Shown: positions 1 to 64,000 of the stretch, one piece after another | Layout: the number at the start of each line of letters is the position of its first letter | Numbering within the stretch: position 1 is the first letter of the stretch | Notes under the pieces: generated by a model | The model's input: the letters and a program-made list of their open reading frames with translations, nothing else | Databases searched by the model: none | Told to the model about the DNA's origin: nothing | Made by a program: the position numbers and the translations under genes | Source: Blattamonas nauphoetae | Lineage: Eukaryota; Preaxostyla; Oxymonadida | Reading direction: 5' to 3' | Length of the DNA stretch: 64,000 nt | Assembly (NCBI GenBank): GCA_033064195.1 | Contig: JARBJD010000122.1 | Location: forward strand, 1-64,000

Positions 1-129
1 AATCATATCTGCCAAAACAATGGGATTCAGAACCTCACATCTACTCAATCCAAGAAGTGCATCCAACAAATCCTCCAATGCCATGCAGAATTGAGATGAG
101 ATTGAAGTCCCACTGTGCTATGACGGACA

Positions 130-2012
130 TGATGTGACTGAGTTTTCGAAGAGTCATTTGCGAATTGATCTAACGATTCCTGTTCCATATACATATCCAT
201 CAGATGCAGATGCTTCAGAGTCAGCTGGATTGTACGGAATGTTCTACGGATATAAGTCATCATCAGATGCAATTCGAGACATGAGACTGGTTGACAGTAA
301 AGGAAACATTATTGACAATACACTCCAGAATAATCATGTTCACGAATCATTTCTGTATCACACTTTCAAGTCGTATGAAGAGAAAACAATATGAAGCATT
401 GCTATAGTCTTTTGAAAATGTTCAGAGAATGGATCCAAGTGTGTGTGGATTCTACTATGTTCCAACACTCAATGGGCAGAAAACCATACACTGCAACGAT
501 TCCACTGGTTATTCCGTTTGTGAATCTCCTTCCACTGAGTACGTTTGATCAGTATCCAAATTCGATCTTCGGAAATTTACGTTTGAGATTTCATTTGACC
601 ACTGATTCACTAGTGTATTGTCCATTCGAACTTCAACTGTTGTAAGAAAACACTTGAGATGATGAAAGATCGATATCCAGATAAAGACGAGCCTCGTCTC
701 GCACCAGAAGGGCAAATGAGTCTCATGTTCGATGGAGAATACTCTAATTTGACACAGGAATTTACACAAATTGGTAATCCAATACTTCAATTCGATGACA
801 ATATAATGCCTTCTGTGAATTCATTTTACATTTCATATATCAAAACCAAATCCTTCACAGCCACTGTTCTTTCATCTTCGATAGATACAGTGTCTTCGAT
901 TTGTTACGGATATCAAATCACTGATGCAACGAAGCAGTCACTCTTCAACACATATTCAAAGACTCTGTATGTCCTGAAAGCTGAAAGAATTGACACTCAA
1001 TCATTTCAATCACAAGCAACAGCAATGGGAGTGAGATCAAACATCAGTATCAAGCTCAACAATCTCATGAATCTTATGTGCTTATTCCCTGAAAGACCAA
1101 AATGAATGTACAGTCTTCAGAAATCCTCATTATGTTGGCTTATTCGAAATGCTTGATCCAACTTCCCAATTTCCTGATGTCAACACTCTCCAGAGTTCTA
1201 TCAAATGATGATGGTGAATGGTGATTTTCTCGGTTGTTCCGCGACGGAAGAGTTTGAGAATTCAATCTGTATGTCACGCAATTCTACCTGTTTTGGAAAG
1301 GAGTTCAAGAGAACCAGAGCAGTTACGGATGCTACTTCATTCACATTCATGGTTCCAACAGATCGAAGTGAAATCGCTGGTGGAGAAGAAGGTATTTCAA
1401 CAGCAGAATCAGTGAATATCGTCTACAGAGGATCACCAATCAATCAGGAGAACTCGATCCATATTTCACCTCAACTCCAGAAGGTCCTCCTCCTCCAATT
1501 CTAGCACTACATCAAGCAACATACTGGTTATTCTGGATTGAAATGGACAACCACGAGTGCGATATGTCATTGATCGTCGACTCCAAGAAGCCTATGAAGA
1601 AGTGAAGAGAGGATATTAAATTGAATATTTTATTTTGTAGAAATCACAAATGGTCAAACGTTATTTCTCAATTCAGAATTCTCACACTGCTCAACTCCCT
1701 CCTGATTTTACCAATTCTAGAAAACAAAATACATCTACTTTCTTGACTGCAAACTCATCCATGTGAAAGAAGAGACAAGTGATGCATCGACAGTCGTTTC
1801 AAAGGATATTCTCAGCACATCACAATTCATGGTGATTGATCCAGACTGACGCATTCAATGACTCGTTTGTTGCTTTCTGTAACGAACAGATTGCGAAGAA
1901 AGAAGTGGGAATTAACTACTCGACAATCAATTGTGAAGATCTGGTTCAAAGACAGTTCTGGTGAACCAATCGAGATGAAAACTAAAGAGTTAATCAATGG
2001 AAAAATAATCAA
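130..2012 (+). mobile_element. Decayed capsid-like region of a DNA-virus-like element (Polinton/PLV-like fossil)
   Basis: A run of plus-strand open segments in several frames reads like one old structural gene region. Conserved-looking stretches include YGYKSSSDAI near 240-280 and FGNLRLRFHLTTDS near 570-610, which resemble the major capsid region of Polinton/virophage-type elements. A fibre-type gene and a small accessory gene lie just downstream on the other strand (2277-3080). The region is broken, with roughly half a dozen or more breaks, so it is a fossil. The left end lies outside or at the window edge and no terminal repeat was found. The capsid assignment is a resemblance by eye and the family is uncertain. 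Confidence 0.45.
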
Positions 2013-2276
2013 GGAGTATTATGAATTTCTGGTTGAGCCTCATGTTGGAATATTAGTCATTGTTTCGATCAGGGAATTTTATTTTGTATGAGTTCATTGA
2101 TGAGTGTCTGTTGTTGCCCGACAATGCTTCTCAGTTCCTGAATGGCTTTGAGACAGAAGCAAGAGAGTTCTGCTTAATCAACTTGAAGACAATCTGGATT
2201 AGAATCATTCACAACCTCTGTGAATATCTCTTGGATCTGTTGTGCAAATCCAATGTGCTTCTTCTCTCTTCCTTCT

Positions 2277-2759
2277 TCAAGCATCACATTTCTCTTTGCA
2301 GTTCTTCAAGTGTTCTTCATCAGTCTCATTTTCAAGTTGTTTTGTCACTTTGTTGATCTTCGAGTCGAATGTGTTGAATTGATACTGCACAATTTCAACT
2401 TTATTCAGTTGCTCGAGAACATCAGGGTATGGTTCAATATTTCTTTTCACTCTTCTGTCTGACAGTTGAGAAAAACTTCCTGTTGTGGATATTGAAAAAA
2501 CACCTGAACCAGTATCCTCATCGTAGTAATACAAAGCTGGTGAGTCACATGGTGACCACATAATGATACCATCACCATTGAACTGAATTCCTGAAGTTTC
2601 TGAAATTGATTGTGAGATTGAAATGCCAGACTTAAATGTTGATGATGGATAAGTGCCAGGATACTTCGGAAGTGATCCCTCTGAGATAGTCCACTTCGCT
2701 CCATTCACATTGATCAATCCTCCAATTGTTGGTGTCGTGATCGATCCATTTGTGCTCAC
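2277..2759 (-). mobile_element. Fibre/spike-like gene with intramolecular chaperone (peptidase S74) domain, part of virus-like fossil
   Basis: The open frame (about 160 residues) ends in an S74 (chaperone of endosialidase) type segment. The signature LSDRRVKRNIEPYPDVLEQL is followed by VEIVQYQFN, then a Glu/Lys-rich tail. S74 domains trimerise and self-cleave from phage and viral tail-spike or fibre proteins. They are not expected in a housekeeping protist gene, so this supports a virus-like origin for the neighbourhood. The N-terminal half is Gly/Ser/Thr-rich, as in fibre shafts. It lies opposite in strand to the capsid-like region and next to the small gene at 2874-3080. It is treated as part of the same fossil; whether the gene is complete cannot be judged here. 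Confidence 0.7.
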
Positions 2760-2873
2760 AACTTTTGGATTGAAGATATCGCTGTCTTATGTCCTTCTGT
2801 TGTCTTCAGTAGTGTGTCTATCACTGCTGCATTCTCGCTGGTCGTCGAGAGATTATGATCAATCATTTCTCTA

Positions 2874-3080
2874 TCATTTGTGAATTGTATTTTGTCGATT
2901 CATTTTTGGTTGCTCTTTCATTGAAATTAAAATTTTGATCCCCTCATGAACATACGTCACAGGCACATTATTTCTGACATACTCAGAGACTAGCGAACAG
3001 TTCTCTTCTCTCATTGATTCAATTAATGCTTGTTCTGAACATACTCGACGTCTTTCGTTGTACATCTCAGTTGGATTCAT
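2874..3080 (-). mobile_element. Small gene of the virus-like fossil, paralogous to the gene in the 0.78 kb duplicated piece
   Basis: A short frame of 68 residues contains ALIESMREENCSLVSEY and then PVTYVHEGI. The same motif order is found in the gene of the duplicated piece at 16,199-16,692 (LIESMKNENCELISEY, PVTYRHEGIEW). This relationship ties the two duplicated pieces to the virus-like element here. No function is recognised. An AT-rich motif directly upstream of the start is shared with the other copies (see 3084-3099). Confidence 0.5.
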
Positions 3081-3083
3081 TTA

Positions 3084-3099
3084 ATACAAATTAAAAATT
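3084..3099 (-). promoter_or_regulatory. AT-rich start-proximal motif shared by the virus-like genes
   Basis: On the minus strand AATTTTTAATTTGTAT lies a few bases before the ATG of the gene ending at 3080. The same string precedes the related start at 5341-5356, and a near copy is at 16,687-16,703. Since the flanking coding sequence of the first gene is only distantly similar, the conservation suggests a promoter or initiator element of the virus-like family. This is inference from the sequence match only. Confidence 0.4.
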
Positions 3100-3110
3100 C
3101 AAAATAAATT

Positions 3111-4855
3111 TTCAATCGTTGTTTTCTCAGTTTTGGATTTTTCACTCAGATCGAGGATCAATGGGTTCGATCACTGATTTCTCAACAATATGTATTCCGT
3201 TCCAATTCGTCGCGTTTTGATTCTCCGGAACTGTAGGATCATAGTGGTATGCTCCGTTTTTCGTTTTTCCGAACTTTTGCAGAGTAGTGCGGACTTTCAG
3301 GATCGGTCGATCTCGGTACTTTTATGTAAAACGGGTATACCTCATTTCTCTTTTTCACCTCTTGTTTTAGAAGTTTTGATGGAATTGTCACCATTTTCAC
3401 TAGTTATGTTTTCATTTTCACCTCACTTCCGTCTTCGTTTTCTCATTGATTCTCCTTTTAACCACTTCATTCATGTTTCTTTCGACTAAACTTTTCTCTA
3501 ATACAACACACTAATTTCCGTTAAGTGAAGATTCCGGACTTTTACCGAGATCTCACTTTCAACGGCTCACTTCATATCTCGGAATTTTTCCGTAATCTTC
3601 ATCATATCACGTACATTTTGAATCATTTTGTTGTTTTAAGAGAGAAAACCGGAACACAGACCTAATTTTCACTATTGACGCCACATTTCACACAGTTTTC
3701 ACGATCGTCAATTTCCCTCTCAGTTTCATACTTGCCCGTTTCTGTTCATGCTTGTTTCTGGCTTCATTTACTCTGTTTTTGTGAAAAAGTTGATGAAAAT
3801 TTGACTAAAATGATGTGCTAGTGAAGTGAGAACGGCACACAAAATGGAAGTGAATTGAGCAAAATGAAGAGGAGTGATGAAGAGATCAAATGTGAAATGG
3901 GGAGAGAAAGTGATGAAATGAAAGTGACTACAGTCGGTTTTGAAGTGACAAAAACGGTCAAAAGTTGAGAAGTGAAAACATGAAAAGTGACTTTATGAGA
4001 GAACTATCCGACAAAATCTCCTCAAAATCCGAGCACACCTTACTCATACCGTGAGAAAGAAGGATTTGTAACGAAATTCAGATCAAAACCCATAGTGTCA
4101 AAATGTTGGTGCAAATGTGTCGTCACAAGTGTGATCGAAAACCGACCTCCAGAGCGAACTATAGGTGATGTACAACCAGAATTCTCAAAAAGCGTCGCTT
4201 GAGTGCGATTGTGAAGTGGTTGACGTGAAATCAATGAGAAATGAAAATTGACAAAAATTGTGAAAACGATCGCATGTCGAGGATCGTCAGAACCGAATGA
4301 CGCGAATACCTGTCCACTACCGATTTGACACGTTTTGAGACCATCAGAGGGCGAAAAGTGATGTTGGAGAAGAGCGAGACGTCACTTTCTCCTCCTTAAA
4401 AATTTTGTCATTTTAAAAAATGTTGTGGGGTCGGATCAAACTTTTTTTCAAAAGTGCTTTTTCCTAAAATTTCACCTATCAACATCAATTTCGTAATTTT
4501 AGAACGTGTTTGAACACAATTTGAGACATAATTCGGTTCATAGTGGCGAAATCTGAACATCGACTTTTCGTCACTTTTCGACCTAAGTTCGGCACACAGC
4601 TCGACGAATTCCCAACCGATTTTCATCGGGATTGTCTTGGTCGATGACCGACAGTGTCCCCGAGATTTTAGAATTTTTCAGAATTTTCGAAATGGTTATC
4701 ATGTTGGATTTCAGTGATTTGTGGTCAAAATAGATTTTCAGTATTTTCATGACCTTTCGTGGTACTTTCTCAAGTGAGGACGGTCTCCAAAATACAACCA
4801 ATTGTCCAAGCGAACGTAATACTCATTCTTTGTTCGTAAATCGCGATATTTGAAT
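3111..4855. other. No gene recognised
   Basis: AT-rich sequence with only short open frames. A minus-strand frame at 4040-4234 looks faintly coding but matches nothing I recognise, and part of 4408-4800 may be remnant sequence of the neighbouring virus-like fossil. No terminal repeats, tRNA or convincing exon was seen. Confidence 0.5.
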
Positions 4856-5629
4856 GGCTCAAGTACCTTTGTGTATGTTCCAATGGGTTCACAATTCTCT
4901 TTTTCAATTCATTTTCAACAAACGATTGTGTGTATCGTTTTCGTTTGTTCTGATGAGTTCTGAATCCTTTCATCCATTTTGATGGGATTACTATCCATTC
5001 AATTCCTTCATGTCGATATGTTACTGGAGTACTTGAATGAGTGTATTCAGAAATGAGTTCACAATTCTCATTTTCATTGATTCAATAAGCTTCTCTTTGT
5101 ACAACGATTTGCTGGTCGAAGATATTTCTGGCGATTCAGATGTGGTCTGTATCCTTTGACGAAACTATTGACGTACACTTGATAAGTTTCATCTGGTTTC
5201 TCTTCGAGATAGTATTCGAAAGTGCTTCCTGTGAGATATGTTGTTCCTTGTCGATTGAGAGTTGGAGGTGATTTCATTTTCAAATCTTCTTTGTCCAAAA
5301 TTTCCAGTAGTTGTGTTGGTGTCAAGACGCTGCTCATTTTATACAAATTAAAAATTGAAAAAGAAATCGACGTTGTTTTCTAAAAGTACTCAAAATTTGC
5401 TTCAAAAGACACTTTTCAAGAGGTCCGTTTTTCGCCTTTATTTTGAATTTACGGCCAAATATTGACTACTCTGAAATGTCAATATTTTCAGTAGTAAGTG
5501 AGATGGAAATTAGAATGAGTCATATTAAAAAATCAATTGGCTCTGAGATTCAAAATGATTTCTCGTTCCAATTCTCCTAGGAGTATCACCTATGCCAGTT
5601 TGGTTCCCATTTCGCTTATACCACTACTC
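4856..5629 (-). mobile_element. Virus-like fossil piece, copy 1 of a 0.78 kb duplication
   Basis: This 774 bp piece is almost identical to 16,199-16,986. It holds a minus-strand gene starting at 5346 (MYKMSSVLTPTQLLEILDKE) with repeats of a motif containing ENCEL/ENCEP and HEGIEW, related to the small gene at 2874-3080. It is broken (about two or three breaks); the other copy is open over most of the gene. High similarity between copies points to a recent duplication or recent insertion of the same element. A 'cgatgttgaa' tandem repeat follows downstream, as it does after copy 2. Confidence 0.6.
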
Positions 5630-5884
5630 AGAGGGGTGAAAATCAGAGTCAAACTGACTGTTTAGGTCTGAATACCTAGAAAGGGAAAACAAAAAATGTG
5701 AAAACAATTGTTCCCGACAATGATGAATGGAAAAGGTTGAAAAGTTCATTCTTTTTCCGACAGAATCTCAAAATATTGATAAAAACGTTAGATCCAATAC
5801 TTCTGTCCACAATACACCTATATTTTGTATGTATGCCCGTTATTTTGAGTGTAGTGCTGCTGTTTCACGTCATTCAATTTTCTT

Positions 5885-6312
5885 ATTCGATGTTGAATTA
5901 TTCGATTTCGATGTTGAATTATTATGTTCGATGTTGAACTATTCCGTTGCGATGTTGAACTATTTTGTTCGATGTTGAACAATTCGGTTTCGATGTTGAA
6001 TTATTTTGTTCGATGTTGAATTATTATGTTCGATGTTGAACTATTCCGTTGCGATGTTGAACTATTTTGTTCGATGTTGAACAATTCGGTTTCGATGTTG
6101 AATTATTTTGTTCGATGTTGAACTATTTAGTTCGATGTTGAATTATTATGTTCGATGTTGAACTATTCCGTTGCGATGTTGAACTATTTTGTTCGATGTT
6201 GAACAATTCGGTTTCGATGTTGAATTATTTTGTTCGATGTTGAACTATTTAGTTCGATGTTGAATTATTATGTTCGATGTCGAATTATTTTCCTGCGATG
6301 TTGAACTATTCA
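5885..6312. repeat. Tandem repeat with core 'cgatgttgaa(c/t)tatt'
   Basis: About 20 copies of a 19-21 bp unit built around cgatgttgaactatt, with alternating spacers (ttccgttg, ttttgtt, attatgtt, attcggttt) that form a higher-order unit of about 100-120 bp. The same core recurs at 17,385-17,548. Both arrays lie downstream of a copy of the 0.78 kb virus-like piece, so the array probably belongs to or travels with that element. It is not a CRISPR: spacers are short, recurring variants of the same sequence. Confidence 0.9.
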
Positions 6313-7663
6313 GACTGTAGGTGAGATAATATGGCACAACATGTCTAGGACGAGAAAAGATAAAAATTCCTTCGGAAAGAGAAAATCGAGTTTCTTGTAG
6401 AGTGGTCAAAGAATTGTGTCCCCATCTAATAGATTTCTGCTGTTTTCGAGCTGTCCAGAATAGAGGACACCTAAGATCGCTTTTCGGCAGAATCTGACCC
6501 CGTGCCCTCCCATATTTTTACAGGAGCTTTGTTTTATTTGACACAGATGGATCAATATTTCTAAAATACAGGGAAATGAGATTGATAGAGTTTAGGTTGG
6601 AGCGGCAACGCCCTCATTGTGGATTCGGTAGAGTTTCTCGATGAAAACAGCTTTTCGCGGAACCAATTTCGTCGGACGAATAGTCTGGTTCACGATTTAT
6701 CGACCAATACTCATTTGTCATCTACAGTCACGGACAAAAGTTTTCATCATTGCCATTTGATTTGGATCAGAACGAGAGAACTTCCCGGTTTCGAGTCTCG
6801 AAACAAACTAATCAGGGTCCATCTCATCATCGCTAAAGGGGAGAGACAGAAATTTGTTCGCTATTGTTTTGTCTCTCAATTTTCACATCAGTCATTCTTT
6901 GATTTTTTCACTTCAACAGACTCTATTACGTTTCTTTTCAGAAAATGCAAAGTAAGAGTGGACTGAAGGAGAAAGGAGGAAGATGGTGGAAGAAAGAGCG
7001 AAGAAGGTGGGAGTGGAAGGGTCAAGACATAGATATAAATGGACAGCTCATAGGATCGGGTGAAAGAGGGTTGTCAACAAGAGTTAAGGTATGGCTTGAG
7101 TAGATGGTATAGATGAGAAGTAATCAATATAAATCGAAGAGAAAACCTGGGATCATATTAGTGCGCCGAACTTGACCAGATTGCTGGCTCACATTTGTCG
7201 ATTTTGGGTATGAAGGTACCTGAAAGTTGACACTTCTTAAGAAAGCCTGATCAGGAAGGGCTAAACCTTAAGGTTCTCCTCGACGTGAAACTCCGCAGTT
7301 CAGGGTTAGAAGCCCATCTTGTTTGGGACGTAGGAATAACATGTCTAGGTGCGGGGTTTGAAGCTCAAGGTGGCCATTCACTCCGATTTACACCGAGGAT
7401 GACATCGTTTCCGCCAAGCCGCCAATCATTTCCTGGACCAACGATGTCTTATTGGTAGGAACCTTCTGGTTTACCATTTCTAAATAGTCTTGTTTAGCAA
7501 AGCATATTTGTGAGTAAATGGATAGTGATATGGTTGTAATTCTTTTCTTCCTTCTTTTGTACTTGTTCGAGCTGATTTTGGCTCAAAATTTTGTCCCTGT
7601 ATCTTTAGAATCTTTCTTCTTCTCTTCATGATTCATCTTCTCTTTCTTCATTCTTTCCTTCCT
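6313..7663. other. No gene recognised
   Basis: Sequence between the tandem repeat and the MULE remnant. A plus-strand frame at 6619-6966 (115 residues) shows no recognisable motif and no clear coding character. A phrase around 6415-6430 (aaagaattgtgtccccatct) recurs at 17,617-17,640, after the second tandem array, which again links the two repeat-bearing regions. Confidence 0.45.
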
Positions 7664-8510
7664 TTACTCTCTTTTGTCTGAACTTGAGCGATCTTTGCTA
7701 GATTCTGTTCTTTTCTTCTTCTCAATTGGCTTTTCCCATTCTTCTTGGCTTAGGATTCGATGTTTTGTGTTTGTTCGTATTGGAGTTTCGGTGGTTGAAG
7801 AGAACCAGTCTCGAATTGTTGGATATTGAGGCAGACAGCCACTGGATTGGCTGCAGCAATGTTCTTCAGAGATTTCGTCCGGAGAAGGAGTGGATAGTTC
7901 AGAGTTGAATTGAGACCAAATTTCATCCAAACTGCCAGAGTATGTTGACATGGGAGGGTTCTTGATTTGAACCAATCACATTCGCAGTTGAGTACGCCTT
8001 GTTTCAGCTTCACCGGCATCCCTTCATTCTTATCCAAAGAACAGACTTGATATTCACCTCCATCCACATGAACCGCATTTAACGAGGTTGCTTTTGTTGT
8101 TGGGAGTGAATAAGCGATGTGGATGTCACGGGAATGTCAGTGGTCAGACCAGCAATCTCATCCCAGAACTTGAGGTGAGTTTCGTGAAATTGAATGTAAC
8201 AATGTGTGAAAAAGGAAGACAGAAGGAGATCTCGAAATAGAAGGAGTCGAGCGTTCTAGATCTCAACAGTTTGACTGGTTATTCTCCCAAAACATGGGAG
8301 ACGAAATTGTGATACCGCTCTTGAGGCCAAAAAGAGAGACGAGACTGCATCTTCTATTGTTATTTTGTCTTGACCATCTAGGTGATGCTTGAGATTTGTC
8401 GAGAGATGATACACGCAATAGTAATGATCATGGTTCAGGAACGAGGTCCCAAAGCTGGAACAAGAGCTGATCCTCGATCACTGAAAATCGTGATAGGATT
8501 TTTCACTGAG
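7664..8510 (-). pseudogene. Decayed Mutator-like (MULE) transposase with SWIM zinc finger
   Basis: Minus-strand pieces read as a MULE transposase. Around 8,300-8,490 the pieces ITIFSDRG and NHDHYYCVYHLSTNLKHHL fit the MULE core (the D-x-G segment and the C-x2-H helix). Around 7,960-8,010 a SWIM finger CECDWFKSRTLPCQH (C-x-C-x8-C-x-H) follows, the usual C-terminal domain. The frames are offset between 'SDRGSALVPALGPRS' and 'NHDHYYC' and again near the 3' end, so at least two frameshifts are present. The lysine-rich tail continues to 7664. Terminal repeats were not found. This could be the relic of an autonomous partner for the MULE-type elements at 60-63 kb, but no end match was seen. Confidence 0.75.
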
Positions 8511-9265
8511 TTTTCACATCATTCTTGACAAGTCGAGCACTTCCCAGTGATGCGGATATTCCGGACTGAGTTTTCACAATTTCTTGTGTTGCACGACAAG
8601 AACATAAAGCAGAACTGGGGGCGTTGTCAGCAATTGTTTTCGAGAGGATAGTCGTTGGAATTTTGCCGGCATTCCACAGGAGAATTCTTATGTTCTTCGT
8701 GTAGTGAACGAAGGATCCACTTTTGTCTGATCCTCTTGAATCCATGCAGTGAAAACGTTGTGTCGACGCATGTAATTCATAGTCGAAGTGAAATAATTCA
8801 AAGTCGAATAACCAACTTTTTGACCAATTTGTTCTTTGTGAACCTCACAAACCACTATTTCATGATCATAAAAACGAATCAATGATCGGGGTGATGACTA
8901 GTCAAGTATCATCCGACACCATTCAACACTCTCGGCTCTAGTTCACATTTTTAGAGCTCATTTCACACCGAAGACTCCTTCATGCCTCTCAAACGTCAGT
9001 TCAATCCTTCGGCAATTTGCATGTCACAGGCTTTTTTCAAATCAATGAAGTGACCTTTTCATCTAAAAGCTCAAAATCACTTTCGAAAGCATGAATGCAT
9101 GGTTTTCAATCCTGAAAAAGTGTTCACCCGATCACGCACATGGGTACAAAAAGTTCACAGTAGAAATGGAGGGTATTGTGGGCTGATTTCGGAAGCTAAA
9201 GGAAAAAGCTTCTTTCAACTTTGGAATTATTTCCACTTCGACTTTGCATTGTTTTCTTGGCAAAA

Positions 9266-9924
9266 GTACCTTTATCGGACCACTTTTAGACATTTTTATG
9301 ATTCTTCCTAGATTTTTCTCAACTGAAGAAGTCATTTCTCAGATTATTTCTTTCGGGTGACGATTTTGACAGACAATTTATCGAGTATATTCGGCTTTTC
9401 CTATCGGAAAACGACACATTTACATGGATTCAAGAATCAATATTGTGCGAAACAGAACATAAATGTACGAAAGAAGTCTTTTCAAGAATACGAGCCTCAC
9501 AAAATTACACATTCCTTTAAATCAATCGATGATGATTTGTCTGTTGATTTGGCATGACTTTGAAACATCCAAGATCCAACTTTTACTGGTGTTTCGACGA
9601 ACGTCATTGGATTTTGGCGGTCCAGGCAAGATTGTAGAAATTGATGAAGCCATCGTTAGGAAGCGAAAATATCATCGTGGACGTTCAAAAGAACAGATCT
9701 GGGTCTTCGGAGCTGTTCATACTTTCTATAGGAACGATAATGAGCATTTCTGTCTTGAATACAACTCAACATTCCAAAATGAAGGATGATCATGTTTTCA
9801 GTCATTCTCCAACAATCACCCTTCATTCGAGTTTTCCAGACAATGATTGAATCTACTCACAGAAAAAGTGATCATAGGACAGAAAAAAGATACAGTCACT
9901 GCAACAGTGGTCCGATAAAGGTAC
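9266..9924 (+). mobile_element. Short Merlin/IS1595-like element with transposase core fragment
   Basis: Perfect inverted repeats of 19 bp, GTACCTTTATCGGACCACT, lie at 9266-9284 and, reversed, at 9906-9924. Similarity continues weakly outward around a GGCAA motif. Inside, on the plus strand at about 9,610-9,745, is GGPGKIVEIDEAIVRKRKYH followed by RGRSKEQIWVFGAVH. This is the ISXO2/IS1595-type DDE segment typical of Merlin elements; the Asp of VEIDE is the first catalytic residue. The rest of the catalytic domain is not readable, so the element is internally deleted or decayed. No convincing target duplication was identified, and the true outer ends may lie a few bases further out. Confidence 0.6.
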
Positions 9925-10129
9925 ATGTTGCCATTTTCTTCGACTATGGAATCTGTGGCGATACATTTCACTGAGATGTGTCGGTTCCGTCGGATAGCAT
10001 AGGAACAGTTCACAAATCTAAATATCCCTCATATCCTCACGAACGAGGACAAACAAACTCGGGTTAGACTCACAAATCAGATCGTTCGAGGATTTGGAAA
10101 ACAATCACCACCGAGAGTGGAGCAACATC

Positions 10130-10475
10130 TTTACAGGCGATGAATCACAATGATCATTCGCCTACAAGCATTGGAAAGTTTGGTCCCTCCCTCCGAATCC
10201 ACATCTCACTCGGTAGGGGCCTTATCATTGGTGGAGGAAAGTGATGGACACTCTCTTCTTCTGAATATATTTTGTTCCGGTTCTTGAACCACACCCTCAA
10301 CATACACGAATGACGGCTCGTTTATTTTGTCGATAATATCCTCACTTCTCTCCACAGTTTCTGTTCACATCGTCCCCAGACGAAAAAAATCATCCTTCAC
10401 GATGATCAGACAGGCCCAACTTGTCCCCTTGTGACTTTGTCATTTTCAGTCGGTGAAAACACTCCTAAAAAAGGG
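10130..10475 (+). pseudogene. Mariner-family transposase remnant
   Basis: Frames on the plus strand contain the mariner landmarks in order. FTGDES at about 10,132-10,150 matches the first Asp (consensus TGDET/S). HDDQTGP at about 10,397-10,417 matches the second Asp region (HHDNARPH). LSPCDFVIF at about 10,424-10,450 matches the third Asp (LAPCDFFLF). The second and third Asp are only about 11 codons apart instead of the usual 34, so about 70 bp was lost, and stops interrupt the frame. The surrounding segments 10,010-10,130 and 10,450-10,700 may be its flanks. Terminal repeats were not found. Confidence 0.65.
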
Positions 10476-10700
10476 GATTAAACAACACTCAACAATTTGC
10501 ATGAGACATTTTTACCCAAATGAAGAGAATGACAAGATATATGCGCATTCGAATATTTTTTTGAAAAGGGTTTGCAATTTTCTCTGGAAACATTCTTTTT
10601 CTGAGATAGAACTGGAGAGGAGATATCAACGTGAAAAAAGGATCGAAAATGAAAGGGTGAGACACTTGGACCATGGCTGATTCTCTCTTGTCATTTCCAC

Positions 10701-11654
10701 CCTCCCGACTCCTCAGACACACTATGTTTTCTCAGTTACTAATATTTGATGGTTGTTTTATGGAAAAAGTGAAGTGGAGGAGATTAGAACATACATCGCG
10801 ATTCACACGGCATGGTACCTCTGGGACTTGCTGATAACCCGAAAGAAAACTCGTTTCGTCAATATCTCAACAACCAGAGCATCGATTTAGATGTAATTGT
10901 TCTAAGAAACATTTTTTAGTGAAACAAACCTTTTGAAAAAAGAATGGAGAAAAAATACTGTGCAAAAAAATCGTAGGAAATAGTTTTGTTCCACTCTAAT
11001 TTTGTCCAGCATCAACCACGATTGAGAAGATATCACGAACCAGAATATTCAGATGATGATTTCCTGTGATACTTGCATCGAGTGGTTCAATAGGAGTTCG
11101 ATAGTGATTCGAAAAAGAAAGATAAAGCGATGAAATGACCAACCCAGTACAAACAACTCCAGTCTCGTAGGGCTTCTGATCAGATTGAACGTTATCTTCA
11201 AGATCGTTTGTGGTTTGACGCTGATCTTCCCAGTGATCGACTATTCTGTCTCAGGTGGATAGGCTTGTCTGACCGGCACTGACCGGTCAGTTTTCACCGA
11301 AAAGTACTGACGGTCACTGACCGGAGTAATTTCGGAACCCATAATCAGGAGTTTCAATTACTCCGAAGTGGATTCTAAAAAACCTGAAATTTGAATAAAG
11401 AATGTGAAAATCCGAGCATTTTCTTCGGAAATGCATCAAATGAAGAATTATCACTTCAATCAAGCTATCTCGTTCTTATTGTCAGACGTTTTGACAAACT
11501 AGATCATAAAAAACAGTTCTGGGCGCTTAATCGAACTCATTAGACCCAACCTGAGATTATGGACTTATCCTGAGATTAAACTAGGCATGGGCAGTGGTCG
11601 GTCTGAAAAGATCGAGTCCAGTCCCTAAAAATAAAAGAGTCGGCGACTTTTGAA
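10701..11654. other. No gene recognised
   Basis: Intergenic sequence with no convincing frame. It has a small cluster of 'tgaccgg' words at about 11,268-11,325. A string at 11,580-11,606 (CTAGGCATGGGCAGTGGTCGG) resembles the reversed string at 16,176-16,199 and the TAGGGATGGGCA-type ends of hAT elements. Confidence 0.4.
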
Positions 11655-11656
11655 TA

Positions 11657-13273
11657 GTGCGTCCGAAAAGCCGGAATTTTTAGAAAGCCGGAGTCCATCT
11701 GCGAACCCACAATTGTGAACATTCGTTGATTTCTCATTTCACAGTGACTTATTAAACTCTTTGAATTCTCAAACGACTATTAAGTACAAATGTATGAGTG
11801 TGTGATATATAATAAAGTGATTCATGCGTGTGGGATCCGTCCAGGAAGGAAAAGATCATCCAGATCATCGGACGCTGGATGGAAGAGTGAGTTGAGATCA
11901 GGAGTAAGAAGATGTTGTTGGTTCGGTTGGAGGTGAACATTGTCAGGAATGGTGTCTGGAACGCGACTGAGTCCAATCTGTGAGTTGAACGGATGCAATC
12001 CGCACACTGAAAATGAATGCTGAATGGAGCGGTGGAGAGAGCTGAGTCGGTGGCCCGGAGGAACGTCTGCATGAAGGATTGACGATGGTCAGCTGCAGCG
12101 ACAGCGAGATGGTCGGGAATAGTCTGAGAAATGACGTTCCTGAAGGTGGCGTTGATGGATTGGTCCACCGGCTGTGTGAATCTGGAAGTGTTGGGGGATA
12201 AAGACAATGTCGATGAGATTGTCCTTCGCCGCCCTCAACACTTCGGCATGTTTGTGATATGGTGCTCCGTCAAGCAACAGGAGAGCGTGGGTGAGAGGGT
12301 TTGCGGATATTTTGCGTTTGTTCGTGATTGCTGGTATAATCTGCGATAGAAAGTAATTTTGAACGTTTCCTGATTGAGATGCCGTTGTCCGATGGGATAA
12401 AACGAGAGGGTTGGAGTGGTGAAGGGTACTAGGTCTGGTGGAGTGTTGACTGTGGGAAGGATGACCGACTTCAATGTTGCATCGCCATCCGCCGCGACCA
12501 GGAAAACAATGGTGGCACCTGGGATTGTGGGGAGAGGGGCACGACCGCGTCGATATCAGGAGTGGTTGTAGCGACCTCTGGGGTGAGGTGGGCGACGGTG
12601 TGTAGATGGGTTTCGTCCATGTTGAAGAACAAGTGTGGGGGGATGTGCACAGTTTCTAGGAATTGACGAAGCCGATCGAACCATGGTCGAATGAAAGGTT
12701 TGGTACAGCTGCAGACATGATAGATGTTAAAACTGGTTGGCGTGACAATCTCGACGTTTGGTTGTCGATTCAAGAAATTGTATCCGAAACTTCTGCTGAG
12801 CTGAGGAGGAGGATTTTCGTTTTGATTGTGCTCGATGAGGATGGAATTGGCCTGAGAAGACGAATAGAAGAAAACTGGATACCTGCGTCGTCACATCATT
12901 CGGTGTTGGAAGTCGACCAGCACGACATCTCTCATCAACCCAGTTCTTTAAAAGGCTGTCTTCCGCATCACGAAGCTTCGAGTGCGACCCTCTCTTCCCG
13001 GGAGTGTATCCTTTCCTTAATGTTTTCATCCCATCGTAGAAGGTCGATCTCGGGATGTGAAGAGCCTCGATCACGTCTTTCGCCCGGAAATCGTGTTGTG
13101 AATGGAATCTACAGATCATTTCTGTTCGGTTAGCACCGTCGTGACCCTCCTGCTCTGCAAACAAGCGCACAATCTCAGCTTTTACGTCTACGTTCATCAG
13201 AGTAAAAATTACGAACTTTCACCTCTACTGTTACGAATCCGGCTTTCTAAAAATTCCGGCTTTTCGGACACAC
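11657..13273 (-). mobile_element. pogo/Tigger-like DNA transposon with perfect terminal inverted repeats and TA target duplication
   Basis: A 1,617 bp element. The terminal repeats share GTGYGTCCGAAAAGCCGG and continue perfectly for 31 bp (11,661-11,691 against 13,239-13,269). The flanking dinucleotide is TA on both sides (11,655-11,656 and 13,274-13,275), the duplication expected for the Tc1/mariner/pogo superfamily. The interior carries a decayed DDE_1-type transposase on the minus strand (11,900-13,197). Length and architecture suit an originally autonomous copy. The perfect repeats beside a frameshifted gene suggest recent mobility, perhaps with a transposase supplied in trans. Confidence 0.9.
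11900..13197 (-). pseudogene. pogo/CENP-B-like transposase, frameshifted
   Basis: Translation begins with MNVDVKAEIVRLF at 13,197 and includes a helix-turn-helix type stretch (KDVIEALHIPRSTFYDGMKT) and a second DNA-binding-like segment (DSLLKNWVDERCRAGRLPT), as in pogo/CENP-B proteins. The DDE_1 catalytic domain follows in pieces. FFNMDETHLHTV lies near 12,600-12,625 (first Asp), LDGAPYHKHAEV near 12,235-12,275 (second Asp) and QPVDQSINATFRN near 12,140-12,175 (third Asp, with the SPNTSRFTQP lead-in). The last two Asp are about 34 residues apart. The pieces lie in different frames, so at least three frameshifts are present and it cannot be active as written. Confidence 0.85.
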
Positions 13274-13285
13274 TAAACTGCCCTT

Positions 13286-13347
13286 TAGTCGAGCGGTAGC
13301 ACGACAGCTTTTGCTCCCTGACCCAGGATCGAATCCCGCCAGAGTCA
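13286..13347 (+). other. tRNA-like segment with pol III A- and B-box words (weak)
   Basis: TAGTCGAGCGG resembles an A box and GATCGAATCCC a B box, about 30 bases apart. A perfect GTCG/CGAC D-stem can form (13,288-13,291 with 13,302-13,305). However, the acceptor and anticodon stems do not pair, and the T stem is poor. It may be a decayed tRNA or tRNA-derived SINE head beside the pogo element, or chance. Confidence 0.2.
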
Positions 13348-14020
13348 CTGTATTAATCTTTTTTCTCATTTTGATTCACAACATCTCTACATTTTCTTCA
13401 TCTCAGTTTTCACGAAATTAATGTTTGTGAGGTCGTGGATCAAGAGTCCCTGAGTCGGTCTGTCCTTCCCCAACATCGGACAAAAAGTCGGCCTGGCAGG
13501 CCGACTCAGACTCTTCAACTTTGTTCTGACTGCATTTCAATGTATTTAGATAATAGAACAATGGTATTCTTTTACTTCTCCACACTTCTTTATCGCTTTC
13601 ACTCAGGATCAATCACAAGAAACCAATTCTCCCACTGCCAGGTCAGATCATGACATGATCCTCAACCATGTCAACGATAACTCATTTTTCTTCGACAGAG
13701 TATCTCTTTCTAGTCATTTTCGATGTTTGTTCTCTCATCAGGACAGTTGTTCTTCTGCACGTCGGTCCTGGAGTCTTCCCCTCCATCCAGAACGACAAAA
13801 ACAACGCAAATTGGAATAAGAAGGAAGAAGATGATGAAAAGTGGTCGATGTTTATGATTTGAAGGTTCATAACGAAGACCAAGAACTGATAACAGAAGAT
13901 CGTGTGAACAAGTCTGCCACGGAATTAGAGGAGGATTACAAAGAGAAAAGGAGAGGAAAATGAAAGCAATGAAATATTGTCACGTTTCCTGTTCTATTCT
14001 CCTCTCGACGTCACATCAAT
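13348..14020. other. No gene recognised
   Basis: Short frames only. No terminal repeat, RNA gene or protein motif was seen. Confidence 0.4.
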
Positions 14021-14023
14021 CGA

Positions 14024-15304
14024 TTGTCGGGGATGCTTCTGACACTTGTCCGTGAATGTCTCGGAAACTGCTCACCATCCAACGAACAAGCCTTTGTGTC
14101 CTCCAAACTCATCCCCAGAATCCTTTCGACACCTCACCTTCGAGATCTGTCATTGCTTCTGAATAAAAGACTCATTCATCTTCTGAATACTCATGATGTG
14201 CTCACGTTTGCCCAACACATATCTCTCGGTCGATTTGCTGGGAACTTGGACATCATCGGCACCAACGAAGACAAAGGAGATGCGAACGAGAAGAGCGGGA
14301 AGTTCTCACCTCATCAAAAGTCCTGATCAAGCTCATCGCAAAACAGTTCACACAAGAACCTTCCCCATCGATATTCCACCACGAGCACATCCTCACCCTC
14401 CCAAAGCTATCACTCCAACCTCTCCTCATGCACGACTAACTTCTCCGCAATTACACCCTCTTCCGCTACGTATCCACCCAAACCATCCGTGAGGACTTGG
14501 AAGGAATGGTCTAGTTCACATCACAAGCTCCAACCACCCTTCCCATCGGCGGGTTCAATTTGACTGAAGTGGGCCGAGAGAAGGTGGGCAAGAGCTGCCC
14601 ATCTTTCATCCTGATTGAGTTTGAAATTAACATTCGCTCGCTCGACGCTGCCGCAAGAGCGCAGTGAGGTTCACTCAAATGACACGATGTTGTGTCTTTG
14701 CAGACAGATATCCAGACACAAAAACAAACCGACACTGACAACCTCACCTTCCGTGAGCTGTGCGAAGTGCTGAGGGTATTGGAGTGGAGGACGAGGACGG
14801 GAACGTTCAGAACAACGACTTCTTGTTCGTTCCACGCGGTAGCCAAGTGTCGGAGCGACTGGAAGTGCAGAAACGCACAGAAAATCACTCTACATGCTCC
14901 TCGACCTCAAACAATACGACCTGGACGAGCGAATGGTGATGTACTCTTCGGATTTGGCTAGCCCGAACAGTACATCCCCACCAATCAAACGCTGCTGTCG
15001 AGATGGGAAGAGTATGCGATGCTGGCCTTGCGGGAGAGGATTGCGGATTGACGGAGTCCCAGAGACAGTCAAGACGCGAGTGACCAGACACGTCATCACG
15101 TCGCTCCTCAAACTCCACCCGAACGAGCGTGAGATTGTTCTCGCCCACCACAACGCCGCCCTCAAGAAGCTCTTAGAAGCGACTCTCTCACTCACAGACC
15201 AACCTCGCAACTTCCTCCGAATTGGACGTAGCTCAGAGCTATTCCAGCTGAAATACTGCTTTCGAAGGAAGGAGACGCATTCAATCTTCTTTTTCGTCGT
15301 CTGA
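14024..15304 (+). pseudogene. Decayed plus-strand coding region, family not recognised
   Basis: Codon usage and leucine-rich helical character shift among plus-strand frames. The pieces include LTLVRECLGNCSPSNEQAF and STPHLRDLSLLLNKRLI at about 14,035-14,180, LYMLLDLKQYDLDERMVMYS near 14,890-14,950 and LLKLHPNEREIVLAHHNAAL at about 15,100-15,170. They read like alpha-helical repeat protein (armadillo/HEAT-like) segments broken by several frameshifts and stops. No catalytic motif is visible. I cannot assign a family; a decayed host gene is the simplest explanation. Confidence 0.35.
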
Positions 15305-16198
15305 GCTGTCTTGAGCTGGTGAATACTCAGACTGACACTAGTCACAACTCCCACCGAAGCTGGGGCCTCGTTTGCACATGCTCAGTTTCTGTTCGCTTGT
15401 GTTGAGTGTCTGTTCGAATGGATGAGGGAAGGGAAGTCTTACGAGCTATTAACAACCACAACTGAATGCACACCTCGTTCGTGTCTGGAGATAACGTTGT
15501 GCATCCCCCTCGTCATGAAGAAGGAAATCGACCGGCTCAAACAGATCGTGATCGTTGGAGATTCGAGGAAGGAGATACCGACCGTTTAGAATGCATCTTT
15601 TCACATCGGCACAGCATTCGGCCAGTCACTCGACCACAGCCATTTCCATCTGTATGTGTCCTTCCTCCCGCTCACTACACAGGGTCTCTTCAAACCATCC
15701 ATCACTCAACCCCCCTCACCAGAATGTGTCTCAACATCACCAACTTAGTGCATATGTCGCTTCCCCTTTCTATCTCCAACGCTGAGATTGTCTGAAACAA
15801 TTAGCAGTGTTCTGATGGAACACAATTGTATAATCACTTCACAGAAACAATCATACTTCTTTCAGGAATATGTACATTTCAAGATTGGGAGACAATGAAA
15901 ATTGGTTGTCACTGTGAATTAAAGAGCTGATGACAAATGATGAAATCAAGATCCTTTCATATAAGAGAGGAGATCACACAATTCAAAATCATTGAATATT
16001 TCGAATGAACTGAACAATGAGATGAGACTAGGGATATACTTGTTTAAAGAATCATTGTATACAGCGATATTGCGATATGAAAGCGTATATTGGTTGAAAT
16101 GGGGAAGTAATTTCTGAAATCGATAAAAAGGGGCAGATCAACCAAAAAAAGCAGTCGGTCGGTCGACGAGCAGTCGGACCGACCGCTGCCCATCCCTA
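15305..16198. other. No gene; possible hAT-like end at its right edge
   Basis: No convincing gene. At the right edge, the minus strand reads CTAGGGATGGGCAGCGGTCG (16,180-16,199), like the CAGGGRTGGGCA ends of hAT elements. CTAGGGATATAC at 16,029 could be a partner end for an element of about 170 bp, and the similar string at 11,582 is another candidate partner. No matching 8-bp target duplication was found for either pairing. The string abuts the second copy of the virus-like piece exactly at its breakpoint. Confidence 0.3.
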
Positions 16199-16986
16199 GG
16201 CTCAAGTACCTTTGTGTATGTTCCAATGGGTTCACAATTCTCTTTTTTCAATTCATTTTCAACAAACGATTGTGTGTATCGTTTTCGTTTGTTCTGATGA
16301 GTTCTGAATCCTTTCATCCATTTTGATGGGATTACTATCCATTCAATTCCTTCATGTCGATATGTTACTGGAGTACTTGAATGAGTGTATTCAGAAATGA
16401 GTTCACAATTCTCATTTTTCATTGATTCAATAAGCTTCTCTTTTGTACAACGATTTGCTGGTCGAAGATATTTCTGGCGATTCAGATGTGGTCTGTATCC
16501 TTTGACGAAACTATTGACGTACACTTGATAAGTTTCATCTGGTTTCTCTTCGAGATAGTATTCGAAAGTGCTTCCTGTGAGATATGTTGTTCCTTGTCGA
16601 TTGAGAGTTGGAGGTGATTTCATTTTCAAATCTTCTTTATCCAAAATTTCCAGTAGTTGTGTTGGTGTCAAGACGCTGCTCATTTTATACAAATTAAAAA
16701 ATTGAATAAAAAAAGAAATCGACGTTGTTTTCTAAAAGTACTCAAAATTTGCTTCAAAAAAGACACTTTTCAAGAGGTCCGTTTTTCGCCTTTATTTTTG
16801 AATTTACGGCCAAATATTGACTACTCTGAAATGTCAATATTTTCAGTAGTAAGTGAGATGGAAATTAGAATGAGTCATATTAAAAAAAATCAATTGGCTC
16901 TGAGATTCAAAATGATTTCTCGTTCCAATTCTCCTAGGAGTATCACCTATGCCAGTTTGGTTCCCATTTCGCTTATACCACTACTC
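16199..16986 (-). mobile_element. Virus-like fossil piece, copy 2 of a 0.78 kb duplication
   Basis: This 788 bp piece is nearly identical to 4856-5629. The minus-strand gene beginning at 16,692 is open to the breakpoint at about 16,199 and continues a short way into unrelated sequence. It carries three loose repeats of a motif with ENCEL/ENCEP followed by TY or EY. A paralogue is at 2874-3080 beside the fibre and capsid-like fossil. This copy looks whole over the shared part, but it is cut off on one side by foreign sequence, so the element as a whole is broken. A recent duplication is likely. Confidence 0.6.
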
Positions 16987-17384
16987 CTCTGTCATCTATA
17001 ACATCATTCATCTCCTTTCACTACAGTTCATGTTCATGACCACGGATGTCAGACACGATTTTGCGTCGGAACTCAAGAAAAGGCCACCATCCGAATTGGG
17101 TTTGTCAACTATTACTTTCAACTTCACTTTTTTTGATGTCTTTGCTATGGATGATCATGTCATAGAAAATTGAGCATTTCTGAGATTCAATGAATGGACA
17201 TGTGGCAAAAGAGTGAAGAAATAGACGTTCTGGTCAACTAAGGTTCTCATCTACCATGATTAACTATTCCTAATTCTCCCAGTTGATCGAGGAATTATTT
17301 CTTCGATCGAATCCGGTTCGACTCTTGTGTCAGAACATATTCAATTCAGGCTTGAAGGCACACAAATTAAGGAGAGGCTTTTTT

Positions 17385-17548
17385 TGTTCGATGTTGAATT
17401 ATTTGTTTTCGATATTGAACAATTCGGTTTCGATGTTGAATTATTTTGTTCGATGTTGAATTCTTACTTTTCGATGTTAAACAATTTTGTTCGATGTTGA
17501 ACTATTTTGTTCGATGTTGAACTATTTTCCTGCGATGTTGAACTATTC
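17385..17548. repeat. Second 'cgatgttgaa' tandem array
   Basis: About eight copies of the same 19-21 bp unit as at 5885-6312 (cgatgttgaattatt and variants). The array ends with cctgcgatgttgaactattc followed by cgactgta or agactgta in both arrays, so it shares the same right boundary. Confidence 0.9.
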
Positions 17549-17821
17549 CGACTGTATAGTATTTTCAAAAATTGGATTCAATAAATGCATCATTATCGAG
17601 AAAAGTGAATTATGTCCCGTGAAAGAATTGTGTCCCCCATCTTTAATGTTAAACACGTATTCAGAGACCCTTTACAAAACTTCCGGGTTGGTATTCACTC
17701 CCAGGTTGTAGGTGTTTAATCGAGATTACTCGAAAAAGAAGAAATATTGAAATGTGTTTTCGAAAGAAGACATGATAATCACAAAAAATCGAGAAAATGA
17801 GGGTTTCTTCTGTTCATTCGA

Positions 17822-20800
17822 TCACTGAATGTTTGTACTTTTCAGAACCTCTGTTTCTGTCGAGTCACCTTGCTCAGGATGTTTCTGAGGTGGGAAAGAA
17901 AGATTCGTGACAGCTGGATTGTGTGGAGAAGGATGAATGTCTGGGAAAGACAGCGGATATTTGGAGAGATCAGTGCTGCTCGGAAAGAATGCAGAATTGC
18001 GCGGAAGGGCGCCTGTGAATGGTTGGTATTGAGTGGTGGATGTCAGCAGGGACGGCGTGGCAGAATACGGCCTGAAAGTGAGAGGATTGGAGCTGGCGGG
18101 TGGAGAAGGGTGAGGGAGAGGGTTCAGCTTCCCCAATTCTGAATTTGGGAGGACGATGAATTGAGTGGGCGTGTGTCTGTGGCCGGGCGGTCTTGGTTTG
18201 AGAGAGAGGAGGTATTGCATGTCCTCGTTTGTCAACTGCTTCTTCTCTTCGGATTTCGTGTCGCGAGTTCCCTTGTTCGCCAACACATTTTCAGCCAACC
18301 CAAATTTGAGTTCTTGAAGTTGCTCGATTCTCTGCTCGATTGAATCTTCGACAGTCAGCCGAACAACAGTCACTTTCTTATCTTGTCCGATTCGATGGAC
18401 CCTGTCGATGGCTTGTTCTTCAACAAACGGATTCCACCATCGATCGAGAAGAAGAACATGGTTGGCCGCACTCAGGTTCAGTCCGACACCAGCTGCTCGG
18501 AGGGATGCGAGAAGGACAGTGACGTTGCGACGGGCAGACGAAGGCGAGGGGCTGTGATCAGGCGGATCTGGAGAGACAGACGAGCGTTCTGGGCTGGGTG
18601 ACGATCTGTCCGAAGTGGGAGTGAAGATATCTGAAGGAAGGAAGGGAGTGGGCGATGGACTGAAGTCACCTTTGCGAGAAAAGTCTTCGATCGCCGCTTT
18701 CTGCTTGTTCATCGTTTGTTGTCCATCGAAGCGTTCAAAATCAATCTCGTACTCGTTCAGCATTTCCCCGACCAAGTCCAGTGTGGACGTCCATTGCGAG
18801 AAGATCACAATTTTCTCGTCTTCTGGCTTCTCTTGCGTCAGATAGTACAGTAGCGTCTTCATCTTCGCTGACAGATGCAATTTCTTTCCGTTCACCTCGA
18901 CTTCAGAGTCGGACGAGTCAGAGAGCACAATTACTTCATTCTTTTTCTTCTTCGCTCGTCGAAACGGCTGCATCCGCGCGTTCTTCGATCTTCCGATCCC
19001 AAAATAGCTGCAGCCCAGCGGTGTCGACGCAAACTGATGCACAATCTGGACGAGAGCGAGAGAGAGGGTGGAGTTGCTTTGAAGAGTGGAGCCACAGACA
19101 GGGCAGCCGAGTGGTTCCATTGCATGTCTGTCCTTCTGCACCTGACTCTGAACGAGGCGTTTCTGTTTCGTTTGTGAGAATTCAGGATGAGCTTGGGCAA
19201 CCTGAGTTGTGTGTGTGTTCTTCGACTTTGTGATCCTCGCGTCTCTGTCTGCTTCATACGCCTTCACATAATCGGTGTAACAAGAGCGACAGAAGAGATG
19301 CTGGCACGGCGTCAAGATGGGATCCTCCATCCAATGAAAGCAGAGCGAGCAGTACCTGTTGAACAGATAGAACAGCGCTGGATCAACACCTTGCTCTTCA
19401 AGCGACGGCAGTTCGGAGAGTTTGAAGGGAGGGGCAGGAAAGTCGGCTGGGTACGTTTCGGGATATCCGTGTTTGGCTGCGCTGGATGTCTTTCCGGAGA
19501 TCTGGCTGAGTAACGCCTTCCTCCTTCTCTTTCGTTGGATCTGTTTGACACGATGGGCTTCTTGGAACCGCTGCTCATTGACGAGGTTGTCTTCGATCAT
19601 CGACGCTGATTCGGAATCGATTGAGCCTGCAGATTCATCTGACGAGCTTTGGCTTGTCTCCTCGTCCGCTCCTGCCTTCCCATCATCTTCTTCATCCTCT
19701 TCCTCTTCTTCCTCCTCTTCTTCCTCATCTTCTTCTTGTTTCTTTGGGATTGGTCGTTCTGCCGTCGGACGTGTGATCTTCGGGTTGGATGTTCGATTTG
19801 GTGATGGTGTGTCGACCTGCTTTGTTTTCTTTAGCATTTCGACAATAGAGTCGAACTTGGAGATTGGGCTTGGCTTCTGCGGGCTTCGTGCTTTGGGAGG
19901 ATGTTGTTGGGATGCTTTCGGCTCAGTTTTGTGAAGTAATTGGGTTTCTAACTTGTCCTCTTCATTCTTCAGCAGTTTCGGTTGCTCATCAATCCAGTTG
20001 AGTCTCACAGTGTCGCTCTCCTCTTTCATCATGACCTCTTCCCTGTTCAGTTCATTCTTCCTTCCTTCTCCTTTCGTCTTCTTTTTGTGAACTGACATGG
20101 ACAGCCGAGAGCCCTTCGATTCGGTCTCCTCATCCGAAGATGCCGCAAATTGAGTTGTGATGATCTGACCAGGTGCATTCAGAGACAGATGGACAGGTTC
20201 CTGTCTGTCCTGCGTTTTGAGGATCGATGCCCGGTCTTCGTGTTTGAATTCTGAGCTTTCCGAACTGGAATTGCTTCGAGTGAGTTTCTTTCGTTTGGGG
20301 AGCTCTTTCTTCTTTTCTGATGTTGGTTCGATCCGCTTCATTTTTGTGATTGGCTTCATTTCAATTGGCTTCTGAGATGGAGTTGGCCGTGAACGAGGTG
20401 TTGTCGATGTTTGCATTCGTTGTGATCTCGTCGGTTGTGATTCTGGCGTCGATTCCTCGTCCGAACTCGACAGTGTGATGACAGCCAGCGATCTCAGCTT
20501 CTTCGCCTTCACATTTCGCAGCGGATACCCACCGCCGGCCAGTCTGGTCTGCGGATTGGTGGTCACTGACTTGATTGTGATCGTCTTTGTTGGGACTCGA
20601 CTTGCTGCCGAAGGTTTGCGAGGCGACGGAGCGAGGAGGTTCAACGGTAAGAACCCCGTTTCGGGAGAGACAGTGGCGTTAGAGCGAGTCGATATTTCAT
20701 CGTGTTGCTGTTCGGATTCGTCTGTTACTGGATCAAGGTCCACGATCTCAACTGATGGCGGGATGATGTGTTTCTTTTTCTCCTTTTTCGATGCAACTGC

Positions 20801-23281
20801 TGTCGAAGTCGATGGTTGTGGGGCTTTCATCATGCCAGCTCCCCACTTCGCGTAGTGCTGGGCGGCCACTGGCATCAACCGATTGGTGGATTGAGGGTGG
20901 AGGGTTGGAAATGCTGTTGTGTTTGGAGATGCAGATGTTTTGGGAAATGGAGACGTGTTTGGAAATGAGGCTGTGGTTGGAAACGCAGATGTGGTTGGAT
21001 AGGAAGCGTTCGGGATGGTGAATTGGCTTGTATTGATCGACCTCTGAATGATTTTGGTGGGCTGCAGTGAGGGATGGCCGAGATAGTGTGCAGTGAACGG
21101 GGATGGGGTGGGTGATGGTAAAGTATTAGTGAGTGGCAAAGACTGGTTGTTCCTGTCTGTCTGCATGCCAGATGCCTGCTGTTGATTGGGGAGGTCCTTG
21201 AACATCGCGAACGAGTACAATTCTTGAAACTGCCTTTGCTGCTTGTAAAGTTGTGTCCTCATCCGGATCGTCTCCAACGTTTCGTTTGTTCGCAATCGAG
21301 CCACGTCTTGTTCGTGTGTCGATGCCATTTCCTGCCCTTTCGTCGTTTTCTTCTGAAGACTCTTCGTTTGATCATGCGAAGTGTCCACAGCTGCCTTGTT
21401 CAGACTCGTCCACTTCGTCAACTCGTTCTTCGGTAGTGTTTCCTCCGTCTCCACGAATGGAGGAGGCCAAAGCTTTTCTGGAGCTTCGACCAATTTCCTC
21501 ACCGCGTGTTTTGGATAATCTGGAAAGGCAGCCTCTTTCCACAGACCCAAGGTCGCTTGTGGTGTCTTGATTTTGGATTGCGGAAGGGAGGTGGGGGGAG
21601 GTTGGTTGGGTTTGGTGTCGAATGACGGGAATTGGAGTGTGTCGACCTTCATTTCTTGGAATTCGTCATCATCCTCGCCCCGCTGTTTTTTGATCAACGC
21701 TGCGAAGTCAGAATCGCTGGGGATGATCGTGAAACCTCGGTTAACCATCGAATTGACAATCAGCGAGGGATGGATGCACGCTTGCTGCAATCGGACTATC
21801 ATATCGAACATCCGCAATCGATATACACCCGGTTTGTTGATTTTGCCCACATTTTGCATTTCCAGCACGGAATCTCTGCTCAATTGGTCGTAAAATTGCC
21901 GTTCGAAGCTCGTCATCGTCACTGTTTTTTCCAGAATTCGTTTTCCTTCGAGTTCGATGACGGTTTCTTTCAGACGCCTGAGAATGCATTCCTTGATGAG
22001 ATATGGTTCCTCATCGAAGTGGAGGAAGTGGATGAGCGAGTGGAGGTCGTCGATTTGGTTCATAATGGGAGTTCCGGTCAGAACCCATCGTTTGTCCGAG
22101 GAGATCGACCAGCACGCTCTGGTTTGGTTAATTTTCTTGTTTTTGATGTTGTGACCTTCATCTAACATCACGCGGTTCCATTTCACGCAAAAAATGGGAA
22201 ATAGTTCCATACCGACAGTGTCAAAATCGGCGACATCTTCGTCAGTGAGAGCCTTCTTCTTTCTGAGCTGACGGATCTCTGCTGTGAGGTCGAAGCTTTC
22301 GCCTTCGGAATACTCGATAACAACGTCATCGTCGTCTTTCTGTTTGGACTTTTGATTCAGAGGAACTTCGTCGAGGAGACTGTGCCCGGAAGAACCGCGT
22401 TTCTTTCGTTTCAGAATCAAATTTCGACCGATTTTACTTCCGAGCCATTCAAGAAGTGCCAGCCACTCATTTCTGACTTCTGAATACGTCACAATCCAGA
22501 TGTCTGCCTGGTTCAGTTTGCCTCGTACTGAGAGACCCTCTGACCAGGATATAGTTGATCCGTATTCAGCAACGAGGGTGTGGAACTTCAGGGAACGGTG
22601 GTGGAGATACACTTTGAGGCGGTGGTCCTCCGCGAGGAAGCGGTGAGATTCGTTCAACCAATGTGGAATCACTCCTTTTGGTGACACAACAAGGGTGGCA
22701 TGGACTTTAGGAAGCACTGGGAAGTGGTACGTGATGAGGCTAAATAAAAAATGGGTGGAGAGAGAAGATGAGGGTCATCAAGAAAGTTATGGATCGAGAA
22801 TGGTATGAAACTAAGAGATTGAAGGTCAGAAGGAAACGTGTTTCGAGCAACTTAATCAACAATTCAAAGAGATGTACGAGTGTACACTGATGACAAACAT
22901 ATTTTCGATGCGTGTTCGCTTGATATCGTGGAGACCAAGTCTGAATCTCAGCAAATTTATCTCGCCTCGGAATCGTTCAGTATCCTCTGGTTTTGGAATG
23001 CTTTCTTGAATTTCCTTGTTGTTCTCCAAGTCCAGAGCGACGAGTGCGAGAAATTCGATCGTCTTCCCGAGGCCCATCTGGTCAGCAAGAATGCCCCCTC
23101 TGGGTTTATTCTCACTTGCACCCATACGCTCACGCATATTCATCCATCCTAGTGCCTCGGTTTGATGATTTTGGAGAGTAATTTGACTGTGTTTGATTGG
23201 CGTGAGATACGGTGGTTTGTACGTTGAAATTACCAATGGAACCTGGACAATTGGAGCAGGTTGGACGCCAGGCTGGATCAT
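17822..23281 (-). CDS. SNF2-family ATPase with RING finger, Rad5/Rad16-like
   Basis: A nuclear DNA translocase and probable ubiquitin ligase of the Rad5/16 type. Exon 1 is 23,281-22,899, a 159 bp intron lies at 22,740-22,898 (GTTTGT...TTTAG) and exon 2 is 22,739-17,822, giving about 1,766 residues. Lobe 1 shows LQNHQTEALGWM (Q-like motif), ILADQMGLGKT (Walker A, near residue 72), DEGH (box II, near 321) and VLTGTP (near 348). A long disordered Ser/Thr/Pro/Lys-rich insertion of about 700 residues, with a run of Glu, separates lobe 1 from a RING finger (CSLCFHWMEDPILTPCQHLF...CPVC, near 1259). Lobe 2 has KIVIFSQWTS (near 1438), GVGLNLSAANHVLLLDRWWN and RVHRIGQD (near 1578). A RING between the lobes is the Rad5/16/HLTF layout. 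No HIRAN domain was seen upstream. The exact subfamily is uncertain. Confidence 0.9.
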
Positions 23282-23409
23282 CAGCGCTTACGAAACCAAT
23301 ATATTTGATAAGTCTAAGTGTCGATGGGAACTGAAATAATTCTGGGTGAGATGATCAAATCAAGATTTTTACGAAAGTAAGAAAATTGAGAAAAATCCTA
23401 AAAAAACAT

Positions 23410-26400
23410 TCACCTACCCCATTTCCCCTTCGTCCTATTGTTCATAGGGCATCCCGGCGGCAAGGCAAGGTGCTGAATCCAACTTGCTTCCCCATCAAGA
23501 ATATCCTGATGGCAAAGTGGACATCTGGCGTACTCGCTCTCCGCAATCCGAATATTGCACTGTCCCGACGAGAGATGGGCCTGAACATGTCCCTGCAGCA
23601 CAGCTTCATGACATCTCGGACATTCGACAAACATGCTCTTCTGTCGACATTCATCCAACTTGTGCTCGTTCAAGAACTCCACTCTCACCACTCCCTGGCA
23701 CGCTGGACACTCAATCAGCATGGGACACTCATAAGCTTGATGCCGTCGAAGGCCTGTCTGATCCCAGCTGTCGTTCTGCTCGCCACAGAACTCACAAAAC
23801 GACGACGAGTTCAGTCCTTCGAAGCCGTCCTTCTGATTCTTCTTTCTTTCGTTCCGCATCCGAACGAGAGCGTCATCCCGCTGCATCGTGCTGACTTTGT
23901 GTGTTGGGGAGGGCTCAGCGAGGCGGGATTGTTCGGCGAGGGCGAGCGAGATGTGGCGATTGTGGGCCGCTGTCTCCATCGCCTTGTCGAGCTGCTGTTT
24001 GATGGCCGGGCGGATGAAGAGTGTCTGCATGAAGGAGGTGACGGGTTCGGGGTGTGTGGTGTAGAGTTGAACTGGACGAGAAGGAAGGAGAGATGATGAT
24101 GATGATGATGAAAGACGAGAATGAAACAAGATGAATGAAGAAGAACAGCGAGAATCGAACAACACGGCAAAACACCAAAACTCGGCACACTGAACAGTTC
24201 CTTGCCTCTCATCCTGACCGAATCGTCGGCATGTTCCTGCGACGCGAACGCCGTCTTCATCAGCCTCGTCAGAACGCCAGCCCGCTCCTTCTCCGTCCCC
24301 TTCCCCACCCTCTCCATCTCGCCCAACTTCTCTCCCACCGCCTTCATCCCCACAATCCGCGCGCAGATCTGCTTCGGGGTCTGATCCGGTTTGATCGAAT
24401 TCACAATTTTGTTATCTGTCTGCACTTTTCGTTCCGCAAACATGAAATCTGAGAAGAGACAGGCAGCGACAGTGGAGAGGATGGCGGGAGTGTTCGTCGC
24501 TTCCACAATCTCCTTCGTGCAGACACTCGACGCCTGCGCAACAGCCGAGATCGGGTCCCCCATTCTTTGGAAGATGGGGCCAAAACACGACTGAATGACG
24601 ATCGGATAGAGCTGTCGGAAGGGAAGGGAGAGTTTGTACAGAGCGACGACAGTCTTCATCAGTGCGGTGTACACTTTGCCGTTCTTTTCCGTTCGAATGT
24701 GGTCTTCCAAAAGAAGCAGGACGCCCTTCACCATCTTCTCCACTTCGGGAGGAACAAGCACAATCGCTCGTCCACCGCCTGTGTCGCTTTTCGACGCCAA
24801 TTCATTCACTTGACGGGTGGCTTCGTTGAAACCCTGCTCTCTTCGGAGATATTCCGAGCTCAGCACGTCAGCCACACACTTCTCTCCCAAAACAGCAACA
24901 CTTTGATCGTACGCGTCCATCTGCGCATCTGTCAGTCCGCTTCCCTCGTTCATCCGCACTGCCTTGTCCACAACGTCAGCCATCTTCGGTTTTGGCTGAG
25001 GTGGCTTCACGCCCACTGCCTTTCTTTTCAGAAAAGGCTTGCGAGTGGTCGGAGCTGATCCTCGCTCTGAATTATCTGTCCCATCGCCGACTCCAGACTT
25101 CTTCTTCTCTGCCTCCCATTCCGCTTCCCAGTTGTACGCACTGTTCCCTCCAACTTTGATTTCATCGTTGCCCGCTGGTTGTGAATTCGGTTTAGAGTTC
25201 GGCTGATTCAGACGCGTGGGAGGGTCATTGGCGGTGTCTGAGACTTCGTTCAGCTCAGCTCGGAAGGCGCTAAATTTGGAGGTCGGTGGTTTTTCCGGCT
25301 CCTTCTCCGATGGTGGGAGGGCTTCATTTTGATCGTCCATTTGTTGAGCAAAGATAGTTCTTCGCTTTCCGCGTGCCTGTGCGGAAGACGATTTCGACTG
25401 CTCATTGAAAATAGATTGAGGTTGATCAGAAGACGAATCGTGGAAGAATCCAGCGCTTTTCTGGACTGATTGCTTTCCCATCAACAGACACTCCTTTCTG
25501 ACATCATCCTCCTCTTTCTTAAGCCTGTCAGCTTCAGTATAATTCTCGTTGATAATTGCTTCTCGTTTTTGTCGAACAAGATCGGCCAAAAGAGCGCCTC
25601 TTTCGCTGAGCCGTTGGATGATTTCGCGAAGGCGTTTGGCTTCTTCATAATCTTCATTTGAGACTGCTTCTTCTTTAAGGAGATTAATTTCCATGATTTG
25701 GCGAGCCGTGACTTCGTCAAATCCCTGCTTGGCAAGTTGGTCCATTCCAGCAGTTTGGATTTGGGTGTGTGATGAAGTACCTTGTGAAAACTGATTTTGA
25801 CCGAAGATAGTCGAGGGAGCTGCGGAACCAGGCATGAATGTTGATGGAGTCTGGCTAAACCCGGCTGTAGAAGGAGAGATTGCGTTTTGGTTTGGTTGAT
25901 TCAAAACACTGTTGCTTCCTGGGGTGAAGCCATTCTGATTCGTAAAAGTGAAAGGAGCGGTTGGAGGAGGGAGATTTGAAGGTCTTTCCATGATTTTGGA
26001 GGAGAAGTGTGGGGTATTGACCTGAAAAGAGCCTTGTGATTGAGTGCGAATGACATACAGGTCCTTGTTGGTTTAATAGATATTGATTTTGGGATTGTTG
26101 AAGGATAGGTGTTCCTTCAATCTTGATAGAACGGATACCAACCTGATCGACACAAGAAATGAACGAATGTGTATTTCAAACTTGTCGAGTGGGATTGTAC
26201 TCGTTACTATGAGGTTCTGAAAATGTTAGCTTCACCAACTGAGCATATGTATCCATTGAAAACGATTTCAATTCATTGCATTGAAATCTGTTCGCAATAT
26301 TTGTATCGAAATGTGTTTTTCTGGAAGAAACAGATTTTGTGACGAATAAAGCAAATCTGGACGGTCATACCCCAGTGAAACAAATCTACATGAGAATGGA

Positions 26401-26724
26401 GAGACAGGCGGTGATCCGTCAGGTGTTGTACCAACTGATAGTTCCACAGTTTGAGAAATTTTGTATTCATGTGACAAAATATGAACAGCATTGAGCTTAT
26501 AGACGCCAGTTCCAAGTTGGACAATAATCTCTTGAGGATATTGACCATATCTGCGATATTGAGGAACGATAAGGAAAAGATCAAGAAAATGTAAGTGACT
26601 CAAACGGGACTGACTGCCATCCAGGGTTCTGTTCTGGTGGCAAAGTAAGATTTGCAACAGGCCTATTTGGATCCTCTGAGGTGTATGAGGCAATCTGGAA
26701 TGGAATTCCAGCTGTTGTTAACAT
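23410..26724 (-). CDS. CEP104: CEP104-like ciliary tip / centrosomal protein
   Basis: A microtubule plus-end and ciliary tip protein. Six exons restore one frame of about 1,006 residues (human about 925): 26,724-26,600, 26,550-26,371, 26,320-26,182, 26,142-26,059, 26,021-24,191 and 24,071-23,410. The N-terminal jelly roll is readable (NPGWQSVPF, YPQEIIVQLGTGVYKLN, HILSHEYKI, CNELKSFSMDTYAQLVKLTF). Then comes a Pro/Gln/Ser linker, coiled coils with the paired motif YEEAKRLREII / YTEADRLKKEE, a TOG-like alpha-helical domain (VPPEVEKMVKGVLLLLEDHI onward) and C-terminal zinc fingers (CEFCGEQND, CPACQGVV, CPRCHEAV, CPLCHQDIL, ending PGCPMNNR). Phases of all five introns agree. The last intron (24,072-24,190) is longer and holds a short (gat)n run. 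The gene implies a flagellated cell or a retained axoneme. Confidence 0.93.
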
Positions 26725-26852
26725 TTTGAATTTTGATAGCCCATTCTAAAATCTTCTGAATGGTTTGAGACAAGAAATGGATTCCACTTCTTTTCTCCAA
26801 GTCAACGAATATCATAATAAAACAATATATATGAAATGAAGATAATGAAGAC

Positions 26853-27752
26853 TCAGAAATCAAGAAACCAAGACATAACAATGGCACGACTATTGATGCT
26901 GAAAAAGCTAAATATTTCACCGGGTTCGAGGGACGCCCCTGCGAGGGACGTATGTGTTATTTTGATTTGCCCACATTTTGAATCGTCGTGTGTGAAAGCC
27001 GCAGAGCTGTCGAGATGAATAAAATGGGAGCAGACCTTTGCCATAATCATCAAACATAGAATCCAAATAAGGATGGTATTGATTAGTGTGAAGACCGTCA
27101 TTACAGTTGCTAAATAATCACAATACGAGAATTGGTATGATCGTGAGCCTAATCTGGGAATACAGACCTTGTTCTTCCAAAAACCAGTAATAAATAAGAA
27201 GAGGAACAGCATAGCCGACAGCTGACAGGAGTATGAGGATTGCCACTGTCGAGAAGATGAGTGCCGGAATGTCGTATTGTTTCGGTTTGTACCTGTGCCA
27301 TCTACAGATCGGCTGAGAGGCATGGTGAAGAAGAAGAACATACTTGAAGTTTGTGATCAACCTGATAATCTGTATGGCAGATTTCGCATTCTGGATGAGA
27401 TGGAAGAATGGAGTGTGAAGTGGAGTGAGGAGGATACCAAGCCAATTCTCTTTATTGTTGCGATTGGATTGAAGCCACTCTGATAAACATTCCATATGGA
27501 CCTATGAAGAGATTTACGAGCACAATAACCAGATATATGGGGATATGAGAGTTCGATCTGAGAAAAACATACGTATCCGATAGAACCGGCACATTGACAT
27601 GGGCGATAAAGAGGTGATTCCTCATCTCCCATGAGACAGATTTTGCAGACTGGAGCCTGATCTTCTGCCATCAGGGACAAGCTTGGTCGAAGAGAAATGA
27701 AATGTTGGGGATTAATCTGTGCCGGAGAAAAAACAACGTCCATAGATTTCAA
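26853..27752 (-). CDS. RING-CH (MARCH-type) membrane E3 ubiquitin ligase
   Basis: Five exons joined by four short introns: 27,502-27,572 (71 bp), 27,391-27,437 (47 bp), 27,313-27,343 (31 bp) and 27,110-27,167 (58 bp). The joined protein has a complete C4HC3 RING-CH: CKICLMGDEESPLYRPCQC, then VHMECLSEWLQ, then ECEICHTDY, with the Trp between them. Two hydrophobic segments follow (ALIFSTVAILILLSAVGYAV and VFTLINTILIWILCLMIM), giving the usual membrane hairpin. The start is either 27,752 (230 residues) or MAEDQAPVCKICL at 27,671 (203 residues); the second puts the RING at the N terminus as is common. The stop codon is at 26,853. It is 65 bp downstream of the PPIP5K stop in the same strand block. 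Confidence 0.88.
27313..27343 (-). other. 31-bp intron in the RING-CH gene
   Basis: GTATGTTCTTC to CCTCTCAG. Removing it joins HKLQ to PICRWHRYKPKQYD in frame, while the alternative acceptors nearby give wrong phases. At 31 bp it is among the smaller spliceosomal introns known in any eukaryote. Confidence 0.7.
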
Positions 27753-27816
27753 AAAGTTGAAAATAATAAAGATATATTTCAGTGAAATGCTGTTAGAAAA
27801 TCAAGAACATCTAAAA

Positions 27817-30800
27817 TCAATTGAATGACAGGATCGACCTTAAGTCGTTGAGGGAGAGTGTCTCATTGAGCAGGAAGGGAGGTTCGATAGGAAGAGCATG
27901 CGACTGCCCCACATCAAGCTTTGGGTTTGTATTAATGGCCCCAGAAGAAAGATACAGCTCAATTCGGTACTCCTTCGACGCATCAGCTTCGTAAACTTTG
28001 AACAGAAAATGGGTCAGGTAGTCCAAATCCCCAATTTCCTCTCGATCCATCAAGAACCCATCCACGCCCGACAGCATGAGCAAGTTGAGGAGGCCGTGGA
28101 TGTGGGATTCCGATGTGAAGTACAGTTTCATTTGTGGGCCAGATTCAAACGCGGCCTGTTCGATCGATGTGATGATGTCTTTGAACAGCGGGCCAGCGAT
28201 GCTCGCCCCGAGACTCTGCTTGTCTGTCCGCGACACTCCAAACTCTTGCGTGACCCAGAAGTCAGCCAGCGAGCGACAGTTGGAGATGAGTTCCTCCATC
28301 GGGACTGAGAGGGTTTCGAGGATAGTCTTCATGTGAAGCACATCAAAGCGAAGGCAGTCGTAAATATCACCGATTTTGGTGACATCCCACGTGTCTGTGT
28401 CTGTGTCGTGCAGATCGACAGACACCTTCTGCCAGCGATGCAGGAGAGAACGGAACGTCTCGTGTTCGCACATCGGAACATAAAACTGTGTTGGATCGAA
28501 CTTCTCGACTGTTTTGCTCAGATGCTCGCAGAGTGTTCGTATTCCCTTGTCCAGCTTGATCAGTCTTGCCAGCGGATTGCCCAGCTTCTTCAGACCCCAC
28601 GGATACGATCGGAGGACGTCGGGAATGAGGGACCCAGTGAAGTTGAAGTGGGTGCTGAGTTCGAAAGGGATGGAGAGTTTGTATGTGTGTGATCGTTTCT
28701 CTTGTGAGGTTGCTGCAGTCAGTTCCATCGTGGCTTCGAAGTGGCCGTGTTCGGTGAGGTCTGGGTTCTGCTGCCTCACAACCTCCACTCGACTCTCCAC
28801 AAGATGCATCGCGTCCTCGAGCAGTCTGAGTTTGGAGATCTCTCTGTCGTTCTGGTTGACTTGGTCAGTCACCTGCGACAGAGCCAGTCGTGCTGACGGC
28901 GGGAGGGGCAGAGAGAAATCGTAGTTGCAGAGCATGATCTTCGACATCCGCTCCTTCGTTCGGAGAAGCATCTCTCGCGCTTCGTCGCTGATTGTGTCGA
29001 GCAGGTCTGAGGAGTACGTCAGGTCAGCTGGATCGTGCGCGTCTGATCCGAAGAGCGATTCGGTGAATGCCCGCGCTGTCCTTTCCACTCGCCTCTCCCC
29101 GTTTGTGTAAACATGCAGATTCTCCAAGAACAGATTTGCTTCTGCCTTGTCCTCAGGCAGCACAGCGTGGTTGAAGAGATGGCCGAGCGAGTGAGCTTGA
29201 TGATACCCAGCGTGTGTCAAACTTCCTCCCCACTTCACAATCAGCTGAGCTTCCTTGACAAACACGAGCATGGCGACTGTCGGCGTCTCCATCGACAGCC
29301 CCTGATCGAAGACGAACGCGTTGTTCGAAATCGGACTCGACTCCATCACTTGGCCCGGTGGAAGCGACGTTCTTCGGACATCGCTGAAGAGCGGGGAGTG
29401 GACGACTGTGCTGTTTGGTGACACAACTCGGTCTTCCGCCTCGTACGGGTAACTCAAACGAGGGACGACTGGCTGGGGACCTCTCATCCGCGTCAGAGGG
29501 ATGGTGTGAATGGAGTACCGCTGTCTGTGGTTGATAGAAGTCATTCCGAGTCGCATGTTGTGTCCAGGGAACGACACCCTCACCAACCTCACCTCGACTT
29601 TCGTCGGCTTGACCTGAACTTTCGTCCCAACATAGTTCTTGTCAAGAACGGAGTGAAGGTTGAGCATAGCTTCGTACACGTCTGTTTGTTTCTGTTTGAG
29701 TGACAGGACTGATCCCGTCTTCTTTCCATGGCCTTCTTGTTGCATGTCTTGGATGATCTCTCCAACAATGTTGATGATGTGTTCGAACTCCTCGCTTTTG
29801 AATTCCTGCTTCAATAAAATATTCTTTGGCCACTGCACGATGTCGGGAGAGATCTTGTTGACGTCATCAGCGATTCCCATTTCGACCATCTTCCCTCGAA
29901 GTTGAGCGACTGTTTCGTCGAAGTTCTTTTTGGTGCATTCCAGCGAGTGCAGTGTGTGACATTCCTCCAACCTCACGCCAGGCCCGATCTGCATCGCTTT
30001 CTCGTCTGACGGGAAGAAAGCGTTCACCAGCTTCTCGTTCTCCACTTTCATCTTCATTTTCTGCTTGGGCTTCCTGTCGCCATGTCGAAACACTCCAAAA
30101 ATGCCTTTCAAAGTCTCTTTCTGAGTGGGCTTCTGAACAAGACTGAGCAACTTCTCGCTCGCATCGTGTTTTGAGAACCCTTCGTGCAGCACGACAGGCG
30201 CGTTGAGCGGAAGACAGTGCGACGGTCCAACATCCTGAAACGGGTTGTCTGAGAGTCCAGTCGAGAGGTTCACTTCACACCAGATCTTTCCGGCTGTGTT
30301 TGAGTAAATCTTGAACATGACGAAACTGGAATAGTTCACCTCGCCGAACGACGAGAGGGAGTCGGAGTGGAGGCCGGGGATGTTGGACAGGATCATCTGG
30401 TCAATCGTGCACATCAGTTGGGAGTCTTCCACGAACAGAAAATGGGATTCTGGTTTGGAATCGGGCGTTGTCTTTAAGAACTCGTCGGCAATCCACTCGA
30501 TCAGCTTGCCAGCGAAATGCGACGATGTGACAAGTCTCTCCTTTCTCAGAATTCCGTAACTCAGCCCACACATGAACTGAGCAAGAGGAGCAACGAGAGT
30601 GAAGAGCGGGGACAGGATCTTTCGAAGGAACGGATTGTGGGTGATGTCCCACTTCAAATTCTGATAAATTGCGATCACCGCATTTGTGTTCCACTGACCG
30701 TGTGCCAGTCTGAGCGACCTGGCCAATGTCTTGTACCGCTTCTTGATCAGCTGAAGCGCCTCTCCCCCACACCCCTTCTCCACCGTGACCTGGGGATGTG

Positions 30801-33800
30801 TCGCTTTGATGGAGTGCTTCTTTGAGGGAGGCGACGGAGGCTTGTTGATGGACGAACTGTGGTGCGACTTTGACGAACTGACTGCGAATGACTTCGATCT
30901 TGGAATCGAGCTGGATGTTGTGAGAGGCGTGTTCGCTGCGGTTTGCACAAACGACCCAACATTTCTGATGTCTGTGTTGGTCTGTGGTGGTTCCATGGAG
31001 GAGAATGAGGGGTGGGTGTGAGTGGGTGTTTTCGACATCGCAGGCACGTACGAATGCTCATCGTGCGGACGAGTAATCGTGAACGACGACGCATTTCGAG
31101 AGATGAGGTGGCTGGTGTCGAAGGGGACTGGAGAGGACGGTGGCGGGATGAAAGATTTGGGCGGGATCGGCCGAGTGTTTGATGGTGATTGTTGTGGGAT
31201 TTGAAACTGCTTAATTGGGAGCATCGTAAAGTCTGTGATCGGAGCGGCCTGACCCGGGGATGACTGGCTGAAGGGAGTCTGAGGGTAGAGAGGCGATCGT
31301 GGAGTGCTGACGAGGCTGCTTGTCTCGTTGCTCGTGTTGATGTCGTGTCGTGGGGTGACTAGAATGATATTTGAGTCCTGCTGCTGGATGTGTGTGATTG
31401 GGGGCGACGACATTTCCTCCAACTTCGCCAGATCCTTCTTCTTCCGCTGGTCCTCACAAATCAATTCCAACGTCGACGTCACCTTCTTCAACTCGGAATC
31501 AATATTCTTCAATCTCTGCTGCGGGTTTCCGAGTTTCTTCAGACCGCTGCTCAAAAGAACAGCGATGACTGGATTTTCGTAATCTTCGCTTTCAAAGTCG
31601 CCGTACTTCCGATCGACAATCAACACATTCCTCAGAATCGTTCCTGTGTTGAGCTGCTGCATTCTCGCCTTCTCACTCTGTGATGGCTGCAGCAGTGCAT
31701 CTCCGACGACGACAGTCGCACTTCCCGGCCACTTTGTCTCCCTCCCCATCATCAACTTGTTCGGATTGTCCAACTCCATCAATTTTGGGTCAGAGCCGTA
31801 CTCGCCTGTGAAGAACGACTCACAAAACGCGATGGAAGTGACCTGCGACCTTCTCTTGAACCCCGTGTGGATGTGGCTGTTGTTGATGAACTGCTGGCCT
31901 CGCTCGTTTGCGCTTCCCAACCCAAGTCCCGTCGCCCCTTCCCCATCCTCCTCCCTTTTCGTCCCATCCAGATAGAACGACCGCATCATCTTCCCAATCG
32001 TCTGCGCTGTCTTGAACCCAGCGTGGCTGATCGTTCCTCCCCAACTCACTGTCACAAGAACGTATTCATCTCTATCGTCTTCCGAGGCACTTGCTGCGAC
32101 TGTTCCTGTTTCACTGGTCACACTTGACGAGCGTGTTCGGGTGAACTCGTGCTTCTCTGCGAACTCTCTCGATCTGTGTGAGTGTTTGTTCGGTCCTCTG
32201 AATAGCGTTTTGATCTTCCCTTTCTTGTTCAGATGTGCCGTCCGAACTTCCACCTTCAGTCCCCTGCTCTTGTTCTCGATGACAGGGACGAGTGTCTGCA
32301 ACATCATGATTGTGGCTCGCGAACTCGACGAGATCTCGTTTGCACCTCTCAGAGCGTCGCCTTCTTCGTCGCTGTCTTCCAAAGCGGGCGATGTGCTCGA
32401 AGGGACAGATTCGTCGTTGGGAATGTTGTCTTCGTTTTCGTACATGGCGAGATCTTCCTTCAAAACTTCGACGATTTGGAGAAATACACCAGGCTCGTTC
32501 TTTATTGAGATATAGAACCCTGTTCGTCGATGGGATATTTCTTCTGAGGTTGTGTGAGGCGAGTTAAGGGTGATTATCGACGGGAACGGCTTGGCATCGT
32601 TGTCCTTCATCTTGAACGACCAATGAGGCTGTGTAGGGTCGACTACACTTGAACTGTATGGACTATCAGTCGAGGCGACCCTTTCACTGAGCTGTCGGAA
32701 GAATTTGACGACTTGGGGGAATGTTCGAGATGACACGACGACCTTCTGTTTGTGTTTGGGCTCGTTCTCCGCAAATTGAAGAAGAGTGATTGTTTTCATC
32801 AATGTGGCGTCTTTTCTGTCGGCATCTGTGATTGAGAGGTCTTGGGATTGCTTCAGACGGGCTTTGACTTGAAGAATGAGGTTTCGGATGATCCGAGCCA
32901 CACTCTCGTAATAATTCGGATCGCCCTTCACAAATGACCATCCGTTGACATCACAGACAAGACTTCGTGTTTTCTTTGATTGTGGTTCTGTCACTCTGAG
33001 AAAATCGAAGCCACAGACGCGCTGTTTGAAGACTCGACCAATCAGCTGTGCGTAACGGCGTTCTTCTTCAGTTGTTGGTGTTATATGTCTGATTTCTTTC
33101 TTTTGAGAGTCTCGTTCAACTATACCATCTTTGGTCGGTGTTTTGCGAAGTTCACAATGAATGTAATTTGGAAGAACGGCGTAGGCCTTAACGTCCATAT
33201 CTCTGTCCACCTGGAGGAATTCCTCATAGACATAGGACTGATCTTCGCGGATTGTCGTCACAGTTCGGTCAAATTGGCTGGACATATTCCCAATTTTTCG
33301 GAAAAGCTTTCGAACACCTCCACCGTGCGACGCAGGGTAATGGAGCCAGATATCATGGTTCTCTGAATAAAGAGGCTTTTCCATACATGGCTTGTGGATA
33401 ATCTGCTGACCGATGATGAGAAAGTCGCCGTGGTCGATGGGGATGCAGTATGGATCTGGTTCTCCGTATTCGTTGCGGTAAACAACTGCATAGACAGGAA
33501 TAGGGATTGAGTGGGCACTGAGTTTCTGGTATATGGTGTCACGGCGGAAGAGATCCACTTGTCCTTCGAGGTCGTTGATTTGGAAGGGATTTCGGAGTTT
33601 GACGTATTGTATGGCTTTCTCAAGAGGAAAACCATCTGAAAAGAAGGATAAAAGAACATCACAAAGAGGCCATTCAGTGATTGGTTTTTCTTTGATGACA
33701 ATATCTCCAAAAATGACGACACGAATATCACCGTGTTCTTCAATGCGACGGAGGATCTCTTTCATATGCCGAGAACGAGCTTTTTTGTCCATACAACAAA

Positions 33801-34413
33801 CTCCAAGGGTGAATGCCTGTTCTGTGTCGAATGTTAGTTTGTTTTTGTAGAGATCAACCGATGTTGGGGCTTGTTCCTTGAATTCCGAGCCATCGTCTCT
33901 AGCATCACGGCCGGGAGTGTTCACCATATCATCATGATCCATACTGTCGCTGTGGGCAGGACCTGGTGTGTTTGACTCTTCCGGAACTTCAGTGGATGGA
34001 ATTTGTGTGGTGGGTGGATGGAAGATCGAAACATCTCCACCTTCTTGACCAGAGGATGTTTTCGATGGATCATACACAGTGAGATTGACAAGAGATTGTT
34101 CACGATACGACTGGTCACGCGGTAAAGACGTATCCGAGGAACAAGCATCGTCTTGTTGGGGGCTCTCGCTACTACGACCATATTCCGTATCCGAAGAGTG
34201 GCCTTGAACGATTTTGACATAAGGCTTAGGTTCTTCTTGGAAAACGCCTGACTCTGCTTGGTAAAGTTGTTGTTGGAGTCGGAAAATGAGCTGTTGTTGT
34301 TCGGCAACCGTTTTTTGAAGTGCTTCAATGGCAGCATCTTTGTTGCAAATAATTTGATTGAGAGACGCTATATGTGAATCAAATGTGTGTGTAGAGTCCT
34401 CAGTGTTGTTCAT
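27817..34413 (-). CDS. PPIP5K: Diphosphoinositol pentakisphosphate kinase (Vip1/PPIP5K) with two tandem phosphatase modules
   Basis: This enzyme makes 1-InsP7/InsP8 inositol pyrophosphates with its ATP-grasp kinase and removes them with its histidine-acid-phosphatase-like part. The frame is intron-free, 2,198 residues. Residues about 1-55 are a Gln-rich coiled coil. The kinase at about 200-520 shows FGDIVIKEKPITEWP, HYPASHGGGVRKLFRKIGN, CELRKTPTKDGIVERDS and VCDVNGWSFVK. Two phosphatase-like modules follow. Module 1 (about 545-1420) has FAENEPKHKQK where RHGDRxPKQK is expected, then VSWGGTISHAGF, YQNLKWDITHN and a C-terminal LSTG...DVGPSHCLPL. Module 2 (about 1435-2198) has FRHGDRKPKQKMK, VKWGGSLTHAGY, DIYDCLRFDVLHM and LSSG...DVGQSHALPI. 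The usual family has one phosphatase module and 900-1,400 residues. The duplication and lost motif are what I see; a non-catalytic role for module 1 is inference. Confidence 0.92.
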   Translation of the reverse strand: MNNTEDSTHTFDSHIASLNQIICNKDAAIEALQKTVAEQQQLIFRLQQQLYQAESGVFQEEPKPYVKIVQGHSSDTEYGRSSESPQQDDACSSDTSLPRDQSYREQSLVNLTVYDPSKTSSGQEGGDVSIFHPPTTQIPSTEVPEESNTPGPAHSDSMDHDDMVNTPGRDARDDGSEFKEQAPTSVDLYKNKLTFDTEQAFTLGVCCMDKKARSRHMKEILRRIEEHGDIRVVIFGDIVIKEKPITEWPLCDVLLSFFSDGFPLEKAIQYVKLRNPFQINDLEGQVDLFRRDTIYQKLSAHSIPIPVYAVVYRNEYGEPDPYCIPIDHGDFLIIGQQIIHKPCMEKPLYSENHDIWLHYPASHGGGVRKLFRKIGNMSSQFDRTVTTIREDQSYVYEEFLQVDRDMDVKAYAVLPNYIHCELRKTPTKDGIVERDSQKKEIRHITPTTEEERRYAQLIGRVFKQRVCGFDFLRVTEPQSKKTRSLVCDVNGWSFVKGDPNYYESVARIIRNLILQVKARLKQSQDLSITDADRKDATLMKTITLLQFAENEPKHKQKVVVSSRTFPQVVKFFRQLSERVASTDSPYSSSVVDPTQPHWSFKMKDNDAKPFPSIITLNSPHTTSEEISHRRTGFYISIKNEPGVFLQIVEVLKEDLAMYENEDNIPNDESVPSSTSPALEDSDEEGDALRGANEISSSSRATIMMLQTLVPVIENKSRGLKVEVRTAHLNKKGKIKTLFRGPNKHSHRSREFAEKHEFTRTRSSSVTSETGTVAASASEDDRDEYVLVTVSWGGTISHAGFKTAQTIGKMMRSFYLDGTKREEDGEGATGLGLGSANERGQQFINNSHIHTGFKRRSQVTSIAFCESFFTGEYGSDPKLMELDNPNKLMMGRETKWPGSATVVVGDALLQPSQSEKARMQQLNTGTILRNVLIVDRKYGDFESEDYENPVIAVLLSSGLKKLGNPQQRLKNIDSELKKVTSTLELICEDQRKKKDLAKLEEMSSPPITHIQQQDSNIILVTPRHDINTSNETSSLVSTPRSPLYPQTPFSQSSPGQAAPITDFTMLPIKQFQIPQQSPSNTRPIPPKSFIPPPSSPVPFDTSHLISRNASSFTITRPHDEHSYVPAMSKTPTHTHPSFSSMEPPQTNTDIRNVGSFVQTAANTPLTTSSSIPRSKSFAVSSSKSHHSSSINKPPSPPSKKHSIKATHPQVTVEKGCGGEALQLIKKRYKTLARSLRLAHGQWNTNAVIAIYQNLKWDITHNPFLRKILSPLFTLVAPLAQFMCGLSYGILRKERLVTSSHFAGKLIEWIADEFLKTTPDSKPESHFLFVEDSQLMCTIDQMILSNIPGLHSDSLSSFGEVNYSSFVMFKIYSNTAGKIWCEVNLSTGLSDNPFQDVGPSHCLPLNAPVVLHEGFSKHDASEKLLSLVQKPTQKETLKGIFGVFRHGDRKPKQKMKMKVENEKLVNAFFPSDEKAMQIGPGVRLEECHTLHSLECTKKNFDETVAQLRGKMVEMGIADDVNKISPDIVQWPKNILLKQEFKSEEFEHIINIVGEIIQDMQQEGHGKKTGSVLSLKQKQTDVYEAMLNLHSVLDKNYVGTKVQVKPTKVEVRLVRVSFPGHNMRLGMTSINHRQRYSIHTIPLTRMRGPQPVVPRLSYPYEAEDRVVSPNSTVVHSPLFSDVRRTSLPPGQVMESSPISNNAFVFDQGLSMETPTVAMLVFVKEAQLIVKWGGSLTHAGYHQAHSLGHLFNHAVLPEDKAEANLFLENLHVYTNGERRVERTARAFTESLFGSDAHDPADLTYSSDLLDTISDEAREMLLRTKERMSKIMLCNYDFSLPLPPSARLALSQVTDQVNQNDREISKLRLLEDAMHLVESRVEVVRQQNPDLTEHGHFEATMELTAATSQEKRSHTYKLSIPFELSTHFNFTGSLIPDVLRSYPWGLKKLGNPLARLIKLDKGIRTLCEHLSKTVEKFDPTQFYVPMCEHETFRSLLHRWQKVSVDLHDTDTDTWDVTKIGDIYDCLRFDVLHMKTILETLSVPMEELISNCRSLADFWVTQEFGVSRTDKQSLGASIAGPLFKDIITSIEQAAFESGPQMKLYFTSESHIHGLLNLLMLSGVDGFLMDREEIGDLDYLTHFLFKVYEADASKEYRIELYLSSGAINTNPKLDVGQSHALPIEPPFLLNETLSLNDLRSILSFN

Positions 34414-34577
34414 GTGATTTGATCAAACCCACGAAATGCGTTCAGAAAATTGGGCAATGAAGCAGAAAAGTAATTGACATCGCGGATGAATGAATCAAAA
34501 ACAAAAATCGACATGTACACAGAGAACCAGCGAGATATCGTCAAAAAATTAAGACTTTGGCAACGAGGGAGATTAGC

Positions 34578-36476
34578 CTACCCAGCTGGATCTTCAGCCT
34601 GTCCGAAGTGTTGTTCCTCCTCCATTTCGTTATTTTCTGCTTCCTCTGCCTCTTCGCCTTGATCTTCGCTGGGCTGTTGGTCGTCTCCGTCGGGTTCTTC
34701 AGCTGCCTCGCCTTCTCCCTCCGATCCTTCCCTTTCGGCTTCATCTTTCTCCTCTTCCTCACCCCCTCCGTTGTCACCATCTTCGTTATATCCAAACTTT
34801 TCGTTATCTGAACTGCTTTCCTCCTTTTCGCTTTCACTTTCTTCTTCCGATTCTTCCTGCTCAGAATCTTTATCCTTCGTTTCTTCCTTTGTTTCTTTGT
34901 TGTCCGTTGTTTTCTGATCTTCTTCTTTCATTTTCCTCTTTTGTTCTCTCTTTGAGACTCTCTTCCCTGCCTTCTTCCTTCTCCTCTCCTCCCTTCTCTT
35001 TTTGGCTTCTTCTTCTTTTTTCCTCTTCACCGCCTCTTCTCTCCGGAGTTCTGTTGCAGTTCTTCTTCTTGACATCACTTCCTCTCTCCGCTGTTCCGAT
35101 TTCTTGACTTTGTCTGCCGCTGCTCGGACGTATTCAACCTTTCTTTCTTCAGCTTTCTCCAACACACTGTGATAATTGTTCTGTTTTCCGGTTTCGAGTG
35201 CGATTCTTTCTTCGATTCTGGCGAAACAGGCGCTCCACACTTCTTCTCTGATTCTTTCGCGCCAATCTGGAGAAAGATCAGAAGGATTGAGATGTGAACA
35301 TACCTTTCTCATCAATGCGCCCAAACATCCGACTTTGTGTGGATAGCTTGCGCTGTGGAGTTGATTGTTCCTCTTTTGATTCTGAGTCTTGGTTCTGTTG
35401 ATTATCTTTCTTGTCTTTTTTCTGCTTCCCTTCTTTTCTCTGTTTCTCGCGAGTCTTCTTCATTGGCTTGCTCAAGAACGGTGCAATTGATGCTGCAGGC
35501 ATTGGAACGCTTTTCGGTTGAAAACCGCGGGTTTTCGCAAGCGCTCTGGGATTGCGAGGATCCTTGCCGTATGGGGACACAGCCAAGACAGGATTGACTG
35601 CATCGATTTCGTTCAAAACAAGGTTGACATCAACATGTTCAGGAGGGAGTGGTTTGGCAGATCGGGACGGGCGTTTTGGGCTTTGTTCAAATTTAAGCTT
35701 CTGAGAGTGTTCAAAAGCTTGCGAAGCAGCGGGAAGAGTGTGATTACCAGTTTGATGGATTGGGGCACCAAGTTTGAAGATGATTCGTTCATCACGAAAC
35801 GGGTTCGGGGGGAGGTCATCAACTGAAGACGATGAGAAGTGGTATCAGAATGCAAACTGCTATCTGTTCTCCGAACATGATCACGTTTCTTTCTGTGCGG
35901 ATCTGCAACGGTTCGTGGTCGCTGTGTGTAGGGTGCCTGAGGAAATATTGAGTAAAAAAGTTGAGTGAAAACGGTTTGTGCTCGGAGGTTTCTGTGCTTA
36001 GTTTCACGTGTTCCAGGCCGTGTTCGCGACTTCTTTGGGCTTGCACGTGGCGATGAAGGGGAGGTTTGGTTCTCAGTCGCTGTAGTGGCGCGTGGCCGAC
36101 GTTTGGATTCTTGCTGAAGAATATGCAGATGAAAAGAGGAGGAAGAAGAAGACAGGTGAATGAGGTGTGGTGTGTGACAATCGGGGATTACGTTGGGGAC
36201 TTGGTTGAGAATGACGGAGATGATTTGTTGAAGTCTGTAACGAGAGACGTCACATGATAGATGTCCGGGTTGATGGGAAAGAGAAGACAAACCTTGTTCA
36301 TTAGATTGAATCTGACTTCTGGAAGATGAAAATGCAATAAATGAAAATGTTGTTGAACTGAACCCACATCTTATTTCTTGGTTTGTTCGTGTCATTCGTT
36401 TTGGGGTATATCGGAGGACTACATCAAATATCCGATTAATCGTCTGAATTGAAGTTCTTTTGGTCTTGAAATTCAT
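34578..36476 (-). CDS. Charged protein with acidic C terminus, unrecognised
   Basis: A multi-exon gene. The last two introns fit well: 35,267-35,303 (37 bp, joining RIDEK to DWRERIREEVWSACFARIEE) and about 35,823-35,857. Further exons run up to a start at 36,476 (MNFKTKRTSIQTINRIFDVV), with probable introns near 35,970-36,000, 36,115-36,140, 36,230-36,290 and 36,315-36,365. The central part is basic and Lys/Arg-rich helical (EAVKRKKEEEAKKRREERRR), and the last 100 residues are mostly Glu/Asp/Ser (EEEEKDEAEREGSEGEGEAA). A basic helix plus acidic tail suggests a nuclear or nucleolar protein, but no family signature is visible. The stop is 165 bp from the PPIP5K start. Upstream exon limits are approximate. 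Confidence 0.6.
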
Positions 36477-36539
36477 TTGGTGTAGTCTTCCTTAATCTGA
36501 GTTGGATAGCGTTATGGGAATGGATTTGAAATCCTTCGA
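36477..36539. promoter_or_regulatory. Short divergent intergenic region
   Basis: Only about 63 bp separate the proposed start codons of the minus-strand charged-protein gene (36,476) and the plus-strand coiled-coil gene (36,540). If both starts are right, the promoters overlap or are shared. No clear motif was identified. Confidence 0.4.
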
Positions 36540-38639
36540 ATGTCACATCCATCAGTCTTCTCAGAGTGTTCCTCTGATGTATGTGTCTTTTTCATTCTAT
36601 TATTTCTATTTGGGGTTTCATATGATGATCTTACAATCCATTCATTCATTCAGGAAGACGACAGCGATTTTGTTGAACTCGAAGGAGGCCATGATGAACT
36701 TGAATTCACATTAACCAATTGTATATTCATCCAAAGCTCCATCATCCCCTCTCATTTTCCCATCATATATCCCCTATCCATGTTTTCTCACCAACACCAC
36801 AGCCGAACAAGCGATCCTCAGATATCAGAAACAAGTTGCTGAACTCAAAAAACAACTCAGTATCTTCTTTATTTTCTTCATTTCTTTGCTTTTTCCCAGT
36901 TAAAGTTCAGCATGAAAAGGAACTTGCTGAATTGAAATCACTGACCACTCCGTATGACAATCTCTTGAAAATGATTTTTCTTGATCTCTTCAGGCAGAAT
37001 ATTACACAGGAACCGGATCATAGATTAGTTTGTGATGTTTTTGCAGAAAAGTGTTCGTAGGTTGACGAATCAATCAAGTTGCAACTCGCAAGAATCTGCG
37101 CAACCAAAGAAGAGTTTAGCATTATTTTAATCACGTAATATTTCCAGACATCGCAGATTATCAAAGTATCCATCAGACATGACATTGGTGGAATGGATCC
37201 GATGCCAAGTATTTGAATTGCTGACAGCAGAAACTGAAAAGCGAGATTCTGAAATCAACAGGTTGAATATTCTCATTTCTGAGCAGCGATCTGGACAAAT
37301 GTCCACTTTTTCAACGGTTTTTTGATTACTTATCTTCATCTTCCTTTTATAGAATTCTTCTCGCCGCGAAGATACAGATCGAATTAAACTGCTTGAAGAA
37401 CAGAATCACAAGCTTACACAAACTCTACAAGACGCAATTAGTGCTAAACTTCAGTTGGACAAAGAATTTAATCAATTGCAGCAGCGCAGATTCTCTGAAA
37501 TCGATGACAAAACTAGGTTTGACACACTTTATACATTGGTTCGGAAAAAACGTCCGAATATTCTTGTATTCAGCATATTTTACTCATTTTATAGTTCTTT
37601 TCCTGTTATGTTGCTGTACTAATCTCTTTACAGAGCTCTCCGCCAGAAAAATGAACGACTTGAAGATGATCTCGAACAGCTCGAAGAACTTCACAAAAAT
37701 TTGGAGAAAAGTCATTCCCAAGCGCAATCTAAGTATGATTTTTGATGTTTTATCAAACATAATGTTTCTCCAAATCCCTTCGACTCATCTCACTCTTTGT
37801 GAAGACTGTCTCAACTTCAAAATGAACTCAACTCAATTCGCCTCCACTTATCGGAAACAAAAACATCGAATGATCAGTTATCTTCGGAAAATGAGACGTT
37901 ACAAGCACAAATCAACACAGAGAAAGAGAAATCCTTAACCCTCAAGAGCGAAATCCAAAGACTGAAAAATGTTCGAATCTCTCCTTCTTACTCGTCCCTT
38001 CATCTCTCTCTTGCGACCAATCTTCTCTTATCACTATTCCTCCTCTTCCTTCATTCAGGATCGTCACAACATTCCAACCGACTCCGAACACCTTCGATCT
38101 CCCTCACAAGGCCCGCGAAATGGTTATATATCCATGAAACAGTTTACTCAATATCAAGAAGAAGAGGAATCACTCATTGCCCGACTCAACAATCTCGTTG
38201 AATCACTCAAGGAGGAAAACCAGAGTCTAAGGAGTCAAGTGGACTATGTTGTCAACCAATCAAACACACTCCAGAGAGAGGTACCTTTTTCGTTGAGTTT
38301 TTGATTATATCATCTGTGAATTTAGAATGACAGGCTGAAACTTCAGACGATGAACATCTCTCCTCAAAACACATCACATTCACCCAAGAACTCTTCTTCA
38401 TCTCCAGATTCGTCTAATTTTCTCCAAAAAATTCGGTTTGCCATTGTTCCTGATGGTTAATCCTCTGTTTCCCAAGATCACTCGAAGACAAGAACCTCCG
38501 CCTCTCTCTTGAGAACAAGGCTTTGACAAAAAAGGTGAAGAAAACCGAAGATGTTCTAAAATCGCTCGATGAGAAGGAGAGCGAACTGAGGTCGATGTAC
38601 GAGGAGCTCATTTCTATGCATGATTCTCTCACTTCATAG
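36540..38639 (+). CDS. Coiled-coil protein, multi-intron, unrecognised
   Basis: It starts MSHPSVFSECSSD at 36,540-36,578, followed by an intron (36,579-36,653) and EDDSDFVELEGGHDELEFTL (36,654-36,720). Then come SEQAILRYQKQVAELKKQL (36,803-36,859) and IQHEKELAELKSLTT (from 36,906); phases agree through these exons. Further exons give SDMTLVEWIRCQVFELLTAE (about 37,165-37,310), RIKLLEEQNHKLTQTLQDAI (about 37,355-37,515), ALRQKNERLEDDLEQLEELH (about 37,634-37,730), LSQLQNELNSIRLHLSE (about 37,810-37,940), YISMKQFTQYQEEEESLIAR (about 38,060-38,280) and a last exon LEDKNLRLSLENKALTKKVK ending at 38,639. There are about nine or ten short introns. Nearly the whole protein is heptad-rich coiled coil, so a cytoskeletal, Golgi or basal-body tether role is possible. 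No diagnostic domain was seen. Confidence 0.7.
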
Positions 38640-39067
38640 CTATCCTTGTTTTTCAGTTTGACGCGATATATTGTGCGCAGAGGATGAAAATTTTCAGGAT
38701 TCTCATTGGTACTTCACTGATTGGCAATTGAAACAGGGAGAAAATTTGAACGATCTCAAACCATGGGTAAGATCACAAAGGTGTGAGAATAGAAAGTCTT
38801 AAAGAACGAAATATAAGCTCGTCGAAGGATAATAATGATAAAAGCAGATGACCGAACTCCTCTTAATCCATAGAAACAGCCTATATTCGGATGAGAAGCG
38901 AAATTTTTGTCATCATTTTTCCATCATCTTTCTGTTTCTGGAGACTGATTCCGATGCAGATAAAGGGAAGGATCGACTTGCCAACTTTCCTCGTGAACAT
39001 TCCAAGACAGTCTAGAAACTCCACAACTCTCATCATATTAGACTGAAGCTCTGAATCATTCATTACC
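38640..39067. other. No gene recognised
   Basis: Intergenic region between the coiled-coil gene and the 5' end of a beta-helix family gene. A short frame on the minus strand (38,881-39,126) has no motif. Confidence 0.45.
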
Positions 39068-39502
39068 ATGAACTTATTCGCCCTTGTGTGCTTATCGCTA
39101 GTCTTGAGCACATCGGCTCCCAGCACGCACCAGCATACGACAGACTATGCCGAGACAAGCATTGTGGGTAACACACCGACTTCAAAAATCCCCAAAATCG
39201 GATCCTTTTCGTCAGTCTCTCAGAATGGAGACGTGATCCAGGAAAACTCGTTCGTACCGAATCCAGAAACCATTCTCCCAAATGCAGAAGGGGAGTGGGT
39301 GGTGGAGCTCAGTGAAAGTGAAGCAGATTGCACAATTTCAAGTCATTCCTCAACCTTGTCAGATGCCGTCGCAGCGTTGCAAGACACGAATGAGTCCAAT
39401 ACTGGCCATGTCGATTCCGGCGCACTCACTCTCACAGAAACTTCACTTGCGGTCTCTGTGAATATGGAAATGTACCTTTGTAACAAACCGAGGTTCCTCT
39501 GA
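39068..39502 (+). pseudogene. 5' end of a secreted beta-helix surface protein gene, truncated
   Basis: The frame begins with a signal peptide (MNLFALVCLSLVLSTSAPS) and continues 144 residues in a Ser/Thr-rich, Asn-glycosylation-prone style like the large gene at 49,007-59,838. The coding sequence ends where sequence shared in inverted orientation with that gene begins (about 39,475). No transmembrane or kinase part follows in the same orientation. It is most simply a truncated family member whose downstream part was lost or rearranged. Function by analogy would be a cell-surface receptor-like protein. Confidence 0.45.
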
Positions 39503-39926
39503 TATTGAGAAGTGGTCCGAAGTAAGGGATTCGGTCCAAATAGGACCAATGAGAACAAGAACACTTCAAAACTTAGAAGATTCTGGTCACCTTACATTTT
39601 CCAATCATCAGGGCGAACCCATGAAGAAAGGGTCAGTCGCGATGCGACGAAAGAGGAAACAAAAACTATTATATGCTTGCAACAGAAAATCCCCAACGGA
39701 GAGCAAAAAACTGTTGCAAGTCTTTGTAAAGAGAGTTCCAAAGGGAACTGGTAAACTGGCCCCCTGCCCCTCGCGGCTTGTGGTAGCAGGTCATCAAGAG
39801 GAACCTCGGTTTGTTACAAGCACCGCCCTTCCAGTAGGTGCTGTTCAAACCTCGGTCCCTCTGATATTGAGACTTGAAAGGAACAGAAAGAAAATAAGTG
39901 ATAGATGAGCTGAAAAGAAAAAGCAT
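39474..39926. repeat. Rearranged inverted fragments of the beta-helix gene family
   Basis: 39,484-39,538 matches the reverse complement of 49,461-49,517 (SQYQRDRG region), and 39,824-39,875 again matches that region in reverse (LNSTYWKGGA). A string ttgtaacaaaccgaggttcctct occurs at about 39,474-39,497 and, reversed, at about 39,800-39,823, framing about 350 bp like terminal repeats. The arrangement could be a small inverted-repeat element inserted into an inverted family fragment, or a series of local inversions. Its limits are not certain. Confidence 0.5.
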
Positions 39927-42239
39927 CCATTATCTTGGGTTTCACTCTTTGGACCATGCTCGTCAGAGAGACCGTGACTCCCTTCGAAAGGGCTGCCACA
40001 GGCCGCAGAGTAGTCTTGATTACGTGGTTGACGAGAAATGTATGGCGGTATCGCAGTTCTGACATCTGTAGCCTTCTGATCAGACTCATTCTGGTCGGTG
40101 TACTGTCGCCGTGAAGCATCGAGAAGAGACGATTCATCGCAGGTTGATGTTTATCCAACATATTTCTCGGTGTGTACTCGATGAGTGTGGGTGAAAGCGT
40201 TTGGAGGCTTGGTCCCATTCGGACTCGAGTCTCGAGCAGGGCTTTCCACTCATGGAGCCGACTTGCTCAAATTATTCAGATTCAACCTTTTTTATGTTGA
40301 TATAATTCATGCGAACATTTTCCTTGGAGCATTTGTTATAATTTCATCTTGATGGCGAGATCTGCAATTGATCACATCCCCATATTTTTCTCAAAGACTC
40401 AAGAATTCCTCCAATCACATTCTAGTTGTTCCACAATCAGAAATCGGTTCATGAAGTGATTGAAGAGATAATATTTTGACACAAACTGCCAGGAACGAGA
40501 TATCGGCGACTCGATCTCTATCTTAACGGTCTCTCACCTTCAAAATGATCTTCTCGATGTCTCCTTACATCTTTCCCATCTCACATCGAATCAAGAGTGT
40601 GCTGCAACAGATGTTGTTCGTAGCTTGTACATAATCATGTCTGAGTTGCAAAATGGACACGCAGAGAGGAGATGCTGTTGTGATCATGATCGTTGTCTGC
40701 TCCTTCCCTCTTGTCCGTGACGCGAACGACAACGTGTTGAGCGGCAAGTGATCGACGAGGTTGGCAAGCAGACCGACAACGTGTTGAGAGAGACTGAGAC
40801 GAACGAGGAGTTCGAAGTCGTTGGAGTGGATGGAAACAGACCATTGTTGGCGATGGAGGCGAGGAGAGTGATGTTCAACGCGGCAGGCAGAAAAGAGCAG
40901 GTGTGATTCCCATTCCTGTTGTCTTGTTGAACGCGATTTGTGAGTGGGGATGATTTGCAATTTGAACAAGAATCATCAGTGTCATCCATTTAGTGTGGAT
41001 GTTTCTCTCACTAATCATGAACGATCCGGCCAGATCGACTTGTTGCGCCGCCGACGATCGATGAGTCTGTGAGCGAGACGGAGTGATGTCTCTCAAGATG
41101 TAGCTCTCGACGCCCGCTTCTGCTGAGAGAGTGTGGAGCGTTGGGATTTGGCTGAGCGAACTGACTTCTGCTGGTCTGTCCGTTTCACTTTCTCCGTTTT
41201 TGGCTCTGATGTCGTGTCAGGCATGTCGGCTCGTTCTTCTCTGCGTAGAACGTGAGGTTGTTGATGTCGTCATCGAAGTAGGATGTTTTTCATCGTTGAT
41301 CCGTGTGCTCTTCCTTGATCGGCAACAGCAAGAAGAGTGTTGGAGATGGGTTGGATGAACTCGGCGGAGAAGACAGCAGCGATGAATGAGGTCAATTTGG
41401 GATCCCCAGCGAGTTGGTGTTTGTCGATGTGGCGAATGTTCTTTGTGGACGAGGAAGGAAGGGAGAGAGAGGAGACCGTCGAGCCAGGCAGCTCGCCAGA
41501 GATGTCTGAATGGCCAGACATGGTTATGTCGATCTCTCCGAATTGATCATAATTTGGTTGAGCAGCGTCCCACTCCATCTTCGCAGCGTCCGTCAGAAGC
41601 GATTCGCGTTCCATCCGATCACATGTAGGTTCGTACGCATCTGTCTTCTTGTCTTGTGATGATGCAATCAGTATGGAGACAAAAGTGCGTAGTGCAAGAC
41701 GCATTCGATGAATGGGTGTTGGGATTGTTCCTTTCTTCTTTCAGTTTTGTGAAGCAACCACAAACAACGACACAATCGACTGCGTTCCTCCGTCTGTCGT
41801 GGCAAGCATATTCTTCGCGCCAATCGGGAACATTGGTTGGTTGTGTTCGCAACGATCGAAAGCTCACCGTCTCGTAATACTGAGCGAGAGAAGATGGCCT
41901 GCTGATTTGAGATACAACATCGCCGTGCGAAGGCGAGAGGTGTTGAGTCGAATGGGATGACGGATGTGAAGGCGGTGTACGAACAGAGAGTGGACATACA
42001 CTCTGAAGTGATCATCTTGATTTCAGGATCGGTGGAGATGAAGTCGTGACAGACATGAAGTTGTGACGAACGTGTTCGATGTCTTGCCGTTGAAGTCGTC
42101 GTGTATCCCCAGAATGATGTAGTCGACCGTCACCAACATTAAAATTGTCAGAACGCCCTTGGCGATGAGAGATAACACGGCGTTGAGAATGAAAGCGAGG
42201 AAGCTGAGGTCAGTTTCGATTGAAGTGGGAGTGTGGGAG
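39927..42239 (-). pseudogene. Degraded minus-strand coding sequence, unrecognised
   Basis: Minus-strand frames with coding character lie end to end but in different frames. They include TPRNMLDKHQPAMNRLFSML (40,100-40,180), PLNTLSFASRTRGKEQTTIM (40,680-40,745), FIAAVFSAEFIQPISNTLLA (41,310-41,390) and MITSECMSTLCSYTAFTSVI (41,960-42,015). The last stretch before the minisatellite includes FLAFILNAVLSLIAKGVLTI with further hydrophobic residues (42,110-42,210), a likely membrane helix. Frameshifts prevent a single gene model. A pattern of hydrophobic helices split by frame changes suits an old polytopic or helical-repeat gene. No family is identified. Confidence 0.3.
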
Positions 42240-44010
42240 AGCGTCCGCGCTCGCGCTGGCGTGTGTGTGCGATGGTATCTGTGTATGTGCGCTGGTATCT
42301 GTGTGTGTGCGCTGGAATCTGTGTGTGTGCGCTGGTGTGTGTGTGCGCTGGAATCTGTGTGTGTGCGCTGGTATCTGTGTGTGTCCGCTGGTGTGTATGT
42401 GCAATGGTGTGTGTGTGCGCTGGTGTGTATGTGCAATGGTGTGTGTGTGCGCTGGTATCTGTGTGTGTCCGCTGGCGTGTGTGTGCGATGGTATCTGTGT
42501 ATGTGCGCTGGTATCTGTGTGTGTGCGCTGGAATCTGTGTGTGTGCGCTGGTGTGTGTGCGCTGGAATCTGTGTGTGTGCGCTGGTATCTGTGTGTGTCC
42601 GCTGGTGTGTATGTGCAATGGTGTGTGTGTGTGCGCTGGTGTGTATGTGCAATGGTGTGTGTGTGCGCTGGTATCTGTGTGTGTCCGCTGGTGTGTATGT
42701 GCAATGGTGTGTGTGTGTGCGCTGGTGTGTGTGTGCGCTGGAATCTGTGTGTGTGCGCTGGTATCTGTGTGTCCGCTGGTGTGTATGTGCAATGGTGTGT
42801 GTGTGTGCGCTGGTGTGTGTGTGCGCTGGTATCTGTGTGTGTCCGCTGGTGTGTATGTGCAATGGTGTGTGTGTGTGTGCGCTGGTGTGTGTGTGCGCTG
42901 GTATCTGTGTGTGCGCTGGTATCTGTGTGTGTCCGCTGGTGTGTATGTGCAATGGTGTGTGTGTGTGTGCGCTGGTGTGTGTGTGCGCTGGAATCTGTGT
43001 GTGTGCGCTGGTATCTGTGTGTGTCCGCTGGTGTGTATGTGCAATGGTGTGTGTGTGTGCGCTGGTGTGTATGTGCAATGGTGTGTGTGTGCGCTGGTAT
43101 CTGTGTGTGTCCGCTGGTGTGTATGTGCAATGGTGTGTGTGTGTGCGCTGGTGTGTGTGTGCGCTGGAATCTGTGTGTGTGCGCTGGTATCTGTGTGTGT
43201 CCGCTGGTGTGTATGTGCAATGGTGTGTGTGTGTGCGCTGGTGTGTGTGTGCGCTGGTATCTGTGTGTGTCCGCTGGTGTGTATGTGCAATGGTGTGTGT
43301 GTGTGCGCTGGTATCTGTGTGTGTCCGCTGGTGTGTATGTGCAATGGTGTGTGTGTGCGCTGGTGTGTGTGTGCGCTGGTATCTGTGTGTCCGCTGGTGT
43401 GTATGTGCAATGGTGTGTGTGTGTGCGCTGGTGTGTGTGTGCGCTGGAATCTGTGTGTGTCCGCTGGTGTGTATGTGCAATGGTGTGTGTGTGCGCTGGT
43501 ATCTGTGTGTGTCCGCTGGTGTGTATGTGCAATGGTGTGTGTGTGTGCGCTGGTATCTGTGTGTGTCCGCTGGTGTGTATGTGCAATGGTGTGTGTGTGT
43601 GCGCTGGTATCTGTGTGTGTGCGCTGGAATCTGTGTGTGTGCGCTGGTGTGTGTGTGCGCTGGAATCTGTGTGTGGCCGCTGGTGTGTATGTGCAATGGT
43701 GTGTGTGTGTGCGCTGGTATCTGTGTGTGTGCGCTGGTGTGTATGTGCAATGGTGTGTGTGTGTGCGCTGGTATCTGTGTGTGTCCGCTGGTGTGTATGT
43801 GCAATGGTGTGTGTGTGTGCGCTGGTATCTGTGTGTGTGCGCTGGAATCTGTGTGTGTGCGCTGGTATCTGTGTGTGTCCGCTGGTGTGTATGTGCAATG
43901 GTGTGTGTGTGCGCGCTGGTATCTGTGTGCGTGCGCTGGAGTCTGTGTGTGCGCGCTGGTGTCTGTGTGTGCGCGCTGGTGAGTGTGTGCGCAGGTGTGT
44001 GTATGTGCGT
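42240..44010. repeat. 1.77 kb GT-rich minisatellite
   Basis: An array of 18-30 bp units made from gtgtgtgtgcgctggtatct, gtgtgtgtgcgctggaatct and gtgtgtccgctggtgtgtat followed by gtgcaatg, in irregular order, about 80-90 units in all. Because units lack in-frame stops, several frames on both strands stay open for about 600 codons, giving THTHQRTHTD-like and CVCALVSVCV-like peptides. These are treated as repeat artefacts. Membrane-like frames flank the array on both sides on the minus strand, so it may have expanded within an old gene. The purine/pyrimidine alternation of (GT)n with CGC suggests Z-DNA potential. Confidence 0.92.
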
Positions 44011-44890
44011 ATGCGTCTGCACGTAAAGCAAGTTGGAGGGAGACAAATATGGATTTCTTCGTCTCCAATTCCAGAAGCGTTGGTGCGAACAGATCTGGAG
44101 AGGACCATGAACATCGTGGTCATGTTCTCGATGATGGTGAAAGCGATACTGCTTGACACCATCAATGGCGGATATTCTTCAAAATGAAGACAAAAGGCGA
44201 GAACGAGTACCTGGATGTGAGGAATGTGAGGGAGGAGTGGTCTTCTCGTTGATATCTAGAGCCTTTTCTGCGAGTGATGAGAGAAGAAGGAACCGACCAT
44301 GTTTGGTGAGAAATGTGGTTGAACCAGTAGAACGAGATAAAGAACCGATCCAGAATGATGATGGGGATTTGCGTGAGATCGCGTTAGGTCAACAGCGGGT
44401 CGTGAGTTGCTGAGAGGATGATCACGAAAGAAAACGAAACAATCTTTGAGAAGAAGTGACGATTTGATGGTAAAAGAGTGTTTGACATTTTTTGGGAATC
44501 AATTGACGGAAATAGGCCGTTTAAACAGAGTTTGAGCGTTGAGAGAGCAAGCTGTTTCGGATCCTCCAGAAAATCCAACGGAATGAATAAGCGCTCTAAT
44601 AAATCGATAAAAATGCGATGGAGGTCAAACAAGTGACAAGTACAATTACTTGAAGGAGTGGGAGGCTGACAAAAGATAATCTCATTCAAGGAAGAGTCTT
44701 GTAAAGAAAGATGTGTGAACGTGTGAAAGTAATATTTGCAGTGGCGAGGGAATTCAGCGGATGAGATCACATTTCACGATAAATTCGTTGTGATTGTGAT
44801 CTGCTGTGAGCTGACCAACTAAGATCAGAACGCCTCCCGTATCAAACAGAGTAGTTTGTCCAGAACCTACAATAACGTGAATTGGAGGGA
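44011..44890 (-). pseudogene. Minus-strand coding-like sequence upstream of the minisatellite, unrecognised
   Basis: Frames at 44,384-44,770 (including LHRIFIDLLERLFIPLDFLE and LALSTLKLCLNGLFPSIDS) and at 44,040-44,165 (SSIAFTIIENMTTMFMVLSR) are hydrophobic and helix-rich. They could be parts of the same old gene as 39.9-42.2 kb, with the minisatellite between them. The frames do not join simply. No family is recognised. Confidence 0.3.
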
Positions 44891-47800
44891 GATAAAGTTG
44901 ACGAATGAAGATCATACAAGAAGTAGTTGCTATCGAAGTAATTTGAAAGAGAAATCAGTTCCCCAAATCTTCGTACTTCTCGGTATTAACCATAGCCTGA
45001 GAAAAGGGTGTTATCATCCCAAGTTCGACAAAGACAAGATGATGCGATGATCCGAGTATTCCAGACGAGAACAAATTGCATAATATAAACCTGTACGTCC
45101 CCATTCTAGTTGAATTCGATTGGATTCATCACGTTTGGCCGTGGATTTCGCCGACTTTGCAGGATCATCCACAATCTGTGAAGAAGAACAAGATCAACAA
45201 AATTATCAACACTCTCCCACAACACTCCCGAATAAAATGAACAAGATCAACAAAAACACTACCATTATCCCGAATCATTCCTCAACAAGAAGAAAAAGAT
45301 GACCTAATCAAACAATACAAACGCACTCTCCTTTCACTCTAAAATAAAGAAACGAAGAAGAAAGAAAACATCTTCTGATCTCCATAGCAATCGCCAACAA
45401 TTGTGGAAAAGATTCACACAACTTTCGCCATTCTTAGTCTCAAATTCAGAAGGACAGATCAAGATTTACCCTTTATTATCTTCTTTTCATCCAATCGGGA
45501 GAGACTCTCAATTTCATATCATCATCTTGTCTAAATTTGATGTATTAACTTTGTCAGAGTTTTCTGAAGAAAATTTGGTGTTTTCTATTTTTTTGATGTC
45601 GCCCAGAAAATTATGGGTATTTTTGGAAAGCCCTGGTCTCGAGTCAGCAGCTGTTGGAGCGAGAGAGTCGTTCAGTACTCATTGCATGAGGTGCGATATA
45701 TTGCAGGTAATCCGATAGATGTGACCATGCAAGCCCTTTCTCGTTGTTTCCAGGTTCGGTTGCTAAGTCGATGGTTGGATCCGTTGTTTTCAGGACTGTC
45801 CCTTCAGAGTGATGTCGTTTCCTTGTTCCCAATCTGTCGCGACTTCAGTGAGTGAATTCAGGAAAAAAACTGACGCGGCCGCTCGTTTGGATGCCCAAGA
45901 TCGTCGTCCGTTGACTGTGAGATTGGTGAAGTTTGTGTTCGTCATTTGAACGAAACAGATCGCTGTTTGTCTTCTTCCGATAACCTTAGAGGTGATGAAT
46001 ACATCTCCCCTTCAATGGAGGTTCTTTCCCTGTCCGTTGATTGTATGGGGAGTACTTGTGGTCGAGTCCTTCTTCCCGAATTTCAGCTGCAGTGGAACGG
46101 CTTCGAATAGTGACAAGTCGCCAACCATTGTGATTTTCACAGTTCACCCGTTTCCATCGAATTGGTAGAGTCAGCATTTATTGACAACAGGTGAGACACT
46201 GTGCCTTCGCAAAGGTGACGGGCGAATTCGCTGCTAGTTCGTCGTGGTGGACGAGAAATTCTTCTTCTATCATCTGACCGTCCAGTTATTCGAACCGAGA
46301 TCACGCGTGTGTTCTTCGAAGGCGTAATGATCTTTGTGGACGAGTACGTCTTCCCCAAGTTTAGTCGAATAGACTTTGTTGTTGAATGATGCGTCGTGGT
46401 GATTGGACAAGCTTGGTCTGTCCACTGCGATCGTCAAAGTGGACTCAGTCATAATACTAGACACCATTTCTTCCCTCGAATGAAGCTGAGCAAGACGGTG
46501 AGCGAACGATCATGTCTCGGATAATTACTGTCCATACATGATCAAGTCGAATGCTTCATGAGTCTGCTTGATACCCCCGATGTGTTCAGTGCCAAACAAT
46601 ATGATGACAGTTCGCCTATTGTCACTGCGACTAACCGCAGTCTTTGACAAGGATATCGTTCACTACTCTCTCAAACGACCATGATAATGCCACGGAGATA
46701 TTTGTCCTGACATGTACAAGGTTCCACAGATGAGAGCGGTGAGATGATATGGGCGAGAGGGTGAGGGCGATTGATAGTTCGTCGGGCTTGAACAGAAATG
46801 GTTTGTGACGGAACGAGAGTTCTTTTAGATCCGAGTAATTACCGGTGCGGCGAGTTGGAGTTCTCTTTGGAGCAGAGAAGCCCCTTTGGGTCAGAAAGGA
46901 GTCTCACTGCTGTGAACCGTTGAACGCAGATGAGCAGACGTCCTTCACATGAACCCCTCAGAAGTACCTCTTATTGAATAAGAGTTCAGTTGAATGACTC
47001 TGTCGAAATCAGAGAGTCCTTGGCAAACACCTTGTCATCTTTCTGAATCGAAACGTCGACTGATTTGTTGTTGATGGTTACGCAATGTATTTATTTGGTT
47101 ACTTAGTTCCCTGTCAGATTGGGAGATCTTTCGTGATGAAGATGGATGAATTGCTTTTCCCTCCATGTTCAGACGCTGCCATAACACTTCATTGAAGCAC
47201 GACTGGAGAATTCTCACTGCACTGTGGAGAACAGCTGCCACTGCCGTCTCCATGCTGCCATCATCGATGACGGGGAACACTGATCGAGCTTCGAGATGGA
47301 GAGGTCAAAGATGGGTGACAACTTCGCTCGCTACATCTTTGTCCTCCATCGATAGTCTGAATCGCGGCAACTGGAACTTGAGTTGCGTGGCGACCTGCTT
47401 CCAGATCTGTCCGACCTTGACTGGCTCAGAGGGACGCCATTGGAACTGTTTTGTTTAACTCAGCCAGATTTGATTGGGATTGGTACAGGAGTCTCCCCGT
47501 TGGAGCGAATGCAATTTGGTTGTCTGAGGTCGGCTCCTCAAGTGAGGCAGTCAGATTGTGAAATAGGACGAGCGGTTGGTCAGTCGTTGATGTGAAGTCT
47601 GAGTCTGGTATCGGCTTCAACGATGGAAAAATCTCCAGATCTTGTCAGAGTCAGCCATTTTGACCGCGATTTAGGTCCTCGAGAACAAGCCAGCGCTGAA
47701 AATCAGGGAGGGGTATCAATTCGTCTATTCGCCCAGTGAATGTTTTCGTGGAGCAACGCTACTTCGTGCTCTTCCTCCTTTGACGATGATGCATCTGCGG

Positions 47801-49006
47801 GGTCAAAAATGCTGGGAGGGTAATGATGTTCTTTAGTTGTACCGAATGAGGACTGCTCATTGAGTCTGGTTGGTCGTAAGAGACTCTTCGTGACGAAAGG
47901 CGACCGATCTGTGTCCTAGAAGCGCTTGATGTCCAGTCGAGTCCGGGATTCTCTAAAACGAGGATCCCTTTTGCTTTAAGCTCCCTGCCAACAATTGATG
48001 CCAGATATTGCTGCCTTTGTCGGATTGAGGGAATTTTTCCTCACGAGGTGCGGCTCAAGGGCGCGAAATGAATCTGTTTGTAACTTGGTTGATCTGGGTG
48101 TTATTTTTCCGGAAAGAGTGTTCGCATCGGTGAAACACCATGCCGACGAAGTGGAATTGGTTATTAGGAAGGTTCTAGCGTGACCGGAACGTGAGCTTTG
48201 AACATCTCCGATTCGTCGAAGATGACCTGTCCACTCCACATAAAAGACTCTCTATTTGCTGAACAATCATCAATGTTTCGCATGTTTCCTCCATTGCTGA
48301 GGATCTTGTTTGTTCCCATGGCAGCTCAGACCACTTTGATGCTGAATCACGCATGATATGTGTGGGCACTTCTGGAGTCCTAGCCAATCGAATTCCTGAC
48401 CGTGTGTGGAGTCAAATAGTATAGAGGTTGTAAAAGTCGATATCTGCCGCACAATTGTTTGGGAATCAATGTCTTGATTCCATGGTTCGGATGATGACCC
48501 TCGACGTGTGACGCGGCTGTATACACCCCGCTTTCATTTCATAGGTTATGGAGATCGACCCCTAGTCGTTGCTTTCTTGCTGTATACGGTTAATCTCTCC
48601 TCAGATTGAGTCGACATGCGTCTAGGCGTCTCGAATGGTCTAACTCAATATTGTTCTGGCTTGAACGTGTTAAGTGACCCAGCAGGTGTTTCTGGACACC
48701 TCGTACACTGTCAGAGGTGTTGCTTGAGTGAAGGTCTTGGTTTGGAAACTCCGGACCGTTGGAAAAGTTGGGCTGTGCTGATGTCGCGAATAAAGGATTG
48801 GTCAAGCATAGATCCAACAAAAGGCTAATATTTCAATATCTTAGAAACATTTTTCCTCCTCTACTCATTCATATCAGCAGGTTTTTCCGCATGTTCGTCA
48901 TGCCTGGAATCGGACGTTGCGTCCGATAGATAAGTGAACTCCGAAGTGCCGGAGTTGAATGTAAACTTGTTGTTCTTTTCGTATCTTCAACCCTTCCTCC
49001 TTCAAA
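44891..49006. other. Mostly non-coding or strongly decayed sequence
   Basis: No frame exceeds about 105 codons. Some minus-strand pieces have the Ser/Thr/Asn-rich style of beta-helix proteins (for example FLITNSTSSAWCFTDANTLS near 48,120-48,180 and VLFHNLTASLEEPTSDNQIA near 47,510-47,570). This suggests an old minus-strand family member, with plus-strand mirror frames being shadows. No terminal repeats, RNA genes or promoters were recognised. Confidence 0.35.
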
Positions 49007-52000
49007 ATGAATCTGAACGCATTTGAGATGAATTGGATGATCATCTTTGTCTTCATCATTTTCACTGCAAGTCCGTCAAAGAAGGGAGGTTTCGCCCAGG
49101 AAGGAGGACTATCCTGGTGAAAGGAGGCATATACATCGTCAGAAGGGAGACTTGTTGATTCTGAAGAATTTTGTGATCAAGTCTTTGGAAAGCCGCCTGG
49201 AAGGTTGTTACTTCGAGCTTTTGCCTCATTGGGGCGAAATAGTGGATTGATAATGAGTGCGAGATAATTGGAGGGCTGGAGAAACGAGAAACGAGGATTG
49301 AACCGGTTGAATCCTCGATTCGTTTGTCATAAAAATGTGAATCGATTCTACGTCTCGTAGGTCACCTACATCTTGTCGGAGAGCTTCTTGCGGAATTTCG
49401 ACAAAGAGTAACGTGAAGGAGGAAGGAAATTTCTGAAGTGTTCATAATCATTGTGTTCATCTTGGACCGAATCCCTTACTTCGGACCACTTCTCAATATC
49501 AGAGGGACCGAGGTTTGAACAGCACCTACTGGAAGGGCGGTGCCTATGTGAACGGAAGCGAGAATGGCACAGACCAAGGGGACTGCACGACTGAGGAGTC
49601 GCCCTGTGCCACACTTGGCTATGCCATCGCACTCCAACCAGAGACTGGGGGCTATGTAATACAAACCATCCAATTTATGCACTACATGGAATACACAGAG
49701 ACGAAAGTGGACGTATACGATCGGGACGTTACAGTCGGTCGGAATGTTGAGTAATTTGTAACTCGTCATGTCAATCTCGAAATCGTATCTTCGTCTTTTT
49801 TATCAATAATGAAAACAGTTTCGCACATAAACCTCTAGTGTGTGTCGCACTTGTATGTACTGTCGATTTAGTCGTTCATCTTTCCTCCAAATCACTCATT
49901 CGCTTCTGTTGAGCAAAATCTTCAACTTTCATGGTCGTCGAATCCTGACGGCATGAAGAAGCATATCGAACTGAAAGAAACAACAGACAAAGAACAATAC
50001 CACAGCAGCTCATTGGAGACATAGCTGGATTCGCACCTTTACAGGTCACCCAAATTGATTGATTGAAAAATGGTGATCCAGTCGACGGGCAACAAAAGTA
50101 TCATTTTTTTGCTGAAGAGGACTGAGTCGATTACCGTAAGGAGAGAAGACAATTTGAAAGGCATATTGCGTATTTCTATTCCAATATTTGACTTGTAGAC
50201 TGAAAACATGAATCGAATGATGGCCAACAGAACCTTCTCGCTCGACTTTATTCCGTTGAATTCAGATGAAACTGGCTTTCATTTCAATAATTCGATGATC
50301 ATATCTGATATTTTAATGAATCATTTCTGATGTCGGTCCATATCTTAAAAATGTCATCACGTGATCTTTGCATCTATTGAACCATTTCAGCTTGTCCTCA
50401 TGCAACAGGTATGTTCCATCTATCTCAATCAGTGTCGTATTGATATTCGACTTCATCTCTTTGTCCAAGAAACAATCGCGAGCTGAAAACCGATGTGAGC
50501 AAGGTAGGGACCGACATCAGAAATGATTCAAAAAAATCAGATATGATCATCGAATTATTGAAATGAAAGCCAGTTTCATCTGAATTCAACGGAATAAAGT
50601 CGAGCGAGAAGGTTCTGTTGGCCATCATTCGATTCATGTTTTCAGTCTACAAGTCAAATATTGGAATAGAAATACGCAATATGCCTTTCAAATTGTCTTC
50701 TCTCCTTACGGTAATCGACTCAGTCCTCTTCAGCAAAAAAATGATACTTTTGTTGCCCGTCGACTGGATCACCATTTTTCAATCAATCAATTTGGGTGAC
50801 CTGTAAAGGTGCGAATCCAGCTATGTCTCCAATGAGCTGCTGTGGTATTGTTCTTTGTCTGTTGTTTCTTTCAGTTCGATATGCTTCTTCATGCCGTCAG
50901 GATTCGACGACCATGAAAGTTGAAGATTTTGCTCAACAGAAGCGAATGAGTGATTTGGAGGAAAGATGAACGACTAAATCGACAGTACATACAAGTGCGA
51001 CACACACTAGAGGTTTATGTGCGAAACTGTTTTCATTATTGATAAAAAAGACGAAGATACGATTTCGAGATTGACATGACGAGTTACAAATTACTCAACA
51101 TTCCGACCGACTGTACCGTGATCGGAACAGCAGCAGACACTTGGAATCCTGATGATATCTACCGAAGTCTGATCGTGTTCGGCCCTAATCTGGAAACTAA
51201 TGCATTCCTCTTCACAATATCGGACAATGCAAAGCTGAATGTGATGAATCTGGACATCCATGCCCCCCAGTCTAATGGTGTGTTCCGAATGACAAGCGGC
51301 GCTGTGGGACTCGAATTAGAGCGCATCTGTGTCATCTCGAAAGAAGGGGATCATCTCTGTTCATTAATCGAGACGGAGTCAGGAACTGTCATGATCAACG
51401 AATGCCGCTTCGAATCGGAGGATTCTTTATCCCCAGCCACCTTCTTGAAACCCGTGATCAATCTTCAATCTGCTGAAGAGTCTTTCTCCTTCTCCCACAC
51501 TGAGTTCAACAGGTTTCAGATGACGTGTGGCCTTCTGGACTTGTCGACTGCCGGAATAATCTCCTTCCATCAAAACACCATAAATGACGTGTGGCGGTCT
51601 GACGAGAATGATTCTCTCGTCATTGTCAGTTCACACAACTTGTCCATGACTGTCCCACGTGATTCTTGGTCGATCTATGATTCTGAATTCGTTCCTCTAA
51701 ACCAATTCCTCGGTCGCGACCTCAGCCTGCCGCAAGACGATCCTTTCTACGAATCGACACTCCTGTTTTACGTCTTTCCCCCGGTGAACACTGTCCACTT
51801 TGGCGGATCGTATGGAGATGGTGGGTTGGAGAGTACCCATCCAAATTGTGGCTCGTATAGACTGAGATGCTCAACACTGGACGCTGCCATCACATCAGCG
51901 TGCTTCCACTGGGTTATGGATGTCCAGATCGTTGGACCTGCTGATTTCAACGAAACTGTCACTGTGACTAGCTTTATCCAAATCAAGTCCGGATCGGAGC

Positions 52001-55000
52001 TTGAAACGGTCACGCAGATCGCAAGTGGTGTGATCGAGCTGGGTAGCCTTTCCGATCTTTTCATTTCAAATATCTCCTTCGTTCTGAATCCATCGAGTGA
52101 AGCATCGTGCCTCTTCTCAGTACAACAAGGCTCACTCGAATTGAGCAACTGCAAAATCGGCAATTCGGAGTCGACAACAACACTGGGCAGTGAACTCACT
52201 CGTCTTGTGGACGTTGGAAGTTATTGCAAGCTGGTTCTGAGACAGACAACAATCATGAATCTCGCCTTCTCCCATTCCGACAATGGCACTTTGTTTTATC
52301 TCGCATCCAACGCACAGATTGTCATCCACGACACGGACAGCATTCCATATGAAATCATGTCGAACGGGTCTGGCTTCATCATCTTCGCAGAATGTGACGA
52401 TATTGCATTAACCGCAGGCAGCTACGATTACGACATTGTGAAATACAATATAACTGTTCCCAAAAATCACCCCTTCACTGAGGCAGAGAGGAACAGGTTC
52501 GTCGGTGAGGATCAGGAACAAAAGCAAGAGAGCTTCTTTTGGACGTGGTTCCCTCACACAGACACTGAGGAGAAGATTTATGCCGATAAGGAAGGCATGG
52601 ACCACCACAATTGTGGATTAATCGCCATGCCTTGCTCGTCGTTCGAGATGGCGTTTAAGAGTCAGAAAACAGCAACAACGAAACTACTTCTGAACACCGA
52701 AAGCAACCTCACCCAAGGTCTCACTAAGATGTCCACCACACTCACCACCACTCCCTTCATCCTAGACCATCGGGAAACATTGTTTGTCAATACGTCAGGT
52801 TCGATTAATCTGATGTCCGCGACACTCGTCTTTGAGTACATTGATTTTGAGAAGCATGATGAACGAGATGATATGATGGCATCGTTACTCTTCTCTTTGT
52901 CCGACAACAGCAACCTCACACTCTTCTACGTCTCTTTAACCTCAATCACTCATTCTGGTTATGGAGCTGTGATCAGTTCGGATTCATTTGAAACCATCTC
53001 TCTCGACAATGTGGAGTTCAAATACTGCAACGAAGAGTCTTTGGAGGACGGTCGCGTGATCCACATTGCGAAGGACTCGTTCTCGTCTGGTGATGTCATC
53101 ATGAAAGCGGTGTCTTTCACCGTCACTGAAGGGAGAGAAGGGACAGATGTGTTGCTGAAGGGAGCCGGAATTGAGAATACTGTGACAAAGGAATCATTTG
53201 ACAAGACATTAGTTAACGATGTTCTATTTGGGCAAAAATTTGACAAATTAGACACTTTGGTTTGATCAATCTAAGATGCTTAAATCGGAGGTTTAATCTG
53301 TCTCAATTGTCTTTCATCACATTTTTCGACTCATTGAACCACTTTTCTATAGATATGATCTTGAGGATGGAGGTGTTGGGAATGGGTTGTGAAAAAAGAA
53401 ATCTATCCTCTATCTTCCATGGTGTCGTCCATTCGGCCTCCAAAATTGACCATAGCTAGATAAATCCTGACTAAAATGATTCATGAGACATATCTCACTT
53501 CTACACAATGTAGAACCTCTCAAAGAAAGAGACAAAAACCAATGCCAGAAAACAGCAGCTCCCAAGAGAATCTGAGCCAATTCTTGGATTGAAAAAGCCT
53601 TGTAAACATTTCTTCACTCACTTCACTCGATTTCATGAATGAAAAATTTCTCCGGTTTTTGTGAAAAAGAAACTGCTGTCTAAATTGTCAAATTTTTGCC
53701 CATTTTTCATTCTGAACTTGGAACAGTTTATGGGTGACGATCAGGAGAAACCCGAACACTCTGGTCCACTCGCCTATTTCTTATTTCCACACACAGATGG
53801 AGATGTTACAGTTGATTCGTCGTTCTTCGATCACGCGTATTGTGGGAGGGAGAAGCTGCCGTGCTCATCTCTGTCGCATGGATGGAGTCAGCTGAAAGAT
53901 TCATCGGCTGTCGTTCTCTCCGACGCAACCTCTCTCTACACAACCACTCTCAGCACATCGCTCACCACAGCCCAAACCTGGCAAGAGCTGAAATCGAACA
54001 TTCATGTATTCTTGATCGCCGTCAACGACTCTGGGTCGTTCATTGTCTCCGCAGGCACTTCTCTGTCTCTTTCGATGCTGGACTTCTCCTGGGTGGACAT
54101 GTCATCATCGTCGTCGTCTTTCATCAGCCTGGCCAGCACAGCGTCTCTCTCTGTGACATCCTGTTCGTTCACCGAATTCTCCTCCTCAGCTTCAGGATCA
54201 GTTCTGTCTGGAAGTGTTGGAGAGGACTGTTTTGTGGAGTTCGAGTCGACTAGATTCAAGTCGTGCTCATCGACAAACGAAAAAGGGTCGGGCGTGCTTG
54301 ACATCGCTCTTCTTTCGGAAACGTCGTCATTTCTCCTGTCGTCTAGTTCATCATTCGACTATTGTGTGTCGACAGGAATCACAGCACAGATCCTTCTCCT
54401 CTCTCATCCAACACTGAGCACATCAGTGATCGAGAACTCGATCCAATCATTCTGGTATCAAACCGATTGGTCAGCCACTGAGTATGTTGGGAAGGAAGGG
54501 TCGTTCCTGCCTCTCGTGCCCCTCTACTTGTACTTCACTGCGATGGAGTCGACTGGCTATCTGGATCCGGAGTGGTCGGACATGTCGGTGTGTGGACTCT
54601 TGGCGTACCATGCGGATCTAACCCGACCACATGGATCTAACCCGACCACAAAAGACACTTTTTCGACTCATTTGAGATTTTGAGAGTCCAACATCGAGAG
54701 AAATCGAACTTCCAAAATAGGATTCCAGGGCTGGGGCGCCTATTTCGGAGTCAGGGTATCGAGGTCCTTAACATAGGGAATCCAAACTTCAGAACCACTT
54801 TTCTCCACGCCTGTTCAAGATTTTTCTTTTCGTTTCATTTCTGGTGGTTTGGGATGGTTTTCTCGAAATGACAATTTTTCGAAAAATGAAAAATTCTGGG
54901 GGAAATTTAGGGTCAAATACTGATTTCCTGTATAACAAGCTTAGGATCTTGAAAACTTGTTTTGATCATATCTCCACAACCAGACATAGTTCGGACATGA

Positions 55001-58000
55001 AGTTTTCACCAATATGGATCTTTTGTTGAGAATTATTTTTTTCTGAAAATTTTGAAAAAATCCCCTTGCGGCAGTTGAGATAAATATTTGCTGATTTTTC
55101 GACAATATGGTCTTTCTGAACTAACTCTGCTTTATGTTTTTCAATTTGACATCAAATTCGATTAAATCGATGTCAACCCAGGTTCGAATGAATTCAAACA
55201 ATAATTTTACAACAAAACTTAATATTCATGTAAATTCTTGAACGGGACTGGAGTAATTGACGGAAAAGTCCCAAAAACGCCAAAATAGGAAGTCATCGAA
55301 ATTTTTCAAAATTTTCAGAAAAAAATAATTCTCAACAAAAGATCCATATTGGTGAAAACTTCATGTCCGAACTATGTCTGGTTGTGGAGATATGATCAAA
55401 ACAAGTTTTCAAGATCCTAAGCTTGTTATACAGGGAAATCAGTATTTGACCCTAAATTTCCACCCAGGTCCCCCCAGAATTTTTCATTTTTCGAAAAATT
55501 GTCATTTCGAGAGAAAACCATCCCAAACCACCAGAAATGAAACGAAAAAGAAAAATCTTGAACAGGCGTGGAGAAAAGTGGTTCTGAAGTTTGGATTCCC
55601 TAAGCTTAAATGTTAAGGACCTCCTATTTTGGAGCCAAAAAAGGGTCGATACCCTGACTCCGAAATAGGCGCCCCAGCCCTGGAATCCTATTTTGGAAGT
55701 TCGATTTCTCCCTCGATGATTCATGGGGGAGGGAGGAATCCAATCTCCAAATGGGTTGGACTCACTCAAATGTGGGTTTGGAGAAATCTGGGATGGATTG
55801 AGATTTGAGTCGAAAAAAGTGTCTTTTGTGGTCGGGTTAGATCCATGTGGTCGGGTTAGATCCGCATGGTATCCGTGCAAGTCTCTGCCGTCGCTCTGGA
55901 CGCGATTTGGAGAGATGACAGATGTGACGATCGAAGTGGAAGGAGACGTGGAACAAGTGAAGTCAATGGTGTTTGACAAGAACGTTCAATTGAATGGAGG
56001 AGGACACACTCTGACGATCAACGAAAAAGAGACAGCGAGAAGCACAGAATCAGGATTGTTTGGAGTGAGAAAGGAAGCAGAAGTCAACTCGATGAAAGTG
56101 GAGATCGAAGCGCTGACGAGCGGATCGCTGTTTGAATGCTCGTCATCATCGTCGCTGACACTGATTCACAGTTCCATCACGCCACTTGTTGCTTCGATTG
56201 CTGGCTGTTTGGTTTGTGTGAAGGAAGGAGCGAGTCTGGTTGTCACAAACACTTCCTTCTCTTCTGTCTCTTCGACACATTCGCTGGCAGGAGTGATTGT
56301 TGCGAAGATTAAGGAAGGGTACTCGTTCAAGCTTGACAATGTGACATTCTCGTCGTGCAGCTGTTCGGGTCGATCTCGTTGTGTTTGGATGGAGCTTGTG
56401 AACACGACCTCCTCGCCCTCTTTTGATTATTCGATGACGGATCTGAAATTCGAAGAGTCATCTGCACGAACTCAGAACACCGCTGAATCAACATCAGGGA
56501 TTGACGTGTATCTGTTTGGAAGCGGATTGGATTCGATCATTAAATCGGATTTGTGGGAAGGAAGCTGGGCCAAGTCGAAGGAGCGATCGCTGTGGGCTGA
56601 AGACTCGAAGAGTGGAGTGAACAGCTCGATTCTTCCGTACATTGTGGACATCGAGAATACCGTGGAGGTCGACGAGACTGGATGGCTTTTCTCGAAGTGC
56701 GGACACTTCTTGCTTTATTGCGACACACTGGGCACTGGACTGAGTCGAATGAAATCAGCGAACCTTGGATCGATGACGATCATCACCTCTGCGCCTCTTT
56801 CGTCTCGATTGGAAGCGAAGGGCGTGTTCTCGATTGTTGGGAAGACATCAACGTCCACTCTGAGTCTTTTGGAAGATGGACAAATTGATGTCGTTCGAGA
56901 TGGACTTTTGGAGTCACATCTGACACTCAACATATTCTCTCTCGTCTTCTCGTCGACTCGTCCTTCCACTTCGTTCATCACATCCACCGCATGCTCCCTT
57001 TCTTTGCTGGCCTGCTCGCTCTCTTCTGCGTCGGGGTCTGTTCTGAATGTTCTTCTGATCGAAGTGTTAGGTGGATCGCTGGACATGAATGGAGTGACAT
57101 CATCATTGATCAAAACAACAACATCTCTATTCTCCACTTCGAGTTCTGTGGTGATCGATTCCTGCTCGTTCGAGCATGTTTCGCGCAGTTCGGATGGTCC
57201 TTCGATCCTCGTTGCCACACTCTCTGCGACAAGCCCTGTTTCGATGAAGAACACGAAGATGGTTGGAAGTGTGTCGAATGGGAAGACTCAGTGGGTTCTG
57301 TTGAAAGGAGGTCATGCAGAGTCAGAGACAGAGGAGAGCTGGACAGGAACGTTCAACGCGAGCTGTGCTCTGTCGGGTGTGATGATCGAGCGAGACGCCT
57401 CGACACTCCCCTTCGACTCGAAGTTCAACCCGTATTCGCTTCTGTACTGCTTCCACCCCCGCACTGCTGGTGAGATTGTTGTTGAGACGACATCGAGCTC
57501 GGCTGACCATCCGCTGTGTGGGAACGTGAAGCTTCCTTGTCGCACCGTTGACGCTGGATATGGTCTGACACTGGAGCGTTGCGTGAAGATTGCTGGAAAT
57601 GGGGAACTTGGATCTCGGATGGAGTTTGATGGGTTTGATGTTGCTGTTCGCTCGCTGCGACACTCTGGATCGCTGTTGGTGGTTGGAAAGGGTCAGATTG
57701 TGAATGGAGAAGCGAATGGATTGGATTCTCTGACGGTCAGCGAGCTTGTCGTGAATGTGGATGGTTCCACACTGACATCTGATGAAGGAGTGTTTGAGAA
57801 CAGAGGAGGGATTCTGGTGTTGTCGAAAGTGAATGTGAGCAGCTCTTCCGAAATTGGGAGTTTGGTTGTGAAATTGAGTGGAGGGAAACTGACACTCACG
57901 AACTCTAATTTTACGTCACTCTCGTCGTCGTGTGCTCTGATCTCGCTTTCGTCGTTTGAATCAGCTGAGCTGGAACATGTTTCTGTGTCGAACTGGAAAG

Positions 58001-59838
58001 GATCGACATTTCTGACCGCTTCGAATGGGAAGTCGTCGATAACGATGCAGAATTGTGTGTTTGATGGAGTGTTGGAGAACTCAGAATCAAACGGAGAAGA
58101 CTTGTGCAGCTGGTCGGGTGGGATGGTGCGACTGGAAAACACGTCGTCGTCGTTGATGTGGACGTCATTCACTCAGATCGAGACCGGTGCTCTGGTTGTG
58201 GATGGGGGATCGGTGTCGCTTCATTCGAGTGCGTTCGAAGACAACTCGGCCGGAAACTGGTCGTTCCCGTCGTTCCATCGGAACATCGGATGCCGAAATG
58301 GAGGGAAAGTGTCGATTCAGAGTCTGAGTGGAGGAGACGGGACGAAAGACCGCCCGTCGGCTTGGATCTCGTCAGACTGCTCAGTTTCTGGGCAGTTGAT
58401 TGATGTGGATGCTCCTCTGTTCATCCCGACACTCGCCGACGAGAACTGTTCGAGCACAAAAGACTCGAAGACATCGACTTTTGAAATCAGCGTGGAAGGA
58501 ACTCAGCTAATTCCGTGTGGATTGTTGCTTGAGATCTTCTCAAAGGACAACGAATCAGAATCGACAGAAATCGACTTGTCGTCAGCTCCGACGACATTTT
58601 GGAACGAGACGCATCTGAATCTGACGATTTCACAGAAAACAGATCTGTCGATGCTGACCGAAGCGAACGAATGGCGAGGTCGTCTAAAGTATGGAAATGG
58701 ATGTGTGACGTCGAACAGTTTCGTTGTGAAGGAACTCGCTGGGAAAGACAACCAATCTGAATTGAAGAAAGCGATGAAAATCTTCATTCCAATCATCATC
58801 GCTGTTGTTGTGGCGTTGGCTGTCGTCCTTCTGATTGTGATCATTCTGTGCTGTCGCCGCAAGAACAAGAAAGCACAGAAAGACATCCATCAGTCAGACA
58901 TTCAAGAACTGGACCAGGTCGACATCAAAGTGGAAGAATACGACGAGAACAACTTGGATGGGTCGATGAACATGATCAAAGCGAACAGCGCTCTCACCTT
59001 CACCGACCACAGGACTGACTCTTCCGACGCGGTTGGGACTGATGCATATGATGCTGCCGGATTATTCTCAACGGAGACGGACCTTCGGGCAAAAGGGGAA
59101 TTAATGACAGTGATGAAATGTGGGCAGGAGAAAGTGGAAGAGACGACAGTGGAGATTCGGGACACGCTGTACAGCAGACTGCACAGGCCGAATCTGACGC
59201 TCAATCCAGCGCCGCTGAACAAGCCACAGCTGAAGCAGATGATCACAGAAGCGATGAATGACATTGCACGGACGAGGCCAACCGCTGAGATTCTTCGGAA
59301 GTTGACATCGCACTGGATTCTGTTTGATGTGAATGGGGACGTCTTGTTCCGATTGGAGCAAATGAACAAGGAGAAAGGGAAGGAAGAGCTGAGAATGGAG
59401 GGAGTGGTTGGAGGAGAGGCCGAAGTGGAAGGAGCGACGCAAAAGCAAGTTGTTGTTGGAGAGAAAGGGGAAGTGAGACACAACGACGAGCAGCGGTGGG
59501 TTCCGCCAGAAGAGGCAGATGGAAAGGAGATTGTGGACACAACTCATGGGACGGTTTTTCGGCTCGGCCTTGTCTTGTGGGAAATTGAGACTGGTCTTGT
59601 TCCCTTCGGGGAGATCGATGGGATCAACGCTCAGCGACAACTGGGAAGCGGAGTCTTACCAAAAATGGATCGCGTGTCTCCCGAAATGGCGGAGCTGATC
59701 GAAAACTGCCTCCAAATTGATCCTCTGAAACGACCGACACTGGCGAGCCTGGCGCAACACTTCAAAAGTGAGACGAAAGACGATCCGACGGGAAAAGGGA
59801 AAGAATCGAATGGAAACGCCCTTGTTTTGAATCAGTGA
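49007..59838 (+). CDS. Giant secreted beta-helix receptor-like protein with pseudokinase-like C terminus, split by three transposon-like insertions
   Basis: It starts MNLNAFEMNWMIIFVFIIFT at 49,007 (signal peptide). 49,093-49,514 could not be joined and may hold another rearrangement. Host coding then runs 49,515-49,731, 51,114-53,229, 53,706-54,607 and 55,870-59,838. The gaps are three insertions whose precise removal keeps the frame. The ectodomain is Ser/Thr/Asn-rich beta-solenoid sequence divided by a Cys module, (H)xxCGxxxxPC(S/R)(T/S)L/V, seen near 49,590 (variant), 51,840, 52,605, 53,835, 54,590/55,872 and 57,510, about 250-290 residues apart or multiples. A transmembrane helix (IFIPIIIAVVVALAVVLLIV, about 58,780-58,840) leads to a cytoplasmic kinase C-lobe: WVPPEEADG, VFRLGLVLWEIETGLVPFGE, LIENCLQIDPLKRPTL. 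No Gly-rich loop, VAIK Lys, HRD or DFG is visible, so it looks like a pseudokinase. Ligand and substrate are unknown. Confidence 0.75.
49732..51113. mobile_element. Fold-back DNA element A (long inverted repeats, TA duplication) inside the beta-helix gene
   Basis: A 1,382 bp element. The left arm (49,732-50,339) and right arm (50,508-51,113) are nearly identical reverse complements of about 607 bp around a 168 bp spacer. The ends read CAGTCGGTCGGAATGTTGAG and are flanked by TA on both sides (49,730-49,731 and 51,114-51,115), as in Tc1/mariner-type insertions. No transposase is encoded. Both arms carry the same 62-codon frame in opposite directions (MAIIRFMFSVYKSNIGIEI), which matches nothing I know. 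Removing the element plus one TA joins VYDRDVTV to IGTAADTWNP in frame. Confidence 0.88.
53230..53701. mobile_element. MITE-like element B inside the beta-helix gene
   Basis: A 472 bp element with imperfect terminal repeats of about 26 bp (GGGCAAAAATTTGACAAATT at the left; GGGCAAAAATTTGACAATTT at the right, reversed). It is flanked by ATTT on both sides (53,226-53,229 and 53,702-53,705), a possible 4-bp target duplication. There is no coding content. Removing it with one ATTT joins LVNDVL to FFILNLEQFMGDDQ in frame, and the restored stretch continues the family pattern (compare RNRFVGEDQE upstream). The superfamily is not assigned. Confidence 0.78.
54608..55869. mobile_element. Fold-back DNA element C (long inverted repeats, TA duplication) inside the beta-helix gene
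   Basis: A 1,262 bp element. The ends CCATGCGGATCTAACCCGAC are perfect inverted repeats for over 60 bp. The inverted arms continue to about 55,059 on the left and from about 55,301 on the right, the right arm carrying about 110 bp extra near 55,700-55,800. The flanks are TA on both sides (54,606-54,607 and 55,870-55,871). There is a subterminal direct repeat of ggatctaacccgaccaca. It encodes no transposase. Removing it with one TA joins VCGLLAY to PCKSLPSLW in frame and rebuilds one of the gene's CG....PC Cys modules. Confidence 0.9.
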
Positions 59839-60997
59839 CACGCCAACACTTCATCACTCATCATTTACTTCATGTCTCATACAACCACACTCACTCTCTT
59901 TCGTTTGACAACCACAACATACTCATCACAACTCGCTGGGGACCAGAAACCAGCAGGAGCCAAATACGCCTCTTTTGATGGTTTCGACCCCGCGCTCTGT
60001 ATTCATGTCAACATCCTTCTTTCTTCGCAAAGAACCGCTTTCTAGTTTCATGTCATACTCTCGGGACTGACTATAGTTCATCAGCGTTTTCAACTATAGT
60101 TCATCAGAGACCCATATCATGGCAACGAGGGATCCGGCCGGCAATCAAATGTCGACTCCAACCAAATCGAATCAAAGAAAAATAAAGAAATTGACCGGGC
60201 AGTGATTGTAGAAAGTGCAGTGACAGTCTCAACAGACTCAGCTCCATCTTCGATCGTAATGTTCTGCGACTCGTCATAGTCTGACTCGTCTCAGCTGTAT
60301 GGGACGTTAGCTTGGCCGTGCAGCTCGATGGACTCGGTGTGGTCATCAAGGATGGATTAATCACGATTTCTCCGAGGGTAAGTGGAGAGGTGTCAGAATG
60401 TGGAGAGAAGGATGAATGCTGTTCGTCGGTGAGTGTTGGACTGAAGACAGGATTGAACCAGAAGCAGGTCGACGAGAAGATCATTCTGTCGATCGTACAC
60501 TCATCGGCATGGGTCCATTGTGTCTGGTGGTTTTGAAAAGAGTCTGGCTCAACGGGTTCAATGTGTCTGGCGGTAGATTTCTGAAGAAATCTGGAATGTA
60601 TCACAATATAGTTTTCATATATGGTAGTGATGAGATTCATAGAGAGGGTGTCGAAGGGACAGAACCACATAAAAGTCATGGAATGATGAAATTCGTCCTG
60701 TCAATGTTGATCTGAAAAAACCCCAGGTTTTGACTTTATGGATGGTGATTTTGAAAAATCATATGTTTATCACATAATAATGTTCAAAACAGACAATAAT
60801 CGAAATATAGTGAACCTACAAGTCCAATGAAGTGATAGTTATTAAGGATTTCGAATCGGAGCCTCACATTCTTGAAGGGCAGATCCTCCATTGACTGCTC
60901 CGCCTGTAGCAACAGTTGGGAAAATAGATGCCAAGAATGTAATCAATCGATTGTGTATGTTCCAACCCTCAGATGCTCGACTTTTGGAGGTATCTCA

Positions 60998-61080
60998 CCA
61001 CCAGACACACTGGACCACCGCCAGACATATCGGACCACCACCAGATACAATGGACTTCGCCAGACACACTGGACCCATGC
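60998..61080. repeat. Short minisatellite 'ccagacacactggacc'
   Basis: Four degenerate tandem copies of about 20 bp (ccagacacactggaccaccg and variants). Inverted, related copies occur at about 60,505-60,570 (gggtccattgtgtctggtgg), so the interior of the outer MULE-type element contains a weak inverted repeat. Confidence 0.7.
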
Positions 61081-61271
61081 CCACTCATCGTACTTCGGGA
61101 GCAGAATGTGGGTGGGATCAGAAGATGTGGAGGTTGAGGGCAAGAAACGAAAGCGAAGTAGACTGGAAGTGGAGGATCGAGATGCGTGAGATGTCGATCA
61201 GCCTGCCATCAGCGTCAACCGGAGGAGGAACGATGTGGATGGTGTGGGGAAGAGGAGAGGTGGGATCAGAA

Positions 61272-62849
61272 GGTTAAGTATAGGCGCAGATCCGATTTTC
61301 GCTACGCGCAGATCTAAAAAATCGGATACGCGCAGATCCAAATGGATACACGCAGATCCAAAAGATTTCTTGTTTTTCTTGTGTTTGCCCTTGCCATTTC
61401 ATGAGATTTCACTCTGAAGGTTCACAATTCACTCATCCTCTAACAAACTATTCAAAAATCTGAATTGTATCAAGTCAGAAAAAATGAGAATGTTGATCAA
61501 TCCATCAGCCCTTTTTCGATCGAGGTTTGACTCCCTAGTATGACTCGATATTGGGAAGTAAGTCTTTCCATCTCACACACCGACATTTGTTTCCCTCTTC
61601 CTGCACGTGGGTTACGTCTTAGGCCATTCTGTGTGTCATCTTGAATGCTCTCCATTTCCTCTTCAACATCAGCTCTGATTCTGAAAATATCCACAAAGAT
61701 CAACGCTCTTCTCTTCCCTTCCACCGCTTTTGTATCATCAACACACTTTTCTTCATTCAAATCGTCATCTTCTCTCGACGGGAAGAAACAACCCTTTTTC
61801 TTGCTCTCGCTGGCATCCATCGCTGTTTATTCTAGTTCTTCACATTAAATTTCACAAGATTCTTCGATTTCACGATCCATTCAACGGTTCAATTCTGCAT
61901 ATCCAGCGCAACCTCCACGATCCTCATGAAAAGACATTTTAGTGTTTCATGAGTGATCTCAGTCTGGAATGATCAACAATTGATCCAAATTACCAGCAGC
62001 TTAGTGTGATGCTGACAACTTCCCCGAATCATCGCGATCGTACGAGTTCTCTTGACACTCGACAGAATGTCGTTCTGATTCTGGTGAATGGTTGTCATTT
62101 CCGTGAATATGAAGCAGCAGAGACAGAAACAGTTGGGACGAACAATCTCAACACTTGGTATCCTTCACGTTTTCATATGTATGATGAACTATCTCTCCAC
62201 TCTGTAATGACTTTTCTACCTCCGAACAACAGGAAAATGGACATTATGTATCGTTGACACGCAATCGATCGTGAAAGGCGTCGTATGGATCTGTAGATCC
62301 TATTTCAGGCCCGACCAACGCGATCAGGACACCTGAACACCTATCAAACTCACAAACCTCATCACTCCACCACTTTCTCCACGCCAAATCTCCCATACCA
62401 CCATTCTGCTTTCTCTCCGCTCTTTTCGATCTGTCCGATGCGAAAGATGCCCCACATTCCACATTTTTTTAGCGCTTTCACTTTCGAATGCAGAAATCCT
62501 CCGCTACCAGTGGCCTTTGTCACTACCGTCGGACTTTGGAACATAGTCATGGATTCAACCAGAATTCTCGATATCTCATCCGTAACAACGTCTATAAATG
62601 CCACACGAAGATAGCCAAACTTTGGGAACCACTCTGCCCACATCATCAGCTCTTTTCACTCTATTTGTTCTTTCGAAATATTTTGAAGAGGAACTAAAGC
62701 AGTGTTGAAGTTTTCGGAAACAAAAACGAGACCTAAAATCGAATAGAACAAAACAGAAAACAGATCTGCGCGTATCCATTTGGATCTGCGCGTATCCGAT
62801 TTTTCAGATCTGCGTGTAGCGAAAATCGGATCTGCGCCTATACTTAACC
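61272..62849. mobile_element. Nested MULE-type element with 9-bp target duplication and subterminal repeat array
   Basis: 1,578 bp. The ends GGTTAAGTATAGGCGCAGAT are inverted and match with few differences for about 88 bp. The flanking direct duplication is GGATCAGAA (61,263-61,271 and 62,850-62,858). The terminal repeats contain about five copies of a (g)cgcagatc word spaced 15-25 bp apart, like transposase-binding arrays. There is no transposase. Internal frames on the minus strand (61,497-61,820, acidic/basic, starting MDASESKKKGCFF; 62,362-62,646, VTDEISRILVESMTMFQSPT) look faintly coding and may be captured host sequence, unidentified. Confidence 0.88.
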
Positions 62850-63439
62850 GGATCAGAAGGCTGTGATGGGGTCGGTGTGTGCCCTTAGCGGACGACTCTC
62901 TCTGAATGGAGTGATGATGAACTGCATATGGATGAGCGAAGGAGTGCCGCTCGTTTTGGGGGAGAGTGGATCGGAACGACTTCTTCCAGTTCTCCTCTCA
63001 TCTCCTTCTCGTCGACATCTCCCGACAACTGCTTCGCGATCCAAGGTATCTCACCGACAAACACAACGACAGTGCAAGCAAGTACTTCCTCGCCTTCGAT
63101 GCCACTTCTTTCGGTTGTGTCGGCTCCGCGCTCGATGGAGCTGGCACATTGCGAGTTGAAAGATTGTGGCTCACTCTCGTCGACTGGAACCCCAATGAAC
63201 TCGATTGTGCACGTGGTGTCGAACTGCTTCTTCATAGCATGTTTCCCTTCGTCTTCCTCATCATCGTCGTCGACTGCTCCTCGAGGTTGGCATCCAAGGT
63301 GGATCAGTGCTCTTCTTTGGGTGGCATTTTTTCATCATGAACGAAAAGAAGTAGATTCGACTCGCTCCCAACAGATTATGGGTCTCTGATGAACTATAGT
63401 TGAAAACGCTGATGAACTATAGTCAGTCCCCATACTCTC

Positions 63440-64000
63440 ACCTCTGAAATATGATCATCTCGTCTGTTGGTCGCTGCATGTCTGCCCATTCTGGTGGGCT
63501 GTGGCTCATCGACAGATGCGAATGTCTCTTCTTTCTTCGAATACTTCTTCTTTCTCGTCTTGATTGGTACTTGATTTTGTTGATTGCTGAAGATGATCAC
63601 TTTCGTGCTTTCAATCATTCTCCGCTTTTTCCTTTTTCTTCCTTTCCTGCTTTAATTCTCCACTTTTCTCCTCCCTCTTTCTTTCATTCTTTCGTTCATT
63701 CTCCAGATTTTTTCTGTTTTTCTTGATTTCCCCTTCTTCACATTCTTCTTTCGGCGGTCTGTGCTTGACAGGTCGCTGTTGGACGAGAGTCTGTCAAGGA
63801 GATTCCTTGGTCCGCCCTTATTCATCATTTCGCTCATCAGAACAGACACCCACTTCTCCACAACATGATTTCCTCTTTTCCCTCTTCGTTTGTTGAAGAT
63901 GAGACCGAGCCCAAAAGAAATATGAATCTGAGTGGTTAATGATTGAAGTGACCGATTTAGCTGAATAATAATGTCCTTGTATGTGACAATTCGCAGAAAA
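63440..64000 (-). CDS. Possible minus-strand gene running off the right edge, unrecognised
   Basis: Between about 63,900 and 63,700 the minus strand reads IFNKRRGKRGNHVVEKWVSV, then MSEMMNKGGPRNLLDRLSSN, then a Lys/Arg-rich stretch. A second piece at 63,394-63,618 is also basic. This looks like exons of a host gene cut by the window edge and perhaps damaged on its 3' side by the MULE-type insertion that ends at 63,430. No family signature is visible and exon limits are not placed. Confidence 0.3.

Follow-up and report, generated by a model that had tools for sequence, protein, structure and literature searches.

Three probably recent transposon insertions in one giant beta-helix gene of the oxymonad Blattamonas nauphoetae

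The interruptions of a giant beta-helix gene in Blattamonas nauphoetae, a protist of the gut, are very probably explained by the recent insertion of three elements (A, B and C) into an expendable member of a gene family. These elements would be recently mobile non-autonomous DNA transposons that entered one gene independently, A and C being palindromic and probably of Tc1/mariner type, inserting at TA, and C being very probably mobilised by the DDE transposase of a longer relative whose ends it shares. A further element, D, lies in the gene as well, about 575 codons have apparently been lost, and the later insertions would have been tolerated. This suggests a freshly dying, redundant gene copy. 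Table 1 collects the features of the window, that is, the whole stretch of 64,000 nucleotides analysed.

Table 1. Host coding segments and inserted elements in the window.
Feature	Positions	Strand	Basis
N-terminal exon of beta-helix gene	39065..39477	+	protein search; signal-peptide-like start, judged by eye
Element D, unclassified, multi-copy	39478..49543	.	repeated left and right ends
Host coding segment left of A	49544..49731	+	open frame, ending with the TA duplication copy (2 bases)
Element A, palindromic Tc1/mariner-like	49732..51113	.	TA on both sides
Host coding segment A to B	51116..53229	+	open frame; 9 paralogue loci aligned; ends with the ATTT duplication copy (4 bases)
Element B, 472-bp MITE	53230..53701	.	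TIR of about 25 bp starting GGGCAAAA; ATTT on both sides
Host coding segment B to C	53706..54607	+	open frame; paralogues continuous; ends with the TA duplication copy (2 bases)
Element C, palindromic non-autonomous Tc1/mariner	54608..55869	.	TA on both sides
Host coding segment right of C	55872..59838	+	end of the beta-helix, then a probable transmembrane segment, a kinase-like lobe at the C-terminus and the stop

The host gene and its damage

The interrupted gene belongs to a large family of giant beta-helix/kinase-like, surface-protein-like genes. In the segment right of C, PF07714 scores above its cut-off, and the deposited protein BLNAU_13818 corresponds to part of this same segment. The initial annotation had described three insertions in one gene and had set the gene start at 49,515. 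All three insertions are real, but the count is incomplete, because the multi-copy element D also lies in the gene; the proposed start fails, position 49,543 being the right end of D and the N-terminal exon lying on the other side of this element. Also rejected was a start near 49,515 joined by a 5' intron to a signal-peptide-like ATG at 49,007, since 49,380-49,543 is a repeat end and the N-terminal exon begins at 39,065. The protein search with this exon gave, after the self-match, ten best matches with E values from 1.3e-23 to 1.7e-19, and the paralogues found downstream of these matches are also hit by the exon between A and B.

A comparison of the host gene with the C82 paralogue shows homology starting at about 49,544. 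According to the spacing in the paralogues, about 575 codons are apparently missing between the N-terminal exon and the piece that begins there; a search of the window for the 155 of these codons that adjoin 49,544 gave no match. Together with D, this apparent loss is damage to the host of the sort named beforehand as the mark of an ordinary dead gene.

The D copy in the window is 10,066 bp long, the family length being about 4.66 kb (from the lengths of ten copies), and it contains a GT-rich minisatellite at 42,253-44,009. Its left 342 bp are contiguous with the next 301 bp in 37 of the 39 other copies among the matches listed, and for this reason 39,478-39,819 was rejected as an element of its own. 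At the right end, 27 of 39 other matches listed stop exactly at 49,543, 11 extend 1-11 bases more and 1 stops short. A Pfam search of ten short D frames returned nothing above cut-off.

A separate irregularity is found in the C255 paralogue (L077, deposited as P0005; the two are not independent and count as one paralogue), in which the distance from the N-terminus to the aligned part exceeds that in seven others by about 1.24 kb. Its frame runs into unrelated non-coding DNA, with no match to A-D.

Copies, target sites and source elements

Close copies of A, B and C occur at other places in the genome. The limits given for A, B and C by the initial annotation and their flanking duplications (TA, ATTT and TA, respectively) are present in the sequence, and the inverted repeats of A and C are long. 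Moreover, nine of nine paralogue loci are uninterrupted at the positions of B and C, and the five paralogues whose fetched stretch reaches A all run through that site. The gene is present in the assembly as a single allele, and an empty site on another allele is therefore not demonstrable. About 2,390 host codons are free of stops despite the insertions, which implies that all of these must be recent; the upper limit on neutral divergence is about 0.23-0.95%, depending on the assumed indel rate.

Element C provides the clearest link to a source. In its family, TA stands on both sides in all 16 copies for which the two end motifs could be located. A relative of 3,071 bp (L082), also with TA on both sides and with TIRs of about 635 bp, carries an open frame for a DDE transposase of 504 aa (DDE_3, PF13358, E 8.7e-21), and its ends are 98-99% identical to those of C. 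Thus, C combines a TA target duplication with a DDE transposase in a longer relative that has the same ends, as in Tc1/mariner elements. In the DDE_3 search, every one of the 150 candidates scored, out of 432, was over the cut-off. Comparison with the C590 copy gives 18 mismatches, 15 of them in the first 319 positions, within the left arm, which also has 8 deletions (116 bp) relative to that copy; outside this one scarred stretch, C has 3 differing sites.

In element A the arms are 589 nt long and 100% complementary. It differs from the C46 copy by 6 mismatches in 1,099 sites and from two further copies at 33 of 1,167 and 38 of 1,125 sites. TA is found on both sides of the window copy, of L004 and L005 (which have common flanks and are inverted relative to each other) and of the relative L080, and the left side of another relative, L008, is without TA. 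L080 is a TA-flanked element of 1.6 kb with transposase-like frames, the reading being split over frames; it matches the ends of A over 33 bp at 97% and over 325 bp at 70%, and its DDE_3 score (PF13358, E 0.0029, 17.9 bits) is under the curated cut-off of 28.6.

Element B is a MITE of an unclassified superfamily with 4-bp duplications; the TA duplication of Tc1/mariner elements is absent from it. It is identical to the C212 copy (0 mismatches in 472 sites), and among 16 copies the 4-bp duplication is perfect in 10, reduced to 3 bp in 4 and absent in 2. No source element was found for B; on contig C72, the frames in the interval separating two inverted B-like copies, inspected by eye, included none that was recognised as a transposase.

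Relative to the coding sequence, C-family copies lie in open frames in 8 of 16 cases against a TA baseline of 49% from the same flanks, that is, without depletion, whereas B copies are under-represented there (3/16 against 52%). The lack of depletion in the C family counts against recent insertion into an expendable copy, as purging predicts depletion for old copies. Also counted on that side are the stop-free host codons, the single allele, the two diverged A copies, the sub-threshold DDE_3 score of L080, the missing source for B and the left side of L008.

The restored frame and the joints

As had been noted, cutting out each element with one duplication copy gives a single open frame of 2,400 codons with one terminal stop, from 49,512 to 59,838, although its first ten codons or so are part of another element. 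This restored frame adds no information, because it is the arithmetic outcome of any target-site-duplicating insertion into coding DNA. The neat, removable look is the trace of any fresh insertion with target duplication, and is ordinary unless reads show removal.

A rescue at the RNA level, in which the elements would be spliced out of the pre-mRNA at cryptic GT-AG sites near the joints, with a slightly altered protein as the result, is improbable. As the initial annotation had stated, no GT-AG pair exists at the exact joints, where spliceosomal introns would have one (0 among the equivalent registers of excision, 3 for A, 5 for B and 3 for C). In-frame GT..AG pairs do occur within tens of bases of the joints, numbering 4 at A, 6 at B and 7 at C, so imperfect splicing may occur, although these are raw counts and such pairs are expected by chance. 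The first residues of the BLNAU_13818 model are consistent with an acceptor at 55,881 and with a start and donor inside C; however, a model that starts inside C makes no join across it. Moreover, no deposited protein corresponds to the exon between A and B among candidates of 0.55-1.75 times its length, and the 5' deletion and element D would remain.

Comparison with programmed excision and other systems

The initial annotation had offered two options, recent insertion into a working gene or removal at the DNA level. The first gains from the close copies, the transposase-bearing relative of C and the empty paralogues, and the second found no positive support. Programmed or somatic excision, by which the elements would be precisely removed like the internal eliminated sequences (IESs) of ciliates while the host genes still work, is very unlikely. 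In its favour, A and C are bounded by TA, the left end of A fits TAYAGYNR, the placement of C copies looks indifferent to coding sequence, and a C255 subfamily member likewise has an unrelated insert in frame. Precedents exist as well: a passage of PMC9942856 counts a pogo-family MITE with the DNA that the ciliate Blepharisma eliminates, and one in PMC3464196 describes near-random placement of Paramecium IESs relative to genes. The fit of A to TAYAGYNR is as first reported, and C (TACCATGC) does not fit; that of A is expected, since the part of PMC3464196 dealing with the consensus describes it as itself similar to Tc1/mariner ends.

Against excision, the copies are young and multi-copy, for which a lack of purging is expected even if nothing is excised. 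Paramecium-type IESs would have TA at every boundary, but that of B is ATTT, and B is the element that is rare in frames. None of the nine paralogue stretches fetched has an insert. Also, ciliate-type IESs would leave the host coding otherwise intact, but here the missing codons indicated by spacing point to a deletion, with D at the 5' breakpoint. There is likewise very little chance that, in an oxymonad not known to separate germline from soma, the placement of C copies in exons at the rate of random TA targets is due to some activity that precisely removes palindromic Tc1/mariner-type MITEs from DNA or RNA, which would make Blattamonas a non-ciliate with IES-like elements.

An assembly artefact, in which chimeric joins would have put the elements into the gene, is the least probable account, for although long palindromes are difficult to assemble and the left arm of C is scarred, such joins do not produce perfect target duplications at all three sites with an intact flanking frame.

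Among known systems, recent insertion of A and C most resembles that of non-autonomous Tc1/mariner elements (MITE or fold-back), with TA duplications, inverted ends and ends in common with a transposase-bearing element (clearly for C, probably for A), although palindromes of about 1.3 kb are unusually long. The MITIES and IESs of Blepharisma and Paramecium are similar in being TA-bounded derivatives of Tc1/pogo-type MITEs within coding sequence, with the TAYAGYNR-like end on A as a further likeness. They differ from the present case, where excision has no positive support, the elements are young and multi-copy, B is not TA-bounded, and the same gene has apparently lost coding sequence and received a further large insertion. 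Tc1 in exons of Caenorhabditis elegans also inserts at TA, and can be spliced out imprecisely; the exonic insertions here are seen at the DNA level. A literature search found no paper on oxymonad Tc1 elements (at title level), on Blattamonas transposable elements or on programmed DNA elimination in oxymonads.

Implications

A restored frame is not by itself an indication of programmed excision, as every target-duplicating insertion yields one. If excision were nevertheless true, IES-type biology would extend beyond ciliates. On the preferred reading, recent insertion into an expendable family member, the finding would document that several DNA-transposon families have recently been active in an oxymonad, and that giant multi-copy gene families tolerate such insertions.

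Three interrupting elements and the limits of the host gene

The assembly searched here (88.3 Mb, 837 contigs, the window being C27:1-64000) is that of Blattamonas nauphoetae, described as an oxymonad in PMC10703272. The initial annotation described three elements, A, B and C, bounded by TA, ATTT and TA duplications in one beta-helix gene, and each duplication is indeed found on both sides of its element. Its claim of an intact frame also holds, since 2,400 codons with a single terminal stop (49,512-59,838) remain once every element is taken out together with one copy of its duplication, and 0 exact-joint registers are GT-AG, as had been stated. Such restoration follows automatically from any target-duplicating insertion into coding DNA and therefore cannot tell recent insertion from excision at the DNA level. 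The gene was placed at 49515-59838; the three inserts within it stand, but not the left limit, because the repeat at 49,380-49,543 terminates an overlooked element, D, with the N-terminus of the host lying beyond it.

Features of the interrupted host gene
Feature	Position	Flanks	Structure
Host N-terminus	39,065-39,477	directly left of D	signal-peptide-like
D	39,478-49,543		family ~4.66 kb, window copy 10.07 kb, GT-rich minisatellite; class unassigned
A	49,732-51,113	TA both sides	arms 589 nt, 100% complementary
B	53,230-53,701	ATTT both sides	25-bp inverted end
C	54,608-55,869	TA both sides	palindromic in blocks

The deposited protein BLNAU_13818 matches the last host exon. The first two residues of its model fit a start within C at 55,770 and a splice to 55,882, without a join across C, and the model tracks the host frame up to residue 1,259 of 1,393 before diverging. 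For the A-B exon, the protein search returned no deposited protein within its length limits.

Element D and the 5' coding sequence

Among the best 40 of 130 candidates for the multi-copy repeat at 49,380-49,543, 27 of the 39 other matches listed stop exactly at 49,543. At the left, 39,478-39,819 is followed without a gap by 39,820-40,120 in 37 of its 39 other listed copies. Pairing of the ends by eye, to about ten bases, gave ten copies. Six measure 4,650-4,659 bp and three 5,187-8,089 bp, and the one in the window reaches 10,066 bp; the two repeat ends belong to a single element. D carries a 53-bp inverted repeat (39820-39872/49491-49543), with no clear target duplication.

The ten best matches of the N-terminal stretch after itself all lie upstream of paralogues matching the later host exon (contigs C258, C129 twice, C255, C27, C45, C513, C135, C82 and C745); nine of them sit in frames of 3,531 aa or more, the one on C255 in a frame of 913 aa. 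In the C82 paralogue, about 575 codons separate two points homologous to host pieces, and a like spacing is seen in six further paralogues. The 155 of these paralogue-derived codons that adjoin 49,544 gave no match when searched against the window, and the spacing suggests that the rest are absent from the host as well. The phase across D agrees, provided no bases were duplicated; CT is repeated at both sides, so D is not countable as a fourth clean case.

Uninterrupted sites in the paralogues

In L070-L078, nine paralogue loci whose main match has 55-63% protein identity, the B and C sites are uninterrupted, as is the A site in all five whose fetched stretch extends to A. The deposited protein P0005, which is the same paralogue as L077 on C255, aligns in one stretch with host residues 15-1530 (59%). 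An exon search of the assembly found no near-identical second allele of the host exon. The distance from the N-terminal match to host residue 46 is 1,855-1,867 nt in seven other paralogues versus 3,101 in the C255 paralogue, which is interrupted by ~1.24 kb (seen in L084, C255:46250-47100) upstream of the stretches compared at the A-C sites. Its frame there enters non-coding DNA unrelated to A-D, so the gene family has been struck by other inserts too.

Repeat families and source elements

Genome searches returned 45 matches with 669 bases of A, 36 with B and 199 with C, of which a part is listed, these being matches and not copies, with only the best candidates scored and some remote (for A, down to 68-70% identity). 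TA flanks both sides in 16/16 C copies having both 16-base end motifs, a count that leaves aside six loci without both motifs (L024, L026-L029, L036) and eight second-arm loci of counted copies. The 16 B copies with both ends show a perfect 4-bp duplication in 10, 3 bp in 4 and none in 2, leaving aside L054 and L056, where an end is missing, and the weaker loci L057-L068.

An element of 3,071 bp on C178, with TA on both sides and terminal inverted repeats of ~635 bp (96.9%), has C-type ends (443 bp at 98.6% each side) and encloses an uninterrupted 504-aa frame with a match to PF13358 (DDE_3, 8.7e-21), which makes C a non-autonomous relative. For A, a 1,619-bp element on C778 (L080 173-1791) has 325 bp at 70% and 33 bp at 97% in common, with transposase-like frames whose PF13358 score (E 0.0029) is below the cut-off; it sits within another beta-helix-like frame, open for 467 codons across the joint. 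A DDE_3 profile scan of the genome gave 432 candidates, and the best 150, which were scored, are all listed as matches over the cut-off.

Other arrangements were observed. On C72, two inverted B-like 470-bp copies (L059/L060, 69% identity) flank ~2.3 kb in which frames read by eye contained no recognisable transposase. Inverted C-type ends lie ~9.5 kb apart at G000:C38:53929-63444, perhaps a larger composite element. In the window, nested elements just 3' of the host gene (60063-63430 and 61272-62849) have terminal inverted repeats and perfect 9-bp target duplications (CATACTCTC; GGATCAGAA), and 11655-13275 is an element with 41-bp inverted ends whose flanks are possibly TA. The minus strand holds an SNF2/RING helicase-like frame (17822-22774) and a CEP104 TOG-like frame (23811-26072).

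Age and placement of the insertions

B is identical to a copy on C212 across 472 sites. For A, comparison with a C46 copy shows 6 mismatches in 1,099 sites plus 6 gap events; its mismatches to two other copies number 33 in 1,167 and 38 in 1,125 sites. C and its C590 copy differ at 18 sites, 15 of them at element positions 58-90, and by 8 deletions (116 bp) in the first 319 positions; relative to that copy, the left arm (54608-54927) bears the deletions and the right arm lacks them. This one-sided scarring may be biological (hairpin-related damage) or an assembly fault. Neither a stop nor a frameshift interrupts the host frame over 7,200 nt, so neutral divergence since constraint was lost would be at most ~0.23-0.95%, assuming indel/substitution ratios of 0.2 to 0.

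Eight of the 16 C copies lie inside frames of at least 200 codons with 20 on each side, although the frame at one of these (L016, 261 codons) may have arisen by chance; among the frames hit, those of L010, L014 and L021 can be aligned with the beta-helix family of the host. With the requirement relaxed to 120 codons or more inside 500-bp flanks, 8/16 C copies are again in frames; for TA sites of those flanks the share is 49% (binomial p 1.0), a baseline that is biased towards the observed figure, being drawn from the same loci. Compared with TA sites of the window, 23% of which lie in frames by the strict criterion, C copies are over-represented in frames (p 0.016). For B the share in frames is 3/16 versus 52% (p 0.01), and 2/16 under the strict criterion. 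Purging of the C family from exons is not visible, and since its copies are young, this needs no excision.

Among the closest parallels is a pogo-family MITE reported as abundant in the eliminated DNA of Blepharisma (PMC9942856), with which the window elements have probable origin and position in common. Nothing points to removal of A-C, however. Programmed excision is very improbable, and nothing in the present data calls for it. A, B and C are, with high confidence, recent insertions of known DNA-transposon kinds into an expendable, now damaged gene.
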